This document shows positions 1-64,000 of a stretch of 64,000 nt of DNA, piece by piece. The notes beneath the pieces were generated by a model. The model did not search any database and was not told the origin of the DNA. It was given only the letters and a program-made list of their open reading frames with translations. Positions within the stretch are counted from its first letter, which is position 1; each line of letters opens with the position of its first letter. The position numbers and the translations under genes are program-made. Source of the DNA: Streptomyces sp. NL15-2K (GTDB lineage Bacteria > Actinomycetota > Actinomycetes > Streptomycetales > Streptomycetaceae); contig NZ_CP130630.1 of NCBI RefSeq assembly GCF_030551255.1, positions 10,043,001 to 10,107,000 on the forward strand, written 5' to 3'.

Positions 1-2265
1 GCAGGATCGGTGCCGCTGGGTGTGCCGATGGACGACACCCGCGCCTATGTTCTGGACGCGGGGCTGCGGCCGGTCGGGGTGGGTGTTGCGGGTGAGTTGT
101 ATCTGGGCGGGCACGGTCTGGCCCGTGGCTATCACGGCCGACCGGGCCTGACGGCGGAGCGGTTCGTGGCGGATCCGTTCGTGCCGGGGCAGCGTCTGTA
201 CCGGTCGGGGGATGTGGTGCGGTGGCGGCCGGAGGGGCGGCTGGAGTTCCTGGGCCGTGGGGACGACCAGGTGAAGATCCGTGGTTTCCGGATCGAGCCG
301 GCCGAGGTCGAAGCCGCCCTGGCCCGCTGTGCGGGGGTGGGGCAGGTCACCGTTCTCGCCCGCGAGGACCAGCCGGGCGTCAAGCGCCTGGCGGCGTATG
401 TGGTGCCGGACGACGCCTCGGTCGAGATGGACGCCGTACGGGCCGAGCTTGCGCGGTCGTTGCCGGAGTACATGGTGCCGTCGGTGTTCGTGGTGCTGGA
501 GGCGCTGCCGCTGACGGCGAACGGCAAGGTCGACCGCCGCGCCCTGCCCGTGCCCGAGTTCGACTCGGGGCAGGAGTACGTCGCGCCCCGTACGCCGGTC
601 GAGGAGAGGCTGGCCGGCATCTGGGCCGAGGTGCTGGGCATCGAGCGTGTCGGTATCCGGGACAGCTTCTTCGACCTGGGCGGCGACTCCATCCTCAGCA
701 TCCAGGTCGTCTCCCGCGCCCGCCGCGCCGGGCTCGCCCTCTCCTCCCGGGACGTGTTCGTGGGACAGACGGTCGAAGGGCTGGCCGCGGAACTCGACGC
801 CGTACGGGAAACCGCAGACCCGGCTGCGAGCACCGGCGGATCCGCCGCCGGGCCGCTTGAGCCGACCCCCGTCGGGGAGTGGTTCTTCGCGACCCACCCG
901 GTCGCGCCGCAGCACTTCGCCATGACGATGTCCTTCGTCCTCGTCCCCGACGCCGACGAGGGCGCGCTCCGCGACGCCGTCTCCGTGGTCCTGGCGCGGC
1001 ACGACATCCTCCGGGCGACTTTCTCCCCCATCGAGGACAAGCCCGGATCCGAGGGCACGCCCCATGACTCCGCCGCCGGTGCCCGGTGGGCCGGGCGGAT
1101 CGAGGAGACCGTTGCCACGGACCAGGTCTTCACCGCGTACGACCTCGACGGCACGGACGATCCGCGCGCGGCCTGGGATGTGGTGGTGCGGGAGGCACAG
1201 CAGCGGTTTCGGCTGGAGCGCGGGCCGCTGGTGCGGGTCCTGTACGGACGGCGCCCGGACGGCATGCCGCCCTGGCTCACCGTCACCGCGCACCACCTCG
1301 TCATCGACGGGGTGTCCTGGCGCATCCTCCTGGAGGACCTGGAGGACGCCTATGCGCAGGCGCGCTCCGGGGCGCCGTCCGCACCCCGCCTCGCCACGAC
1401 GTCGGTGCGCCAGTGGGCCGCGCGGCTGAACGCGCACGTCGCGCGGGGCGGTTTCGACGACCAGGTCGACTACTGGCGTGCCGTCACCGCGGGCGTTGAC
1501 ACCCGGCTGCCGGTCGACAGGCAGGACGGTGCCAACACCGGGGCGGAGCTGGACATGATCGCCGTCACGCTCACACCGGAGCAGACGCAGGCACTGCTGT
1601 ACCGAGTGCCCGGCAGATTCCGCAGCCAGATCAACGACGTACTGCTCGCCGCGCTGGCCCGGGTGCTGGCGGAGTGGACGGGCCGGGACCGCACGGTGGT
1701 GAACCTCGAAGGGCACGGCCGCGCCGAGCTGTTCGAGGACGTCGACCTGTCCGGTACGGTCGGCTGGTTCACCTCGATCCATCCCATCGCCCTCGAACGG
1801 CCGCGTGCCGAGGGCTGGGCGCAGGCGGTCAGGGCGGTGAAGCGGCTGCTGCGCGCGGTGCCGGATCAGGGCGTCGGCTACGGGGCGCTGCGATACCTCG
1901 CCGCGCCGGGCACCGCGGGGCATACCCTCGCGGACCTCCCGGAGCCGCAGATCAGCTTCAACTATCTCGGCCGCTTCGACCTGGTGGGCGATGACCGGAG
2001 CACGGCCCGGGAGCGGGCCCTGTTCGCCTCGGAGCTCGACATCGTCGGCCAGGACTACAGCCCGCAGGAGCGCCGCCCTCATCTGATCGACGTCGGGGGC
2101 GTCGTGCAGGACGGGCGGCTGACGCTGACGTGGGCGTACTCCTCGCAGCTGTACGAGCGGGAGACGGTGGAGCGGCTGGCGCACTCCATGGCCGCGGCGC
2201 TGGCCGAGATAGCGGGCTTCCCGGCGGTCCGTGACGAGACATCAGGCGAAAGGGGAACGGCATGA
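1..2265 (+). CDS. Nonribosomal peptide synthetase, C-terminal part (A-PCP-E), 5' end outside window
   Basis: The reading frame is open from base 1 and 754 codons are visible. The first ~180 residues are the C-terminal part of an adenylation domain, with the core motifs GELYLGGHGLARGY, YRSGD, a GRGDDQVKIRG hinge and the NGKVDRR lysine loop. A peptidyl carrier domain follows (LGGDSIL; the serine carries phosphopantetheine), and the remaining ~470 residues form an epimerisation domain (HHLVIDG, GYGALRY, NYLGRFD). The protein therefore ends by activating one amino acid and converting it to the D form. There is no thioesterase or condensation domain after E, so the chain must pass to another protein. 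The specificity-determining part of the A domain lies outside the window, so the substrate cannot be read. The TGA stop overlaps the next ATG. Confidence 0.95.
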   Translation, partial: AGSVPLGVPMDDTRAYVLDAGLRPVGVGVAGELYLGGHGLARGYHGRPGLTAERFVADPFVPGQRLYRSGDVVRWRPEGRLEFLGRGDDQVKIRGFRIEPAEVEAALARCAGVGQVTVLAREDQPGVKRLAAYVVPDDASVEMDAVRAELARSLPEYMVPSVFVVLEALPLTANGKVDRRALPVPEFDSGQEYVAPRTPVEERLAGIWAEVLGIERVGIRDSFFDLGGDSILSIQVVSRARRAGLALSSRDVFVGQTVEGLAAELDAVRETADPAASTGGSAAGPLEPTPVGEWFFATHPVAPQHFAMTMSFVLVPDADEGALRDAVSVVLARHDILRATFSPIEDKPGSEGTPHDSAAGARWAGRIEETVATDQVFTAYDLDGTDDPRAAWDVVVREAQQRFRLERGPLVRVLYGRRPDGMPPWLTVTAHHLVIDGVSWRILLEDLEDAYAQARSGAPSAPRLATTSVRQWAARLNAHVARGGFDDQVDYWRAVTAGVDTRLPVDRQDGANTGAELDMIAVTLTPEQTQALLYRVPGRFRSQINDVLLAALARVLAEWTGRDRTVVNLEGHGRAELFEDVDLSGTVGWFTSIHPIALERPRAEGWAQAVRAVKRLLRAVPDQGVGYGALRYLAAPGTAGHTLADLPEPQISFNYLGRFDLVGDDRSTARERALFASELDIVGQDYSPQERRPHLIDVGGVVQDGRLTLTWAYSSQLYERETVERLAHSMAAALAEIAGFPAVRDETSGERGTA

Positions 2266-3563
2266 GCAGCCTGGCCGACCACGTCTTCCACTCCTGGTCC
2301 GCTCCGGTTCAGCCGGAGATCGTGAGTGCGCGGGGCGTCCACTTCACCGACCGCGACGGACAGCGGTATCTGGACCTCGCCTCCCAGTTCGTCTTCACCA
2401 ATCTCGGGCACCAGCACCCGAAGGTGGTGGCCGCCGTCATCGAACAGGCACAGCGGCTGTGCACCGTGGCGCCCCCGTTCGAGAACCGCACGCGGTCGGA
2501 GGCGGCACGGCTCATCGCCGAACGGGCGCCGGGAGACCTGAACCGGGTCTTCTTCACGAACGGCGGTGCGGACGCCGTCGAGAACGCCGTACGGATGGCG
2601 AAGATCCACACGGGGCGCCCGAAGATCCTCGGCGCCTACCGCTCGTACCACGGCAACACCTCCACCGCCATCCAGCTGACCGGGGATCCCCGGCGCTGGG
2701 CGAACGAGATCTCGGCCCCGGGTGTGGTCCACTTCTTCGGGCCGTTCCGCTACCGGTCGGAATTCGGGGCGCAGACGGAGGCGGAGGAGTGCGAACGGGC
2801 GCTGCGGCACCTCGAATCCGTCGTCGCCATGGAGGGGCCGCACACCATCGCGGCGATCGTGCTCGAAACGGTGCCTGGCACCGCCGGGGTGCTGGTCCCG
2901 CCCGACGGCTATCTCGCCGGCGTGCGTGCCCTGTGCGACCGGCACGGCATCCTCTTCGTCGCCGACGAGGTGATGACGGGATTCGGCCGGACGGGGGAGT
3001 GGCTGGCCGTGGACCGCTGGAACGTCACACCCGACCTCATCACCTTCGCCAAGGGTGTCAACTCCGGGTACGTCCCGCTCGGCGGCGTGATCGTCTCCGA
3101 CCGTGTCGCCGAGACGTTCGCGGACCGGCCCTTCCCCGGGGGCCTCACGTACTCCGGGCACCCGCTGGCGTGCGCCGCCGCGGTGGCGGCACTCACGGCG
3201 ATGGCGGAGGAGGGCGTTGTCGAGCACGCCCGTCGCCTCGGCGCCGAAGTCATCGGGCCCGGGCTGCGGGAACTGGCCGTCCGTCACCCGGTTATCGGCG
3301 AGGTACGCGGACTGGGCGTCTTCTGGGCCCTCGAACTCGTCCGGGACCGCGCCACCCGCGAACCCCTGGTCCCCTACAACGCGAGCGGCCTCGCGGCCGC
3401 CCCGATGGCGCGGATCGCCGCGGCGTGCCGCAGGCGCGGTCTGTGGCCCTTCATCGCGATGAACCGCATCCACGTGGCTCCCCCGTGCACGATCACCGAT
3501 GCCGAGGCGAAGGAGGCGCTGTCCCTGCTCGACGACGTGCTCGCAGAGGCCTCGACGTGGTGA
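2262..3563 (+). CDS. Class III PLP-dependent aminotransferase
   Basis: 433 residues, typical of class III (omega) aminotransferases. The PLP-ring aspartate lies in VADEVMTGFGRTGEW and the Schiff-base lysine in TFAKGVNSGYVPLGG. These enzymes swap an amino group between a terminal amine or amino acid and a keto acid or aldehyde in the cytoplasm. The ATG overlaps the NRPS stop as ATGA, so the two genes are very likely translationally coupled. That coupling suggests the enzyme makes or modifies a building block of the NRPS product. The substrate cannot be told from sequence; a diamino or beta-amino acid would be a usual guess. About 265 bp with no evident gene separate it from the next gene, so it looks like the end of the cluster. 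Confidence 0.9.
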   Translation: MSSLADHVFHSWSAPVQPEIVSARGVHFTDRDGQRYLDLASQFVFTNLGHQHPKVVAAVIEQAQRLCTVAPPFENRTRSEAARLIAERAPGDLNRVFFTNGGADAVENAVRMAKIHTGRPKILGAYRSYHGNTSTAIQLTGDPRRWANEISAPGVVHFFGPFRYRSEFGAQTEAEECERALRHLESVVAMEGPHTIAAIVLETVPGTAGVLVPPDGYLAGVRALCDRHGILFVADEVMTGFGRTGEWLAVDRWNVTPDLITFAKGVNSGYVPLGGVIVSDRVAETFADRPFPGGLTYSGHPLACAAAVAALTAMAEEGVVEHARRLGAEVIGPGLRELAVRHPVIGEVRGLGVFWALELVRDRATREPLVPYNASGLAAAPMARIAAACRRRGLWPFIAMNRIHVAPPCTITDAEAKEALSLLDDVLAEASTW

Positions 3564-3829
3564 ACCGGGGGCACCGCACCTTGTGCTGGACGAGCAGCGA
3601 GAGCACGAGCGCGCCGCGCACGGTGCGGCCGACGAGAGTGCGCAGTACCGGCCACAGCTGAAGCGACGCCCGCGGCGGTCGTCGGGGCGATATTGCAGCC
3701 AGGCAGCGCCTCGGTAGTCTGCTGCCTGATCGAGGCGACCGGAGCCGGGCTCGAACTCCCCAGATCCTCCCCGGAACGGTCTGGAGTACTGATGGGGCCG
3801 GCTGACGCACGCGAAAACCGAGGTGAGGG

Positions 3830-5644
3830 ATGCAGTTCACCACCCGACCCACGCTTCAAGGATCCTTCGGCATGGTGTCCTCCACGCACTGGCTGGCCTC
3901 GCAGTCGGCGATGGCTGTGCTGGAGGGTGGCGGGAACGCGTACGACGCGGCCGTGGCGGGGGCGTTCGTGCTGCATGTCGTCGAGCCGCATCTCAACGGA
4001 CCCGCCGGTGAGGTGCCGATCCTGCTCGCCCCGGCGGGCGGTGAGGTGCGGGTGCTGTGCGGGCAGGGAGTCGCGCCGGGCGGGGCGACGACCGCGCACT
4101 ACAGGGGACTCGGTTTGGATCTCGTACCCGGTACGGGGCCCCTCGCCGCCGCCGTGCCCGGCGCGTTCGACGCCTGGATGCTGCTGCTGCGGGACCACGG
4201 CACCAAGTCCCTCGCCGAGGTCCTGGCGTACGCCATCGGCTACGCCGAACACGGGCACGCGCCCGTGGAGAACGTCGGCGCGACCGTCGAGACCGTACGG
4301 GAGCTGTTCGAGACGGAGTGGACCTCGTCGGCGGAGGTGTACCTGCCGGACGGAAAGGCTCCGCGGCCCGGCGCCCTGTTGCGCAACCCCGCCCTCGCCG
4401 CCACCTGGAAGCGGCTGCTCGCCGAGACCGCGGGCGCGGGGGACAGGGAGGCGCAGATCGAGGCCGCGCGACAGGTGTGGCGCACCGGGTTCATCGCCGA
4501 GGCTCTCGTACGGCAGGCGCGGCGGCCCACCATGGACACCAGCGGCGAGCACCACACCGGCACGCTGACGGCCGCCGACCTCGCCGGCTGGTCCGCGACC
4601 TACGAGGCGCCGGCGACGTACGACTGGAACGGCTGGACCGTGTGCAAGGCCGGACCGTGGAGCCAGGGCCCGGTGCTTCTCCAGCAGCTCGCGCTGCTCC
4701 CGCCCGACCTGCCCCGCTACGGGTCCGCCGACTACGTCCACCTGCTCATCGAAGGCTGCAAGCTCGCCATGGCCGACCGGGAGGCCTGGTACGGGGACGC
4801 GGCGGAGGTGCCGCTCGGCGAGCTGCTGTCGGAGCGGTACAACGCCGGGCGGCGGGAGCTCGTCGGCGACAAGGCCTCGTACGACCTGCGGCCCGGAAGC
4901 CCCGGCGGGCGCGCCCCGCGGCTGCCCACCGTCGCCCAGCACCCCACGTCGCCCCTGCCGGGCGCCGGTGAGCCCACCGTCGCGAAGTACCCGGCGTCTC
5001 CCGTGCCGGGCGAGCCCGACGTGGCCGCCGACGGCCGCACCCGCGGCGACACCTGCCACCTCGACGTCGTCGACCGCTGGGGCAACATGGTCGCCGCCAC
5101 CCCCAGCGGCGGCTGGCTGCAGTCCAACCCCGTCGTGCCCGAGCTGGGCTTCCCGCTGGGCACCCGGTTGCAGATGACCTGGCTGGAGGAGGGCCTGCCG
5201 AACACCCTCACCCCGGGCCGTCGCCCCCGCACCACGCTCACGCCCTCGATCGCGCTGCGCGACGGCGTGCCGGTCATGGCCTTCGGCACGCCCGGCGGGG
5301 ACCAGCAGGACCAGTGGCAGCTGCACTTCTTCCTCGCCGTGGCCCTGCGCTCCCCGGTGCGCGGCAGCCTCGACCTCCAGGGCGCGATCGATGCCCCGAA
5401 CTGGCACAACGACAGCTTCCCCGGCTCCTTCTACCCGCGCGGCATGCGACCGGGCAGCGTCACCGTGGAGGCCCGCACGGACCCGGGCGTCGTCGAGGAG
5501 CTGCGGCGGCGCGGTCACGACGTCACCGTCGGTGACCCGTGGTCGGAGGGGCGGCTCTGCGCGGTCGCGCGGGACCCGGAGACGGGGATCCTGTCGGCGG
5601 CCGCGAATCCACGGGGCATGCAGGGCTATGCGGTGGGCCGCTGA
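3830..5644 (+). CDS. Gamma-glutamyltranspeptidase-family protein (Ntn hydrolase)
   Basis: 604 residues related along their length to gamma-glutamyltranspeptidases, which self-cleave at a conserved Thr and then transfer or hydrolyse gamma-glutamyl groups. The N-terminal region has the usual start (STHWLASQSAMAVLEGGGNAYDAAVA). The processing site is read as GDTCHLDVVDRWGNM, where Thr aligns with the nucleophile of the common TTHxSVVD motif; the following residue is Cys rather than Thr. Later regions TPSIALRDG and AFGTPGGDQQ match the family. No secretion signal is obvious, unlike classical periplasmic GGTs. A proline-rich insert with two similar short segments (residues ~362-405) precedes the catalytic site. 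The ATG follows a good GAGGTGAGG ribosome site. It stands alone between spacers of 266 and 115 bp. The actual substrate is unknown. Confidence 0.85.
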   Translation: MQFTTRPTLQGSFGMVSSTHWLASQSAMAVLEGGGNAYDAAVAGAFVLHVVEPHLNGPAGEVPILLAPAGGEVRVLCGQGVAPGGATTAHYRGLGLDLVPGTGPLAAAVPGAFDAWMLLLRDHGTKSLAEVLAYAIGYAEHGHAPVENVGATVETVRELFETEWTSSAEVYLPDGKAPRPGALLRNPALAATWKRLLAETAGAGDREAQIEAARQVWRTGFIAEALVRQARRPTMDTSGEHHTGTLTAADLAGWSATYEAPATYDWNGWTVCKAGPWSQGPVLLQQLALLPPDLPRYGSADYVHLLIEGCKLAMADREAWYGDAAEVPLGELLSERYNAGRRELVGDKASYDLRPGSPGGRAPRLPTVAQHPTSPLPGAGEPTVAKYPASPVPGEPDVAADGRTRGDTCHLDVVDRWGNMVAATPSGGWLQSNPVVPELGFPLGTRLQMTWLEEGLPNTLTPGRRPRTTLTPSIALRDGVPVMAFGTPGGDQQDQWQLHFFLAVALRSPVRGSLDLQGAIDAPNWHNDSFPGSFYPRGMRPGSVTVEARTDPGVVEELRRRGHDVTVGDPWSEGRLCAVARDPETGILSAAANPRGMQGYAVGR

Positions 5645-5759
5645 CCCGGGCCGACCCTCGGCCACCAATGCGGATTTCAGGTCCCGGTGTTCATGGTGAT
5701 TCCACCCGCTGTACCCCGGCCAGGTAGGGATTGTCAGTGGCGCGTGCTCTCATGGAGCC

Positions 5760-6602
5760 ATGATCGAAGACATGGAAACCATCGACGAGTTTCTCGCCCG
5801 GCACGCGGCCGACGTGGCGGAAGCGGTGCGCAAGGCGGCCGCGGCCGAGATCATGCCGCGCTATCGCCGGCTCGCCGCGCACGAGGTCGACGAGAAGAGC
5901 GGCCCGCACGACCTGGTGACGGACGCCGACCGCAAGGCGGAGCAGTACCTGACCGAGGCGCTCGGCGCCCTCCTGCCCGGCTCCGTCGTGGTCGGCGAGG
6001 AGGCGGTGCACGCCAACCCGGCGACCTATGAGGCGATACAGGGCGACGCCCCGGTCTGGATCGTCGATCCCGTGGACGGCACACGACAGTTCGTGCACGG
6101 CGACCCCGGATTCTGCACGCTGGTCGCGCTTGCACAGAGCGGAACCCTGCTCGCCTCATGGACGTACGCGCCCGTGCGCGACCAAATGGCCACGGCCGTG
6201 CGCGGCCGGGGCGCCTTCCTCGACGGCGAGCGGCTCTTCGCCGGTGTCCCGGAACCCGGCCGTGACCTGCGCGTGGCCACGTCCCACCCCGACTACACGA
6301 CCGAGGAAGAGAAGCGGGCGCTGCTCGGCCTGTGGACCGATGGCGTGGCACCGCGCTCGTGCGGTTCGGCCGGCCTCGAATATCTCGCCGTCGCCCGGGG
6401 CGAGTCGGACGCCACGGCCTTCTCGTGGGAAGCCGCCTGGGATCACGCCGCGGGCCTGCTCCTGGTCGAGGAGGCGGGCGGCACCCACACGACCCGCGCC
6501 GGCGAGCCGTTCCGCATCACGGGCCACAACGTCCTCCCCTTCACCGCGGCCCGGGACGCGGCCACGGCCCGCCGAGTGGTGGGGCTGCTGGGAGGGGCGT
6601 AG
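5760..6602 (+). CDS. Inositol monophosphatase-family phosphatase
   Basis: 280 residues of the IMPase/HisN/CysQ superfamily of Mg-dependent, Li-sensitive phosphatases. Metal-binding motifs are visible: GEEA near residue 80, WIVDPVDGT near residue 100, and WDHAAGLLLVEEAGG near residue 225. The substrate could be inositol phosphate, histidinol phosphate or a nucleotide; the sequence alone does not decide, and no histidine genes lie nearby. The ATG at 5760 is used; ATG 5772 is an alternative. It is monocistronic, judging from the gaps on both sides. Confidence 0.88.
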   Translation: MIEDMETIDEFLARHAADVAEAVRKAAAAEIMPRYRRLAAHEVDEKSGPHDLVTDADRKAEQYLTEALGALLPGSVVVGEEAVHANPATYEAIQGDAPVWIVDPVDGTRQFVHGDPGFCTLVALAQSGTLLASWTYAPVRDQMATAVRGRGAFLDGERLFAGVPEPGRDLRVATSHPDYTTEEEKRALLGLWTDGVAPRSCGSAGLEYLAVARGESDATAFSWEAAWDHAAGLLLVEEAGGTHTTRAGEPFRITGHNVLPFTAARDAATARRVVGLLGGA

Positions 6603-6723
6603 CCCGGGTGCGGTCGGGCTGCTCAGGGCGTCGTGGCCCCGGGTGGTGCCCCGCGGCCCGAGGCTGTCAGTCCTCCGTCATATCCTGACCTCACTGGCCA
6701 TCGGCTGACGAAGGGGTCCGAAG

Positions 6724-8142
6724 GTGCCGTCGATGCTCGATGCGGTCGTGGTGGGTGCGGGGCCGAACGGGCTGACCGCTGCCGTGGAGCTGGCCCGCCG
6801 CGGCTTCTCCGTGGCCGTCTTCGAGGCCCGTGACACCGTCGGCGGAGGAGCCCGCACCGAGGAGCTCACCCTCCCCGGCTTCCACCACGACCCGTGCTCC
6901 GCGGCCCACCCGCTGGGCATCAACTCCCCGGCGTTCCGCGCCCTGCCCCTGGAGCGGTACGGCCTCGAGTGGCTGCACGCCGAGCTGCCCATGGCGCACC
7001 CCTTCACCGACGGCACCGCCGCCGTGCTGTCCCGGTCGGTCGGCGAGACGGCCGCCTCCTTCGGACCGCGGGACGCGGGCACGTACCGCAGACTGGTCGA
7101 GCCCTTCCTGCACCAGTGGGACACCCTGATCCGCGACTTCATGTCCCTGCCGTGCACCGCGCTGCCCCGCGACCCGGTCACCCTGGCCCGCTTCGGCCTG
7201 GTCGGCCTGCCCCCGTCCACCTGGCTGCTGCGCCGCTTCCGCGACGAGCGGGCGAAGGCCCTGTTCGCCGGCCTCGTCGCGCACGTCATGGCCCCGCTCG
7301 GCGGCCTCGCCACCGGCGCCATCGGCCTGGTCTTCGCCCTCGCCGCGCACGCCCGCGGCTGGCCCGTGGCCCGCGGCGGCTCCCAGTCCATCTCCGACGC
7401 GCTCACCGCCTACCTGAAGGACCTCGGCGGCACCGTCCACACCGACTACGAGGTCAAGCGCCTCGACGACCTGCCGCCCGCGCGCGCGTACGTCTTCGAC
7501 ACCTCCCCCACCGCCCTCGCCCGCATCGCCGGCTTCGGCCGCTCCTACGAGGGCTACCGGTACGGCCCCGGCGTCTTCAAGATCGACTACGCGTTGGACG
7601 GCCCCGTGCCGTGGACCGCGCAGGAGGCGCACAGGACCACCACCGTGCAGATCGGCGCCGACAGCGCCGAGATCGGCACCGCCCTGCGCGCGGCGTCCCG
7701 CGAGGGCCGCGCGCCGGAACGGCCGTTCATGATCACCGTTCAGCCCAGCGTCGTCGATCCCACCCGGGCCCCGGCGGGCAAGCAGGTCTTCTGGGCGTAC
7801 GGCCACGTCCCCAGCGGCTGGACCGGAGACCTCACCGACGCCATGGAACGCCAACTGGAGCGCTTCGCCCCGGGCTTCCGCGACCGCGTCCTCGCCCGCG
7901 CGACCGCCGGCCCGCCCGAACTCGCCGCCCGCAACGCCAACTACGTCGGCGGCGACATCGGCACCGGCGCGTTCTCCGGGCTCCAGGTCATGCTGCGCCC
8001 CAGACTGTCCCTGTCCCCGTACGGCACCCCGCACCCGGCCGTCTTCATCTGCTCCTCGGCCACCCCGCCGGGACCCGGCGTGCACGGGATGTCGGGACAC
8101 AACGCGGCGAAGGCCGTCTGGAGGAGGCTGCGACAGACATGA
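6724..8142 (+). CDS. FAD/NAD(P)-dependent oxidoreductase, phytoene-desaturase-like
   Basis: 472 residues starting at a GTG. The N-terminus carries the FAD-binding dinucleotide fold [19 protein letters not shown], followed by VGGGARTEE, as in CrtI-type desaturases and related amine-oxidase-fold flavoproteins. The C-terminal FAD-contact region is seen at [19 protein letters not shown]. No carotenoid genes are nearby, so an isoprenoid substrate is not supported; the physiological role is unknown. The TGA stop overlaps the ATG of the macro-domain gene (ATGA), so the two are co-translated. Confidence 0.85.
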
Positions 8143-8648
8143 CCACCCTCACCCTCGTCCAGGGCGACATCACCCGGCAGACCGTCGACGCGATCGTCAA
8201 CGCGGCCAACTCCTCCCTGCTCGGCGGCGGAGGAGTCGACGGCGCCATCCACCGCCGAGGCGGCCCGGCGATCCTGGAGGACTGCCGCAAGCTCCGCGCC
8301 TCCCATTACGGCAAGGGCCTGCGTACGGGCCAGGCGGTCGCGACGACGGCCGGCGAGCTGGACGCGCGCTGGGTGATCCACACGGTGGGGCCGCGTTTCA
8401 GCCAGGACGAGGACCGTTCGGAGCTGCTGGCGTCCTGCTACCGGGAGTCGCTGCGGGTCGCCGACGAACTCGGCGCCCGCACGGTCGCCTTCCCGGCCGT
8501 CTCCGCGGGCATCTACGGCTGGCCGATCGAGGACGCCGCCCGGATCGCCGTGGAGACGGTGCGGGCGACGGAGACGGCGGTCGAGGAGATCCGGTTCGTC
8601 CTCTTCGACGAGCGGGCGTACGCGGCGTTCGCCGAACAACTTCCCTGA
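8139..8648 (+). CDS. Macro-domain protein (probable O-acetyl-ADP-ribose deacetylase)
   Basis: 169 residues forming a single macro domain, close to the YmdB group that binds ADP-ribose and hydrolyses O-acetyl-ADP-ribose or removes ADP-ribose from acidic residues. Key motifs are GDIT near the N-terminus, [21 protein letters not shown] (substrate loop and catalytic Asn/Asp region) and the phosphate-binding [12 protein letters not shown]. It overlaps the preceding flavoprotein gene by four bases. A sirtuin, which makes O-acetyl-ADP-ribose, lies 9 kb downstream but not in the same operon. An apparent hairpin directly follows the stop. Confidence 0.9.
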
Positions 8649-8664
8649 CGGCCCGTGCGGGCCG
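8649..8664. terminator. Short GC hairpin after the macro-domain gene
   Basis: CGGCCCG-TG-CGGGCCG directly after the stop codon gives a seven-base perfect stem with a two-base tip. It lies between convergent genes and could serve both strands. No T-run follows, as is usual in Streptomyces terminators. Confidence 0.4.
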
Positions 8665-8731
8665 GTGGCCAGGCGCGAGCGTGCCGGTGTCCGGACCAGG
8701 ACGCCGCCACGCTCGACCCTCCTTCGCACGG

Positions 8732-10038
8732 TTACCCCCGATCGTCTTCCTGCTCTGGCTTGGCAGACCCGTGAGCCACACTGTCGCGCCGGGACAGCAC
8801 CTGTGGATCGGGCCCGTGCGCGGCCCGGTAGGTGGTCCAGGCGAGGGTGAGCACGGCCGGCACGGCAGCCGGCAACAGCAACTCCGACGGCGGCACCGCG
8901 TACTCGATCAGGGCCAGCAGGTACGGGGCGCCGAAGCCGAGGTAGGCGAATGCCTGGAAGATGGCCGTCAGCCTGCCCAGGTTCTCGGTGCTCGCCAGGC
9001 GCTGCACCTCCATCAGGCCGCACACCAGGCAGCAGCCGTAGCCCGCGCCGAGCACCAGCGCGGCGATGGCGATCAGCCACCAGTGCGCGTCCGCCGCGGC
9101 CACCGCGCCGAGCACCAGTCCGCCCACCGCGATACCCAGTGCGGTGGTGATCAGCCGAGGCTTGTCCGGGTGGTTGACCCGACGCGCCAGCGGTTGCACC
9201 AGGATGCCCGCGACCATGGTCAGCATGGTCACGATCGCACTGAACATCAGTGCGTTGTCACCGAGCCGGTCCAGCACCAGGCCGGGCAGGTAGGTCAGCG
9301 CGATCGCGGACGTGCCGAACACCCAGGGGGCCGGCGGCACGACGACGGTCCAGAACCGGCGGCTGCTCGCTTCGGTCAACCGGAGGCGGGACCAGAGGGG
9401 GGCGTCCTCGTCGGCCCGGTGGGTCTCCGGCGTGCGCAGCACCAACGGTACGGCCGCCAAGGTGAGCGCCACATGCGGAATGTAGGAGCTGACGACCGGG
9501 CTCGGTGCCGCCCGCGCCAGCAGACCTGCGATCAGCGGGCCCACCGCGAAGCCCGTGGTCACGCCCATCGTCGCGCGTCGGGCGCCGGTGTGCTCGTCCT
9601 GACCGGACCCGCTCACGGTGAGTTCCTTGATCCACGCGGTGCCCGAGCTGAACGCCGCTCCGCTGGCGGCACCGGCGACGAGCCGCCCCACGAACAGCCA
9701 GCCCAGCCCCGATCCGGCCGGCATGAGCAGCACGCTGGCGAGCGCCGAGACGATCAGCGCGGGCACCAGCACCCGACGGCGGCCGTACCGGTCGGAGAAC
9801 GGGCCTCCGAGCAGCAGCCCGGGGATCAGCCCGACCGCGTAGAGGGCGTAGGTCGCCTCCACCGTCGTCGTCGAGGCGCCCAGTTCCGAGCGGTACATCA
9901 ACATCAGCGGCGCGACCTGGTTCGCCCCCAGCCCACGGCCGCGACACCCAGAGCGATCGCCAGCCAGGCACGGCCGCCGGCATCGGGAAGCCGGGCGTCG
10001 CGGGCTTCACGGTACGTATGCGATGTCGGGTAGGTCAT
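8732..10038 (-). pseudogene. MFS transporter, frameshifted near its N-terminus
   Basis: The main frame (8732-9904) encodes ~390 residues of a major facilitator with repeated hydrophobic segments and the motif-A loop FSDRYGRRR. This frame lacks the first transmembrane helix. The missing part is in another frame upstream: starting at ATG 10038 one reads MTYPTSHTYREARDA and then a hydrophobic stretch AWLAIALGVAAVGWG, which would join NQVAPLMLMYRSE of the main frame if one base were added near 9925-9932. The break falls at a run of five Cs (plus strand), so it is either a real one-base deletion or a sequencing error. If intact, this would be a ~435-residue, 12-helix exporter. It is divergent from the GlxA-like regulator gene and may be its target. 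Confidence 0.75.
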
Positions 10039-10109
10039 GACTACGACACTGCCGGTGGCCAACTACCTCCTCAAGTGGCCGAAACGCCATCGTGCGTACA
10101 ATTTGTGCC

Positions 10110-11129
10110 ATGACCTCTGTAGCAGTGGCCGTCGCCGACGGGATGCCTCTGTTCGAGCTGGCCATTCCCTGCACGATCTTCGGGCCCGGCAACCCGGAGG
10201 CCGTCGGGGCCGGCTACGAGCTGGCCATCTGTGCGGCTCCCGGGGCGAATGTCGGGGGATGGCTGCGTTCCCAGACACCGCACACGCTGGACGACCTGGT
10301 GGAGGCCGACACCGTGATCGTCCCCGCCTGCGACGAAGCCATGGACCGGCCGCCCGCCGACCTGGCCGAAGCCGTGCGTGCGGCACACGAACGGGGCGCG
10401 CGGGTCGCGTCCATCTGCACCGGGGCGTTCGTGCTGGCCGCCGCGGGGCTGCTCGACGGACGCCGCGCCACCACCCACTGGATGTACGCCCGAAGGCTGG
10501 CCGACCGCTACCCGGAGGTCGAGGTGGACGCCGGTGTGTTGTACGTCGACGAGGGCGACGTGCTCACCTCGGCCGGACAGGCGGCGGGGATCGACCTCTG
10601 TCTGCACATGGTCCGCGACGACCATGGCGTGACCATGGCCAATACGCTGGCACGGCGGCTCGTCGTGGCTCCGCACCGCGCGGGCGGCCAGGCCCAGTTC
10701 ATCGCCGGCCCACTGCCGGACGCCGGCGGCCCGGGCACCGATGGCGACCAGTACGCTCTGTCCGCCCTGCTCGACCGGACGAGGGAACGTCTCGACGAGC
10801 CGGTCACCGTCGCCGAGCTGGCTCGCCGGGCGAACATGAGCCTGCGTCATTTCAGCCGCCGGTTCATCGCGGTCACCGGCACCAGCCCCCTGCAGTGGCT
10901 GCTCACCCAGCGCATCCGTCGCGCACAGGAGCTGCTCGAAACGACCGACAGCAGTATCGAGCAGATCGCCGAACAGGTCGGAATGGGCACGGCTACCACC
11001 TTGCGCCGAAACTTCAACCGCATCGTCGGCATTTCGCCGACCGCTTATCGGCGCGAGTTCACCGAGTCCCGTGGCCTGCGGGTCGCTCCCGATCGGCCGG
11101 CCGCGAGAGAAATCCCAGGAGCGACCTGA
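10110..11129 (+). CDS. GlxA-family transcriptional regulator (DJ-1/PfpI domain plus AraC HTH)
   Basis: 339 residues from ATG 10110; an upstream in-frame GTG at 10092 is less likely. The N-terminal ~190 residues form a DJ-1/PfpI amidase-like domain with the nucleophile-elbow region ASICTGAFVLAAAGLLDGR. The C-terminal ~100 residues are a double helix-turn-helix AraC domain (ANMSLRHFSRRF, then IAEQVGMGTATTLRRNF). Proteins with this layout regulate stress, amine or drug-efflux genes. The divergent placement against the MFS gene, with only ~70 bp between starts, suggests it controls that exporter and itself. An imperfect inverted sequence, GGCCAACT...AAGTGGCC, lies in that gap. Confidence 0.88.
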   Translation: MTSVAVAVADGMPLFELAIPCTIFGPGNPEAVGAGYELAICAAPGANVGGWLRSQTPHTLDDLVEADTVIVPACDEAMDRPPADLAEAVRAAHERGARVASICTGAFVLAAAGLLDGRRATTHWMYARRLADRYPEVEVDAGVLYVDEGDVLTSAGQAAGIDLCLHMVRDDHGVTMANTLARRLVVAPHRAGGQAQFIAGPLPDAGGPGTDGDQYALSALLDRTRERLDEPVTVAELARRANMSLRHFSRRFIAVTGTSPLQWLLTQRIRRAQELLETTDSSIEQIAEQVGMGTATTLRRNFNRIVGISPTAYRREFTESRGLRVAPDRPAAREIPGAT

Positions 11130-15381
<4,252 letters not shown>

Positions 15382-15396
15382 CGCACCGCGTACGGC

Positions 15397-15427
15397 TCCG
15401 GCAGGGCGCGGCGCACGCCCTGCCGGA
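15397..15427 (+). terminator. Rho-independent-type hairpin after the beta-galactosidase gene
   Basis: TCCGGCAGGGCG and CGCCCTGCCGGA form a perfect 12-base stem around a 7-base loop, starting 15 bases after the stop codon. A modest T-containing tail (GGGTTTCC) follows. Position and stem strength fit a terminator. Confidence 0.8.
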
Positions 15428-15490
15428 CCGGGTTTCCCGTGCGTGCGCTGTGCCGGTCCTGGTCGGCCTCAACGGACTACGGTTGCCGCG

Positions 15491-15550
15491 CGACTCCGCG
15501 CGACTCCGCGCGACTCCGCGCGACTCCGCGCGACTCCGCGCGACTCCGCG
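15491..15550. repeat. Six perfect tandem copies of a 10-bp unit
   Basis: CGACTCCGCG is repeated six times without a mismatch, preceded by a partial unit. It lies between the beta-galactosidase terminator and the alkA-like gene, ~85 bases before the likely start. The unit is one helical turn long and is not a multiple of three, so copy-number change would alter promoter geometry or shift any longer N-terminal frame. Confidence 0.95.
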
Positions 15551-15635
15551 TGGCGATCCGGCGGGGTCCAGGACACGGGAGGTTGATGTCGGATTCTCGC
15601 CAGCCCCGGTCCGGCCCGTGCCCGATGCTGGACGC

Positions 15636-17135
15636 ATGCAGATGGGGATGCACACCGACACCGAGCGCTGCGTGCGCGCCGTCCAGTCCAAGGACGCCCG
15701 CTTCGACGGCTGGTTCTTCACGGCTGTCCTGACCACCCGCATCTACTGCCGGCCCAGCTGCCCGGTGGTTCCGCCCAAGCCCGAGAACATGACCTTCTAC
15801 CCGAGCGCGGCGGCTTGCCAGCAGGCCGGCTTCCGGGCCTGCAAGCGCTGCCGGCCCGACACCAGCCCGGGCTCCCCGGAGTGGAACCAGCGCGCCGACC
15901 TCGTGGCCCGCGCCATGCGGCTGATCGCCGACGGCGTCGTGGACCGCGAGGGCGTGCCCGGACTCGCCGCCCGGCTCGGCTACAGCCCCCGGCAGATCGA
16001 ACGCCAGCTGCTCGCCGAACTGGGCGCGGGCCCCCTCGCCCTCGCCCGCGCCCAGCGCGCCCAGACGGCCAGGCTCCTCATCGAGACGACCCCGCTCACG
16101 ATGGCGGAGATCGCCTTCGCCGCCGGTTTCTCCTCGATCCGCACCTTCAACGACACAGTGCGCGAGGTCTTCGCCCTCTCACCCAGCGACCTGCGCGCCC
16201 GGGTACCGAAGAAGACCTCCCCGGCCGGCCCGGTCGGCCCGGCCACCCCGGGCGCCCTCACCCTCCGCCTCCCGTTCCGCGCCCCCCTCAACCCCGACAA
16301 CCTCTTCGGCCACCTCGCGGCGACCGCCGTCCCGGGCGTGGAGGAGTGGCGTGACGGCGCCTACCGGCGCACGCTCCGACTGCCGTACGGCCACGGCATC
16401 GTGGCCCTCGCCCCGCGCCCCGACCACATCGCCTGCCGCCTCACCCTCAGCGACCTGCGCGACCTGACCGTCGCCATCAGCCGCTGCCGCCGTCTGCTCG
16501 ACCTGGACGCCGACCCGGTCGCGGTCGACGACCAACTGCGTACGGATCCGCTCCTCGCGCCCCTGGTCGACAAGGCGCCCGGCCGACGCGTGCCGCGCAC
16601 GGTCGACGAGGCGGAGTTCGCCGTACGGGCCGTACTCGGCCAGCAGGTTTCCACAGCGGCGGCCCGCACCCACGCGGCCCGCCTGGTCACCGCGCACGGC
16701 GAACCGGTGGACGACCCCGAGGGCGGCCTCACCCACCTCTTCCCGGCCCCCGAGGCGCTCGCCGCCCTCGACCCCCAGTCACTCGCGATGCCCCGCACCC
16801 GCCGTACCACCTTCACCACACTGATACGCGAACTCACCGACGGTGCACTCAACTTGGGCGTGGAGAGCGACTGGTCGCAGACCCGAGCCCGGCTCCTCGC
16901 CCTCCCCGGCTTCGGCCCCTGGACGGTTGACGTCATCGCGATGCGCGCCCTCGGCGACCCCGACGCCTTCCTCCCGACCGACCTCGGAATCCGCCGCGCC
17001 GCCCAGGAATTGGGCCTGCCGTCGACCCCGGCGGCGCTCACGGCCCGCGCGGCGGCCTGGCGGCCCTGGCGGGCGTACGCCGTCCAGTACCTGTGGGCGA
17101 CCGACAGTCACCCGATCAACTTCCTTCCCGTATAA
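15636..17135 (+). CDS. alkA: Ada metal-binding/AraC/AlkA fusion: 3-methyladenine DNA glycosylase
   Basis: 499 residues from ATG 15636; in-frame ATGs at 15642 and 15648 are equally possible. Order of domains: Ada-type zinc domain with four Cys (IYCRPSCPV and FRACKRCRPD), AraC-type HTH (~residues 85-180), AlkA N-terminal fold (~195-320), and the HhH-GPD glycosylase domain with PGFGPWTVDVIAMRALG and the catalytic Asp in DAFLPTDLGI. The Ada Cys can take a methyl group from phosphotriesters and turn the protein into an activator; the glycosylase removes alkylated purines. It is followed 17 bp later by ogt, a common actinomycete pairing that makes an adaptive-response operon. A tandem repeat tract lies upstream. 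Confidence 0.93.
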   Translation: MQMGMHTDTERCVRAVQSKDARFDGWFFTAVLTTRIYCRPSCPVVPPKPENMTFYPSAAACQQAGFRACKRCRPDTSPGSPEWNQRADLVARAMRLIADGVVDREGVPGLAARLGYSPRQIERQLLAELGAGPLALARAQRAQTARLLIETTPLTMAEIAFAAGFSSIRTFNDTVREVFALSPSDLRARVPKKTSPAGPVGPATPGALTLRLPFRAPLNPDNLFGHLAATAVPGVEEWRDGAYRRTLRLPYGHGIVALAPRPDHIACRLTLSDLRDLTVAISRCRRLLDLDADPVAVDDQLRTDPLLAPLVDKAPGRRVPRTVDEAEFAVRAVLGQQVSTAAARTHAARLVTAHGEPVDDPEGGLTHLFPAPEALAALDPQSLAMPRTRRTTFTTLIRELTDGALNLGVESDWSQTRARLLALPGFGPWTVDVIAMRALGDPDAFLPTDLGIRRAAQELGLPSTPAALTARAAAWRPWRAYAVQYLWATDSHPINFLPV

Positions 17136-17152
17136 GGACGTAGGCACAGCAG

Positions 17153-17647
17153 ATGAAGCAGCACACCGTGATCGACAGCCCCTACGGCCCCCTCACTCTC
17201 GTCGCCGACGACGGCGTCCTGTGCGGCCTCTACATGACCGACCAACGCCACCGCCCACCGGAGGAGACCTTCGGCCCCCGCGACGACCTGCCGGCCTTCG
17301 GCGAAGCGGCCGACCAGCTCAAGGCGTACTTCGCGGGCGAGTCGAAGGAGTTCACCCTGGAACTCCGCCTCACCGGCACGCCCTTCCAGCGCACCGTGTG
17401 GGAACAACTGCGCCGAATCCCCTACGGCGAGACCCGCACGTACGGCCAACTGGCCGACGCCCTCGGCAAAGCCGGCGCCTCCCGGGCCGTCGGCCTGGCC
17501 AACGGCAGGAACCCGATCGGCATCATCGTCCCCTGCCACCGCGTCGTCGGCGCCGACGGAAGCCTCACGGGCTACGGCGGCGGCCTGAACCGCAAGCAGC
17601 GACTGCTGGACTTCGAGCGGGGTGAGAGCGTAGAGGCCCTCTTCTAG
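17153..17647 (+). CDS. ogt: Methylated-DNA--protein-cysteine methyltransferase
   Basis: 164 residues with the invariant active-site motif PCHRVV and the DNA-binding helix TYGQLADALGKAGASRAVGLAN. It takes the alkyl group from O6-alkylguanine onto its cysteine in a single, suicidal turnover. It lies 17 bp after the alkA-like gene on the same strand, so the two are co-transcribed. It converges with the sirtuin gene, with ~20 bp between the two stops. Confidence 0.95.
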   Translation: MKQHTVIDSPYGPLTLVADDGVLCGLYMTDQRHRPPEETFGPRDDLPAFGEAADQLKAYFAGESKEFTLELRLTGTPFQRTVWEQLRRIPYGETRTYGQLADALGKAGASRAVGLANGRNPIGIIVPCHRVVGADGSLTGYGGGLNRKQRLLDFERGESVEALF

Positions 17648-17666
17648 GAGGCCCTCTTCCAGTCAG

Positions 17667-18404
17667 TCAGGGCGCTTTCTGGTCACTCAAGGTGCGCAGC
17701 AGCTTCGGCAGTGCCGTGCCGATCGGCTCCCGTATCACCTCGTCGGCCCGGTCGTCGTACGGTGTCGGCTCGGCGTTGACGATGATCAGCCGTGCCTCAT
17801 GGTCGGCGGCGACCCCCGCAAGCCCGGCGGCCGGCTGCACCTGAAGACTCGTCCCGACCGCGACGAACACCTGGCACGCCTTGCTGATCGCCACCGCCTC
17901 ACCCAGCACCACCGGATCGAGCCGTTCGCCGAACATCACCGTGGCCGACTTCAGGATCCCGCCGCACTCCAGGCACGGCGGATCCTCCTCACCGGCATCT
18001 ACCCGGGCGAGCGCGTCCTCCATGGGACCGCGCGCATGGCACTTCGTGCAGACGACGCTGCGTGCGGTGCCGTGCAGTTCGAGCACCTTGCGGGCGGGCA
18101 TCCCGGCGAGCTGGTGCAGCCCGTCCACGTTCTGCGTGATCACCCGCACCGGCACCCCGGACCGCTCCAGCTCGGCCACGGCCCGGTGCGCGGCGTTCGG
18201 CTCGGCCCGGAGGGTGCGGTTCTTGCGGCGCATCTGCCAGGACCGCCGCCGGATCTCCGGATCACCCATGTAGTACTCGTACGTCACGAGCTTCTCGGCC
18301 CCCGGATCCCGCCGCCACAGACCGTTCGGCCCGCGGTAGTCCGGGATTCCGGAGTCGGTCGAGATACCGGCGCCGCTCAGGATGGCGACGAGGGGCTTGG
18401 TCAT
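17667..18404 (-). CDS. Sir2-family NAD-dependent protein deacylase
   Basis: 245 residues from ATG 18404. Sirtuin motifs in order: GAGIS and SGIPDYRG (NAD loop), TQNVDGLH, the catalytic His in LELHG, a four-Cys zinc site (CTKC and CLEC), and VGTSLQVQPAAGL. It removes acyl groups from lysines using NAD and yields nicotinamide and O-acyl-ADP-ribose. MRRKNRTLRAEPNAAH lies in the helical segment after the NAD loop. The gene is monocistronic; the region before its start is repeat-rich. Confidence 0.93.
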   Translation of the reverse strand: MTKPLVAILSGAGISTDSGIPDYRGPNGLWRRDPGAEKLVTYEYYMGDPEIRRRSWQMRRKNRTLRAEPNAAHRAVAELERSGVPVRVITQNVDGLHQLAGMPARKVLELHGTARSVVCTKCHARGPMEDALARVDAGEEDPPCLECGGILKSATVMFGERLDPVVLGEAVAISKACQVFVAVGTSLQVQPAAGLAGVAADHEARLIIVNAEPTPYDDRADEVIREPIGTALPKLLRTLSDQKAP

Positions 18405-18524
18405 GTCACCGAGGGTAGGACGGGCGGTCCGGGGGCGGCGAACGATATCCGTCGTGGAAGTCATGGACGTCGAGGGCTGTCTCATGCCGTCGGCGGTGGA
18501 CGGTGGACAATCGCCGGACGCTCG

Positions 18525-18645
18525 TAGCCCGCAGCCCATAGCCCGCAGCCTGTAGACAGTGTGCAGTCCGCAGTCGCAAGTACACAGTCCGCAGTCGCCA
18601 GTCCGGGGTCCGCAGTCGGCAACCGGCACCGGGCACCGGGCGTCA
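18525..18645. repeat. Imperfect short repeats between the sirtuin and NUDIX genes
   Basis: The 246-bp gap (18405-18650) holds runs of related words such as GTAGCCCGCAGCC, GCAGTCCGCAGTCGC and ACAGTCCGCAGTCGCC, repeated with small changes, then ACCGGCACCGGGCACCGGGC. No supportable gene is present. It looks like decayed tandem repeat DNA rather than an operator. Confidence 0.6.
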
Positions 18646-18650
18646 CGGTG

Positions 18651-19145
18651 TCAGCCGACCCGCTGCCCGTTCTCCAGCTCCGCCGTCCCCGAGCCCTCGG
18701 CGAGGACGTCCAGCGCGGCCAGCACACGGTGGCCCGTGGCGCCCGGCAGGTATCGGGTGAGTTCCTCGCGGGGCACGAGCCGCCAGGACAGCAGCTCCTC
18801 CTCCTGGAGCCGGATCGCCTTGAGGTCGTCCTCGCCGAGGACCCCGCCGTCGTACAGATACGCCACCAGCGGCGGCCGGGCCGTCCCGTGCACCCAGTCC
18901 ACCGCGAGCAGCCGGCCGAGCTCGCGGTCCAGGCCGATCTCCTCGGCGGTCTCGCGGCGCGCGCCCTGGCGCGGGGTCTCGCCGTCGTCGGACTCGATCG
19001 TGCCGCCGGGAAGCGCCCAGCCCTCACGGTAGTTGGGCTCGACCAGCAGTACCCGGCCCCTCGCGTCGCGGAAGAGGGCGGCCGCACCGGCGAGGACCCG
19101 AGGGAGACCGGCGATGTACGTGGCGAAGTCTGGAGTGGTGGTCAT
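18651..19145 (-). CDS. NUDIX hydrolase
   Basis: 164 residues with a full Nudix box in the stretch ESDDGETPRQGARRETAEEIGL (REtaEEiG core). The family cleaves nucleoside diphosphates linked to another group; ADP-ribose, (d)NTPs and NADH are common substrates and the sequence does not choose between them. The N-terminal part RVLLVEPNYREGWALPGGTIE is a typical beta-strand entry to the box. It lies ~50 bp downstream of the four-gene conflict operon on the same strand, so readthrough is possible. Confidence 0.88.
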   Translation of the reverse strand: MTTTPDFATYIAGLPRVLAGAAALFRDARGRVLLVEPNYREGWALPGGTIESDDGETPRQGARRETAEEIGLDRELGRLLAVDWVHGTARPPLVAYLYDGGVLGEDDLKAIRLQEEELLSWRLVPREELTRYLPGATGHRVLAALDVLAEGSGTAELENGQRVG

Positions 19146-19192
19146 TCAGGAAAGGGTAACGGCGACACGGCGGCCGGCCCGCGGTGTCGGGG

Positions 19193-22100
19193 TCAGGCCT
19201 CCGGGAACGGATCGTCGCCGAGCAGCCGCCGGGTGGCGAGCGTGTCCTCGTGATCCGCTCCGAGCACGCGCACACGCTGGAGGTACAGACTCCGCGCCAT
19301 CTCCATCCCCTCGTTCTCCTGGCCCGATCCGAGCAGTGCGATGGCGAGCTCGTGGGCACTCGCCAGCGTGCTGGGATGGTCGCCCCCAAGAGCCTGGGCC
19401 CGGCCCCGATGAGCGGTACGCGCTTTCCGCAGGGCCTCGTCGTAGCGGTCGAGGGCGATCAGCGTGACGGCCAGGTTGTGGTAGGCCAGCAACGTGGCGG
19501 GATGCTGCTCCCCGACGGAGGACCGCCAGCCCTCGAGCACGGCGCTGTACACCGCGTACGCCTCGTCGCGGCGGTCGAGCCGGTTCAGCGTGTACGCCCG
19601 TTGCTGGTGCGTGTTCAGTGTGTCCGGATGCTCCGGGCCCAGCGTCGTCGTGCGCCGCGACGCCGTGTACTCGAAGGTGGAGAGGGCTTCCGTGAACCTC
19701 TTCGACTTCAAGTACAAGGCGCCCATCTCGTAGTGACTGGAGAGGGTGCCGGGGTGGTTGGCGCCGAGCAGGTCGCGCTGTTCGGCGGCGATGGCCTGCA
19801 GCGCGGTGAGCGCCTCCTGCACGAGTCCCGACCGCCCCATGAAGACAGCGTGGCGCTGCTCGTCCGTCAGCTTCGCGGCCGGGTCGACACGCGGCGCCGT
19901 CAGCAGCCGGCGGAAGCCGACGCCGGTCTGGGGGGAGCCGCCGTAGGTGAGGGAGCCCGCGCCGTCGTCGCCGAGGACGATCCGGTAGTCGAGTTCGGTC
20001 GCGGGGTCGGCCGTGCCCTCCAGCACAAGGAGGTGGACACCGAGCTCGGGCCGCAGGGCACGCCGCCAGGCGGCCATCGTCTCGGCGTCCCGCGCCTCGG
20101 TGACCACGACCACCGGGCCGAGCGGCGGAGAGGGCAGGATCGTGGCGCGGGTCTGGTCGAGCAGGATCGAACGGCGGTGCAACTCTCCGCCAAGTGCCTC
20201 GTCCACGTCCCTGGTGTCCGGCTGGAGGACGACTTGGCGCAGTGTTCTGGCGGCCGCGGGTTCCAGATACAGGCGGGCATCCCCGACGAGTACGAACCGG
20301 ATCTCGTCCGGCGCGTAAAGGCGGCGGGCCATGCCGTTCACAATGGTGTAGAGCAGGGCGGCCCGTGCGGCGAACGGCCCCTGGACGCTGCCGTGCGGGC
20401 CCATCTCGGCGAAGTCGAGGACCACCTTCCGGTCGTCGTCGCCGACACCGACCGGAACGGAACGGCGGACGACCGGCTCCCGGCCTGGCCGGAGCCCGAA
20501 GTCCCGCAGGAACAGGGCGAGATGCTCTGCCGAGGGGCGGTCCGCGAGGACCGGACCGCAGCAGAGTTGCAGCACCGCGCGCAGCCCGGGCGCCAACCCG
20601 GGACCGGCCGCCGCCAGCAGGAGTGATGCCAGCACCCCGACATCGTCGTGGCGGTCTTCGGAACGCCGGTCGACGCCCCATCCGGTCATGCAGACCTCGT
20701 CGCTGAACGGCAGGATCCGCTGCGCGGTGAGATTGCCGTGCACGATGCCCCTGGCGTGCGCGTGGGCGAGTACGTCCGCCGCGTGACGGCCGATGCCGAG
20801 GAAGCTCCCCTCCGGAAGCGGACCCCACCGATCCACCCGGTGGGCGAGACTCGGGACCGGGTAAGGGGGATCGCCGTTCTCCATGAGCAGGTTCGTCGCC
20901 GTCCAGGCGAGACCCACGTCCAGCAGGGCGGGCGCGCCCCTGCCCTTCAACGCGCGCAGCGTCTCGGCCTCCCGTTCCATGGACGCCTGGTCCGTGAACC
21001 GGATCGCCGCCGTTCGCCCCTTGTCGTCCCGCCCCAGGAACACCCCCTCGTCCGCCCGGGCCCGCTCGTGGCGGGCGAACAACCGCCAGCCACCCGCGGT
21101 CCGGGGGTCGCCCTCGCCGAGCGACAGCCACGGCGAATCGGGCGCGTCGACGAACTCGGGCAGCGTCTCCTCCGCCGCCTCGTCCGCGGCCGGTTGCTCC
21201 GGCACAGCAGGCGCGCGGGCGGGGCCCCGGGCGGACGCGGTCACCACGTCCGCCGGCACACCCAGCCGCCGCAGCAGACGCCGGTCGATCCAGCCGAACG
21301 CCTCCGACCCGGGGGCGGCCTGGTCCATGCCGTCCGGATCCGCCAGCCAGGCGGGAAAGTCGGGGGAGCGGCCGACCAGCCGGACCAACCGGTCGGCGAC
21401 GGCCCGGCCGGACTTGAGGAGCTCGACGGCGGGAGCCGTCCCGAGCAGGATGCCGCGGGCCTCCTCGCAGAAGTCGTACCGACGATGCTGCGGGAGCAGC
21501 GGGCCCGGCTCCTCGCCGGTGCGGCGCATCAGCCCGCCGAGGAACACCTCCGCGAGGTGGCCCGTGTCGAACCGCGGGCCGAGCACCTGCTGCACGAGCC
21601 GCATGACCGGGACGGACACCGGAGCCATCGCTGCCAGATGCGCGGCCAGCCGGTAGGCCTCGGGGGAAGCCGTCTCCCGGAACCGCAGGACGGCCTGCGG
21701 GGCCCTGGCCGGCGTATCGGGGAGACCGGCGGCGGACGAGGCGGCGAGCAGGGGCAGCACCTCGCTCGTCCCCGGAGACGCCACCAGCGCCGCAAACGCG
21801 CCCAGCGCCTCCGGATCGGGCGCGAGGACGGGCACCGGGACACCGTCGAACGCCGCCAGCTCCGTCGGCAGTACCGGGTCCGCCACCTCCCATTCGAGGT
21901 TCGCCGCACCGCGCCGCCGCGTGGTGACACGCCAGCGCGCTGCCCGTAGGCCTGACCCCTCCCACAACTGCCGGGGCAGGACGTGCAGTATGGCCGTCGG
22001 GCCGTACCGCCCCCACTGCCCGAGCTGCTCCCGCATCCGGCCGTCGCGCCAGGCCCCGCCCGCGCCGTCGCTGACGACGAGAAGGAGCGTCCGGCCCGTC

Positions 22101-22972
22101 GTGTCCGTCACCGTGGAGGGAGGCAAGGGGGCGGCCCCGGCCAGGAACGGGCGGCGGGCGAGCCGCGGGGCGTGCGGGCCGCGTGTGTCCAGGCCCAGGA
22201 CGCGTACGGTGCGGAACGCGCCGCTGCGTTCCAGCAGGCTTTTGACCTCGGTCGCGAGGCGCTGCCACAGGAGCATCGAGGTGCCGTCGTCCACCAGGAG
22301 CGTGACGTCCAGCCAGCGGGCCTGCGTCGGCCGCAGCACGGCGTCCGTCAGGCCGGTCTCCGCGGTCGCCTCGGCGGTGGCCGTCTCGTCCAGCTCCGAG
22401 TCACGCGGGTCACGGACGCGCAGCTTCAACGGACGTAGGGAGCGGCCCAGTTGAAGTTGACCGAAACGCGACGCCCGCGGCGCCGGTGCACGGAGGGGAC
22501 GCACGGGCGCGGTCGGGCGCGACGACGGCCGGTCGGCGTCCGCGTGCAGGGCGAGATGCGGCTGCGCCGCCGGCAGGGGAGCAGGTTCGTCACCGTCCGC
22601 CGGAGGCGGCGTGGCGCCTGCGCCGGGCGGATCCTTGCGCGGCGCGAACCAGTCGGTCGCCGGGGCCGGTGAAGCGGGGGCGGCGGTGTCGTCCGGGGTG
22701 CCGGACTCGGGTTCCGGGTCCGAACCCGGGCCGCTCACCCCGCCGACCGCCCGTGCCAGCGGCGCAGACACGTCCGCGGGCATGCGTCTCGCCAGCCACA
22801 GCGTGTCCAGCAACTCGTCGGGGGTCAGCTCCACACCGCTCTCGGTGAGGATCGTGGCCACCCGCCCAAGGGCCTGAGCGCGTGCCGTGGGCGATCCATG
22901 GGGAGACGGCGGATCCCGGTCCGGCTCTCCGCCACTCTCCCCGCTCCGCCCGGATCCGGTCCGCACGTTCAC
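19193..22972 (-). CDS. vWA / pseudokinase / TPR protein (SAV_2336-like) of a MoxR-trypsin system
   Basis: 1259 residues, GTG start. From the N-terminus: a short helical domain (~30-80, LTPDELLDTLWLARRM), a Pro/Ala-rich linker, and a von Willebrand A-like domain (~220-420) whose MIDAS-like loop reads VDDGTSM and whose next strand reads LLLVVSDGAGG. A kinase-fold region (~630-830) lacks key residues: the beta-3 lysine is Arg (TAAIRF) and the catalytic loop reads IVHGNLTAQ instead of HRDLKPxN, so it is probably a pseudokinase. After a further domain (~840-1040), tetratricopeptide repeats run from ~1065 to 1235 (LGANHPGTLSSHYEMG, LGPEHPDTLNTHQQRA). The start overlaps the MoxR stop by one base. 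It probably acts as sensor or scaffold. The family match is from recall of SAV_2336-type proteins. Confidence 0.85.
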   Translation of the reverse strand: MNVRTGSGRSGESGGEPDRDPPSPHGSPTARAQALGRVATILTESGVELTPDELLDTLWLARRMPADVSAPLARAVGGVSGPGSDPEPESGTPDDTAAPASPAPATDWFAPRKDPPGAGATPPPADGDEPAPLPAAQPHLALHADADRPSSRPTAPVRPLRAPAPRASRFGQLQLGRSLRPLKLRVRDPRDSELDETATAEATAETGLTDAVLRPTQARWLDVTLLVDDGTSMLLWQRLATEVKSLLERSGAFRTVRVLGLDTRGPHAPRLARRPFLAGAAPLPPSTVTDTTGRTLLLVVSDGAGGAWRDGRMREQLGQWGRYGPTAILHVLPRQLWEGSGLRAARWRVTTRRRGAANLEWEVADPVLPTELAAFDGVPVPVLAPDPEALGAFAALVASPGTSEVLPLLAASSAAGLPDTPARAPQAVLRFRETASPEAYRLAAHLAAMAPVSVPVMRLVQQVLGPRFDTGHLAEVFLGGLMRRTGEEPGPLLPQHRRYDFCEEARGILLGTAPAVELLKSGRAVADRLVRLVGRSPDFPAWLADPDGMDQAAPGSEAFGWIDRRLLRRLGVPADVVTASARGPARAPAVPEQPAADEAAEETLPEFVDAPDSPWLSLGEGDPRTAGGWRLFARHERARADEGVFLGRDDKGRTAAIRFTDQASMEREAETLRALKGRGAPALLDVGLAWTATNLLMENGDPPYPVPSLAHRVDRWGPLPEGSFLGIGRHAADVLAHAHARGIVHGNLTAQRILPFSDEVCMTGWGVDRRSEDRHDDVGVLASLLLAAAGPGLAPGLRAVLQLCCGPVLADRPSAEHLALFLRDFGLRPGREPVVRRSVPVGVGDDDRKVVLDFAEMGPHGSVQGPFAARAALLYTIVNGMARRLYAPDEIRFVLVGDARLYLEPAAARTLRQVVLQPDTRDVDEALGGELHRRSILLDQTRATILPSPPLGPVVVVTEARDAETMAAWRRALRPELGVHLLVLEGTADPATELDYRIVLGDDGAGSLTYGGSPQTGVGFRRLLTAPRVDPAAKLTDEQRHAVFMGRSGLVQEALTALQAIAAEQRDLLGANHPGTLSSHYEMGALYLKSKRFTEALSTFEYTASRRTTTLGPEHPDTLNTHQQRAYTLNRLDRRDEAYAVYSAVLEGWRSSVGEQHPATLLAYHNLAVTLIALDRYDEALRKARTAHRGRAQALGGDHPSTLASAHELAIALLGSGQENEGMEMARSLYLQRVRVLGADHEDTLATRRLLGDDPFPEA

Positions 22973-23979
22973 TACACCGTTCCGCCGAGCCGGTGCAGTA
23001 CGGCTTCCAGCAGCCCCCCGGGGGAAAGGTCGACGCCACCCTTCCGCAGGAAGACCGCGTTGAGCAGTTGGTCGGTGGCCAGCTCTCCAGAGGCGCGGCG
23101 GTCGAGGAACGTGTCCAGCAGTTCGTCCACGTCGGCGAGGTCCGCGTCCTCGAGATGGGCTCGCACGATGTCACGCAGCCGGTTCCCGTCCGGCTCCGCG
23201 ATCTCCAGGCGCACACAGCGACGCAGGAACGCGGGTGGGAACTCACGTTCGCCGTTGCTCGTGATCACGACCACGGGGAACTCCGAACAGCGCACCCGGC
23301 CCCGCACGACCGGCACCCGCGCCTCGGGATCCGCGGTCAGCACCTCGACCCGGTCCTGCTCCTCGGGCAGCCGGGCCAGTTCGGGAATCTCGAACTCACC
23401 GTCCTCGAAGACCGCCAGCAGGTCGTTGGGCAGATCCACGTCCCCCTTGTCGAGCTCGTCGACAAGCAGGACCCGCGGGCGCTCGGACGGGACGAGGGCG
23501 GTGCCGAGCGGGCCGAGACGGACGTATGAGCCGATGTCCGGCCCTTGTCCGTGCGGCGGCTCCTCGCAGGCCTGCTCCCGGCGCAGATTGGATTCGCGCA
23601 GCCGCCCGATGGCGTCGTACCGGTACAGCGCGTCCTGCAGTGTGGAGCGGCTGTTGACCGGCCAGCTCAGCACCCTGCCGAGGGACAGCTCGTGGGCGAC
23701 GGCGTGGGCGAGGGAGGACTTGCCCGTGCCCGGATGGCCGGTGACGAGCAGCGGTCGGCGCAGCAGGAGAGCCGCGTTGACCACATCGGCCTCCGCGGGC
23801 CCGATCAGATACGGCAGCGGCTTCGAGGGCTCGGAACCGCTCGGCGCGGAGGTGAACCGCCGCCAGGGCGGAGCCTCGGGGAACGTGACCTGCCGGGACT
23901 GCCCGTCGCCCCGGAAGAGCCGCCAGCCGTCGGCCCCCGGCCCGCTCGGTGGACTGCCGGGGTAGTGGGGTGCCGTCAT
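22972..23979 (-). CDS. MoxR-type AAA+ ATPase
   Basis: 335 residues from ATG 23979. Walker A is GHPGTGKSS (~residue 82), Walker B is VLLVDELDKGDVDLPNDLL (~170), sensor-1 is VVITSNGEREFP and the arginine finger region is PAFLRRCVRLEI. This is the layout of MoxR-clade ATPases, which work with vWA partners as chaperone-like remodellers. The start overlaps the trypsin gene stop (ATGA) and the stop overlaps the vWA gene start. MoxR plus vWA plus a third associated protein is the known pattern of vWA-MoxR-VMAP ternary conflict systems. Confidence 0.92.
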   Translation of the reverse strand: MTAPHYPGSPPSGPGADGWRLFRGDGQSRQVTFPEAPPWRRFTSAPSGSEPSKPLPYLIGPAEADVVNAALLLRRPLLVTGHPGTGKSSLAHAVAHELSLGRVLSWPVNSRSTLQDALYRYDAIGRLRESNLRREQACEEPPHGQGPDIGSYVRLGPLGTALVPSERPRVLLVDELDKGDVDLPNDLLAVFEDGEFEIPELARLPEEQDRVEVLTADPEARVPVVRGRVRCSEFPVVVITSNGEREFPPAFLRRCVRLEIAEPDGNRLRDIVRAHLEDADLADVDELLDTFLDRRASGELATDQLLNAVFLRKGGVDLSPGGLLEAVLHRLGGTV

Positions 23980-26144
23980 CGGCTGAGCGCTCCTTCGTCC
24001 GGGTCGGTCAACTGCAGTTCGGGATCCTCGTGGGCCAGGCCGTCCCAGGTGTGGTCCTCCCACACGAGGGAGGGCCGAGCCGCATGAGCGGACGGTGCCA
24101 TCAGAGTCTGGCCCCGGTACCGGTGCACGCGGCCGGGCAGCTCGTGCAGTGGCCCGGTCGGCGCGAGGGGGGCGAGGCGCGCGGCGTGGTCGTGACCGAG
24201 TGCCTCGCGGTCCCACAGCACCACCGGGACACCCAGGGCGAGGCACAGGTCGAGCAGCTGATCGCGCAGTTCGGGCGGACCGTGCAGCACCACCTGGTTG
24301 GCGTCGAGGTGAGTGGACCTCAGCAGAGCGGCCACTTCCCGGCTGTCCACGTGCTCCCTGCCGATGGCCAGAGGCCGCCCCCTCCCGTCGCCCCACCGGC
24401 GCTGCCGCTCCGCATCACGCATCGGCACCCGGCGGCTCATCTCCGGGCAGCGCAGGGTCAGTTGGAAGGCGACACCGAGGGGCAGGCTCGGCTCGAAATC
24501 GTTGGGCCGGCCCGTCTCCCACTCGTCGACCGGCAGATGGAGTCCGGCGCGGTCCACTTCGATGTCCACCGCGGGAGGCTGTGAACTGGTGTCGTGCTGG
24601 AGGCGTTCGGCCCCGTCGCGGATCACGGTGGCGACCTGTTCGGCTGTGAGAGGCGCATCGCCGGCGGTGGTGTCCATACGGTGCCGGGAGCCGTCCGGCC
24701 GCTGCTGCCACAGCCGGCACCGGAAACATCCGGGCGCGGCGGGGCCGTACGCGGCGAGCCGGGCCAGCAGCCTGGTCCGCGGAGCCGTCCGCAGCCCGGC
24801 CCACTGCCGGGCGTCCGCGCGCCGCTGGTTACGCGCCACCGGGTGCACCCCCAGCCGGCCGCAGACCCGGTTGCTCCAGTCCTGCAGTGCCTGCCGCTGA
24901 GTGTCGGGCAATCCGGCGGCTATGAACTCGACGACGTGGACCAGGGAGGGAACGCGGGGCGTGTCCTCCGGCCCTGGATCTCCCTCCTGGCAGCCCTCCA
25001 GTCCGGTGATCACCTCGTTCACCGCCTCGGGCCGCAGCACGGGCTCGCACAGGGCGGCGGGCGGCTGCGTGAACCGCAGTGCCTCCTGCGCCGCACGGGC
25101 GGGCAGGGTGTTGTCCCAGGCCGTCACGTCACGCAGCCGCTCCTCCAGGAACGCGTACTCGCCGTGCGACAGCAGTCCGGCCGCCTCGATGACCCGGCCG
25201 AGGGCGAGCAGTGTGTTCAGCCGGCCCGGCCGCCTTCCGTCGGGGCCGGTGACCAGGGACTCGCTGAGCGTCGGCAGTGCGCGCTCCGTGGTGAGCAGTT
25301 CGGCGGCCAGCTCTTCCACCGTCGGCGCGCTGCCGTCCTGCGGCGGGTCGAGTTTCAGCTCCTGCGCGAGGTGCCGTGCGGGCTCCACCCGTGCGGCCGG
25401 AGCGGGCAGCAACTCTCTCAGTACGGCGACGAGACCGGCGCCGACCGGGTCGTGCGCGGGAACCGTACGCACCGTGCGGCAGGTCGTGACGACGGCCCGG
25501 GCCCCTACGCGGTCCAGCTCGGCGCGCACCGTCTGCCAGGGCAGCGCCCAGGCCCGCCGCACCGTGTGTCCGGCCGCCACGGCACCGCCCGGCGGTTCCA
25601 GCCGGCCCACCACCAGGCCGACCGCCGTGCGGCACGACGGGGTCCACAGCGGACCCCCGCTGAACCCCGGACCGATCGCGGCGCCCGACAACTCGCCGTC
25701 CAGATAGCCGACTTCCTGGTCGAGCAGTTTCATCTCGACGTCCGCGAACGTGACCGGATCACCGCAGCCGTGCCACGCCCGCAGGGTCTGCCGCTGGGTC
25801 ATGTCCGCCCAGACGACGGGCGGCGCCCACTCCGGCGCGGGCTCGGCCAGCCGTAGCACGCACAGGTCGCCGTGCCACACCGCGGTGCCGCTCCTGGGCG
25901 GCACCCATACCTCGACCCGTGCCCGGCTCCGCGACGCGCCGCGGGCGAAGACGACGTCGAGATCCCCGTCCGCGGGCCGCCCGGTGCTGAGCTGCGGCAG
26001 CCCGAGGGCCTCGTTGACCACATGCGCGCAGGTCAGTACCCGGTCCGAGGTGAGCAGAGCGGCGGCTCCGGCCGCCGTGCCACCGTCGGGGGCGTGGACG
26101 GAGACCACCGGCGGCGGGCCGGCGGACCGTTGGAACCAGCTCAC
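23976..26144 (-). CDS. Trypsin-like serine protease fused to a VMAP-like C-terminal region
   Basis: 722 residues, GTG start directly after the stop of the small upstream gene. The first ~210 residues are a chymotrypsin-fold protease with an intact triad: His41 in LTCAHVV, Asp93 in HGDLCVLRL and Ser162 in GPGFSGGPLW. No signal peptide or membrane segment is seen, so it is cytoplasmic. The remainder has helical segments (~residues 230-450) and a C-terminal alpha/beta part (~470-700) with LWQQRPDGSRHRM, QVVLHGPPELRDQL and GVPVVLWDREALG, which resembles the C-terminal region of vWA-MoxR-associated proteins. The likely role is an effector or switch that cleaves a cellular or partner protein once triggered. 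The VMAP assignment is recalled family knowledge and would need a profile search. Confidence 0.82.
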   Translation of the reverse strand: MSWFQRSAGPPPVVSVHAPDGGTAAGAAALLTSDRVLTCAHVVNEALGLPQLSTGRPADGDLDVVFARGASRSRARVEVWVPPRSGTAVWHGDLCVLRLAEPAPEWAPPVVWADMTQRQTLRAWHGCGDPVTFADVEMKLLDQEVGYLDGELSGAAIGPGFSGGPLWTPSCRTAVGLVVGRLEPPGGAVAAGHTVRRAWALPWQTVRAELDRVGARAVVTTCRTVRTVPAHDPVGAGLVAVLRELLPAPAARVEPARHLAQELKLDPPQDGSAPTVEELAAELLTTERALPTLSESLVTGPDGRRPGRLNTLLALGRVIEAAGLLSHGEYAFLEERLRDVTAWDNTLPARAAQEALRFTQPPAALCEPVLRPEAVNEVITGLEGCQEGDPGPEDTPRVPSLVHVVEFIAAGLPDTQRQALQDWSNRVCGRLGVHPVARNQRRADARQWAGLRTAPRTRLLARLAAYGPAAPGCFRCRLWQQRPDGSRHRMDTTAGDAPLTAEQVATVIRDGAERLQHDTSSQPPAVDIEVDRAGLHLPVDEWETGRPNDFEPSLPLGVAFQLTLRCPEMSRRVPMRDAERQRRWGDGRGRPLAIGREHVDSREVAALLRSTHLDANQVVLHGPPELRDQLLDLCLALGVPVVLWDREALGHDHAARLAPLAPTGPLHELPGRVHRYRGQTLMAPSAHAARPSLVWEDHTWDGLAHEDPELQLTDPDEGALSR

Positions 26145-26510
26145 CTACGCTCCGTGCGAATCTCGCCGCCAGGTCGCCGACACCGTCATCGTGGCCTTGC
26201 CCTTGGCGCTCACGATGCCGAGTTTCAGATCCTTGCCCACCTCGACACCGAACTCGACCGTGAAGGACTCGGGCGGCTGCTGCGCCCCCGACACCGCCGC
26301 ATGGACCTCGTCCAGGAGCGGGCCCAGCGGGCGCAGTGTCGCACGCAGCCCCTCGACGGCGAGAGCGGCGACCCGGCCCCCGCCGACGGCGACGGCGCTC
26401 GGCGCGCCGAACTCCGCAGGCAGTCCCGGGGCCGGCGGTGCTTCGCCGACATCGGCGACCGCCACGCGGACGGCCGCTCCGGCCAGATCGAGTTCCAGGT
26501 ACTCCGGCAT
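26145..26510 (-). CDS. Trypsin-co-occurring small protein (Trypco1/CU044_2847-like)
   Basis: 121 residues. A beta-strand N-terminus (PEYLELDLAGAAVRVAV) is followed by a helical middle and a conserved-looking tail, ESFTVEFGVEVGKDLKLGIVS then KATMTVSATW. This pattern matches my recollection of small proteins encoded next to trypsin-like proteases in actinomycete conflict systems. The TAG stop directly abuts the GTG of the protease gene, so it is the first cistron of the operon. No clear Shine-Dalgarno precedes the ATG. Its function is unknown; an adaptor or regulator of the protease is plausible. Confidence 0.72.
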   Translation of the reverse strand: MPEYLELDLAGAAVRVAVADVGEAPPAPGLPAEFGAPSAVAVGGGRVAALAVEGLRATLRPLGPLLDEVHAAVSGAQQPPESFTVEFGVEVGKDLKLGIVSAKGKATMTVSATWRRDSHGA

Positions 26511-26738
26511 GACGTCATTGTGCCGATCAAGGCTCCGTGGCGAGGCGGTTTGCGACGGATTCCCGTCGACAAGTGAGAGGAGCCGCCGCTCCGACCCGCC
26601 GCTCCGACCCGCTGCAAGTCAGGTGTACCAGGTCAGTAGGCTGAGCTGACTCCTCCCCGCACTGGCCTGGTCGCCGCCGACGGTGTCTCGGATCCACAGC
26701 GGTCGACTGTATGCAATATGCTGGACTGTGTATGCGGC
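26511..26738. promoter_or_regulatory. Probable promoter region of the four-gene conflict operon
   Basis: 228 bp between the small upstream gene and the ADP-ribosylglycohydrolase fragment. It includes an unusually AT-rich patch (26708-26734, TGTATGCAATATGC and a similar TGTGTATGCGG), the most likely place for a promoter reading leftwards. No gene is seen. Confidence 0.35.
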
Positions 26739-27272
26739 TCACCGTCGACCTGCGGATTCCGTCGCACTGCGGAACGCCTCTGTCTCCACCAGCCGGAGCG
26801 TCCGCTCCGCCAGCTCGCTGATGCGCACCCCGTCGAAGCCGAACACCGCGCTGCGCACCGTGTCCTCCAGCGGTTCCTTCCACTGTGCCGGGATGGCGTC
26901 CGCGCCGGTCAGTACGCCGACCACCGAGCCCGCGGTCGCCCCGTTGGAGTCGGTGTCCAGGCCGCCGCGGACGGTGAGGGTGATGGTGCGGGTGAAGTCG
27001 CCGTCGCCGTAGAGGAGGCCGGCGGTCAGCACGGCGACGTTCGGGATGGTGTGGATCCAACCGAGCCGGGCGGTCTCCTCGTCGACGGTGGTGAGCGTGT
27101 CCTCCCAGGTCATCCGGGTGTCGTGGAGGGAGACGACCCGGCGTACGGTACGGGCGAGGCGGCTGCTCGCCGGGACGACCGCGAGCGCCTGGTCGACGGC
27201 GTGCCGCACGGTCGACGCCGTGAACGCCGCCGAGACCAGCGCCGCCGCCCACATCGCCCCGTACACGCTAAA
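26739..27272 (-). pseudogene. ADP-ribosylglycohydrolase-family protein, 5'-truncated
   Basis: About 175 residues of the C-terminal half of an ADP-ribosylglycohydrolase: YGAMWAAALVSAAFTA, TIPNVAVLTAGLLYGDGDF and the metal-binding GGLDTDSNGATAGSV. Family members are ~300-350 residues, so the N-terminal half with its own metal ligands is gone. Homology stops at ~27272, next to sequence that leads into transposase remnants, so a mobile element or deletion probably removed the 5' end. The fragment is unlikely to be active because the metal site is built from both halves. Confidence 0.8.
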
Positions 27273-27327
27273 ACCCCGTTCTTGGGCTACTCCGAAAGGG
27301 GGCCTTAACCTCGGATCTTGAACACGT

Positions 27328-27505
27328 CTATGCGGCTTGGGCCAGGGTAGTTGCTGCTGGTTGCAAGTCGTTCTCGTAGGCGATCGGAGATCGCTGACCA
27401 AGGCGGGAGTGCTGGCGTCGGGTGTTGTATCGGGTCAGCCAGCGGAAGGCGTCGAGTCGCGCCTCGTGCTCGTTCGACCAGCTTTTGCGACCCTTGTCCT
27501 TGGCG
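27328..27505 (-). mobile_element. IS3-group transposase remnant (C-terminal end of OrfB)
   Basis: About 58 residues match the C-terminus of IS3-type integrase-fold transposases: GRKSWSNEHEARLDAFRWL and RYNTRRQHSRLGQRSPIAYE. The catalytic DDE domain is missing. It marks the boundary between the truncated ADP-ribosylglycohydrolase and the accessory stretch to the right. Confidence 0.8.
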
Positions 27506-27554
27506 GAGATCAAGAACTGGCCCGCCACCGTCAGCGTCACCCGCTGCGCCCTGG

Positions 27555-27700
27555 CGCTCGGGTAGGCAAGACCGCGTTGTACGACCAGATCAAGCGCGGG
27601 GAGCTGCCCGTCCGGACCATCCGCGTCGGGGCGCCGTAGGGCCGTGGTGACCGCCTCCCTAGTCCGCCTGCTGGAGACCGGAAGCCCCGACCCCCAGCCG
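27555..27700 (+). pseudogene. Excisionase-like helix-turn-helix gene remnant
   Basis: One frame reads GKTALYDQIKRGELPVRTIRV, typical of the small HTH/excisionase proteins of actinomycete integrative elements. It ends at a stop, while the natural continuation VVTASLVRLLETG is in another frame just downstream. The gene is N-terminally truncated and frameshifted. It suggests that an integrative element once sat here. No attachment site or integrase is visible. Confidence 0.6.
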
Positions 27701-27966
27701 ACCCCGCCCGCTCCGGCCTCCGCGCTCGTGGCGGCCGGACATGGCGACTCTGGCCTCCCGGCACCACCTGACCGCCGACGGCGGCGGCGGGGTGGAGAGC
27801 AGCACGCACCCGGACAGCGGCGAACGTGTCTGGACGTGCTCCGCCTGCCCCGCACGAGGCAGCGGCGAAGACGCGGCACGTGCCCACGCGGCGCAGTGCC
27901 GTGGCTACAGCACCCGCCAGGGCGGCCGCAAAGCCCAACGCTGCGGGCCCTGGTTACGATCCCCCG
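27701..27966. other. Non-coding or decayed stretch
   Basis: No intact gene. A plus-strand frame contains WTCSACPARGSGEDAARAHAAQC, with a CxxC...HxxxC pattern resembling the small zinc-knuckle proteins of mobile elements, but without convincing ends. Confidence 0.3.
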
Positions 27967-28410
27967 ATGGAATGGTGGAAAACGATCGCGCCCCTGGTCG
28001 GCGTCGTTCTGGGAAGTCTCGGCACACTGCTCGGACAGAAGTTGTCCGACACCCGCACCCTCCGACGTGATCGGCTGCTTGCTCAAGAAGAAGCGAAGAT
28101 CCGTCTGGCCGCAGAGCGGGCGACTCTCCAGCGGGAATCAATCATGGAGATACAGCACGCGCTTGAAGGCAGCATGGCAGCGAACGAGCTGCCGCCCGGG
28201 GTCAGGATGAGTGAGCAATTCCGGGCAGCGGCAACGGAATCCGCATTGCACCTCCGTGCCCACATTGCGCGACTCGAAGACCGCGAACTGGCCGCCAGTG
28301 TGTTGGTGTGGCTGCAGCCACACCGAAGCGCGGCAGCAGCCCGGACGGCGCTCGACGCCCTTCAGGACCGCCTGAGCCGCCATCTCCGAGGGCTCTACGC
28401 GGATCGGTAG
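27967..28410 (+). CDS. Small membrane-anchored coiled-coil protein of unknown function
   Basis: 147 residues. One N-terminal membrane segment (IAPLVGVVLGSLGTLLGQKL, residues ~7-26) is followed by a charged helical region (RRDRLLAQEEAKIRLAAERATLQRES) likely to form a coiled coil in the cytoplasm, and a helical C-terminus. I do not recognise a family. The layout resembles small anchor proteins found in actinomycete accessory islands. The ATG at 27967 lacks a strong ribosome site. Confidence 0.6.
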   Translation: MEWWKTIAPLVGVVLGSLGTLLGQKLSDTRTLRRDRLLAQEEAKIRLAAERATLQRESIMEIQHALEGSMAANELPPGVRMSEQFRAAATESALHLRAHIARLEDRELAASVLVWLQPHRSAAAARTALDALQDRLSRHLRGLYADR

Positions 28411-28428
28411 GCAGTACCACTGCCACGA

Positions 28429-28970
28429 TCAGACAAGCAACAAGCGCCCGTAGGCGGTGAGTACTTCGCGCACCTCGGGCACGTCCTCCGTGCGCTCAGA
28501 GGAGAGGTCCCCGGATGCGTCGATGACGTTCCTGGCCTCTTCGGCGGCCTGCTCGGGCTCGTTCGCGTCGGGGGCCACCGCGAGCCACGACCGGTGCGGG
28601 GCGACCTCCCGGGCGTGCGTGGCGCCGTAGCATCCCAGCACGTCCTGGAGCAGCGGCACCGCGCGGAGAGCGGCCGGTGCAACTCCGTGGAAACGCGGGC
28701 GTCCATGACCTCCAGCTCCTCGCGGTTCACCCAGTACGCCCACGAGGACGCCGGAGGGCCGTCTGTGGCGTCCAGGGCGGCGTGCAGCCCGAAACGGCGT
28801 GCGTGCGCGTCGGCGTCGTGGACTTCTCCCGGGTGCCTCCGGTGCGAAGAGAGCCGGACCCGGAGCGCGAGAGCGGACGTGGCGTCGCGCTCGTGGAACA
28901 GCTCGCGGAGGACTGGGGAACCGATCCGCTGCCGTGGGGGAAAATGTGACCGGTCCGACGATACTGGCAT
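28429..28970 (-). pseudogene. Hypothetical protein, frameshifted
   Basis: Two overlapping minus-strand frames appear to be one gene of ~180 residues. The N-terminal part (from ~28970) includes SWAYWVNREELEVMDARVS. The C-terminal part, in another frame from ~28690 to 28429, includes LLQDVLGCYGATHAREVAPHRSWLAVAPD and PEVREVLTAYGRLLL. Coding character switches frame near 28680-28695. The family is not recognised. It lies directly downstream of the helicase gene on the same strand. Confidence 0.45.
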
Positions 28971-28974
28971 CCGG

Positions 28975-31900
28975 CTATAGCCGGATGTCGCGGGTCCAGG
29001 CTTTGGAGCTGCCCGGCGAACTGGTCTTGCATGCAGCGGCGTAGCACCGCCAGACCCAGGCGTTCTTCCAGCGTCGGATTTCGATCTCTGCTCCCTTACA
29101 CCGCCCGCACTTCGGGGGCCGGGCGAAAGTCTCCGCGTGTTCGTGTGCGAGTAGTTTGCGGGCGAAGTAGCCGCCGTGCATCGTTAGCATGACTTCGCGT
29201 GTGTTGCTTTGTGAGAGTGCGTTGAGGCTGCCGAGCATGACGGTGTGTTCGTCGATCACTGCGATTTTCTGGTGCATGACATGGATGGGGACAACGGTCT
29301 GGGCGACGGTGCGCAGGTCTGCGATGAGTGCCTGACTGGTCTCTCTTCTTTGGAGTTGGTCGGTGTCGTCTCGGATGAACACGGTGATGCGTACGCCGCG
29401 GTCGGCCGCTGCTTTCAGTTCAGGGAGCAAGGCGCGGATCCGGTTGGCCACCCATGGTGCCCAGAGCCACAGGGATTGTTTTGCCTGTCGGATCTCGGTG
29501 GTGAAGGTGATGTAGAAGTCGCGTTCGTCGTCGATGTCGGTCACTTCGACGTGCCGGCTGAGGACTTCGGCGAGGGCGATGCCGAACTCCCCGCGATGGG
29601 CCGGTGGCGTGTGTGGCGGGGTGATGAGGTGTTTGGCAGGCAGTACCCGGACACCGTGGGTGCCGACCAGGGCGTCGAGTTCAGCCAGGGCTGTTCCCGG
29701 CCTGGCCCCGCTGACGCGTTGCCCGCTGGCGATGACGTAGAGGCGGGTTCTGACGCGGGTGACGGCGACGTTGAACAGGCGCACGCCGTTGCGTCTCCAC
29801 TCGTCAGCGCCGGGCTGGCGGTGGGCGAGAGCCATCCACAGTTCGCGGCTGTCCGCGTTGCCTTCCACGGTGTCGAAGATGACGACGTCGAACTCCCGGC
29901 CCTGAAACCTGTGTGCCGTTCCAACTTCGGCCAGCGGACGGCCACCGGAGCCTTCGACATCTCGTAGTGCTTCCAAGGTGGCTTCGGCCTGGACCCCGTA
30001 CGGGGTGACGATTCCTGCTTCTTCGCCCTGCTCGCGGTGCAGTTCCACCAGAGCCCGCGCGAGGAGAGAGCCGGCCGGCCACCAGCCTTTCCGGCTGCCG
30101 GTCAAGTGGGCTCGGGCCAGCTCGTGCAGGCCGTCGGTGTCGATCAGCACGATCTCGGGATCGCTGTCGGGCCGCTCCGCAAGCGTCTGGGAGCCGCCGC
30201 GCAGCATTCCCCCGTAGGCGAGACCGTTGGCCAGTTTCATCAGGGCTGGGCCGAAGCGATGCTGTTCGGTCAAGGTGACGCAGGCCGGGTGTGCCTGGGC
30301 ATCCGCGGGTTCGAAGATGCCGCAGTGCTGAAAGACGTCGGGGAGCAGCCAGTTTTTGATGTCGTCGCGTTCCTGCTCCTTGAGCCCGCTCGGGATGACT
30401 GGGCCGAGCTGCATGAAATCGCCGAGCAGGACGGCAGCTCTACTGGCTTTGCCGGTGGCCAGGAGCACCTCGGGCAGAGCGGCTGCACCGGCCTCATCGA
30501 CCAAGACCACGTCGTAAGGGCCTTCGAAAACTGCCCGGTTGGAACGGAACCGGGCCAGTGTGGTGGCGACCAGCTTGGCGCTCTTGATGATCTCGCCCTG
30601 GGCGTTGCGGGCCAGCCGCTCGTATTCCTCCTGGGTGTTCTGGTACTGCTGCTCCAGCTGCGGCTTACGGGCGCTTTCGGCGGCCACAAGTGGACGGAGG
30701 CGTTCGGCCCGGTCGTGCAGGGTCGGCCAGTCCTTCTTCGCGGCCTGTTCGGTCAGCGTCTGGGCCTGTTGCGCTGCGACAGCCGCCGCAGTGGCCTGGT
30801 TCTTTTCCTGCTCGGCCGAGGTACACAGTCTGTGTGCCCGCTCTGTTGCCGCCCGTGTGGCGTGGGCCTCTCTGTCGAGGTGCCGGATCTGTTCCCGGCT
30901 GAGCGGGACGGAGTCGGACAGCTCCGTGATTTTGGCATCGAGTGCAGAGATCCGGGCGGCGGCGGTATGGTGCGCGTCCACGGACTGCTGACGCGCTGCC
31001 TCCGCCTGCTCTTCGGCGTCAGCCAGTTGCTCCTGGAGCGCGACCAGCTTCTCGCGCGCACGCCAGCGGGCCACCGACCCTTTCGCCTCCCACTGCTTCA
31101 CCTGATTCCGCAGGGGTCGGCACTCCTCAGCGGCCAGCAACGCATCAGCTGCTCGGTGTTCTGCAGCCTGCCGGACCCTGGCCGACTCGTCGCAGAGCCG
31201 GTCCACCTCGCGCCATACCTCGCGCGAGGGCTCTGCTGCGGCAGCCCGGTCCGACGCCACCTTCGCCGCCTCCGCAGTTTCGGCCATGTCGCGAGCGGCC
31301 TGCGCGTACCGGTCGTCGGCCGCGTCGCTGCGGGCCAGTGCGGAGGCCAGGTCCTGACCGGGCGTGCGCAGCAGTTGCAGTGCAGCGAAGTATCCGGCCG
31401 CGTCGAACCCGGCGAGTGCAGCGTCCATGGCGGCAAGTTGACCGGCGCGGTCGCGGATGTCGACCAGTTCAGCTTCCACGGCGCTACGGCGCTGAGCCGT
31501 CTGCGCTAATCGGGTTCGGAGCATGAGCGGCAGCGACACCGAAGGGTCTTCCGCCACCTCTTTAAGATGCGGCGGGCCCACACGGACGATCTCACCCGGA
31601 CTGTGGCGCTTCTCCCGCACCACCCCGAGCAGGGCGTTATCCACAGCGACATTGGTCGCAGAGACCAGCAGCACCCGCTCGCCCCGCGCGATCAGGTCAC
31701 CGATGGCGCGTTTGAGGACCGTGGTCTTACCGGTCCCCGGCGGCCCCCACACCAGATGAACCCCTTCACCCAGGCACGCCCGGTAGGCGTCTGCCTGGGC
31801 CGGGTGGAATCCAGGAGGGTCCGGCTCCGCTCCCGGAGCCCCGCCGATACTGCGGGCTGCCAGGGCCGCGGCCAGCGGGTGTTCGCCCAGTTGGGCGATG

Positions 31901-32253
31901 CCGTCGCGCAGGGCCTCGATGAGGAAGGTGGGCGGCTGCTTCAGCATCCACAGGTGGGCGTCGGTGATGTCGGCGAACTCGGCCACACGCAAGGTGAGCA
32001 GGGACCCGTTCTGCACCGTCTCGGAGACGCTGAAGCCGTCCTTCTCGATGGCCCTGTCGTGGGGCCCGGCCAGCCGCAGGCTGTCCAACTGGTCCGGCCC
32101 GATGTCAGTGCCGCGCAAGTCCACCGCGTACTGGCCGGATTCACCGGTCCGGGCCGCTCGCCCGATCCGCTGCCAGCGCGCTCTTCTCCCTGCGCCTCCT
32201 TCCAAGGCGATCCATTCGCCGAGTGCCGCCGTGATCTCCTCACGCCACCCCAC
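28975..32253 (-). CDS. SF1 (Upf1/Dna2-like) helicase with C-terminal phospholipase-D nuclease-like domain
   Basis: 1092 residues. An N-terminal domain (~1-150) is followed by a superfamily-1 helicase core split by a long coiled coil. Walker A is VWGPPGTGKTTVLKRA (~168), the coiled coil runs ~330-560 (many Glu/Ala/Lys heptads), Walker B is DVVLVDEAGAAALPEV (~580), then GDFMQLGPV and the motif V/VI region GTAHRFQGREFDVVIFD (~790). The last ~200 residues hold one PLD motif (HQKIAVIDEHTVMLGSLN, ~990) and end in a Cys4-like finger (CGRC...RCYAAAC). One HxK motif suggests the nuclease forms a dimer. The layout fits nucleic-acid defence or repair; isolated helicase-PLD proteins of this kind occur in accessory islands. 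No partner gene is certain. Confidence 0.85.
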   Translation of the reverse strand: MGWREEITAALGEWIALEGGAGRRARWQRIGRAARTGESGQYAVDLRGTDIGPDQLDSLRLAGPHDRAIEKDGFSVSETVQNGSLLTLRVAEFADITDAHLWMLKQPPTFLIEALRDGIAQLGEHPLAAALAARSIGGAPGAEPDPPGFHPAQADAYRACLGEGVHLVWGPPGTGKTTVLKRAIGDLIARGERVLLVSATNVAVDNALLGVVREKRHSPGEIVRVGPPHLKEVAEDPSVSLPLMLRTRLAQTAQRRSAVEAELVDIRDRAGQLAAMDAALAGFDAAGYFAALQLLRTPGQDLASALARSDAADDRYAQAARDMAETAEAAKVASDRAAAAEPSREVWREVDRLCDESARVRQAAEHRAADALLAAEECRPLRNQVKQWEAKGSVARWRAREKLVALQEQLADAEEQAEAARQQSVDAHHTAAARISALDAKITELSDSVPLSREQIRHLDREAHATRAATERAHRLCTSAEQEKNQATAAAVAAQQAQTLTEQAAKKDWPTLHDRAERLRPLVAAESARKPQLEQQYQNTQEEYERLARNAQGEIIKSAKLVATTLARFRSNRAVFEGPYDVVLVDEAGAAALPEVLLATGKASRAAVLLGDFMQLGPVIPSGLKEQERDDIKNWLLPDVFQHCGIFEPADAQAHPACVTLTEQHRFGPALMKLANGLAYGGMLRGGSQTLAERPDSDPEIVLIDTDGLHELARAHLTGSRKGWWPAGSLLARALVELHREQGEEAGIVTPYGVQAEATLEALRDVEGSGGRPLAEVGTAHRFQGREFDVVIFDTVEGNADSRELWMALAHRQPGADEWRRNGVRLFNVAVTRVRTRLYVIASGQRVSGARPGTALAELDALVGTHGVRVLPAKHLITPPHTPPAHRGEFGIALAEVLSRHVEVTDIDDERDFYITFTTEIRQAKQSLWLWAPWVANRIRALLPELKAAADRGVRITVFIRDDTDQLQRRETSQALIADLRTVAQTVVPIHVMHQKIAVIDEHTVMLGSLNALSQSNTREVMLTMHGGYFARKLLAHEHAETFARPPKCGRCKGAEIEIRRWKNAWVWRCYAAACKTSSPGSSKAWTRDIRL

Positions 32254-32326
32254 GTACCGTCCCCCAGCCCTGCCCCGCTTCGGACTGGCAGACCTACCCA
32301 GTCACACGGTGCAACATGCCGGGCTT

Positions 32327-32341
32327 GGTTGGTGACCAACC
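32327..32341. promoter_or_regulatory. Palindrome upstream of the helicase gene
   Basis: GGTTGG-TGA-CCAACC, 74 bp before the helicase start, in the gap between the helicase gene and the next minus-strand gene. It could be an operator. It is supported by symmetry only. Confidence 0.3.
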
Positions 32342-32418
32342 GGTGGCGCGGCGCTTGTCAGTACTCGGGCCGAGAGGATCAGACGACCTACGTGACGTAA
32401 AGCCAAGAAGCGCAGATC

Positions 32419-33156
32419 TTAATTGTCCGCGAGCTCCAAGTCGCCCACCGTGTACTCAACGACGAGCGGGCTCGCCACTACGCACCGAGAAGTGGCATAG
32501 GTGTGAGGGATGAGCCCAGTGACCCGCGCATACCCGGTCATCACAGCGGAAGTGTCGATGCTGTCGTCCGCGTCATCCAGTGCGTGCAGCAGCTCCTGCA
32601 CGTCTTGGCCATGCAGGCGTGCTGCTGTCGGGCGTGAGATCTGATCGGTCGCCATTGTGTCACGGTGCCTGATGAGTGCGTCGACGACCTGCCCGGCCCT
32701 TGCGATGAAAGCGCTGCCCAAGCTGGAGGCCGAGTTCATCGCGTCCGGCGCGAGTCCTTCGATCGGCATCGCATTCCAGCCGCGTAGATGCTGGACCGAC
32801 CCATGCATCAACAGACGGCAGCGCCCGTCGGTGCCACCTTCACGTGCCGGCTCTACGAACAGGACGAGATTCTGGTGGGTGTCGCTGAACGTCACGCAGC
32901 GAAGCGGCGCTTCGAATTGCACCCACTGGCCAGGTCGTAGCTGAGGCTCCGTGTACCAGTCTGCAAGAAGCGCAACGTGCTTGTGCACCTCACGTAGGTG
33001 CCGCAGTTGACTTTGCTCGCTATCCACAGCTGGCGTGTCCATGTCGACGCCGCCTAAAGGCGTGGTCAGGCGAAGCGCACCCATGCGCGCGGCACGCCGC
33101 GGCTCAGGGACGAACTGTCGCAGTTTGCTGTCCGACAAGTAGACGATCTCGCGCAA
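32419..33156 (-). CDS. Hypothetical protein (possibly SAVMC3_10250-like)
   Basis: 245 residues beginning REIVYLSDSKLRQFVPEPRRAARM, a start I associate with a poorly known Streptomyces family; that is recollection only. The middle has EVHKHVALLADWYTEPQLRPGQWVQFEAPL and FSDTHQNLVLFVEP, suggesting a mixed alpha/beta fold. There is no signal peptide or membrane segment. It is divergent from the coiled-coil membrane-protein gene, with ~170 bp between the starts. Confidence 0.7.
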   Translation of the reverse strand: MREIVYLSDSKLRQFVPEPRRAARMGALRLTTPLGGVDMDTPAVDSEQSQLRHLREVHKHVALLADWYTEPQLRPGQWVQFEAPLRCVTFSDTHQNLVLFVEPAREGGTDGRCRLLMHGSVQHLRGWNAMPIEGLAPDAMNSASSLGSAFIARAGQVVDALIRHRDTMATDQISRPTAARLHGQDVQELLHALDDADDSIDTSAVMTGYARVTGLIPHTYATSRCVVASPLVVEYTVGDLELADN

Positions 33157-33330
33157 GGGACACCCCGTTCGGTGAGCTGGCGATGACAGGAGCCATCCTG
33201 CCAGCGCCCACTGACAGTGGCCGACGCCGCACGATCGCTCTGCCTATTCCTCCAGCTGACAGCGGCGTGTGCGAGCTGGCCCGATAATGAGCAGGCATGC
33301 ACCTTACGCCGCGATGTCTGGGGGGACGTC

Positions 33331-35124
33331 ATGGAAGATCGGCTTGAGACGGGTTCGGAACTGCATCGACTCAACGAGGAAGTTGAGGACATAGGTAAAG
33401 GTCAGACCCGTCATGAGGGGAGACTGGGAGACTTCGAGGATGAGCTTCTCGGTGTTCGAGCTGACGTCGTCAGGCTCGGCAGCGAGGTCTCGGAAGTGCG
33501 TCAGGAGATCGAAGGACTGGAGGGTACGGTCTCCGGCACTCGCCAGATGCTCGACACATTTATTGAACAGTACGGCCGTGACAGAGAAGTGGCGAAAGCC
33601 CAGGCCGAACTGTCCCGCTTGACGACCCAGTGGCATGCGGACTTCGGACAGCGCAAGCAGACCCGTGCCCTGGCGCGCGGGTTGGTTCATACCCTCACCG
33701 CCCATGCTGTCTACAGGACTGTGGTCAGCTCAGCTGCGGTGCGTGCCTGTACCGAAGAGCGGATGCTCCTCGAACCGACATACTGGCTGGCTCCGGCTGC
33801 GATGGCGGTCGCAGCGAAGTTCCGCGATGAAGGTGAGCGCGGCGAGAGTGCGCAGGCGCATGCACGCATGCTGGATGCTGCCAAGGCCGACCTCTTCTTC
33901 TCGCTGACGTGCTCGCGCTTCGGAGACGAGACGCAAGCGGCTGCATGGATGGACATGTACCTCCAGTCACTCGACCCTCAGGAACTCGGCCAGGACTTCT
34001 TCGTCGTCCTGGATGCCATTGCGAGCAAGGAACTGGGCGACGAGGCGCTTGGGTATGCCCAGCGGGCGATGGCGGGATGGAACCGGAGCATCCTCCAGTT
34101 CCCCGGTGAGAAACATGCGTTCGCTGACGTGCGTGGTGGTGAGCAGTGGAAGACTCGTCTGGAGAACTTGCGGCGGCGGATGGCCAAGAAGCAATACTCG
34201 GCGCTGCGTAGAACGAGCGGAAACCAGTGGGACGGACTTCGCCTTGGGTGGGAACTCGCGACCGTGCCCGACCAGACCCTGGCTTATCTCGTGCACATGT
34301 TCCCTGACGGACCCGACGGAGTCGACTGGCCCATCAAGGATGGCCGCTACGTGGATAGGGCCCTGGAACGCCTGATCAACCAGCTTGAACCCGACGAAGC
34401 AGACTTGCGGGCGAAGATGCGGCGACTGGAGCAAGTCATCGCGCATGACGGAGACCTTGAAGCCGTCGGGCAGGCGCACGAGTCGCCCTTCAGCCCCGAT
34501 GCCGATCCCGTGACGTTCATGACGCTCCTTGATCAGGCAGTCTTCGAACCGGATGAAGCCCGGCTCGGCCCGCCGGCTCGCCGCATGGCCCTTCGCGCCA
34601 TTTGGCCAACCCTGGAAAACGCCGCCAACCGGATCGTCGCAGAGTCCCGGCAGCATCTTCCCCAGAGCATCACGCTGAGTATTGCGGACTGGTCCTGCAC
34701 TGTTTCGACGGACCCGGAGCTGTTTCTAGATCCGGACCCGCTCCTTCGTGACCTTGCCGCGCACATTACGCGGCAGACACAGGTCCAGTCAGAGGCGGTC
34801 GTGCGGAGATGGCCACGCGTCTGCGGTGCGCTAGCGATGGGAGGAGTCAGCGGGTTGTTGGTGGTGCCGTTTGTTGACGAAACGTGGCGAGGGTTCTTCA
34901 CGCTCCTCGCCATCGGCATGGTCGCGTGGGGTGTATGGGAAATCTGCGGTGTTCCGCGCCGAAGGAAGCAGGTACACGAGCAGGGTGACCGGTTGCGCAA
35001 CGACTCCGTCGCGACCTTGGCCAAGGCGCTCGCCCAAGGCAAGGACTTCTTCGAGGAATGGCACGAGGCCATGGAAGGACTGTCAGACCTCACCTCTTGG
35101 GGAGGGCATCCCAACTCCAACTGA
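33331..35124 (+). CDS. Large coiled-coil protein with C-terminal membrane hairpin, unknown function
   Basis: 597 residues from ATG 33331, chosen because GGGGGGACGTC precedes it; the open frame extends further upstream but without coding character. Residues ~1-95 form a heptad-rich coiled coil (LNEEVEDIGKGQTRHEGRL, VRLGSEVSEVRQEIEGLEG). The middle ~400 residues are soluble and helical, with no motif I know. Two hydrophobic stretches near residues 505-545 (GALAMGGVSGLLVVPFV, FFTLLAIGMVAWGVWEIC) likely cross the membrane as a hairpin. The C-terminal ~45 residues are charged. It is followed 46 bp later by a Ser/Thr kinase gene on the same strand, so the pair may form a membrane sensor plus kinase. 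Confidence 0.75.
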   Translation: MEDRLETGSELHRLNEEVEDIGKGQTRHEGRLGDFEDELLGVRADVVRLGSEVSEVRQEIEGLEGTVSGTRQMLDTFIEQYGRDREVAKAQAELSRLTTQWHADFGQRKQTRALARGLVHTLTAHAVYRTVVSSAAVRACTEERMLLEPTYWLAPAAMAVAAKFRDEGERGESAQAHARMLDAAKADLFFSLTCSRFGDETQAAAWMDMYLQSLDPQELGQDFFVVLDAIASKELGDEALGYAQRAMAGWNRSILQFPGEKHAFADVRGGEQWKTRLENLRRRMAKKQYSALRRTSGNQWDGLRLGWELATVPDQTLAYLVHMFPDGPDGVDWPIKDGRYVDRALERLINQLEPDEADLRAKMRRLEQVIAHDGDLEAVGQAHESPFSPDADPVTFMTLLDQAVFEPDEARLGPPARRMALRAIWPTLENAANRIVAESRQHLPQSITLSIADWSCTVSTDPELFLDPDPLLRDLAAHITRQTQVQSEAVVRRWPRVCGALAMGGVSGLLVVPFVDETWRGFFTLLAIGMVAWGVWEICGVPRRRKQVHEQGDRLRNDSVATLAKALAQGKDFFEEWHEAMEGLSDLTSWGGHPNSN

Positions 35125-35170
35125 CCACCGGATCACACGACCCTACCGAGGGCACAGAAAAGGAACATGA

Positions 35171-36349
35171 GTGGACGCCTCCAAGCTGATCGGCGGCCGT
35201 TACAGGCCGAAGGAACGGCTCGGCAGCGGCGCCATGAGTGAGGTATGGACAGCCGAAGACCTCAATCTGGGCCGGACCGTGGCTCTCAAGATCCTTGCGG
35301 GGCGACGTATGGCCCAGCGCGGAGCCCGCACAGAGTTTGCTCAGCCGACAGCACGAGGGGTCAGACGCGAGGGCTTGGCCATGGCGAGGGCCATGCATGC
35401 AAACATCGCACACATCTATGACGCCGGTGAACACGACGGCGAGCTCTACATTGCTATGGAGTACGTCAAGGGACAATCACTTGCCGAACACCTGAAGACG
35501 GGGCCACCCCTACCCCTTGAACGAACCGTACGGTGGACGCGTCAGATCTGCGAAGGCCTCAGCGCAGCGCACACTGCGCAAGTGATCCACCAGGACATCA
35601 AGCCCGGCAACATCATGATCACGCTTCAGGGCGACGTGAAGATCGTGGACTTCGGACTGGCCCTTCTCGCCGACCTCACTCAGTCCCGCACCAGTGCCGG
35701 CACCCCGCTCTACATGGCACCAGAGCGGTGGGATGGAGAGCCCGGCAGCCGACGCAGCGACCTGTACTCCACAGGGTGCGTCCTGTACGAGATGCTGACA
35801 GGGCGTCCACCCTTCGGCACCTCTGATGACGACCCCATGACCGTGGGCAGGATGCATCAGGACGATGCGCCGGCACCTCCGAGTGCCCATCGTCCCGGCG
35901 TGCCCGCTCAGCTGGACTCCATCGTCGGGACACTGCTGGCCAAGGACCCGGCGCAGCGCCCGCAGAGCGCAGAAGCGGTTGCCCACGCTGTGAGCAAAAC
36001 GCAGCGTGTGCTGGATACTGCAGCCGCGAACGACGAGATCGGACGAGCAGACCCGCCTGATACGCGTGACCGCGATGCTGGCTTCTCCGAGCGTATCCGC
36101 GACCTGGACCGCTACATCTTTGATCTGGAGCTCCGGTATGGAGCGAGCGCACCGTTGGTGATCGAAGCACGCGGAGAGCACGCCGAACTCACAGGCCGGT
36201 CAGGCGATACCCGAGGAGCAGCCGCCCTGTACGACCGGCTCGGCCATGACTGTCAAAACTTCTTCGGACCTTACGACGTGCGGGCACTCAATGCGTTCGA
36301 GGGCGTCGCACGGTGGATTGCGAGATCGGGCGCACGCTACGAGCCCTAA
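35171..36349 (+). CDS. Soluble Hanks-type Ser/Thr protein kinase
   Basis: 392 residues, GTG start after AGGAAC. Kinase features: Gly loop LGSGAMSEV, lysine in TVALKIL, catalytic loop VIHQDIKPGNIM (HQD in place of HRD; Asp and Asn kept), DFG as VDFGLAL, and APE as MAPERW. An activation-loop SAGTPLYMAPE is intact, so the kinase should be active. Residues ~280-392 form a helical extension with a TPR-like look (FDLELRYGASAPLVIEARGEHAELTGRSGDTRGAAALYDRL). There is no membrane segment, PASTA or other sensor domain, so input may come from the upstream membrane protein. Confidence 0.9.
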   Translation: MDASKLIGGRYRPKERLGSGAMSEVWTAEDLNLGRTVALKILAGRRMAQRGARTEFAQPTARGVRREGLAMARAMHANIAHIYDAGEHDGELYIAMEYVKGQSLAEHLKTGPPLPLERTVRWTRQICEGLSAAHTAQVIHQDIKPGNIMITLQGDVKIVDFGLALLADLTQSRTSAGTPLYMAPERWDGEPGSRRSDLYSTGCVLYEMLTGRPPFGTSDDDPMTVGRMHQDDAPAPPSAHRPGVPAQLDSIVGTLLAKDPAQRPQSAEAVAHAVSKTQRVLDTAAANDEIGRADPPDTRDRDAGFSERIRDLDRYIFDLELRYGASAPLVIEARGEHAELTGRSGDTRGAAALYDRLGHDCQNFFGPYDVRALNAFEGVARWIARSGARYEP

Positions 36350-37109
36350 AGATCGTGTACAGCCCGCTCAGGGGTCAGCGGTTTGTCTCTTCGTCACGCT
36401 CACCGGTCGGATGGCCAGAACAGTGTCGTCCTGGTGGATGCTGACCGGGCCACCCCAGTCGCTGTCCCAGCCGGTGCGGGGCAATGACGACCTGCGGCTG
36501 TGTGTTTGCGCGCGCCACTGCGATACCTGAGGCCTCTGGGTGTCGCCTCTTCCCGCCAGGTACTCGAAGAGGTCTTCCTGGACGCCGGAGAAAGCCTCCA
36601 CGTGAGTTCCGTTGAGACGGAATATGTGGTCTGTTCTCTGGCCTGCTGCTCCCGTGGCAGTCGCTCGTCCGGCACTGGCGACCGCCCGGCTTCCGCCGGC
36701 AGCGTGCAGGACATCGGGCCACACTCTGCTCGGTGACGAGTTCGCCGGAACGCCCCAGTGAGCGTCAGGGAAGTCACAGGGGTCGTCTGGGCGGCAGGGC
36801 GATTGTCTGCAGGCTGGTTCCGCGCGGCCTGTGCGGGCCGGTGCAGACTACCTCGACGGCGTCTTGGGCGACTGACGCGTTCCTGAAGTGTGGCTGCTGC
36901 TGGTGCGTCGGTTACAGGCGCTTCGCTGTGCGGTCGCGCAGCAGCAGCCACTGACTCGCGTCGGCGCCGCCTGAGCGCGCAGCCGGTCCATGCAGCAGCA
37001 CGACGTAAGCCGTCCTCTCCGCCTTGCCCGGGGCGGCATACTGGCCTGGCGCCTCCGGGGTCGGGAATGACCTCGTCATGCCTTTCCAGGCCTTGTCCGC
37101 GTTCGGAGT
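36350..37109. other. No intact gene; decayed sequence
   Basis: Short overlapping frames on both strands switch without a clear winner. A minus-strand stretch around 36400-36620 (RLNGTHVEAFSGVQEDLFEYLAG) and one at 36912-37079 (TAYVVLLHGPAARSGGADASQWLLLRD) have protein-like composition but no complete frame or known family. They are probably remnants of disrupted genes. Confidence 0.4.
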
Positions 37110-37383
37110 GCTGAGCATCGGCCCTCCCGGGCTCAATAAGGTCAAGCAGTGAAGTACACACACACGGACCGCCACGCGCCGTTCATCGACCGGCACGTCC
37201 GCGACGGTCCGCCAGCGATAGCCGTGTACGCGTTCCGACGAGGCCCCGCACACCGGGCCAAACCGCGGTGTCCAGCGAAGTCCGTGCCCGCACCAAGATC
37301 CGCTCACCTTCGTTGGCCACATCCACGATGACCAGCGGGGACAGACCCGAGAAGACCGCCTGCACAAACTCGTTGACATCCAT
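37110..37383 (-). mobile_element. ISL3-family transposase N-terminal remnant, frameshifted
   Basis: From ATG 37383 the frame reads MDVNEFVQAVFSGLSPLVI and ANEGERILVRART, then shifts near 37255 into GASSERVHGYRWRTVADVPVD, as in the zinc-finger N-terminus of ISL3 transposases. Homology ends near 37150. The catalytic part is missing. Confidence 0.75.
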
Positions 37384-37912
37384 CACGCGAATGTCAACGA
37401 CCTATCACGACGCTCCGTCACCACCGAATGCGAGACAGGGCTGAATTCGTGATAGTCCCAGCCGCTATCTCGACTCCAGACCGCCGCTGCGGAGTGGATG
37501 GTTCGCTGTGACCAAATAGCCGCCTGCGCACAGAACCCGGCGTACAGCCCGACTCGTCTGCCGCTCCTTACTTTCGCAGGTCAGAGGCCCTGTTTCCCCG
37601 CTGAACAAACTGATCGGGTCGAATCCGGGTCGAATTCGGCTCGGCGTATTGTCGCCCCTGTCCACTGCCAATGCGGCAGATCCGGATATTCCGGGCACTG
37701 ATCGTGGTCCGACGCCAGTCTGTAGTGGACATTCAGGTGTCGGATGCATTCGGAAGTACATGTACGAGGTGTCTTCTTGTCGACCCGCTCTGGTTGCACT
37801 CGAGCACCGATGGCCGCCCGGCGGCGTGCCATGCCCGTTCCGGGTCGGATCGGCGACAGGGCTCGCGCGGCAGGTCGAGGTAGCCCTCGTCTTCAGCGGA
37901 ATCTGGAAGTGA
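37384..37912. other. Non-coding, lower-GC stretch
   Basis: About 530 bp with reduced GC and no supportable gene. It borders the ISL3 remnant on the left and the flavin reductase-like gene on the right. Confidence 0.4.
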
Positions 37913-38620
37913 TCACCGGCGAGGCATCGTCTTTGCGCGCGGCCATGAAGCGCTCGCCAGCGTCGACTGGTGAGCGGTGGAACCGATGAGCCGCTGAAGG
38001 CACGCCACTGTCTCCGACCGGAAGCCGTGGCCGAGCTCGGGCGTGAGCCCGTGGTAGTGGCGGAAGTTGTAGATGAGCGGGCTCCACACACCGGGGTCGA
38101 TGTGGTGCGTGCCGGGTACGACGATGCGCTCGTCGGCGTGGACCCGGACCACCTCGCACTCGACGGACAGGAACCGGCTCTTGCCGCCCGGGGTCAAGGC
38201 GATGGACCTCGCCTCCAGTTGGAGGGGGCACTCGGCGATCCGAGGCGGCCGTACGAGGTGAGAGGAGCGCGGGGTCAGCCCAGTGGCGGCGAACTTGTCG
38301 CGCTCGTACCGGTACACCGCCCGCTTGCTCTCCGGCACGGGATCGGCGCCGGTGAGCGGCGCCAGGCTCTCCACCCGCTCCCACAGATCGGGTGAGGCGA
38401 GGTTGATCACCACATCCGGTCGCTCGGCCAGGTTGCGCACCGTCTGGCTATCGCTGCCCAGGCCCAGGACGACATGCTGCCCCAGTGCCCAGGCGGACGA
38501 GATGGGAGCGAGGTTGAAGGTCCCGTCCGCGTTTTCCGTGGTGAGCAGGACCACCGGCGCGGCCTGCGTGGACCTCGTGCTCGCGGGTGGCGAGGGTGTC
38601 AGGAGGGGCTGGAGCGTCAC
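37913..38620 (-). CDS. Flavin reductase-like FMN-binding split-barrel protein
   Basis: 235 residues from GTG 38620. The split-barrel flavin reductase pattern is seen in VVLLTTENADGTFNLAPISSAWALG, ETVRNL-like SQTVRNLAERPDVVINL, and a C-terminal VRVHADERIVVPGTHHIDPGVWSPLIYNFRHYHG. The family supplies reduced flavin to monooxygenases or has its own oxidoreductase role. The extreme C-terminus (after HGFRSETVACLQRL) loses family character, perhaps because the 3' end was altered by rearrangement. No monooxygenase partner is adjacent. Confidence 0.78.
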   Translation of the reverse strand: MTLQPLLTPSPPASTRSTQAAPVVLLTTENADGTFNLAPISSAWALGQHVVLGLGSDSQTVRNLAERPDVVINLASPDLWERVESLAPLTGADPVPESKRAVYRYERDKFAATGLTPRSSHLVRPPRIAECPLQLEARSIALTPGGKSRFLSVECEVVRVHADERIVVPGTHHIDPGVWSPLIYNFRHYHGLTPELGHGFRSETVACLQRLIGSTAHQSTLASASWPRAKTMPRR

Positions 38621-38931
38621 GCGTCCACCGCCTGCGGATCGCGCCAGGTGGGGGGCGGCCGCGCGGGCATCCGGCCGCCCATGACGTGGGTCATCGCCCA
38701 GTACACGCGCGAGGCCGAGGAGGCGGAACGGCGCTCGTGGTCCCGCACGAGCCGCCGGTGCAATAGGCGTTCGACACAAGCGCGACCACCGCACTGATCA
38801 GCGCCCGCACGTCCATCGCCGGCCGTGTTTGCGACCCGGCACTCTCCCTGCGGCGTCCGGCGTGTCGTGACCGCGGGACCCCGGAGGCCGCATGGGCACG
38901 CTGGGTGTCCAGCACCACCGGGACGGGAAGG
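38621..38931. other. Remnant region between hydrolase and flavin reductase genes
   Basis: 311 bp with no intact gene. Minus-strand frames show pieces such as DVRALISAVVALVSNA and RVYWAMTHVMGGRMPARPPP in different frames, so a former gene may have decayed here. I cannot name it. Confidence 0.35.
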
Positions 38932-40268
38932 TCAGGGCACGATGGGCAGGAAAGCGCAGGAGCCGAATCGGCCGCCGGTGCGGATGGTGTGGGTGCCGGC
39001 GTTCCGGGTGGGCAGTTCGCTCGTGTCGGGGCCGGCCTGGCCCGTCCGCGGGGGCGTCAGCGGTCCCGCGAAGTGGCCTGCGATTTCGAGGACGAGGGTT
39101 TCTCCGGGGTGGATGAGCATGCCGGTCGGCCACAGACCGAGATCGAGCTGTACGGGGATCCCCGGTTCGACGAGGTCCTCGCGTTCGTGGGAGAGGTACG
39201 GCTCCAGCGTCGTCGACCTTTCCGCGTCGAGGGCCCGGTGGGAGGCGCGGATCCGGCCGAGCGGGCCCGCGTAGGCGAGCGCGGACGGGAGCTTGCCGTC
39301 CTGTTCGAGCGACCGCACGAACTCCTCCAGCGCGGGGAACATGAAGTGGCGGAGCGGCCTTCCGTCGGCATCGGTTTTGTAGACGGCGGCGAACAGATCC
39401 AAGTCGTTGCCTTCGCTCGTCTCGATCCAGAGCCGGACGTTGAGCGGTCCGAGCAGTTCCGTCTCCTGCTCCGCGGTGTACCGGAACGTCGCGGACGCCG
39501 TGGGGTCGGTTGCCGCGTAGGAGACGGACGACTCCGTGGTCGGCTCGTCCTTCGCCAGGCGGCCGCTCGCCGCGTCGAGGTAGAGCGTGGTCGGTGTCGG
39601 ACACACGGGCGGCCAGGTGTCCGCGGTCCGGTGGACGTCGTCCTTTCCTCCCGGATCCAGCACGGCGTACCGGACGCGTGGGGTGGACTCCCAGCCGTTG
39701 TCCTCGTCCTTGAGATAGCGGTCGAAGAACAGCCTGAGGTCGTCGACGTTCTCCGCAGTGGCGATGTCGACCCACTCCTGGGTGTTGTGAAGCCGCAGCC
39801 ACTTCCGCTCCGACGCCAGGTCCTGGAACGCCCGGAGTGTGCTGCGGGCGTGGATCGGGTTGGACCAACTCGCCACCACATAAGCGGGGATGTCCACGAC
39901 GGACAGGTCGGCCCGCTTGTCGGCCCAATACGCGTTGTCGACGGGATGGCGGCGCAGCATCTCGGTGAGGTCCTCGAACCGGCCGGTGCCGTGCAGGAAG
40001 GCGATGATGTCCCCGTCGTGGAACGCCGTGTCGGGGATGCCGCCGCGCCCGACGACGTCACGGAAGACGTCGGTCAGTCCTTCCCACGGCGCGATCGCCG
40101 TCAGATGCGGCGGCCGTAGGGCGGCGGCGGCCCACTGCACCATGGCGAGCTGGGAGTTGCCCGCCATCGCGACCTTGCCCGTCGACCATTGCTGGGCGGC
40201 GATCCACTCCACCGTGTCGTACACGTCGCGGCCGGAGGCGCTGCCCTGGAAGGGCATGTCGCCTTCGG
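38932..40268 (-). pseudogene. CocE/NonD-family hydrolase, 5'-truncated
   Basis: About 445 residues of an X-Pro dipeptidyl-peptidase/CocE-type serine hydrolase. It begins within SEGDMPFQGSASGRDVYDTVEWIA. The nucleophile elbow is present as MAGNSQLAMVQW (GxSxx), a helical cap follows, and the C-terminal jelly-roll domain is complete (LGPLNVRLWIETS, PGIPVQLDLGLWPTG, HPGETLVLEIAGHFAG). About 100-130 N-terminal residues that carry the first part of the alpha/beta fold are missing. Homology stops at ~40268, where an opposite-strand fragment of a mutase GTPase begins. An internal ATG at 40257 could still give a protein, but a folded enzyme is unlikely. Confidence 0.82.
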
Positions 40269-40271
40269 AGC

Positions 40272-40971
40272 GAGCGGGGCGCCGAACACGTCCGCGTGGT
40301 GGGCGGCGGAGGCGGCGTGATCGTGCCCGAGGAGATCACCCGGCTCCGCGGAATCGGCGTGACCACATTCTCCCCCGAAGACGGCCAGCGTATGGGCCTG
40401 GCCGGCATGGTGAACTCGGTGGTGAAGGACTGCGACTTCGATCTGTGGGCGGGCAAGCCGGCCGACGCCGCCACCGTGCTCGCCGGCGACCGGTTCGCGA
40501 TCGGCCGTGCCATCACAGGTGCGGAACTCGGCAAGCTGCCCGCGGAATTCCTGGAGCAGGTGCAGGCGGCGGCCGCGGCACGCGCCACGCCTGTGCTGGG
40601 TATCACCGGCACCGGTGGGTCTGGGAAGTCCTCGCTGACCGATGAACTGGTGCGCCGCTTCCGCCTCGACCAGCAGGACAAGCTGCGGATCGCGGTGATC
40701 GCGGTCGACCCGACCCGGCGCAGAGGCGGTGGTGCGCTGCTCGGTGACCGGATCCGGATGAACTCCCTCGACGGGAACCGGGTGTTCTTCCGGAGCCTGG
40801 CCACGCGTGGCAGCCGTGAGCTGCCCGAGCATCTGTCGGACGTCATCGACGTTGTGAAGGCCGCCGGGTTCGATCTGGTGATCGTGGAGACGCCGGGTAT
40901 CGGGCAGGGCGACGCGGCGATCGTGCCGTTCGTCGACACCTCGCTGTATGTGATGACGGCGGAGTTCGGCG
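40272..40971 (+). pseudogene. Isobutyryl-CoA mutase-type (IcmF/MeaB) GTPase fragment, truncated at both ends
   Basis: About 230 residues. The first ~35 are the end of a B12-binding domain (EHVRVVGGGGGVIVPEE, LRGIGVTTFSPEDGQ). A linker follows, then a G3E-type P-loop GTPase domain with Walker A GITGTGGSGKSSL, AVDPTRRRGGGALLGDRIRMN, and IVETPGIGQGDA (switch II). The order B12-binding end plus G domain is that of the fused mutase IcmF (~1000+ residues). The 5' end is lost at the junction with the CocE gene. The 3' end stops in VMTAEFGA exactly where the insertion sequence at 40972 begins. The fragment cannot be functional. Confidence 0.82.
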
Positions 40972-42190
40972 CCTGTTGGGTGCCAAAAGTCCCGCACATG
41001 CGTTGAGCTGGGCGTTCGCCAGACTGTCGTGATCTTCGTCAGGCTGTGTCGCGGTACTTGTGGATGAGTCCGCTGAGGACGTCGTGGCGCTGGATGTGTT
41101 GGGCGGGGAAGGGGATGACGTCCGGATCGTCGGCTGGTGCGCGAAGGTGCAGGGCCCGGTGCGGCCTTCCGGAGTTGTAGTGCTCGGCGTATTCGGCGAG
41201 GACACTCCGTGCGTGTTGCTCGTTGTAGATCAGCATCCGGTCGGTGCACTCGGCCCGCACGCTGCGGATGAACCTCTCCACGTGGGCGTTCATCCGCGGT
41301 GTCTGTCGCGCTCTTCAGGATCTCGATGCCGTCGGCGGTGAAGACGGCGTCGAACGCCTGGGTGTAGCGGCTGTCGCGGTCGCGTAGCAGGTAGCGGAAG
41401 CGGGCGGCGCGGTCTGCGAGGTTGGCGAGGAGGTTCCTCGAGAGCTGGGTGGCCCAGGCTGCGGTCGGGTGGGCGGTGACGCCGAGGATGTGCACGGTGC
41501 GGGTGCCGACCTCCATGACCACGAAGGCGTACAGCCTGGTCAGCGCGGCGGTGTCCACGTGGAAGAAGTCGGCGGCGAGCAGGCCGGAGGCCTGGGCGCG
41601 TACGAACTCGCGCCAGGTCGGGGCGCCGCGGCTTCGTCTGGGTGCGGGGCCGAGGCCGGCGCTGCGCAGGATGCGTCGGACGGTGGAGGCGCCGACGCGG
41701 TGGCTCAGGCGCCGCAGCTCGCCCTGGCTACGGGTTGAGCCCGAGGTCGGGTTCTCGCGGGCCAGGCGCAGGATCAGGGCGGTGAGTTCCTCGGAGATCG
41801 GCGGGCGGCCGGTCCGTGCGGGTTTCTGCTTCCACTTCCAGCGCAGTAGTCGCCGGTGCCAGGTGAGCAGGGTGCCGGGTGTGAACAGGCGGTGTCGGCG
41901 CAGCCGGGAGGGTAGGTGCCGGGCGAGGGCGGCGAGCACTGCGCGGTCCGGCCAGGTGAGGTGTGGCCGGACGCCGAGCTGGCGGCGCAGCACCGCGTTC
42001 TCGTGGCGCAGCGCGAGCAGCTCGGCGTCCTTGGTCCGCTGCGAGCGGGAGAGCAGCAGGAACAGTGCGAGGAGTCGGAGGAAGACCAGGTAGAGCATGC
42101 GCAGTGCCATGGGGTCCGAGCTTGCCGTGATCGCCCGGAGTCGCAAAGTGCCTGGTCAGATACTGTACGTCACTTCTGGAACCCTACAGG
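40972..42190. mobile_element. Insertion sequence, 1219 bp, with 27-bp imperfect terminal inverted repeats
   Basis: The left end (40972-40998) begins CCTGTTGGGTGCCAAAAGTC. The right end (42164-42190), read inwards, begins CCTGTAGGGTTCCAGAAGTG. Comparing the 27-base ends by eye gives 21 matches. The length fits a single-transposase IS. The left end interrupts the mutase GTPase fragment. No clear target duplication is seen in the flanks (GTTCGGCG on the left, GCTCGGTG on the right). Confidence 0.75.
41039..42110 (-). pseudogene. DDE integrase-fold transposase of the IS at 40972-42190, frameshifted
   Basis: From ATG 42110: a hydrophobic N-terminal helix, then LRHENAVLRRQLG, an HTH region, and the rve catalytic domain with Asp in ADFFHVDTAAL and RDRDSRYTQAFD. 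The frame breaks near 41297 after GIEILKSA; the rest (MNAHVERFIRSVRAEC with the catalytic Glu, HYNSGRPHRAL) is one frame over and ends at 41039. The family is in the IS3/IS481 neighbourhood. The break suggests the copy is dead unless it uses programmed frameshifting, for which no slippery site is obvious. Confidence 0.8.
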
Positions 42191-43573
42191 GCTCGGTGTC
42201 GTGATCGAGTTATGCGTGCGCCGCTTCCGCTGCGAGAACACTGCCTGCACGGCGGTGACGTTCGCCGAACAGATCGTGGGACTGACGACCCCGCACAGTC
42301 GGCAGACCCCGCTATTGCGCGGGCTGCTGACGCGGATCGGACTGGCCCTGGCCGGCCGGGCAGGAGCCCGCCTGGCCTCCGCGGTCGGCATCACCGTGGG
42401 CAAGGACATGCTGCTGCGGCTGGTCAGAGCCCTGCCCGAACCGGAGGTCGGCGAGGTGGAGGTCCTCGGCGTTGACACTTCGCCTTCCGCAAGGGCCGTC
42501 ACTACGGCACGGTGCTGATCGACATGGCCAATCACCGTCCACTGCATCTCTACGAGGGGCGCGAGGGTGAAGACCTCGCCGCATGGCTCCGCGACCACCC
42601 CGAGGTAAAGGTGATCTGCCGGGACCGGTCCAGCGGTTACGCGGAGGGCGCACGCATCGGAGCGCCGCAGGCCGAGCAGGTCGCTGATCGCTACCATCTG
42701 TGGGCTAATCTCGGACAGGCGGTCGAGAAGACAGTGAACGGTCATCGCTCCCGTCTGGCCGAACCGCCTTCGGAACCCGCAGACACCCCCGACGAACCGC
42801 AGGTAGTCCAGCTGCCGACAGAGCTGAAGATCGTGACTCGGCTCCGTGAACAACATGCTGCCGCCCACGAGTTGTGGCAGCAGGGGATGTCGAAGGCGGG
42901 GATCGGGCGGAAACTCGGACTGCACCAGGCCACCGTCCGCAAACTGGTTAACGCCCCCTCCGCGGACGACGTCGTCGCCAAAAGCCTGCAGCGGGCGCTT
43001 GTCGTCGACCCGTATGTCGGCTACCTGCACCGGCGCTGGAACGAGGGCGTCAGAAACGCCACCCAGCTCTACCACGAGATTCAGGAACAGGGCTATCCCG
43101 GAGGCGAGTTGGCCGTCCAACGTCATCTGCGGCAGTACCGCACCGGGCGCGGGCACGCACCCGATCCGGGGCCGAAGCCTCCGTCGGTCCGCGAGGTCAC
43201 CTCATGGATCATGACTCACCCCGAACACCTGCGGGACGAGGACGCCGGCAAGCTTCACCGGCTGCGTGAACGCGATCCCGAGCTGGACCGGCTCACTCTT
43301 CACGTCAGGAAGTTCGCCGTCATGATGACCGCACGCCACGGCGACCGCCTCGAGGACTGGATCACCGAGGTCGAACGAGACTCCCTCGCCCCACTCGCGG
43401 GCTTCGCCCGCAACCTCCGCCGCGACTTCGACGCCGTCCGCAACGGACTGTCCCTTCCCCATAGTTCCGGCGCCGTCGAAGGCAACATCAACCGACTGAA
43501 GATGCTGAAACGGCAGATGTTCGGCCGGGCCAGCCTCGATCTCCTTCGCAAACGCGTCCTGCTCGCGCGATGA
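42191..43573 (+). pseudogene. ISL3-family transposase, 5'-truncated and frameshifted
   Basis: Begins inside the zinc-finger domain (VIELCVRRFRCENTACTAVTF), continues through LTRIGLALAGRAGARL, and breaks near 42475: VLGVD is followed in the next frame by FAFRKGRHYGTVLIDM, consistent with loss of one base. The second frame runs 42512-43573 and includes the DDE core (VICRDRSSGYAEG, ADRYHLWANLGQAVE) and the C-terminal SSGAVEGNINRLKMLKRQMFGR. The first ~60 residues are absent, lost at the border with the upstream IS. Confidence 0.85.
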
Positions 43574-44321
43574 GTCCAGCCCGTCCGGATCACAAGATCG
43601 TCGACAGAACCAAGATCAGGGAAGGGCAGGTCGCGAACCGTCCGGTCTACGTCGTGATGGCGGTGACCGTGGACGGCACCCGCGACATCCTCGGTATCTG
43701 GGCCGGCGACGGCGGCGAGGGCGCCAAGTACTGGCTGCACGTGTTCACCGAGCTGAAGAACCGCGGCCTGGACGACGCGCTCATGCTGGTCTGTGACGGG
43801 CTCAAGGGACTTCCCGAGGCCGTGGAGACCGTCTGGCCTCGCACAATTGTCCAGACGTGCGTGGTTCACCTGCTGCGGAACTCGTTCCGTTACGCCGCCC
43901 GTCAGGACTGGGACAAGGTCGCCAAGGCTCTCAAGCCCGTCTACACCGCGCCCAGCGAGGACGCGGCCACCGAGCGGTTCCTGGAGTTCCAGGAAGCGTG
44001 GGGCCGGAGTATCCGGCGATCGTGAAGCTGTGGTCCGACGCCTGGGCCGAGTTCGTGCCCTTCCTCTCCTTCGACGTCGAGATCCGCAAGGTCATCTGCA
44101 GCACAAACGCGATCGAGAGCGTCAACGCCCGCATCCGCAAGGCCGTCCGCGCCCGCGGGCACTTCCCCAACGAGACCGCCGCCCTCAAGTGCATCTACAT
44201 GGCACTGATGAGCCTGGACCCGACCGGGAAGGGCCGCAAGCGGTGGACCATGCGCTGGAAGGCACCCCTGAACGCGTTCCAGATCGCCTTCGAGGGCCGC
44301 CTGACCCCGAGCAACAACTGA
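43574..44321 (+). pseudogene. IS256-family (Mutator) transposase, 5'-truncated and frameshifted
   Basis: Starts at KIVDRTKIREGQVANRPVYV, just past where the first catalytic Asp region of IS256 transposases would end. It contains LVCDGLKGLPEAVE and TCVVHLLRNSFRYA. The frame breaks at ~44012 (FQEAWG then EYPAIVKLWSDAW in another frame) and ends with VICSTNAIESVNARIRKA, holding the catalytic Glu region. Roughly the first 40% of the ~400-residue protein is missing. Confidence 0.85.
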
Positions 44322-44399
44322 CACCTCAACAACCAAGATCAGCCGTTAAGTTGACACACCCGACGAACGGGACGGTGGGGTGCCAGGTCTGCCATCTGG

Positions 44400-45574
44400 C
44401 GTGAGGTTGTCGTTGCTGAAGGGGCGTTCGCGCCCGGTCATCTCGGTGAGCTGACCTGGATCGTTCCGTTCGAGATGGTCGATGAGGCACTGTTCTGGGC
44501 CGGCGGGGTGCAGGCACGGGTGCGGGATCTGCCGTCCCGGGTCGTGGTGTATCTGCTGCTGGCGGGGTGTCTGTTCCCGGGGCTGGGGTGGCGGCAGGTG
44601 TGGCAGCGGCTGGTCGCGGGGCTGGAGGGGATCCCGGTTGCCTCTCCCACCGGCGGTGCGTTGTTGCAGGCCCGCAGGCGGGTGGGGGCGGCGCCGCTTA
44701 AGTGGCTGCTCGATCTGCTGCGCGGCCCGGCCGCGGGCATCGGCACTCCCGGCGTGTGGTGGCGGGGGCTGCTGGTCTGCGCGGTCGACGGCACGCTGAC
44801 GGCGGTGCCCGACAGCGAAGCGAATCTGAGCGTGTTCACCAAGCACCGCTGCAACAACGGCGGCGCCGGGTATCCGGCGCTGCGGCTACTGGTCCTGGTC
44901 TCCTGCGGCACCCGCACCCTGATGGACGCGGTGTTCGGGCCGACCAGCGACGGTGAGACGGTCGACGCCCCGCGCCTGCTGCACAGCCTGCGCGAGGGCG
45001 TGATCGTCCTGCTGGACCGCAACTTCACCGCCCAGGCGCTCGTGGCCGCCGTCACCTCGACCGGCGCGCAGGTGCTGGGCCGGGTGAAGAACAGCCGCCG
45101 CCTGCCCTGCCTGCGCCGCCTTCCCGACGGCTCCTTCCTGCCGATGTGCGGCACGGTCCCCGTCCGCGTCATCGACTGCGAGATCACCCATCCCACCGCC
45201 ACGGGCCGCAGCATCACCAGCTACCGCCTGATCACCACCCTGACCGGCCACCACACCCACCCGGCCGCCGACCTGATCACGCTCTACCACCAGCGGTGGG
45301 AGATCGAGACCGCCTGCCTGGAGATCAAGTCCACCTGAACACCGCCCGCGACCTGGTTATCCAGGCCGCGGGCGTCATCGCCGACACCGCCATCGACCTC
45401 GTCGGCACCATCGGCCGCCGTGTCCTGGCCGGCCTCATGCCCGACCGGCGCATCCGAACCCGGCCCCGCGTCGTCAAACGCGCGATCTCCAAGTACAACG
45501 CCAAAGGCACCGTCGACCGGACCAGCTACAAGGCCACCATCAGCATCAACATCCTGATCACCCCAGACCCTTGA
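44400..45574 (+). pseudogene. IS4-family transposase with internal deletion
   Basis: The conserved N-terminal region is seen from ~44406 (VVAEGAFAPGHLGELTW), followed by PSRVVVYLLLAGCLFPG, the DDE strand VCAVDGTLTAVPDSEAN and LLDRNFTAQALV. The catalytic segment ITLYHQRWEIETACLEIKST runs into a stop at 45338. The C-terminal end (LNTARDLVIQAAGVIADTAIDLVG to SYKATISINIL) resumes directly in another frame. About 50-60 residues normally found between the two are absent, so this is a deletion, not only a frameshift. Confidence 0.82.
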
Positions 45575-45659
45575 CGGTCGGGCCAAGACGCTGACTACAC
45601 GGCATTGGTTCCAGCCCAGGAGACCCATCGGCGGACCGAGTCGGTGCGTGCCGCGGCGG

Positions 45660-46583
45660 TCACGCGGACCCGGCGTCGAGTCTGCGGGGGCGGAGCAGGA
45701 TGCGGCGGAGGTCGCAGAGTTCGATGTCGAAGTTCTCGGTCGTGGTGCGCAGCCGGGAGAACATCGTGTCCGGGCCGGTGACCCAGAGCCGGTCGACGCC
45801 CAGCTCGCGCAGTGACCGGACGGTGTCGGCCCAGCGGATCGGGCGGACGAAACCGTCGAGCAGGCCCGCCCGCAGCTCCTGCGGGTCGGTCAGCACCGCG
45901 CCGTCCTGGTACGAGACGATCGGAAGCCGGGGCGCCGACAGGGCGTAGCCGGCGTACACCTGCTCCATCTGTGCGCGGATGCCGATGAACGCGGGCGCGT
46001 GCGCGGGCGGGCGCATGGTGTAGAGCGAGTACCCGCCGGCCTCGCTGATCGCCGCCTTGAAGCCGTCCAGCTCCGCCTCGCGCAGCGTCACCATGTGGAA
46101 GTCGGCGTCCAGCCGGCCGGAGATGTCGTGCCACTCCAGTCCGGCCAGCAGCGCGTCCAGGCGCTCCGCGGGCACCCGGACGAACGAGTGGGTGACGACG
46201 TCGCGATGCTCGGTGGCGAAGTAGCGCCGCTCGACCCGGGCGATCTCGTCCACCAGCCGGACCGTGTCGGCGAAGGGCAGCGCGCCGGTGTAGGCCAGCG
46301 CGGCGCGCTCCCCGAAGCTCGGGCCGACGACGTACTTCGGGGCGGCGCCGAGCCGCTGCTCGGCCCACTCGGCCAGCGCCAGGCACGCGACGAGCACCGC
46401 GATCTGCACCGGCTCGGCGTAGTCGTCGGGCGGCGCGTCGGCCAGCGCGTCGGCGAGGTGGTAGCCGAGCGCGTCGTTGGCCTCGGCGAGCCGTCGGCGT
46501 GCGAACGGATGGATCATCAGGAACGTGCCGAGTTCCGTGCGGCGGACGGGCGAGAGCGCCGGGAAGACGATCGCGGCGGTCAC
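45660..46583 (-). CDS. Discrete acyltransferase (malonyl-CoA:ACP transacylase-like) for PKS loading
   Basis: 307 residues, GTG start overlapping the ligase stop (GTGA). FabD-like fold with the nucleophile in VVGPSFGERAAL (GPSFGE in place of the usual GHSxGE) and a histidine in PPAHAPAFIG where normal ATs have FHS/HAFH. VSYQDGAVLTDPQEL and WADTVRSLRELGVDRLWVTGPDTMF fit the C-terminal half. The unusual motif surroundings suggest a substrate other than malonate. With the ligase next to it and a free N-terminal ACP on the PKS, it probably moves the activated starter onto that ACP. It ends 65 bp after a dead IS4 element. Confidence 0.82.
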   Translation of the reverse strand: MTAAIVFPALSPVRRTELGTFLMIHPFARRRLAEANDALGYHLADALADAPPDDYAEPVQIAVLVACLALAEWAEQRLGAAPKYVVGPSFGERAALAYTGALPFADTVRLVDEIARVERRYFATEHRDVVTHSFVRVPAERLDALLAGLEWHDISGRLDADFHMVTLREAELDGFKAAISEAGGYSLYTMRPPAHAPAFIGIRAQMEQVYAGYALSAPRLPIVSYQDGAVLTDPQELRAGLLDGFVRPIRWADTVRSLRELGVDRLWVTGPDTMFSRLRTTTENFDIELCDLRRILLRPRRLDAGSA

Positions 46584-48037
46584 AGGGACAGCTCGGCCGG
46601 CGCCCAGGCGAGCGGCTTGTCGACGATCGACCGGGCCGCCTGCTCCTCCAGCGCCTTCCGGTCGGGTTTGCCGTTGCGGTTGAGCGGCAGGCGGTCCATG
46701 ACGATGACCCGGTTTGGCTGCTCGTAGGCCGGCAGTACGGCGCAGATCTTCTCCCGCCAGGACGCCACGTCCCCACCGGCCTCGTCCTCGACGAAGAACA
46801 CCAGCGAGCTGCCGCGCCGGTCGTCCGGGACCGCGATCACCTTCGCCGAACAGCCGGCCTCCGCCATCCGTGCCTCGATCCGCTCGGGGTAGAGCGTGTA
46901 GCCCATCCGGTGCACGGCCAGCTTGCGACCGATGACGAACAGGTTGCCGTGAGCGTCCATCCGGCCGAAGTCGCCGGTACGCCGCCAGCCCTGCTCGGCC
47001 GGGGCCAGGTTCCCGTCCGGGTCGAGGTAGCCCTCCATGAGGTCCGGCGAGTCGACCTCGATCTCGCCGATCTCGTCCGGGCCGACCACCGCGCCCGCCT
47101 CGTCGACGATCCGTACGCCCATTCCCTCGACCGGCCGACCGGTGGCCACGGGGTTGTCCTCGGTCGCGAAGGAGATGTTGCCCAGCTCCGTGCTGCCGTA
47201 ACTGTCCAGCAGGGGCTTGCCGCACAGGTCGACGTACCGGTCGACCAGGGTGGGGCCCAGCGGGGCGGCCCCGCTGCAGAACAGCCGCACGCTGCGCAGG
47301 TCGGCCAGCGGGTCGGCACGCCGGGTGACCAGGTTCCAGATGCTGCGGTACGTCGCGGGGGTCGCGTCGAGCACGGTGGCGCCGGTGTGTCTCGCCAGGC
47401 GCAGCGCCCGGTCGGGCCGGCGGTACGGAGCGACCACCAGGGAACACCGCACCAGCCAGGCGATGAGCACCATGGACAGCCCGTACTGGTGGGAGAAAGG
47501 CAGCAGGGGCATCAGTACGTCGTCCGGGCGGTGCCCGATCTGGGTGGCATTGCGCTCCAGGTTCTTCAGGAACCGCGCGCCGGTCTTCACCACCCCTTTC
47601 GGGGTGCCGGTCGATCCGGACGACCACATGATCAGCCCGTCCGGGAGCCCGCGCCAGACATCCAGGTCCAGCGGGCCGGCCGGCACGGGTGAGGGCCGGG
47701 ACGCCGCGGCGGCCAGCAGCTGGTAGACGTGGGCGGTCTCGCCCTCGGTCGGCGGGGTCGCGTCGTCGTCCACGATCGACAGCGCGGCCCGGGTCAGCCG
47801 GTGGATGCGGGTGGTCTCCTCGGCCTTGTCCTGGTGGTCGACGAGCACGATGGACGCGCCGGCGTGGGCGAGGCCGAGGAGCACCGTGACCCAGGCGGTC
47901 GAGTTGTCCGCCTTGAACAGCACACGGGTGCCCGGGTGGACTCCCAGGTCGGCCAGGACCTCGGCGACGCCGACGGCCGACCGCTCCAGTTCGGCCAGGG
48001 GCTGGGCGGAGTCGGGTGCGAACACAGTGGCGCTCAT
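46580..48037 (-). CDS. Acyl-activating AMP-forming ligase
   Basis: 485 residues from ATG 48037 (GAAAGGA upstream); GTG 48058 is a possible earlier start. ANL-superfamily motifs: phosphate loop MWSSGSTGTPKG, LLDSYGSTELGNI, RRTGDFGRMD, the hinge VIGRKLAVHRMGYTLYP and the C-terminal lysine loop NRNGKPDRKALEE. It adenylates a carboxylic acid and transfers it to CoA or a carrier protein. Placed between a ureohydrolase gene and a discrete acyltransferase gene in one operon, it probably activates the PKS starter, with a guanidino or amino acid as the best guess. The sequence does not fix the substrate. Confidence 0.88.
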   Translation of the reverse strand: MSATVFAPDSAQPLAELERSAVGVAEVLADLGVHPGTRVLFKADNSTAWVTVLLGLAHAGASIVLVDHQDKAEETTRIHRLTRAALSIVDDDATPPTEGETAHVYQLLAAAASRPSPVPAGPLDLDVWRGLPDGLIMWSSGSTGTPKGVVKTGARFLKNLERNATQIGHRPDDVLMPLLPFSHQYGLSMVLIAWLVRCSLVVAPYRRPDRALRLARHTGATVLDATPATYRSIWNLVTRRADPLADLRSVRLFCSGAAPLGPTLVDRYVDLCGKPLLDSYGSTELGNISFATEDNPVATGRPVEGMGVRIVDEAGAVVGPDEIGEIEVDSPDLMEGYLDPDGNLAPAEQGWRRTGDFGRMDAHGNLFVIGRKLAVHRMGYTLYPERIEARMAEAGCSAKVIAVPDDRRGSSLVFFVEDEAGGDVASWREKICAVLPAYEQPNRVIVMDRLPLNRNGKPDRKALEEQAARSIVDKPLAWAPAELSL

Positions 48038-48075
48038 CGCCGGATGCCGTCCTTTCACGGGAGTGCGAGCGTCAG

Positions 48076-49194
48076 TCAGGTCAGCGGGAACTTCAGCTGG
48101 CCGGAGGCGATCGGGTTGACGTAGTCCGGGCTGACCATGCCCGCCTTCTTCATCGCCAGGCCGGTCAGGCCCTCGAAGATGGCCCGGCGGGCGTTCATCG
48201 TGGTCGAGTAGCCGGGGTCCAGGTGCGGTGCGATCTCCACCACGTCCATCCCGATGACGTTGGTCTCCGCGCAGATCCGCCGGAATGCCGGGAACAGCTC
48301 GCGCGGGGTCAGTCCGCCCGGCTCCGGCGTGCCGGTGCCGGGGGCGAAAGCGGGGTCGAGGACGTCGATGTCGAGCGACAGGTAGACGAACTCGGGCCCG
48401 TCGAGGATCTCCTCGACGACCTTGTCGAGCACCGCGGGGAAGCCCAGCCGGTCGATCTCCACCATGAAGTGGGTCCGCAGGCCGTTACGGCGCATCCAGT
48501 TGAACAGCGAGTCGTCGGGACCGGTCGGCGTGCGCAGCCCCACCTGCACGAAGTTCCTGCCCGGGATCCGCCTCTCCTCGATCAGCCGCCAGATCGGGGT
48601 GCCGTGGGTGACCCGGTGGCCGAAGATGTGCTCGTGGCAGTCCGGGTGGGCGTCGAAGTGGACCACGCCCACCTTGTCCGGTCCGTACATGTCGGCCAGC
48701 GCGCCGACGCTTGCGATCATCAGCGAGTGGTCGCCGCCCAGGATCACCGGCACGGCCCCGGTCTCCGCGACCTCGCGGACGGTCGCGGCGATGGACGGCA
48801 GCGACTTCTCGACGCTGAAGATGTCGACCGCCGCGTCCCCGTAGTCGACCACCTTGAGCTGGTCGAAGGGGCTTACCCGGGTGCTGGGGTTGATCATGAG
48901 TTCGGGAGTGTTGAACAGGTAGCGCTCGTCGGAGCGCAGCGCCCGCGGGCCGTAGGCGGCGCCCCGGTGGCCGGACGAGGAGTCCAGCGGCACACCGAAC
49001 ACCGCGACGTCGACGCCCCCGGCACGCAGGTCCTCCTGGTCGAGGCAGACCGGAACCCCCATGAAGGTCGGGATGCCGCTGTAGGCCGCCTGAAGGAAGT
49101 TGCGCCGCAGGTCGATCGGTCCGGGCTCGCGGGACGGGGCCTGAGAGCGGTCGATCGGTATTCGCCAAACCTCTTCGGCCTCGTTTTCCGTCAC
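48076..49194 (-). CDS. Agmatinase/guanidinobutyrase-family ureohydrolase
   Basis: 372 residues, GTG start after AAGGAAG. Binuclear Mn site motifs are intact: PVILGGDHSLM, VVHFDAHPDCHEH and YLSLDIDVLDPAFAPGTG. The family splits guanidino compounds to urea and an amine. The N-terminal ~50 residues (before CLDQEDLRAGGVDVAVFG) are longer than in agmatinase. In polyketide clusters with a 4-guanidinobutyryl starter a related amidinohydrolase unmasks the terminal amine late in the pathway; that role is inferred here from the operon with the ligase and acyltransferase. It is the first cistron of this operon, divergent from the LAL regulator gene. Confidence 0.88.
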   Translation of the reverse strand: MTENEAEEVWRIPIDRSQAPSREPGPIDLRRNFLQAAYSGIPTFMGVPVCLDQEDLRAGGVDVAVFGVPLDSSSGHRGAAYGPRALRSDERYLFNTPELMINPSTRVSPFDQLKVVDYGDAAVDIFSVEKSLPSIAATVREVAETGAVPVILGGDHSLMIASVGALADMYGPDKVGVVHFDAHPDCHEHIFGHRVTHGTPIWRLIEERRIPGRNFVQVGLRTPTGPDDSLFNWMRRNGLRTHFMVEIDRLGFPAVLDKVVEEILDGPEFVYLSLDIDVLDPAFAPGTGTPEPGGLTPRELFPAFRRICAETNVIGMDVVEIAPHLDPGYSTTMNARRAIFEGLTGLAMKKAGMVSPDYVNPIASGQLKFPLT

Positions 49195-49749
49195 GCTGCT
49201 TCCTTACTGTAAAAACGCAATGCGAGAACTGCCCGACGCGGAATGGCACGCTACTGAACAGCGATTCGCTGGCGAACCCCAGCGGATCCCCTACTCCCTC
49301 CAGCCGTAGGGGGGGTGAAAGATCAACCGGCTTCACCCCATTGGGATCTAAAGGGTGGGCAAATTATCCCCCCCCTCCCCTGGGTGAGGGGGTAGTATTG
49401 CTGACTGTCTGTCACCGTCGGACAACCTGTCGGCTGTCGACGAAAGTTGAGTGACTCTCAGGTCTCAGTAGCAATTGCGGCGAGTTCGTGTGTGACTGCG
49501 TCGACTTCGGGGTCAATGGGTGAAATTTCCCGCGCGCTGTAGCTGAACAGTGAAAGGGTGCTGTTCACGGCGCGATTCTTCTGCATTCATTCTCTGCTCA
49601 TCCTATGACTGGCATACTTTCACCGCTGTGGGTGCAGTCACAGGTAAGTCTATTTTCTTTCGTAATGGCAAAGCCTTTTACGCACCCCAATTGGGCGGGC
49701 CCCACGTCGCGTCACCCCATGGCGCGTTATCTCGTTCACAGGAGCACGT
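49195..49749. promoter_or_regulatory. Divergent promoter region between ureohydrolase and LAL regulator genes
   Basis: 555 bp, no gene. GC drops noticeably. CCCCTAC (49288-49294) and GTAGGGG (49306-49312) form an inverted repeat with an 11-base spacer ~95 bp from the ureohydrolase start. A C-run and AGGGGGTAG (49368-49395) can pair as CCCCCT/AGGGGG. AT-rich parts at 49560-49680 are likely promoter DNA for the regulator gene. AGGAG lies 7 bases before ATG 49750. Confidence 0.6.
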
Positions 49750-52527
49750 ATGGGACGGCAGGAGCAGATCGCCGGCTGCACGACCGCGCTCGCGGAGTGC
49801 CAAGCCGGAAGCGGCCGACTACTGACGATTACCGGCCCGCTGGCCAGCGGGAAGACCACACTGCTGTGTACGTTCGCCGAGCAAGCCGCCGCAGCGGGGT
49901 TCCACGTGCTGCGGGGCACCGGCGCCCGGACCGAGCGGGACTTGCCGCTCGGCCTGGTGAACCAGTTCTGCGACGACCTTCCGTTCACGATCGACCAGGC
50001 CGTCAAGGTCAAGCTGGTCCACGCGGTGCACGGCTCCTCCACACTCCACGGCCTGGGATCGATGGTCCACGGCTGGCTGCTGGAGAGTATGCTGCACGAC
50101 GCGTCCGCCGCCCTGATGACCGCCGGCGAGCGGACGCCGGTCCTCATCGCGGTCGACGACCTGCACCACGCCGACTCCCTCTCCATGTACTGCCTGCTCT
50201 ACCTGGCCCGGCGCATCCGCACCGCACGGATCCTGGTGGCGGTCACCGGCAGCGACCTGGTGCAGCCGACCGATCCGCGGCTGTACGCCGAGCTGATGGA
50301 ACTGGCGTCCGGCAACGAACTCACCCTGCCGCTGTTCTCCCGTGACGAAGTCCGCGAACTGCTCGCCGAAGCCCTGGGCGAGCAGCCGGCAGGCACGCTG
50401 GTGGACGCCTGCATGCGGGCGTCCGGGGGCAACCCGCTGCTGACCCGGGAGCTGATCGCGGACCTGGGGAACACCGGTGGGCCGCCCGGCCTGGACCGGG
50501 ACGGGCACGTCCTGCTCGGCCGCGCCTACACCTCCGCGATCCGCCGATGTGTGGAGAGAGTCGACCCGGTGATAAGACGGGTCCTGGAGGCTGGCGCACT
50601 GTTCGACAAAGGCCCGCCCGCCGGCCCGCTCACACTCGCCCGACTGGCCGAGGTCGACACCGCGGCGGCCAGCCGGGCGTTGTCCGGTCTGCAGAGCGCC
50701 GGCCTGGTCAGCGACGGCTGGATTCCGCACCCGCGGGCCCGCCAGACCGTGCTCGACCAGCTGCCCTCCTCGGCCCTGACCGACCTGCACGTGCGGGCGG
50801 CCCGGCTGCTCTACGAGGAAGGCTCGGCACCGCTTCCGGTCGCCCTGCATCTCCTCGCTGCCGGGCGGACACCGGACTGGGCGGGCCCGGTACTCGATGC
50901 CGCGGCCGAGGGGCTGCTCGCCACCGGGGACAGCGAGCTGGCCGTCCGTGTGCTGCGGCTGGCGCACGATGGTGCCGCGGATGACGCGGAGCGGGTCGCG
51001 TTCAAGGTCGCGTTGCTCCGGGCGGAGTGGCGCACCTCCCCTGCCTGGGCCGGACACCGGCTGGGGCAACTCGTGGCCGCCGCGCGGGGCGGTCGGCTGA
51101 GCGTGACCGCGCTCGTGACCACCGCGCACTGCCTCCTCTGGCTGGGGCGTACGGCCGAGGCCGTCGAGGTGATCGACGGGCTCGCGGCGCTGGACGCCGA
51201 CGAGAAGGAGAGCGCCGAGATCCGGTTTCTCACCGTGTGGGCCCGGTTCAGCCACCCCGGCCTGCTCGGTGAGGAGCCGGTGGACCCCCGGGCGCCCCGC
51301 CGCCGCGCCGAGGGGGCAGCCAGCGTGTGGGACGCCCTGGCGTACGCCTTGGAGACCACGATGGTCAAGGGGCCCAACAGCGCGGCCGTGGTCACGGCCG
51401 AGCAGGCCCTGCCGCGCTTTCCGCTGCGCAGCGGTGCGATGGCCGCGTTCGCCGCGGCGCTGACCATCCTCATCTGCGCCGACCACCTCGAGACCGCGGC
51501 CCTGTGGGCCGACCGCATGCTGGCCAAGTTCGGCGAGCGCGGCGCGCGGTCCTGGCAGGGCGTGCTCACGGCGATACGCGCCGACATCGCGTACCGCTCC
51601 GGCCAAGTGGCCGACGCGCAGTGCTACGCGGAGGCCGCGCTCGGGATGATGTCCCGCGACAGCTGGGCGACCGTACTCGGCGTTCCGCTGGGCACCGTGG
51701 TGCTGGCGTACACCACGCGCGGCCAGCTGGCCGAGGCTCGCCGGGAGCTCGATCAGCCGGTGCCGGAGTCGATGTTCCAGACGGTCTGGGGCCTGTACTA
51801 CCTGCGGGCGCGCGGCAGCTACTACCTGGCGACCGGCCGTGCGGAGGCCGCTTTGAACGACTTCTCCACGTGCGGCGACCTGATGGCCTGCTGGAACCTC
51901 GACCTGCCCGCACTCGTCCCCTGGCGCATCCACGCGGCCCACGCCCATGTGGCGCTCGGTCAGCCCGAGCACGCCCGCGCGCTGGCCGAGTCCCAGCTCA
52001 CGCAGCTGGGACCGGAGCCGAACCGGACCAAGGCGGCCGCGCTGCGCGTGCTGGCCGCGGTCGCCCCGCTCGCGCAGCGTCCCACGCTGCTGCGCGAGGC
52101 CGCCGAGATACTCCGCGCCTGCGGAGACCGCCTGGAGCTGGCCCATACGCTGGCCGACCTGAGCCAGGCGCAGCGCTCGCTCGGCGACCTGCACCGGGCC
52201 CGGATCACCCTTCGGCGGGCCTGCGACCTGGCCACCGAATGCCAGGCCGACGCGCTGCGTCGCAGGCTGCTCCCGGAAGTCGACGACGAGGTGCTGGACG
52301 CGGCCGACGAGATGGTCACGGAGGCTTTCAACTCGCTCAGCGACGCCGAGCGGAGAGTTGCCGCGCTGGCCGCCCAGGGCAGCACCAACCGGCAGATCGC
52401 CAACAAGCTGTTCGTCACGGTGAGCACCGTCGAGCAGCACCTGACCAAGGTCTACCGCAAGCTCAACGTGACCCGGCGGACCGACCTCCTGGCCAAGCTC
52501 GGGTCGCGGGTCGTCAACGTCGCGTGA
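49750..52527 (+). CDS. LAL-family LuxR transcriptional regulator (pathway-specific)
   Basis: 925 residues. An N-terminal AAA/P-loop NTPase has Walker A GPLASGKT (residues 29-36) and Walker B VLIAVDDLHHAD (~residue 140). A long helical middle region (~300-850) follows. The C-terminal LuxR HTH is at ~860-915 (LSDAERRVAALAAQGSTNRQIANKLF, STVEQHLTKVYRKLNV). Large ATP-binding LuxR regulators of this type usually activate macrolide and polyene clusters. Its position between the starter-unit operon and the transporter and PKS genes makes it the likely activator of this cluster. ATG 49750 is supported by AGGAG. I saw no TTA codon on reading through. Confidence 0.93.
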   Translation: MGRQEQIAGCTTALAECQAGSGRLLTITGPLASGKTTLLCTFAEQAAAAGFHVLRGTGARTERDLPLGLVNQFCDDLPFTIDQAVKVKLVHAVHGSSTLHGLGSMVHGWLLESMLHDASAALMTAGERTPVLIAVDDLHHADSLSMYCLLYLARRIRTARILVAVTGSDLVQPTDPRLYAELMELASGNELTLPLFSRDEVRELLAEALGEQPAGTLVDACMRASGGNPLLTRELIADLGNTGGPPGLDRDGHVLLGRAYTSAIRRCVERVDPVIRRVLEAGALFDKGPPAGPLTLARLAEVDTAAASRALSGLQSAGLVSDGWIPHPRARQTVLDQLPSSALTDLHVRAARLLYEEGSAPLPVALHLLAAGRTPDWAGPVLDAAAEGLLATGDSELAVRVLRLAHDGAADDAERVAFKVALLRAEWRTSPAWAGHRLGQLVAAARGGRLSVTALVTTAHCLLWLGRTAEAVEVIDGLAALDADEKESAEIRFLTVWARFSHPGLLGEEPVDPRAPRRRAEGAASVWDALAYALETTMVKGPNSAAVVTAEQALPRFPLRSGAMAAFAAALTILICADHLETAALWADRMLAKFGERGARSWQGVLTAIRADIAYRSGQVADAQCYAEAALGMMSRDSWATVLGVPLGTVVLAYTTRGQLAEARRELDQPVPESMFQTVWGLYYLRARGSYYLATGRAEAALNDFSTCGDLMACWNLDLPALVPWRIHAAHAHVALGQPEHARALAESQLTQLGPEPNRTKAAALRVLAAVAPLAQRPTLLREAAEILRACGDRLELAHTLADLSQAQRSLGDLHRARITLRRACDLATECQADALRRRLLPEVDDEVLDAADEMVTEAFNSLSDAERRVAALAAQGSTNRQIANKLFVTVSTVEQHLTKVYRKLNVTRRTDLLAKLGSRVVNVA

Positions 52528-53154
52528 ATGCCTACGGCGGGTGAGCACAAGCCTGGCCGAGCGCCCGGCGGAGCGTCCCTGGCGGGGTGCTCCGCCGGCG
52601 CCGCTCGTGCGGGTGGGCCGGTGGCACCTCGGAGTGGAGACCGTCGTAGCGGGCGACAGGGTGCGACACACGGACCCGTGTCGGCCGATCCGCCGTGTAC
52701 GGACAGGCCCGTGCAAGCCGATCCGGGAAGTGCGCGCAGGCTCGTACCGGGCGACCGAGGCCCGGGCCTGTCCGGCCCGGTCGGCGGTCCGGACGCCGGG
52801 CCGCATCAGCGGACGTACTGCGGGTGGACCCGGAATCAGACCGGCCGCCGCTCGGAGCACGCCCACCACGCCTCCGTCCTCTCGGGGGCGCCCGCGAGCC
52901 TGGTCCGCCCGGTGCCGGATCACTCCGGTCGAACCGGCCGCCGAGCGGGCACGGGGCACAGAGGTACTCCGCGCGGGCGCGGTGCGGATCGCTGATCGTC
53001 CACAGCCCAGGGGCCCACGGCCGCAGGCTATGCGGGGCTCTCACCAGGCCCAACCCCTACCGGACCCCGGCAGGGGCGGTGTCCGTCGTTCGACGGACAG
53101 CTGTCGGTCCGACGACCGTCGCGGTCCACGGGCCCGGCGGCCGAGGCTGGAACC
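52528..53154. other. Intergenic region before the ABC exporter genes, no supportable gene
   Basis: 627 bp. Open frames exist on both strands but are driven by GC bias. Around 52660-52745 there are two imperfect ~33-bp copies sharing CGGAC...CCCGTG...GCCGATCCG. No start with a ribosome site and no known protein is seen. It may hold the exporter promoter. Confidence 0.45.
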
Positions 53155-54000
53155 GTGACAGATGCGGTGCGAGTACACGGCCTGTGCAAGAACTACCACG
53201 GGGCTCCCGCAGTCGACGGTGTCGACTTGGACGTCGCCCATGGCGAGATCTTCGCGCTGCTGGGCCCCAACGGAGCCGGCAAGACCACGACCGTCGAGAT
53301 ACTGGAGGGCTTCCGCAAACGCGACGCCGGTGACGTCCGGGTTCTCGGTGAGGACCCACAGCGGGCGCCCCGGAGCTGGCGGTACGGCATCGGCCTGGTG
53401 TTGCAGAACGCCTCGGACATGGCCGACATGACCGTCGTGGAGACCGTGCGGCATTTCGCGGTCTACTACCCCGACCCCCGCCCGGTCGACGAGGTGATCG
53501 ACATGGTTGGCCTGACCGAGAAGGCCGGCAAGAAGGTACGGACGCTCTCCGGCGGCCAGCGGCGCCGGGTCGACGTCGCGATCGGCGTGGTCGGGCGGCC
53601 CCGGCTGCTGTTTCTGGACGAGCCGACGACCGGGTTCGACCCGGAGGCCCGCCGCCAGTTCTGGGCGCTGATCCGTCGGCTCTCGGAACAGGACGCAACC
53701 ACGATCCTGCTGACCACCCACTATCTGGACGAAGCCGAAGCACTGGCGCACAGGGTGGGCGTGATTTCCGCCGGACGCATCCTCGCCGTCGACACCCCGG
53801 CCGACCTGGGCGGCCGCGCGTCGGCCGAGGCCACGGTGCGCTGGGTCGAGGACGGCGAGCCCCGACAACTGCGCACCTCGGACCCCACCTCGGCCACGCT
53901 CGAGCTGGCCACCCGGTTCGGCGGCCCGATCCCCGGGCTGACCATCTCCCGGCCGTCCCTGGAAGACGTCTACCTCGACATGATCGGAAGCCCGAGATGA
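53155..54000 (+). CDS. ABC transporter ATP-binding protein (ABC-2 / drug-export type)
   Basis: 281 residues, GTG start. It contains every nucleotide-binding motif: Walker A GPNGAGKTT, Q-loop LVLQNA, signature LSGGQRRRVD, Walker B LLFLDEPTTG and the H-loop TTHYLDEAE. A C-terminal extension (SAEATVRWVEDGEPRQL) is of the DrrA type. The TGA overlaps the permease ATG (ATGA). It probably powers export of, and self-resistance to, the polyketide made by the cluster. Confidence 0.94.
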   Translation: MTDAVRVHGLCKNYHGAPAVDGVDLDVAHGEIFALLGPNGAGKTTTVEILEGFRKRDAGDVRVLGEDPQRAPRSWRYGIGLVLQNASDMADMTVVETVRHFAVYYPDPRPVDEVIDMVGLTEKAGKKVRTLSGGQRRRVDVAIGVVGRPRLLFLDEPTTGFDPEARRQFWALIRRLSEQDATTILLTTHYLDEAEALAHRVGVISAGRILAVDTPADLGGRASAEATVRWVEDGEPRQLRTSDPTSATLELATRFGGPIPGLTISRPSLEDVYLDMIGSPR

Positions 54001-54848
54001 CCACGGTGACCAGCGAAGCCCCGGCATCGACCCCGCGCGCGGTGAGGGAGCCGCCGGTCTGGCGCCTGTGCCTGGCCCGCGCCGGGGTCGAGCTGCGCCA
54101 GTTCTTCCGCGAGCGCACCGCCGTGGTCTTCACCTTCGCGCTGCCGGTCGTGCTGCTGATCATGCTGGGTTCGATCTTCGACAAGCAGATCAGCGAATCC
54201 GGCATCCCGGCCAGCCAGTTGCTGGTCGCCGGCATGATCGCCAGCGGGATCGGCTCGACCTGCTTCGTCAACCTCGCCACCAGCATCACCAGCGACCGGG
54301 AGGACGGCACCCTCAAGCGGCTGCGGGGCGTTCCGATGCCGCCGATCGCCTACTTCGTCGGGAAGGTCATCCTGGTCCTGGTGACCGCGGTGGCCGAGGT
54401 GGCGGTCATCCTCGCCGTCGGCGCGATCTTCTACGACCTGCCGCTGCCCACCGACGCCGATCGCTGGGCGACCTTCGCCTGGGTCTTCCTGGTGGGGGTG
54501 ACCGGGTGCGCGCTGCTGGGCACCGCGATGAGCAGCGTCCCGCGATCAGTGCGCGGCGCGGCCCCCATCGTCAACCTGCCGTACCTCGTCCTGCAGTTCG
54601 TGTCGGGCATCTACATCGTGCCGATCACCACACTTCCCGGGGGGTTGCAGCAACTCGGCGCCGTGTTCCCGCTGAAGTGGATGGCACAGGGCTTCCGTTC
54701 GGTGTTCCTCCCCGACTCGGCGGCGGACATGGAAGTGGCCGGTACGTGGGAACACGGCCGCGTCGCGCTGATCCTGGCGGCATGGTGCCTCGCCGGCCTG
54801 GTCCTGTGCCTGACGACGTTCCGCTGGCAGGGACGTAAGGACGGCTGA
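53997..54848 (+). CDS. ABC-2 type transporter permease
   Basis: 283 residues with about six membrane spans (VVFTFALPVVLLIMLGSIF, VILVLVTAVAEVAVILAVGAIF, WVFLVGVTGCALLG, NLPYLVLQFVSGIYIVP, ALILAAWCLAGLVLCL) and the inter-helix loop DREDGTLKRLRGVPM typical of DrrB-like permeases. It pairs with the overlapping ATPase gene as a two-subunit exporter. A long hairpin follows the stop. Confidence 0.93.
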   Translation: MTTVTSEAPASTPRAVREPPVWRLCLARAGVELRQFFRERTAVVFTFALPVVLLIMLGSIFDKQISESGIPASQLLVAGMIASGIGSTCFVNLATSITSDREDGTLKRLRGVPMPPIAYFVGKVILVLVTAVAEVAVILAVGAIFYDLPLPTDADRWATFAWVFLVGVTGCALLGTAMSSVPRSVRGAAPIVNLPYLVLQFVSGIYIVPITTLPGGLQQLGAVFPLKWMAQGFRSVFLPDSAADMEVAGTWEHGRVALILAAWCLAGLVLCLTTFRWQGRKDG

Positions 54849-54857
54849 GCCGTTCCC

Positions 54858-54924
54858 GCCCGCAGAGCACACCGACCGCACCACCGCTGTCATGGCGGCG
54901 ATGCGGTCGGCGTGCTCTGCGGGC
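54858..54924. terminator. Bidirectional terminator between convergent permease and antiporter genes
   Basis: Arms of 23 bases (54858-54880 and 54902-54924; GCCCGCAGAGCAC... against ...GTGCTCTGCGGGC) pair with one mismatch around a 21-base loop. It sits between convergent stops 94 bp apart and can terminate both transcripts. Confidence 0.85.
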
Positions 54925-54942
54925 CGGGACGAACCCAGGTCG

Positions 54943-56187
54943 TCAGCCGGCCGTGGCTTCCAGCGGCTCGCGGGTCCGGGCGGGCGCTGAGCGGGTGGAG
55001 CGGTGCTCGATCAGGCGCAGGAGGGGAGGTGCCATCAACGTGGTGACCAGGGCCATCAGCACCATCACGGTGAACATCGTGGAGCTGATGATGCCGAGCT
55101 GGAGGCCGATGGAGAGGACCACCAGCTCGGTGAGGCCGCGGGTGTTCATCAGGACCCCGAGGGTGAGGGCGTCCGACCACCGTTCGCCGACGGCGCGGGC
55201 GGTCAGCGCGGTGCCGCCGAGCTTCCCGACGGTGGCGACGGCGATGACCAGGACGACGACGCCCCAGACACCGGCCGTGCGCAATCCCTCCACATGCGTC
55301 GAGAGACCGGTCATGACGAAGAACACGGGCAGCAGGACATGCGTCACGACCAGGTCGAGCCGCTCGTGCAGCGAGCGCTGCCACTGAGCCCGCCGCGGCA
55401 TCACGGCACCCGCCATGAACCCGCCGAAGATGACGTGGATGCCCGCCCGGTCGGCGAACCAGGCCGCGAGCAGCGCGATCACCAGGGCCAGCCAGATCGG
55501 GACATCGGTGAGCCGGGCGAGCAGCGGCCGGACCACACCAAGCATGGCGACCACGTAGACGACCGCCAGGAGCAGCGTCCGCAGCCCGTCGCCCGCGCCG
55601 GTGGCACGGCTGAGCGAGATGACGAACGCCAGCAGGCACCAGGCCACGACGTCGTTGACGGCGGCCGACACCAGGCTCAGCGTGCCGATCCTGGTGCCGG
55701 CCAGCCCGGACTCCTGCAGCAGCCGGGCCAGGACGGGAAACGCGGTGATCGCCATCGCGGCGCCGAAGAACAGGCAGAAGACGAGTTTGTCCTCCCCGTC
55801 CCCGTAGGTGGGGTGGAGGACCAGGGCGAGTACGACGGCCAGCCCGAGCGGCACGACGATCGACGCCACCGCGACGGACGCGAGCCGCCTGCCGTGCCCG
55901 CGCAGCCGCCCGAAGTCCAGCTCCAGCCCGATCATGAACATGAACAGGACCAGGCCGACCTGGGCCAGCACGCCGAGGGCGGTGACGACGGACGCCGGGA
56001 ACAGGTACGTACTGGCCGAAGGCGCGAGCAGGCCCAGCAGGCTCGGCCCGAGCAGGATGCCGGCGATGATCTCGCCGATGACCCTCGGCTGGCCGATCCG
56101 GCTGACGAGGCTTCCGACCGTCCAGGCGGCGAGCATGATGACGCCGAGCGCGAGCAGGGTCCAGACCTTGGGGTCGACGGTGTCCAT
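54943..56187 (-). CDS. Kef/CPA2-type cation:proton antiporter
   Basis: 414 residues from ATG 56187 (GGAAGG before it; 14 bp after the halogenase-like gene stop). About 12 membrane spans; the conserved SAAVNDVVAW carries the transport Asp, and GQPRVIGEIIAGILLGPSLLG and HVIFGGFMAGAVMP are typical of the family. There is no cytosolic KTN domain. Antiporters like this often sit in macrolide, polyene and enediyne clusters, where they may offset ion leakage caused by the product; that role is inferred. Confidence 0.9.
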   Translation of the reverse strand: MDTVDPKVWTLLALGVIMLAAWTVGSLVSRIGQPRVIGEIIAGILLGPSLLGLLAPSASTYLFPASVVTALGVLAQVGLVLFMFMIGLELDFGRLRGHGRRLASVAVASIVVPLGLAVVLALVLHPTYGDGEDKLVFCLFFGAAMAITAFPVLARLLQESGLAGTRIGTLSLVSAAVNDVVAWCLLAFVISLSRATGAGDGLRTLLLAVVYVVAMLGVVRPLLARLTDVPIWLALVIALLAAWFADRAGIHVIFGGFMAGAVMPRRAQWQRSLHERLDLVVTHVLLPVFFVMTGLSTHVEGLRTAGVWGVVVLVIAVATVGKLGGTALTARAVGERWSDALTLGVLMNTRGLTELVVLSIGLQLGIISSTMFTVMVLMALVTTLMAPPLLRLIEHRSTRSAPARTREPLEATAG

Positions 56188-56201
56188 GGTGTGGCCTTCC
56201 G

Positions 56202-57929
56202 TCAGGCCCGGGCCGGCTGGGCGGAGGGAACCCAGTCGTCGTCGACGATGCCGGCCGCGCGGTCCTCCTCGTAGATGTCGACCAGGCGCATCAGGTCGCT
56301 GTCCTTCCGCCACCGCTCGACCTGGTCGCGCATCGGCTCGTTGTCCTCCTCGACGGCGCCCTCGTCGAGGATCGCCTTGATCAGCTGGCCGGAGATCCGC
56401 TCGACCAGGCGCACGTTCTCGGCGAACTTCGCCTCGAACTCCTCGTCGTTCAACTCCGCCACCAGGCCGATGTGGGCCTGCTTCATGAACTCGTAGTCGT
56501 AGAAGCTGGCGAACGAGTCCCTGAGCTCCGACCGGTCCACGGCGTCCCACTCGCGGAAGAACCGCTGGACGTGGTTCATCGCGGCCTGGAAGCGGGCCAG
56601 GCCCCAGACGAGCTGCGGATGGTCGGCCAGGCGGCGGATCTTGTCGTGGAAGTAGAGCGGCGCCGGGACGGCCCAGTAGACGGCCGTGTCCCAGACGACC
56701 TTGGACTGCATCACCCGGGCGTTGCCCATCAGCGGGTACTGGTGGGTGTAGATGTCGAACCAGCCCTCGCCGATGGTGAGGTACATCTGGTTGTGGATCG
56801 CCGCCAGTTCGGTGATGTCCTCGCCGGCCAGGTCACGGCTGACGAGGTCGGTGATGAGACCGTTGCTGATCGAGATCATGTCGAAGCCGGGCGAGTAGAA
56901 TGGGTCGAGGAAGAGCCCGGCCTCGCCCGTCAGGGCCCAGCGTTCGGCGGAGTACACCTGCTCGACGCTGTACGGGTAGTTCCGCAGCACCTTGAAGTCC
57001 TGCAGCTTGTCCTTGTGTTCCTCGACGACCCGGGCGCACTGCGGCTCGTGTTCGCGCAGCCAGTCCAGCGCCCGCTCGAAGCGGTTCATCGTGTCGAACG
57101 GGTGCACGTCGGGGTCGGCGACGATACCGATGCTGATCGAGTCGGAGGCCAGCCGGATCAGCCAGACCCAGTAGCCGCGGCCCATCAGGTGGTTGGTGGA
57201 CAGCTCGCGGTGGCCCGAACGGATACGGCCCTGCCACGCCGGGTCGTCGGACCAGTCGTTGATGTCGATCGGCTCGGCGAGCCGGAACCAGACCGCGCCG
57301 GCCCGGTGCTCGGACTCCTTGGTCAGTCCGAGCTTGCGCTTGAGCAGCGAGGACCGGCCGGAGGCGTCCAGCGCCCAGCGCGCCTCGACCTCCTGCGTCC
57401 CGCCGTCCAGGCACTCGATCGCGAGGCGGTGCCGCTGCCCGGGCCTCAGGTCTACGTCCTTCACCTTGCCGTAGACGAAGGTGACGCCGCGCTCGGCCAG
57501 GTCGGCGGCGAGGTGGTTCTCCAGCCGCCCGCGGTCCAGCTGGAAGCTGCTGACCTCGTGCGGTGGCAGAACCGAGTGGCCGACCTCCGCCCGGCGGGTG
57601 ATGTCTTCGTTGCCCTCGGCGCTGAAGAACATCCGGATGCCGAACTTGTCGAGCTGGTGCTCCGTCAGGTGCTCGGTCAGACCCAGGACGTCCCGCAGGT
57701 AGCGGCCACCGATCTCGACCGTCGACTCACCCACCTTGTGGGCCGCTTCGGGAACCGGGTGCCGCTGACGCTCGACCACCAGGATGCTGATGTCCTCACA
57801 CGCCTGCTTGAGTTGCAGGGCCAGCGTCAGGCCGGCCGCCCCGCCACCCATGATGGCGGCGTCGTACTGGTGGACCTGCGGCGGATTCGGCTGCGGGTGA
57901 CCGCCGGCCTCGACGGCGTCCTGAGACAT
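56202..57929 (-). CDS. Flavin-dependent halogenase-like oxidoreductase
   Basis: 575 residues from ATG 57929 (AAGGGGA seven bases before). FAD motif GGGAAG at residues 28-33, then KVGESTVEIGG, which matches the GES/GEAT segment of tryptophan-halogenase-type enzymes, followed by DKFGIRMFFSAEG, where a Lys could be the catalytic one. The signature region reads WVWLIR (~251-256): the WxWxI pattern is kept but the usual final Pro is Arg. GEAGLFLDPFYSPGFDMIS is the second FAD contact. It could chlorinate the polyketide or a precursor, or act as a monooxygenase; the Pro-to-Arg change leaves this open. It is co-oriented with the antiporter and SCP2 genes. Confidence 0.82.
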   Translation of the reverse strand: MSQDAVEAGGHPQPNPPQVHQYDAAIMGGGAAGLTLALQLKQACEDISILVVERQRHPVPEAAHKVGESTVEIGGRYLRDVLGLTEHLTEHQLDKFGIRMFFSAEGNEDITRRAEVGHSVLPPHEVSSFQLDRGRLENHLAADLAERGVTFVYGKVKDVDLRPGQRHRLAIECLDGGTQEVEARWALDASGRSSLLKRKLGLTKESEHRAGAVWFRLAEPIDINDWSDDPAWQGRIRSGHRELSTNHLMGRGYWVWLIRLASDSISIGIVADPDVHPFDTMNRFERALDWLREHEPQCARVVEEHKDKLQDFKVLRNYPYSVEQVYSAERWALTGEAGLFLDPFYSPGFDMISISNGLITDLVSRDLAGEDITELAAIHNQMYLTIGEGWFDIYTHQYPLMGNARVMQSKVVWDTAVYWAVPAPLYFHDKIRRLADHPQLVWGLARFQAAMNHVQRFFREWDAVDRSELRDSFASFYDYEFMKQAHIGLVAELNDEEFEAKFAENVRLVERISGQLIKAILDEGAVEEDNEPMRDQVERWRKDSDLMRLVDIYEEDRAAGIVDDDWVPSAQPARA

Positions 57930-58019
57930 GGTCGTCCCCTTCATCGTGCCAATGTCATTGGAGTAAGTGCTGTGGGCCCCGCCGCGACGCCCACCCACCG
58001 GACGCCGCCAGCCGGAGCG

Positions 58020-58043
58020 CTAGGGGGTGTTTTGACCCCCTAG
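58020..58043 (-). terminator. Hairpin across the SCP2 stop codon
   Basis: CTAGGGGGT-GTTTTG-ACCCCCTAG is a perfect 9-base stem with a 6-base loop. The TAG stop of the SCP2 gene lies within it, ~90 bp before the halogenase-like start. It could attenuate transcription into the downstream genes, or be an operator, since the TAGGGGG core recurs in the cluster. Confidence 0.6.
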
Positions 58044-58366
58044 GCCGCCTGTGAGCCGAAGAACTCGGCGGACCTCGTGGCGAGCATCGTGTCGCCGGTG
58101 ACCTTGAGCCGGCCGGTCATGAACGCGCGCATCGCGTCCTGCCGGCCCTGGGCGATCGCGATCCACGTCTCGGTGTCGGTGGTGAAGGTGGTGTCGGGTT
58201 CCTCGACACCACCGGGGACCAGCCGTCCTTCGCCGTCCACGATCGCGAAGGCCCACACTCCGGGGTCCGCGTCCGTGATGTTCCACTGGAGGGTCTTGGT
58301 CAGCCCCGCCGCGGCGGACGAGTTGAAGCGAGCCGGAAGGGCCTCGAAGAACTGGTGCACGTCCAT
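58040..58366 (-). CDS. SCP2 sterol-carrier-domain protein
   Basis: 108 residues from ATG 58366 with AAGGGAC upstream. The SCP2 fold is suggested by TKTLQWNITDADPGVWAFAIVDGEG, DTTFTTDTETWIAIAQGRQDAMRAFMTGRLKVTGD and MLATRSAEFF. Such domains bind hydrophobic ligands. In a PKS cluster it may shuttle a lipophilic intermediate or the halogenase substrate; the function is inferred. It heads the leftward operon with the halogenase-like and antiporter genes and diverges from the PKS gene. Confidence 0.85.
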   Translation of the reverse strand: MDVHQFFEALPARFNSSAAAGLTKTLQWNITDADPGVWAFAIVDGEGRLVPGGVEEPDTTFTTDTETWIAIAQGRQDAMRAFMTGRLKVTGDTMLATRSAEFFGSQAA

Positions 58367-58759
58367 GGCCCGACGTCCCTTCTGTTGCTCGTCGACTCGG
58401 GCTGGCGGACGGCCTTCCCGGGAAACCGGTCCGACCGTCACCGCTACCGCTGGAAACTAGCCGCCGCGCGCGGTGGTTCAGAGCCCCTACGTTGCCCCTA
58501 CGCCCCCTGCCCCGCGCCGTACGCCGCCGTCCAGGGACCGCGCCCCCGGAAAAGGGCGACTCGGGCCCGTCCGGCACCGCAGCCTGCCCCGGAGCCACCC
58601 CGCGCGATACCGACCGGGCCGACGAAGATCAATCAGATATGGCAGAAAAGAGGTGAATTGGACTGAATTGCTCCTAGGGGTGTGGTAGGAGCTGCGGCGA
58701 AAAGCGCAGGTGGATAGCCTCCCCGCACCTGTTCCTTTTTGCCGAATGGTGGGCGTCAG
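58367..58759. promoter_or_regulatory. Divergent promoter region between SCP2 and PKS genes
   Basis: 393 bp, no gene. GCCCCTACG occurs twice in direct repeat (58483-58491 and 58494-58502, period 11). Closer to the PKS start, GCTCCTA (58670-58676) and TAGGAGC (58686-58692) form an inverted repeat flanking GGGGTGTGG. The 58620-58670 stretch is AT-rich and is a good place for the PKS promoter. Confidence 0.6.
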
Positions 58760-61700
58760 ATGATGAGTTCGTCCAAGGAATCCGGAGCTTCTGTGCCGAC
58801 CGGCGACGGAGCAGGCACCGCGGCAGGGGCGGAGCTGCGGCGGCGCCTAGCAGACCTGTCGGCACCGGAAGGGCAGCACCTGCTCACCGGCCTGGTGACC
58901 GAACTCGCCGCGGCCGCGCTGCGCCGCCCCGCCGACGAACCGGTCGCGGCCGACGGCACGTTCTTCGAGACCGGCTTCGACTCGCTGACCGCGGTGGAAC
59001 TGCACAGCCGGCTCACCGCCGCCACCGGTCTGGCGCTCCCGGTGACGCTGGCCTTCGACCACCCGACGCCGGCCGCGCTCGCCCGCCACCTCTACGCCGA
59101 ACTGCTCGACCTCGCCCCGGAACGGGTCGACGTCGACGCCGCCACCAGTCACGTCGACGAGCCGATCGCGATCGTAGGCATGGCCTGCCGCTTCCCCGGC
59201 GGCGCCCGGTCGGCCGAGGGGCTCTGGCGCCTCGTGGAGTCCGAGGCCGACGCGGTCGGGGAGTTCCCGACCGACCGGGGCTGGGACCTCGACGCGCTCT
59301 ACTCGACCGACCCCGACCAGTCGGGCACCAGCTACACCCGGCACGGCGGATTCCTCTACGACGCGGCCGAGTTCGACGCCGACTTCTTCGGGATCAACCC
59401 GCGCGAAGCCCTGGCCATGGACGCCCAGCAGCGCCTCGTCCTGGAAACCTCCTGGGAGGCGCTGGAGCGGGCCGGCATCCCGCCGGAGACGCTGCGTGAG
59501 CAGCGCGTCGGCGTCTTCGTCGGCGCGGAGACCCAGGAGTACGGGCCCCGGCTGCAGGACGCCGACAGCCTGGAGGGCTACCTCATCACCGGCAACGCGG
59601 CGAGCGTCGCCTCCGGCCGCGTCTCGTACACCCTCGGCCTGCAGGGCCCCGCCCTCACCGTCGACACGGCCTGCTCGTCCTCGCTGGTCGCGCTGCACCT
59701 GGCCGCGCAGGCGCTGCGGCAGGGCGAGTGCTCCATGGCGCTGGCAGGTGGCGCCGCGGTGATGGCCAGCCCGGCGTCCTTCGTGGCGTTCTCCCGGCAG
59801 CGCGGGCTTGCCGCCGACGGCCGCTGCAAGCCGTTCGCGGCCGCCGCCGACGGCACGGCCTGGGCCGAAGGCGTCGGCATGCTGCTGGTCGAGCGGCTCT
59901 CCTCGGCGCAGGCCGCCGGCCGGCCCGTCCTCGCCGTGATCCGTGGCTCCGCCGTCAACCAGGACGGCGCGTCCAACGGCCTGACCGCACCGAACGGCCC
60001 GTCGCAGCAGCGCGTGATCCAGCAGGCCCTCGCCAACGCGCGCCTGGAAGCGGCGGACGTCGACGCCGTAGAGGCGCACGGCACCGGCACCACGCTCGGC
60101 GACCCCATCGAGGCCCAGGCCCTGCTCTCCACCTACGGCCGCGATCGCACCGGCGCCCCGCTCTGGATCGGCTCACTGAAGTCGAACATCGGCCACGCCC
60201 AGGCCGCGGCCGGAGTCGGCGGCGTCATCAAGATGGTGCAGGCCCTCCACCACGGCACGCTCCCGAAGACCCTGCACGTGGACGAGCCCACGCCGCACGT
60301 CGACTGGAGCACGGGCACCGTACGGCTGCTCACCGAGGCCCAGCCGTGGCCCGAGACCGACCGGCCGCGGCGGGTGGCGGTCTCCTCGTTCGGCATGAGC
60401 GGCACCAACGCCCACCTCATCCTCGAAGCCCCGCAGACCCAGGAAGCGGCGCCCACCGCGGCACGTCCAGAGCCGGGCGCGCGGACAGCCGGCGTGTTCG
60501 CGCTCCCCGTATCCGGACGTACACCGGAGGCACTCGCCGGACAGGCGGCGAACCTGCTGGCCCGGCTGGACGAGCCCGACACCGACCTGGCGGACCTCGG
60601 CTTCTCCCTGGCCACCACGCGCACCCACTTCGCCCACCGCGCCGTTGTACTCGGAGCCGACCGCGAACAGGTGGAGCAGGGCCTCGCCGCGCTCGCCGCC
60701 GGTGACCCCTCCGCGCAGGCCGTCACCGGAACCACGGTCCCCGGCCGGACCGCCTTCCTGTTCACCGGCCAGGGCTCACAGCGACTGGCGATGGGCCGCG
60801 AACTGCACGCAACCCAGCCCGTGTTCGCCGCCGCCTTCGACGAAGCGGCCTGGTACCTCGACCTGCAACTCGGCCGACCGCTCGCCGAGGCCCTGGCCGA
60901 CGAGGAACTGCTCAACCGCACTGAGTACGCACAGCCGGCGATCTTCGCGGTGGAAGTGGCCCTGCTCGCACTGGTACGGCACTGGGGGCTTACCCCCGAC
61001 GTCCTTGTCGGCCACTCGATCGGCGAGATCGCGGCCGCCCACGCCGCCGGAGTGCTGTCGCTGCCGGACGCAGCTGCCCTGGTCGGCGCACGCGGCCGGT
61101 TGATGCAGGCGTTGCCGTCCGGTGGGGCGATGTTGGCGGTGGGTGCGTCGGAGGCGGAGGTGCGGGAGGCGTTCTCGGATGTCGACCTCGCGGCGGTGAA
61201 CGGGCCTGCTGCGGTGGTGGTTTCAGGGGCCGAGAGTGAGGTCGTGCGGGTGGTGGCGGGGGCGGCCGAGCGGGGCTGGAAGTCCTCCCGGCTGCGGACG
61301 AGTCACGCTTTCCACTCGCGGCTGATGGAGCCCATGCTCGACGAGTTCCGCCGCGTGCTGCGCTTCCTGACCTTCCGCGAACCGAAACTGCCGGTCGTAT
61401 CGACGGTGACCGGCCGGCCGGTGGAGTCGGGGCAGTGGTCGGATCCGGAGTACTGGGTCGAGCAGGTACGCCGGCCGGTGCGATTCGCTGACGCGCTCGG
61501 TTCACTGGAGGGCGTCGGCCGATTCGTGGAGTTGGGGCCGGACGCCGTACTGACCGCACTGATCCGGCAGGCGGCCCCCGACGCGGTCTGCGTGCCGCTG
61601 CTGCGGCGCGACCGCGACGAAGCGGCCACCGCCGCCGCCGCACTGGCCGCACTCCATGTCCACGGCGCGGCGGTGAACTGGCCGGCCCTCTTCCCTCACG

Positions 61701-64000
61701 CCCGCGTGGTGGATCTGCCGACCTACGCCTTCCAGCGACAGCGCTTCTGGCTGGAGAACGCTCCGGCGCGCTCCGGCGCCACCGACCCGGGCGACGCGAG
61801 CTTCTGGGCCGCGGTCGACCGCGGTGACCTGCCCGCGCTCGCCGCGGAGTTGGGGGTCGGCACCGAGGCCGTGGCCGGCGTGCTGCCGGCGCTGACGACC
61901 TGGCGGGCCCGGGGCCGGGAGCGCTCCCTGATCGACGGCTGGCGCTACCGGGTCACGTGGCGACCGGCGACCGACCCCGGAAAGGCCGGCCTCACCGGGA
62001 CGTGGGCGCTGGTGGGCGAGGACGTCCACAGCCTCGGCGACATGCTGTCGGGCCAAGGGGCGTCGGTCGTACGGATGTCCGACGCGGCGGCGACGGCGGA
62101 ACGGGACCTTGCCGGTGTGGTGGCGTCCCCGGCGTCGGTGGAGGACGCGCTGGCGCTGGTTCAGGGGTTGGTGGAGGTGGGGTGCCGGGCTCGGTTGTGG
62201 TTGGTGACGCGGGGTGCGGTGGTTTCGGGGCGTGCTGATGGTGTGGTGGATGTCGGTCAGGCTGCGTTGTGGGGTTTTGGCCGGGTGGTGGGGTTGGAGT
62301 ATCCGGAGTTGTGGGGTGGGTTGCTGGATCTGCCGTCGGTGGTTGATGGGCGTGCGGCGGTGCGGGTCGGGGCGGTGCTGGCGGGGGCGTTGGGGGCGGA
62401 GGATCAGGTCGCTGTACGCGGTGGTGGTGTTCTGGTGCGGCGTCTGGTGCGTGCTCCGGCTTCGCGGGGTGAGGTGTGGCGGCCGCGTGGGACGGTGTTG
62501 ATCACTGGGGGTACGGGTGGTCTGGGTGCTGAGGTGGCCCGTTGGGCTGCGGCCAGTGGTGCTGAGCGGTTGGTGTTGGTGTCGCGGCGTGGTGTGGGGG
62601 CGCCGGGGGCTGGTGAGTTGCTGGCCGAGCTGCCGTGCGCGGAGGTTCATGCGTGTGACATGGCGGACCGGGCGGCTGTGGAAGCTTTGCTGGCCGCGGT
62701 GGGTGGGGTCGACGCGGTGGTGCACGCGGCCGGCGTCGGCGAGGACGCGGCCCTGGCCGAAGCCGACGCGGCGCATTTGCGCCGTGTGATCTCCGGCAAG
62801 GTTGATGGGGCTCTGCTTCTGGACGAGTTGGTCGGTGACGTGGATGCCTTTGTGGTGTTCTCGTCGATCTCGGGAGTGTGGGGCAGCCGCGGCCAGGCCG
62901 CCTACGCCGCCGCGAACGCCGCCCTGGACGCTTTCGTCGAACGCCGCCGCGCGGTCGGCCGGCCCGGCACTGCGATCGCCTGGGGTCCGTGGGCGCGAGT
63001 CGGGATGGCCGCCGACCAGGGCGAGACCGAACTCCTGCGGCGCCAGGGCCTTCTCCCGCTGCCGCCTGCCCAGGCGGTGGCTGCGCTTGCTGGTGTGGTG
63101 GGTGGTGGGGAGGGTGTGCTGGCGGTTGCGGATGTTCGGTGGTCGGAGTTTGTTTCCTTGTTTGCTGTGGTGGGTGCGCGTCCGTTGTTCGAGGAGGTGG
63201 CAGAGGCTGGGGTGCCGGTTGTTGGGGGGGCGGTGTTTTCGGTTTTGGGGCAGCGGTTGGCTGGTTTGGGGGTGGGGGAGCGGGAGCGGTTTGTGGGGGA
63301 TTTGGTGCGGGCGCAGGTGGCTGGGGTGTTGGGTCATGGGTCGGTGGAGGCAGTGGTGCCGGGGCGGGCGTTCAAGGAGTTGGGTTTTGATTCGTTGACG
63401 GCGGTGGAGTTGCGGAATCGGTTGCAGGCGGTGACTGGTTTGGTGTTGTCGGCGACGCTGGTTTTTGATTATCCGAGTGTGGAGCGGTTGGCTGGTTTTC
63501 TTGTTGGGGAGTTGAGTGGTTCGGTTGAGGTGGTGGCGGGGGTGGATGGTGTTGCGGGGGGTGTTGTTGCTGGTGGTGATGATCCGGTTGTGATTGTGGG
63601 TATGGGCTGTCGTTTTCCGGGGGGTGTGGATTCGCCGGATGGGTTGTGGGGTTTGGTGGTTTCTGGTTCGGATGCGGTGGGTGGTTTTCCGGTGGATCGG
63701 GGTTGGGATTTGGAGGGGTTGTATCACCCGGATCCGGATCATGCGGGGACGTCGTATGTGCGGGAGGGGGGTTTTCTGTATGACGTGGCGGAGTTCGATG
63801 CGGGATTGTTCGGGATTTCGCCGCGTGAGGCGTTGGCGATGGATCCGCAGCAGCGGTTGTTGTTGGAGACGTCGTGGGAGGCGTTCGAGCGGGCGGGGAT
63901 AGATCCCCTGTCGTTGCGGGGCGAGCAGGTCGGCGTATTCGCGGGCTCCAACGGGCAGGACTACGCCGCCCAGCGGTACGACGTCCCCACCGACCTCGAG
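58760..64000 (+). CDS. Type I modular polyketide synthase, first protein (ACP-KS-AT-KR-ACP-KS...), 3' end outside window
   Basis: The frame is open from ATG 58760 (a second ATG follows at once) to the window edge, 1747 codons. A free N-terminal ACP comes first (GFDSLTA, Ser75) with no loading AT or KSQ, so the starter must be loaded in trans. KS1: Cys305 in DTACSSS, His440 and His479. AT1: Ser753 in GHSIGE, and HAFH at 849-852, the malonyl-CoA signature. The region up to KR has no dehydratase. KR1: GTGGLG near 1250, SSISGVWGS with the A-type Trp, no LDD, Tyr1382; A1 type predicted. ACP1: GFDSLTA, Ser1545. KS2 starts at ~1606 and is cut by the window. Module 1 thus adds a malonate and reduces it to a hydroxyl. 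Confidence 0.95.

Follow-up and report, generated by a model that had tools for sequence, protein, structure and literature searches.

An operon of four abutting genes in Streptomyces sp. NL15-2K is, judged by its domains and motifs, a well-formed member of the predicted VMAP ternary class; this membership is close to certain. The operon lies on the minus strand of the window (the whole stretch of 64,000 nucleotides that was analysed), in a genome of 12.4 Mb, and the closest named relatives of its proteins and of the locus belong to Streptomyces. The proposal as a whole, a VMAP ternary system of the trypsin/Trypco1 type in which a bait tail triggers MoxR–vWA remodelling and then execution by trypsin, is given somewhat less than an even chance. 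The genes and their domains are as follows.

26145..26510, minus strand: Trypco1 (CU044_2847 family), 121 aa, first gene of the operon and probable trypsin partner (PF19493, NF041216)
23976..26144, minus strand: trypsin-VMAP protein, 722 aa, with trypsin-like protease, middle region and VMAP-C
25617..26057, minus strand: Trypsin_2 domain, residues 30-176 (PF13365, E 1.1e-7; His41, Asp93 and Ser162 present)
24054..24725, minus strand: VMAP-C domain, residues 474-697 (PF20028, E 2.4e-32; predicted fold may resemble CHAT/separase)
22972..23979, minus strand: MoxR-type AAA+ ATPase, 335 aa from ATG (Walker A/B and N-terminal motifs)
19193..22972, minus strand: vWA component, 1259 aa, GTG start
21380..22822, minus strand: vWA core, SAV_2336_NTERM, residues 51-531 (NF041121, E 3.5e-113)
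20573..21085, minus strand: pseudokinase module, about residues 630-800 (alignment with relatives; PF00069 at E 3.1e-8 in the related locus L059; weak kinase matches)
19880..20473, minus strand: decayed EccC-type FtsK/SpoIIIE ATPase module, residues 834-1031, P-loop lost
19223..19837, minus strand: TPR repeats, about residues 1046-1250 (PF13424 (TPR_12), E 2.7e-23)

Operon layout and class membership

On the minus strand, each of the four ORFs is open at the place given by the first-pass annotation. The junctions of 0, 4 and 1 bp that it gave are also correct: the TAG of Trypco1 is directly followed by the GTG of the VMAP gene, the VMAP and MoxR genes overlap by 4 bp, and the MoxR and vWA genes by 1 bp. 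The last of these hinges on the GTG start of the vWA gene; the database entry of the same protein has 1222 aa and is thus 37 residues shorter. In the related locus L075, tblastn similarity begins at residue 2 of the vWA protein and at residue 1 of both MoxR and trypsin-VMAP, which favours the three downstream starts as used here. The suggestion of stoichiometric expression is unsupported, as abutting genes suggest only translational coupling. An artefact of ORF calling in high-GC DNA is ruled out by profile matches of the encoded proteins.

The MoxR protein (AAA_5, E 3.8e-7 in the Pfam scan) contains WRLFRG at position 19, PPWRRF at 37, Walker A GHPGTGKS at 81 and Walker B LLVDE at 171. In the available part of Kaur et al. 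(PMC7159879), the N-terminal motifs WxhapG and PsWRxa are described as unique to MoxR proteins of the VMAP ternary class. Both are found here together with intact AAA+ motifs; the first has Arg at its fifth, polar position, and the second has Pro where a small residue is called for. The best NCBIfam match of this protein, MadB_ATPase (E 9e-18), scores 64.5 bits where the cut-off is 475, and may point to a kinship.

In the trypsin-VMAP protein, His41, Asp93 and Ser162 are kept, as already noted, in TCAHVV, HGDLCVL and GFSGGPL (triad assigned by eye). The same columns hold H-D-S in 58 of 120 aligned VMAPs; many of the remaining sequences are apparently out of register at the Ser column, and a regex pass can pick up a nearby SGAA, so that these figures do not tell how many of the proteases are active. 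The C-terminus, for which a match to an unrelated family had been considered, is VMAP-C by profile (PF20028, 113.1 bits against a cut-off of 27). The Pfam scan of the window protein gave no match to the VMAP-M middle region at E<=1; in the related locus L062, PF19916 falls just under its cut-off (24.3 against 25.9 bits).

The assignment of the 121-residue protein to the Trypco families is confirmed by PF19493 (E 4.7e-16 in the Pfam scan), with NF041216 at E 1.1e-11 (NCBIfam). At E<=0.001, 98 Trypco1 relatives were found among 291 candidates, and the family is common in the genus (228 of 295 genomes). The structure model is poor (pLDDT 58.1). Elsewhere in the same genome, near 7.11 and 6.37 Mb, two Trypco1 genes (L073 and L074) stand outside VMAP systems; large frames adjoin them, one of 1536 aa with a trypsin match and one of 1419 aa.

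The vWA domain has two MIDAS aspartates, in VTLLVDDGTS and LLLVVSDG (assigned by eye). The N-terminal motif [D/E]xxx[D/E]xxxa, taken strictly with F/Y/W, has no match in residues 1-120; DELLDTLW at 52-59 comes close.

The reading as a MoxR/vWA/trypsin/Trypco1 ternary system is thus supported by domains, motifs, gene order and co-occurrence: VMAP-C is present in the third component, the 5'-3' order is VMAP, MoxR, vWA, Trypco1 stands beside trypsin-VMAP, and the vWA protein has variable C-terminal modules. That order is given as a rule of the class in the portion of Kaur et al. (PMC7159879) that is accessible. With the trypsin/Trypco1 subtype of Kaur, Burroughs, Iyer and Aravind (2020, PMC7159879), as presented in that portion, the operon shares the four components, their order, the MoxR motifs, the VMAP-fused trypsin and inactive kinase and FtsK modules in vWA. 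It differs in its tail (pseudokinase, decayed EccC-type module, TPR), which is rare: among the best 7990 candidates, the EccC-type module had a match in 7 proteins, counting the window's own. That part of the paper was not found to describe an EccC origin, a chromosomal insertion site or a possible fold resemblance of VMAP-C. The VMAP systems of Thiohalocapsa that are linked to diversity-generating retroelements (PMC10907252) share, in the accessible text, MoxR, vWA and trypsin-VMAP, with Trypco1 nearby in related loci; there the retroelement diversifies a C-type-lectin domain of the vWA target, whereas the tail here consists of pseudo-enzymes and TPRs. The system models of PADLOC-DB 2.0.0 (E<=0.01) matched only the P-loop region of MoxR and the kinase region of vWA, and none matched VMAP or Trypco1. 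No laboratory test of a VMAP system was found among the open-licence PMC papers searched.

The tail of the vWA protein

The initial description of this gene as vWA-pseudokinase-TPR is right as to the vWA core, the degenerate kinase and the TPRs, but it missed a third tail module at about 834-1031, of decayed EccC/FtsK type. The pseudokinase is degenerate at three places (assigned by eye): the Lys of VAIK is Arg, HRD is HGN and DFG is GWG, with VAIK, HRD and DFG being the kinase motifs that we take to correspond to this region. Losses of like kind are seen in the kinase region of six aligned relatives.

Residues 834-1031 gave nothing useful by Pfam at E<=10 or in a PDB profile search (best match a designed protein, E 0.16). 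A search of a 5.8-billion-protein database, in which the best 7990 candidates by shared words were scored, returned 7 proteins including the window's own, all of 1222-1274 aa and with TPRs. In the genomes of the genus, matches at E<=1e-3 occur in 182 of 246; among the matches listed, the module aligns mainly to long frames (about 1320-1500 aa). For six genomes (G000, G001, G002, G003, G004 and G006), coordinates are given both in this list and in that of the PF01580 (FtsK_SpoIIIE) matches, and in each of the six the module match overlaps a PF01580 match.

The window's own genome encodes a counterpart of 1340 residues, in a single frame, whose three P-loops (GATGSGKS, GGPQSGKS and GESESGKS) are intact. 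Going by these P-loops and its length, we take this FtsK/SpoIIIE protein to be EccC, the motor ATPase of type VII secretion. Residues 834-1031 of the vWA protein align to the first of the three P-loop domains, in this protein (E 7.5e-8, pairwise) and likewise in those of relatives: VPVGVGDDDRKVVLDFAE...MGPHG in vWA parallels VPIGVGEDGRPVMLDLKE...MGPHG in the counterpart, and LGVHLL is kept at the end. The module differs from EccC in its fusion to vWA and in its losses; there is no Lys or Ser where GATGSGKS stands, Walker B VIDE has become VVTE (Asp to Thr), and about 40 residues are missing. The residue-level motif reading of the module against relatives covered four plus-strand loci. In the vWA protein of L059, PF01580 matches at E 0.0012, below the gathering score, and the P-loop reads GGTDAGRR.

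By these motifs the vWA tail apparently contains two dead copies of cellular machines, a kinase and an EccC-type motor. Inactive kinase and inactive FtsK domains in vWA tails are already reported in the accessible part of Kaur et al. (PMC7159879); the EccC origin of the FtsK-type module is a refinement of that description.

Relatives and chromosomal site

The loci compared came from 11 genomes besides the window's own, with 2 further loci from a single-protein related-locus search; they are the best VMAP matches and not a random sample. The VMAP search had matched 20 of 61 genomes: the own genome, the 11 used, and 8 whose matches were confined to roughly the first 200 residues (the trypsin part) and which were left out. 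VMAP, MoxR and the vWA core occur in that order in all 13 loci outside the own genome, and in 12 of the 13 the gene immediately upstream of VMAP is Trypco1; the scattering of homologues that would have spoken against the first-pass annotation was not seen in these loci. In L062 (trypsin-VMAP at 7780-9942), no Trypco1 neighbour was detected, so the pairing of trypsin-VMAP with Trypco1 apparently has an exception, which counts against the proposal. The four genes recur in L075, where VMAP identity is 81%. The window's own genome carries three further VMAP loci, making four in total. Tails and parts vary between loci.

L059 tail: kinase, weak FtsK, TPR
L060 tail: kinase and a sub-threshold MinD/ParA match
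L066-L069 tails: BTAD, NB-ARC and TPR
L061 and L063 tails: no named family
L070 (own genome, near 3.53 Mb): trypsin-VMAP, Trypco1 gene, kinase and BTAD tail
L071 (own genome, near 7.77 Mb): trypsin-VMAP, weak Trypco1 profile match (E 7.8e-4), tail without named family
L072 (own genome, near 8.80 Mb): EAD2 in place of trypsin, no Trypco1 match, NB-ARC and TPR tail

The four genes behave as a unit, both in the correlated identities of their products and in the presence or absence of the whole cassette at one site. Pairwise identities of the components correlate with r between 0.71 and 0.94 (Trypco1-VMAP 0.94, VMAP-vWA core 0.85, Trypco1-MoxR 0.71; Mantel p 0.001 each, 999 permutations) across the 13 loci with all four genes, namely the window, 10 genomes and the 2 further loci. 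Identities were taken from stop-to-stop frames, so that the Trypco1 and MoxR values include some upstream non-coding letters. The comparison covered the linked genes only, and shared vertical descent would explain the correlations as well as partnership would. Identity of the tail correlates too (r 0.87 with vWA core, 0.96 with VMAP, 0.93 with Trypco1, 0.78 with MoxR); the distances therefore do not show fast swapping of tails. The tail does diverge faster than the core, with identities to the window of 0.16-0.71 versus 0.34-0.76 over 12 loci.

In the window, L059, L075 (Streptomyces sp. BK340) and L076 (S. lasiicapitis), the cassette is flanked by an ADP-ribosylglycohydrolase gene on one side and by a NUDIX gene on the other. 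The filled site spans 7.57-8.19 kb, measured from the stop of one flank to the match of the other. Beyond NUDIX follow Sir2, ogt and ada-alkA in the window and L059, and ogt and ada-alkA in L076; the L075 sequence runs out shortly past NUDIX. In L060, the cassette sits between NUDIX and Sir2. Empty sites were sampled through the Sir2 gene, which has a match at E<=1e-60 in 77 of 101 genomes. Of the 30 loci given, 20 were used; the 10 left out included the own genome and G014 (L060), both of which carry the cassette at the site. In all 20 sampled loci, tblastn of the four proteins found no match within 17-19 kb. Both flanks were visible in 15 of the 20, with a gap of 28-178 bp in 13 and of 2.1 and 3.4 kb in the other two. 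The fillers of these larger gaps are presumably reductase- and regulator-like genes. Filled, empty and otherwise-filled sites point to gain or loss of the four genes as one block at an insert-prone site. A mobile element carrying the cassette was considered and rejected: in the window, the four genes occupy the gap between the flanking genes save for about 230 and 50 bp.

Several features of the neighbourhood may be recorded in their own right. The string Ada-AlkA, Ogt, Sir2, NUDIX (window 15450-19145) is kept in most Streptomyces loci examined, with various cassettes inserted around NUDIX. In L153, the NUDIX-Sir2 gap is filled (9428-12346, reverse-complemented coordinates) by a gene with motifs that we take, by recognition, to be subtilisin-type, and by a gene of unassigned family. 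At 28975-32253 (minus strand), 2.5 kb from the operon, an SF1 helicase (AAA_11/AAA_12) is fused to a PLD-like domain; its PADLOC matches are MkoA (E 1.4e-45), MkoC and DrmC, and it is possibly a separate defence gene. At 26739-27401 and 27328-28086 (both minus strand), the ADP-ribosylglycohydrolase gene is truncated at its 5' end (profile positions 160-286 of 287) beside a sub-threshold integrase-core (rve_3) remnant; the frame at the same place in L059 has 358 aa.

The truncated neighbour and the integrase remnant would suit a cassette that is itself decaying or silent, with no present function. Four open frames, the intact MoxR and trypsin motifs and the retention of all four genes in L075 at 81% VMAP identity make this highly improbable.

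Patchy occupancy of the site bears on a further alternative, in which the operon would be a developmental or envelope-stress switch of Streptomyces and not an immune system; the pseudokinase/pseudo-EccC tail would sense the state of a host kinase or of the type VII secretion system, and trypsin would make a programmed cut. The EccC-like module does stem from a host machine and not from a phage part, and the accessible text of Kaur et al. (PMC7159879) finds VMAP systems concentrated in multicellular bacteria (694 of 716 organisms). Patchiness, and the presence in one genome of four VMAP loci made of different parts, suit accessory conflict modules better than a core regulator, and the switch is considered distinctly unlikely. 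As the first-pass annotation said, an immune role for the operon is inferred.

Signal flow and the nature of VMAP-C

In the preferred mechanism, the vWA tail would serve as a bait: besides the TPRs, it would present inactive copies of two host machines, a Ser/Thr kinase and the type VII secretion motor EccC. An invader factor engaging this bait would cause the MoxR ring to spend ATP and remodel the vWA-VMAP complex, with VMAP-C acting as the receptor of VMAP for the MoxR-vWA signal. Remodelling would unleash the trypsin domain of VMAP, which Trypco1 may hold or mature, and its cleavages would lead to growth arrest or death of the infected cell. This mechanism is, at best, about an even bet.

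The direction of flow, with the tail sensing and trypsin acting, is preferred because intact enzyme motifs are limited to MoxR and trypsin; only these two look enzymatic, as their motifs are kept and the tail has neither an intact kinase nor an intact P-loop motif. The same direction, from vWA tail to VMAP peptidase, has been proposed for retroelement-linked systems in the accessible part of PMC10907252. The live EccC-like counterpart in the same genome, with three intact P-loops, and the variation of tails between loci would favour the bait reading.

The opposite flow is found in the available text of Kaur et al. (PMC7159879), where VMAP senses and trypsin releases effectors from the tail. 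Applied here, the variable middle region of VMAP would sense the invader, MoxR-vWA would rearrange, and trypsin would free the pseudokinase, pseudo-EccC and TPR tail as a dominant-negative effector. This model has the standing of a published prediction, and dead copies of enzymes whose live counterparts work in the cell suit a dominant-negative role, an EccC-like counterpart being present in the same genome. The anatomy of the operon fits the opposite direction equally well, and that direction is argued for in the accessible part of PMC10907252. A tail set free as a dominant-negative would be an explanation almost on a par with the preferred bait model, and is in itself rather unlikely.

The structure model of VMAP-C has a pLDDT of 87.9, and a Foldseek comparison of the model with Csx29/TPR-CHAT (Craspase) and separase gave a best E of 0.042, with TM-scores of at most 0.38 among the ten best. 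No sequence-profile similarity to CHAT was found: with a comparison profile built from 29 CHAT loci, hhalign probabilities were 0.0-0.4, and the score of 14.8 compares with values of up to 17.3 in 30 column-shuffled controls. An alignment of 103 rows, mostly from one clade, has His621 in 79, Cys566 in 87 and Cys634 in 91; within it there is no invariant His-Cys pair, and no His reaches 80%. Lacking profile-level similarity and such a pair, VMAP-C is not classed as a member alongside Csx29/TPR-CHAT and separase. Going by the structure model, it may be a CHAT/separase-like scaffold, possibly an inactive one.

A bolder version, which is doubtful, would make VMAP-C an inactivated CHAT/separase (caspase-like) protease and VMAPs trypsin-pseudocaspase fusions. 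MoxR-vWA would then act on the pseudocaspase and so switch trypsin on, and the sensor of this operon would amount to a 'museum' of defunct host machines, a kinase and a type VII secretion motor, that is, a bacterial form of guard-and-decoy immunity.

The locus can separate the two published models of signal flow, because its four genes form a compact unit for which relatives show clear empty sites, the protease offers one Ser to mutate, and the dead tail modules name likely host counterparts. The operon adds a good new example to a known predicted class and gives a hint of the nature of VMAP-C. If the fold of VMAP-C is that of CHAT/separase, the orphan third component of VMAP systems would join a known protease superfamily.
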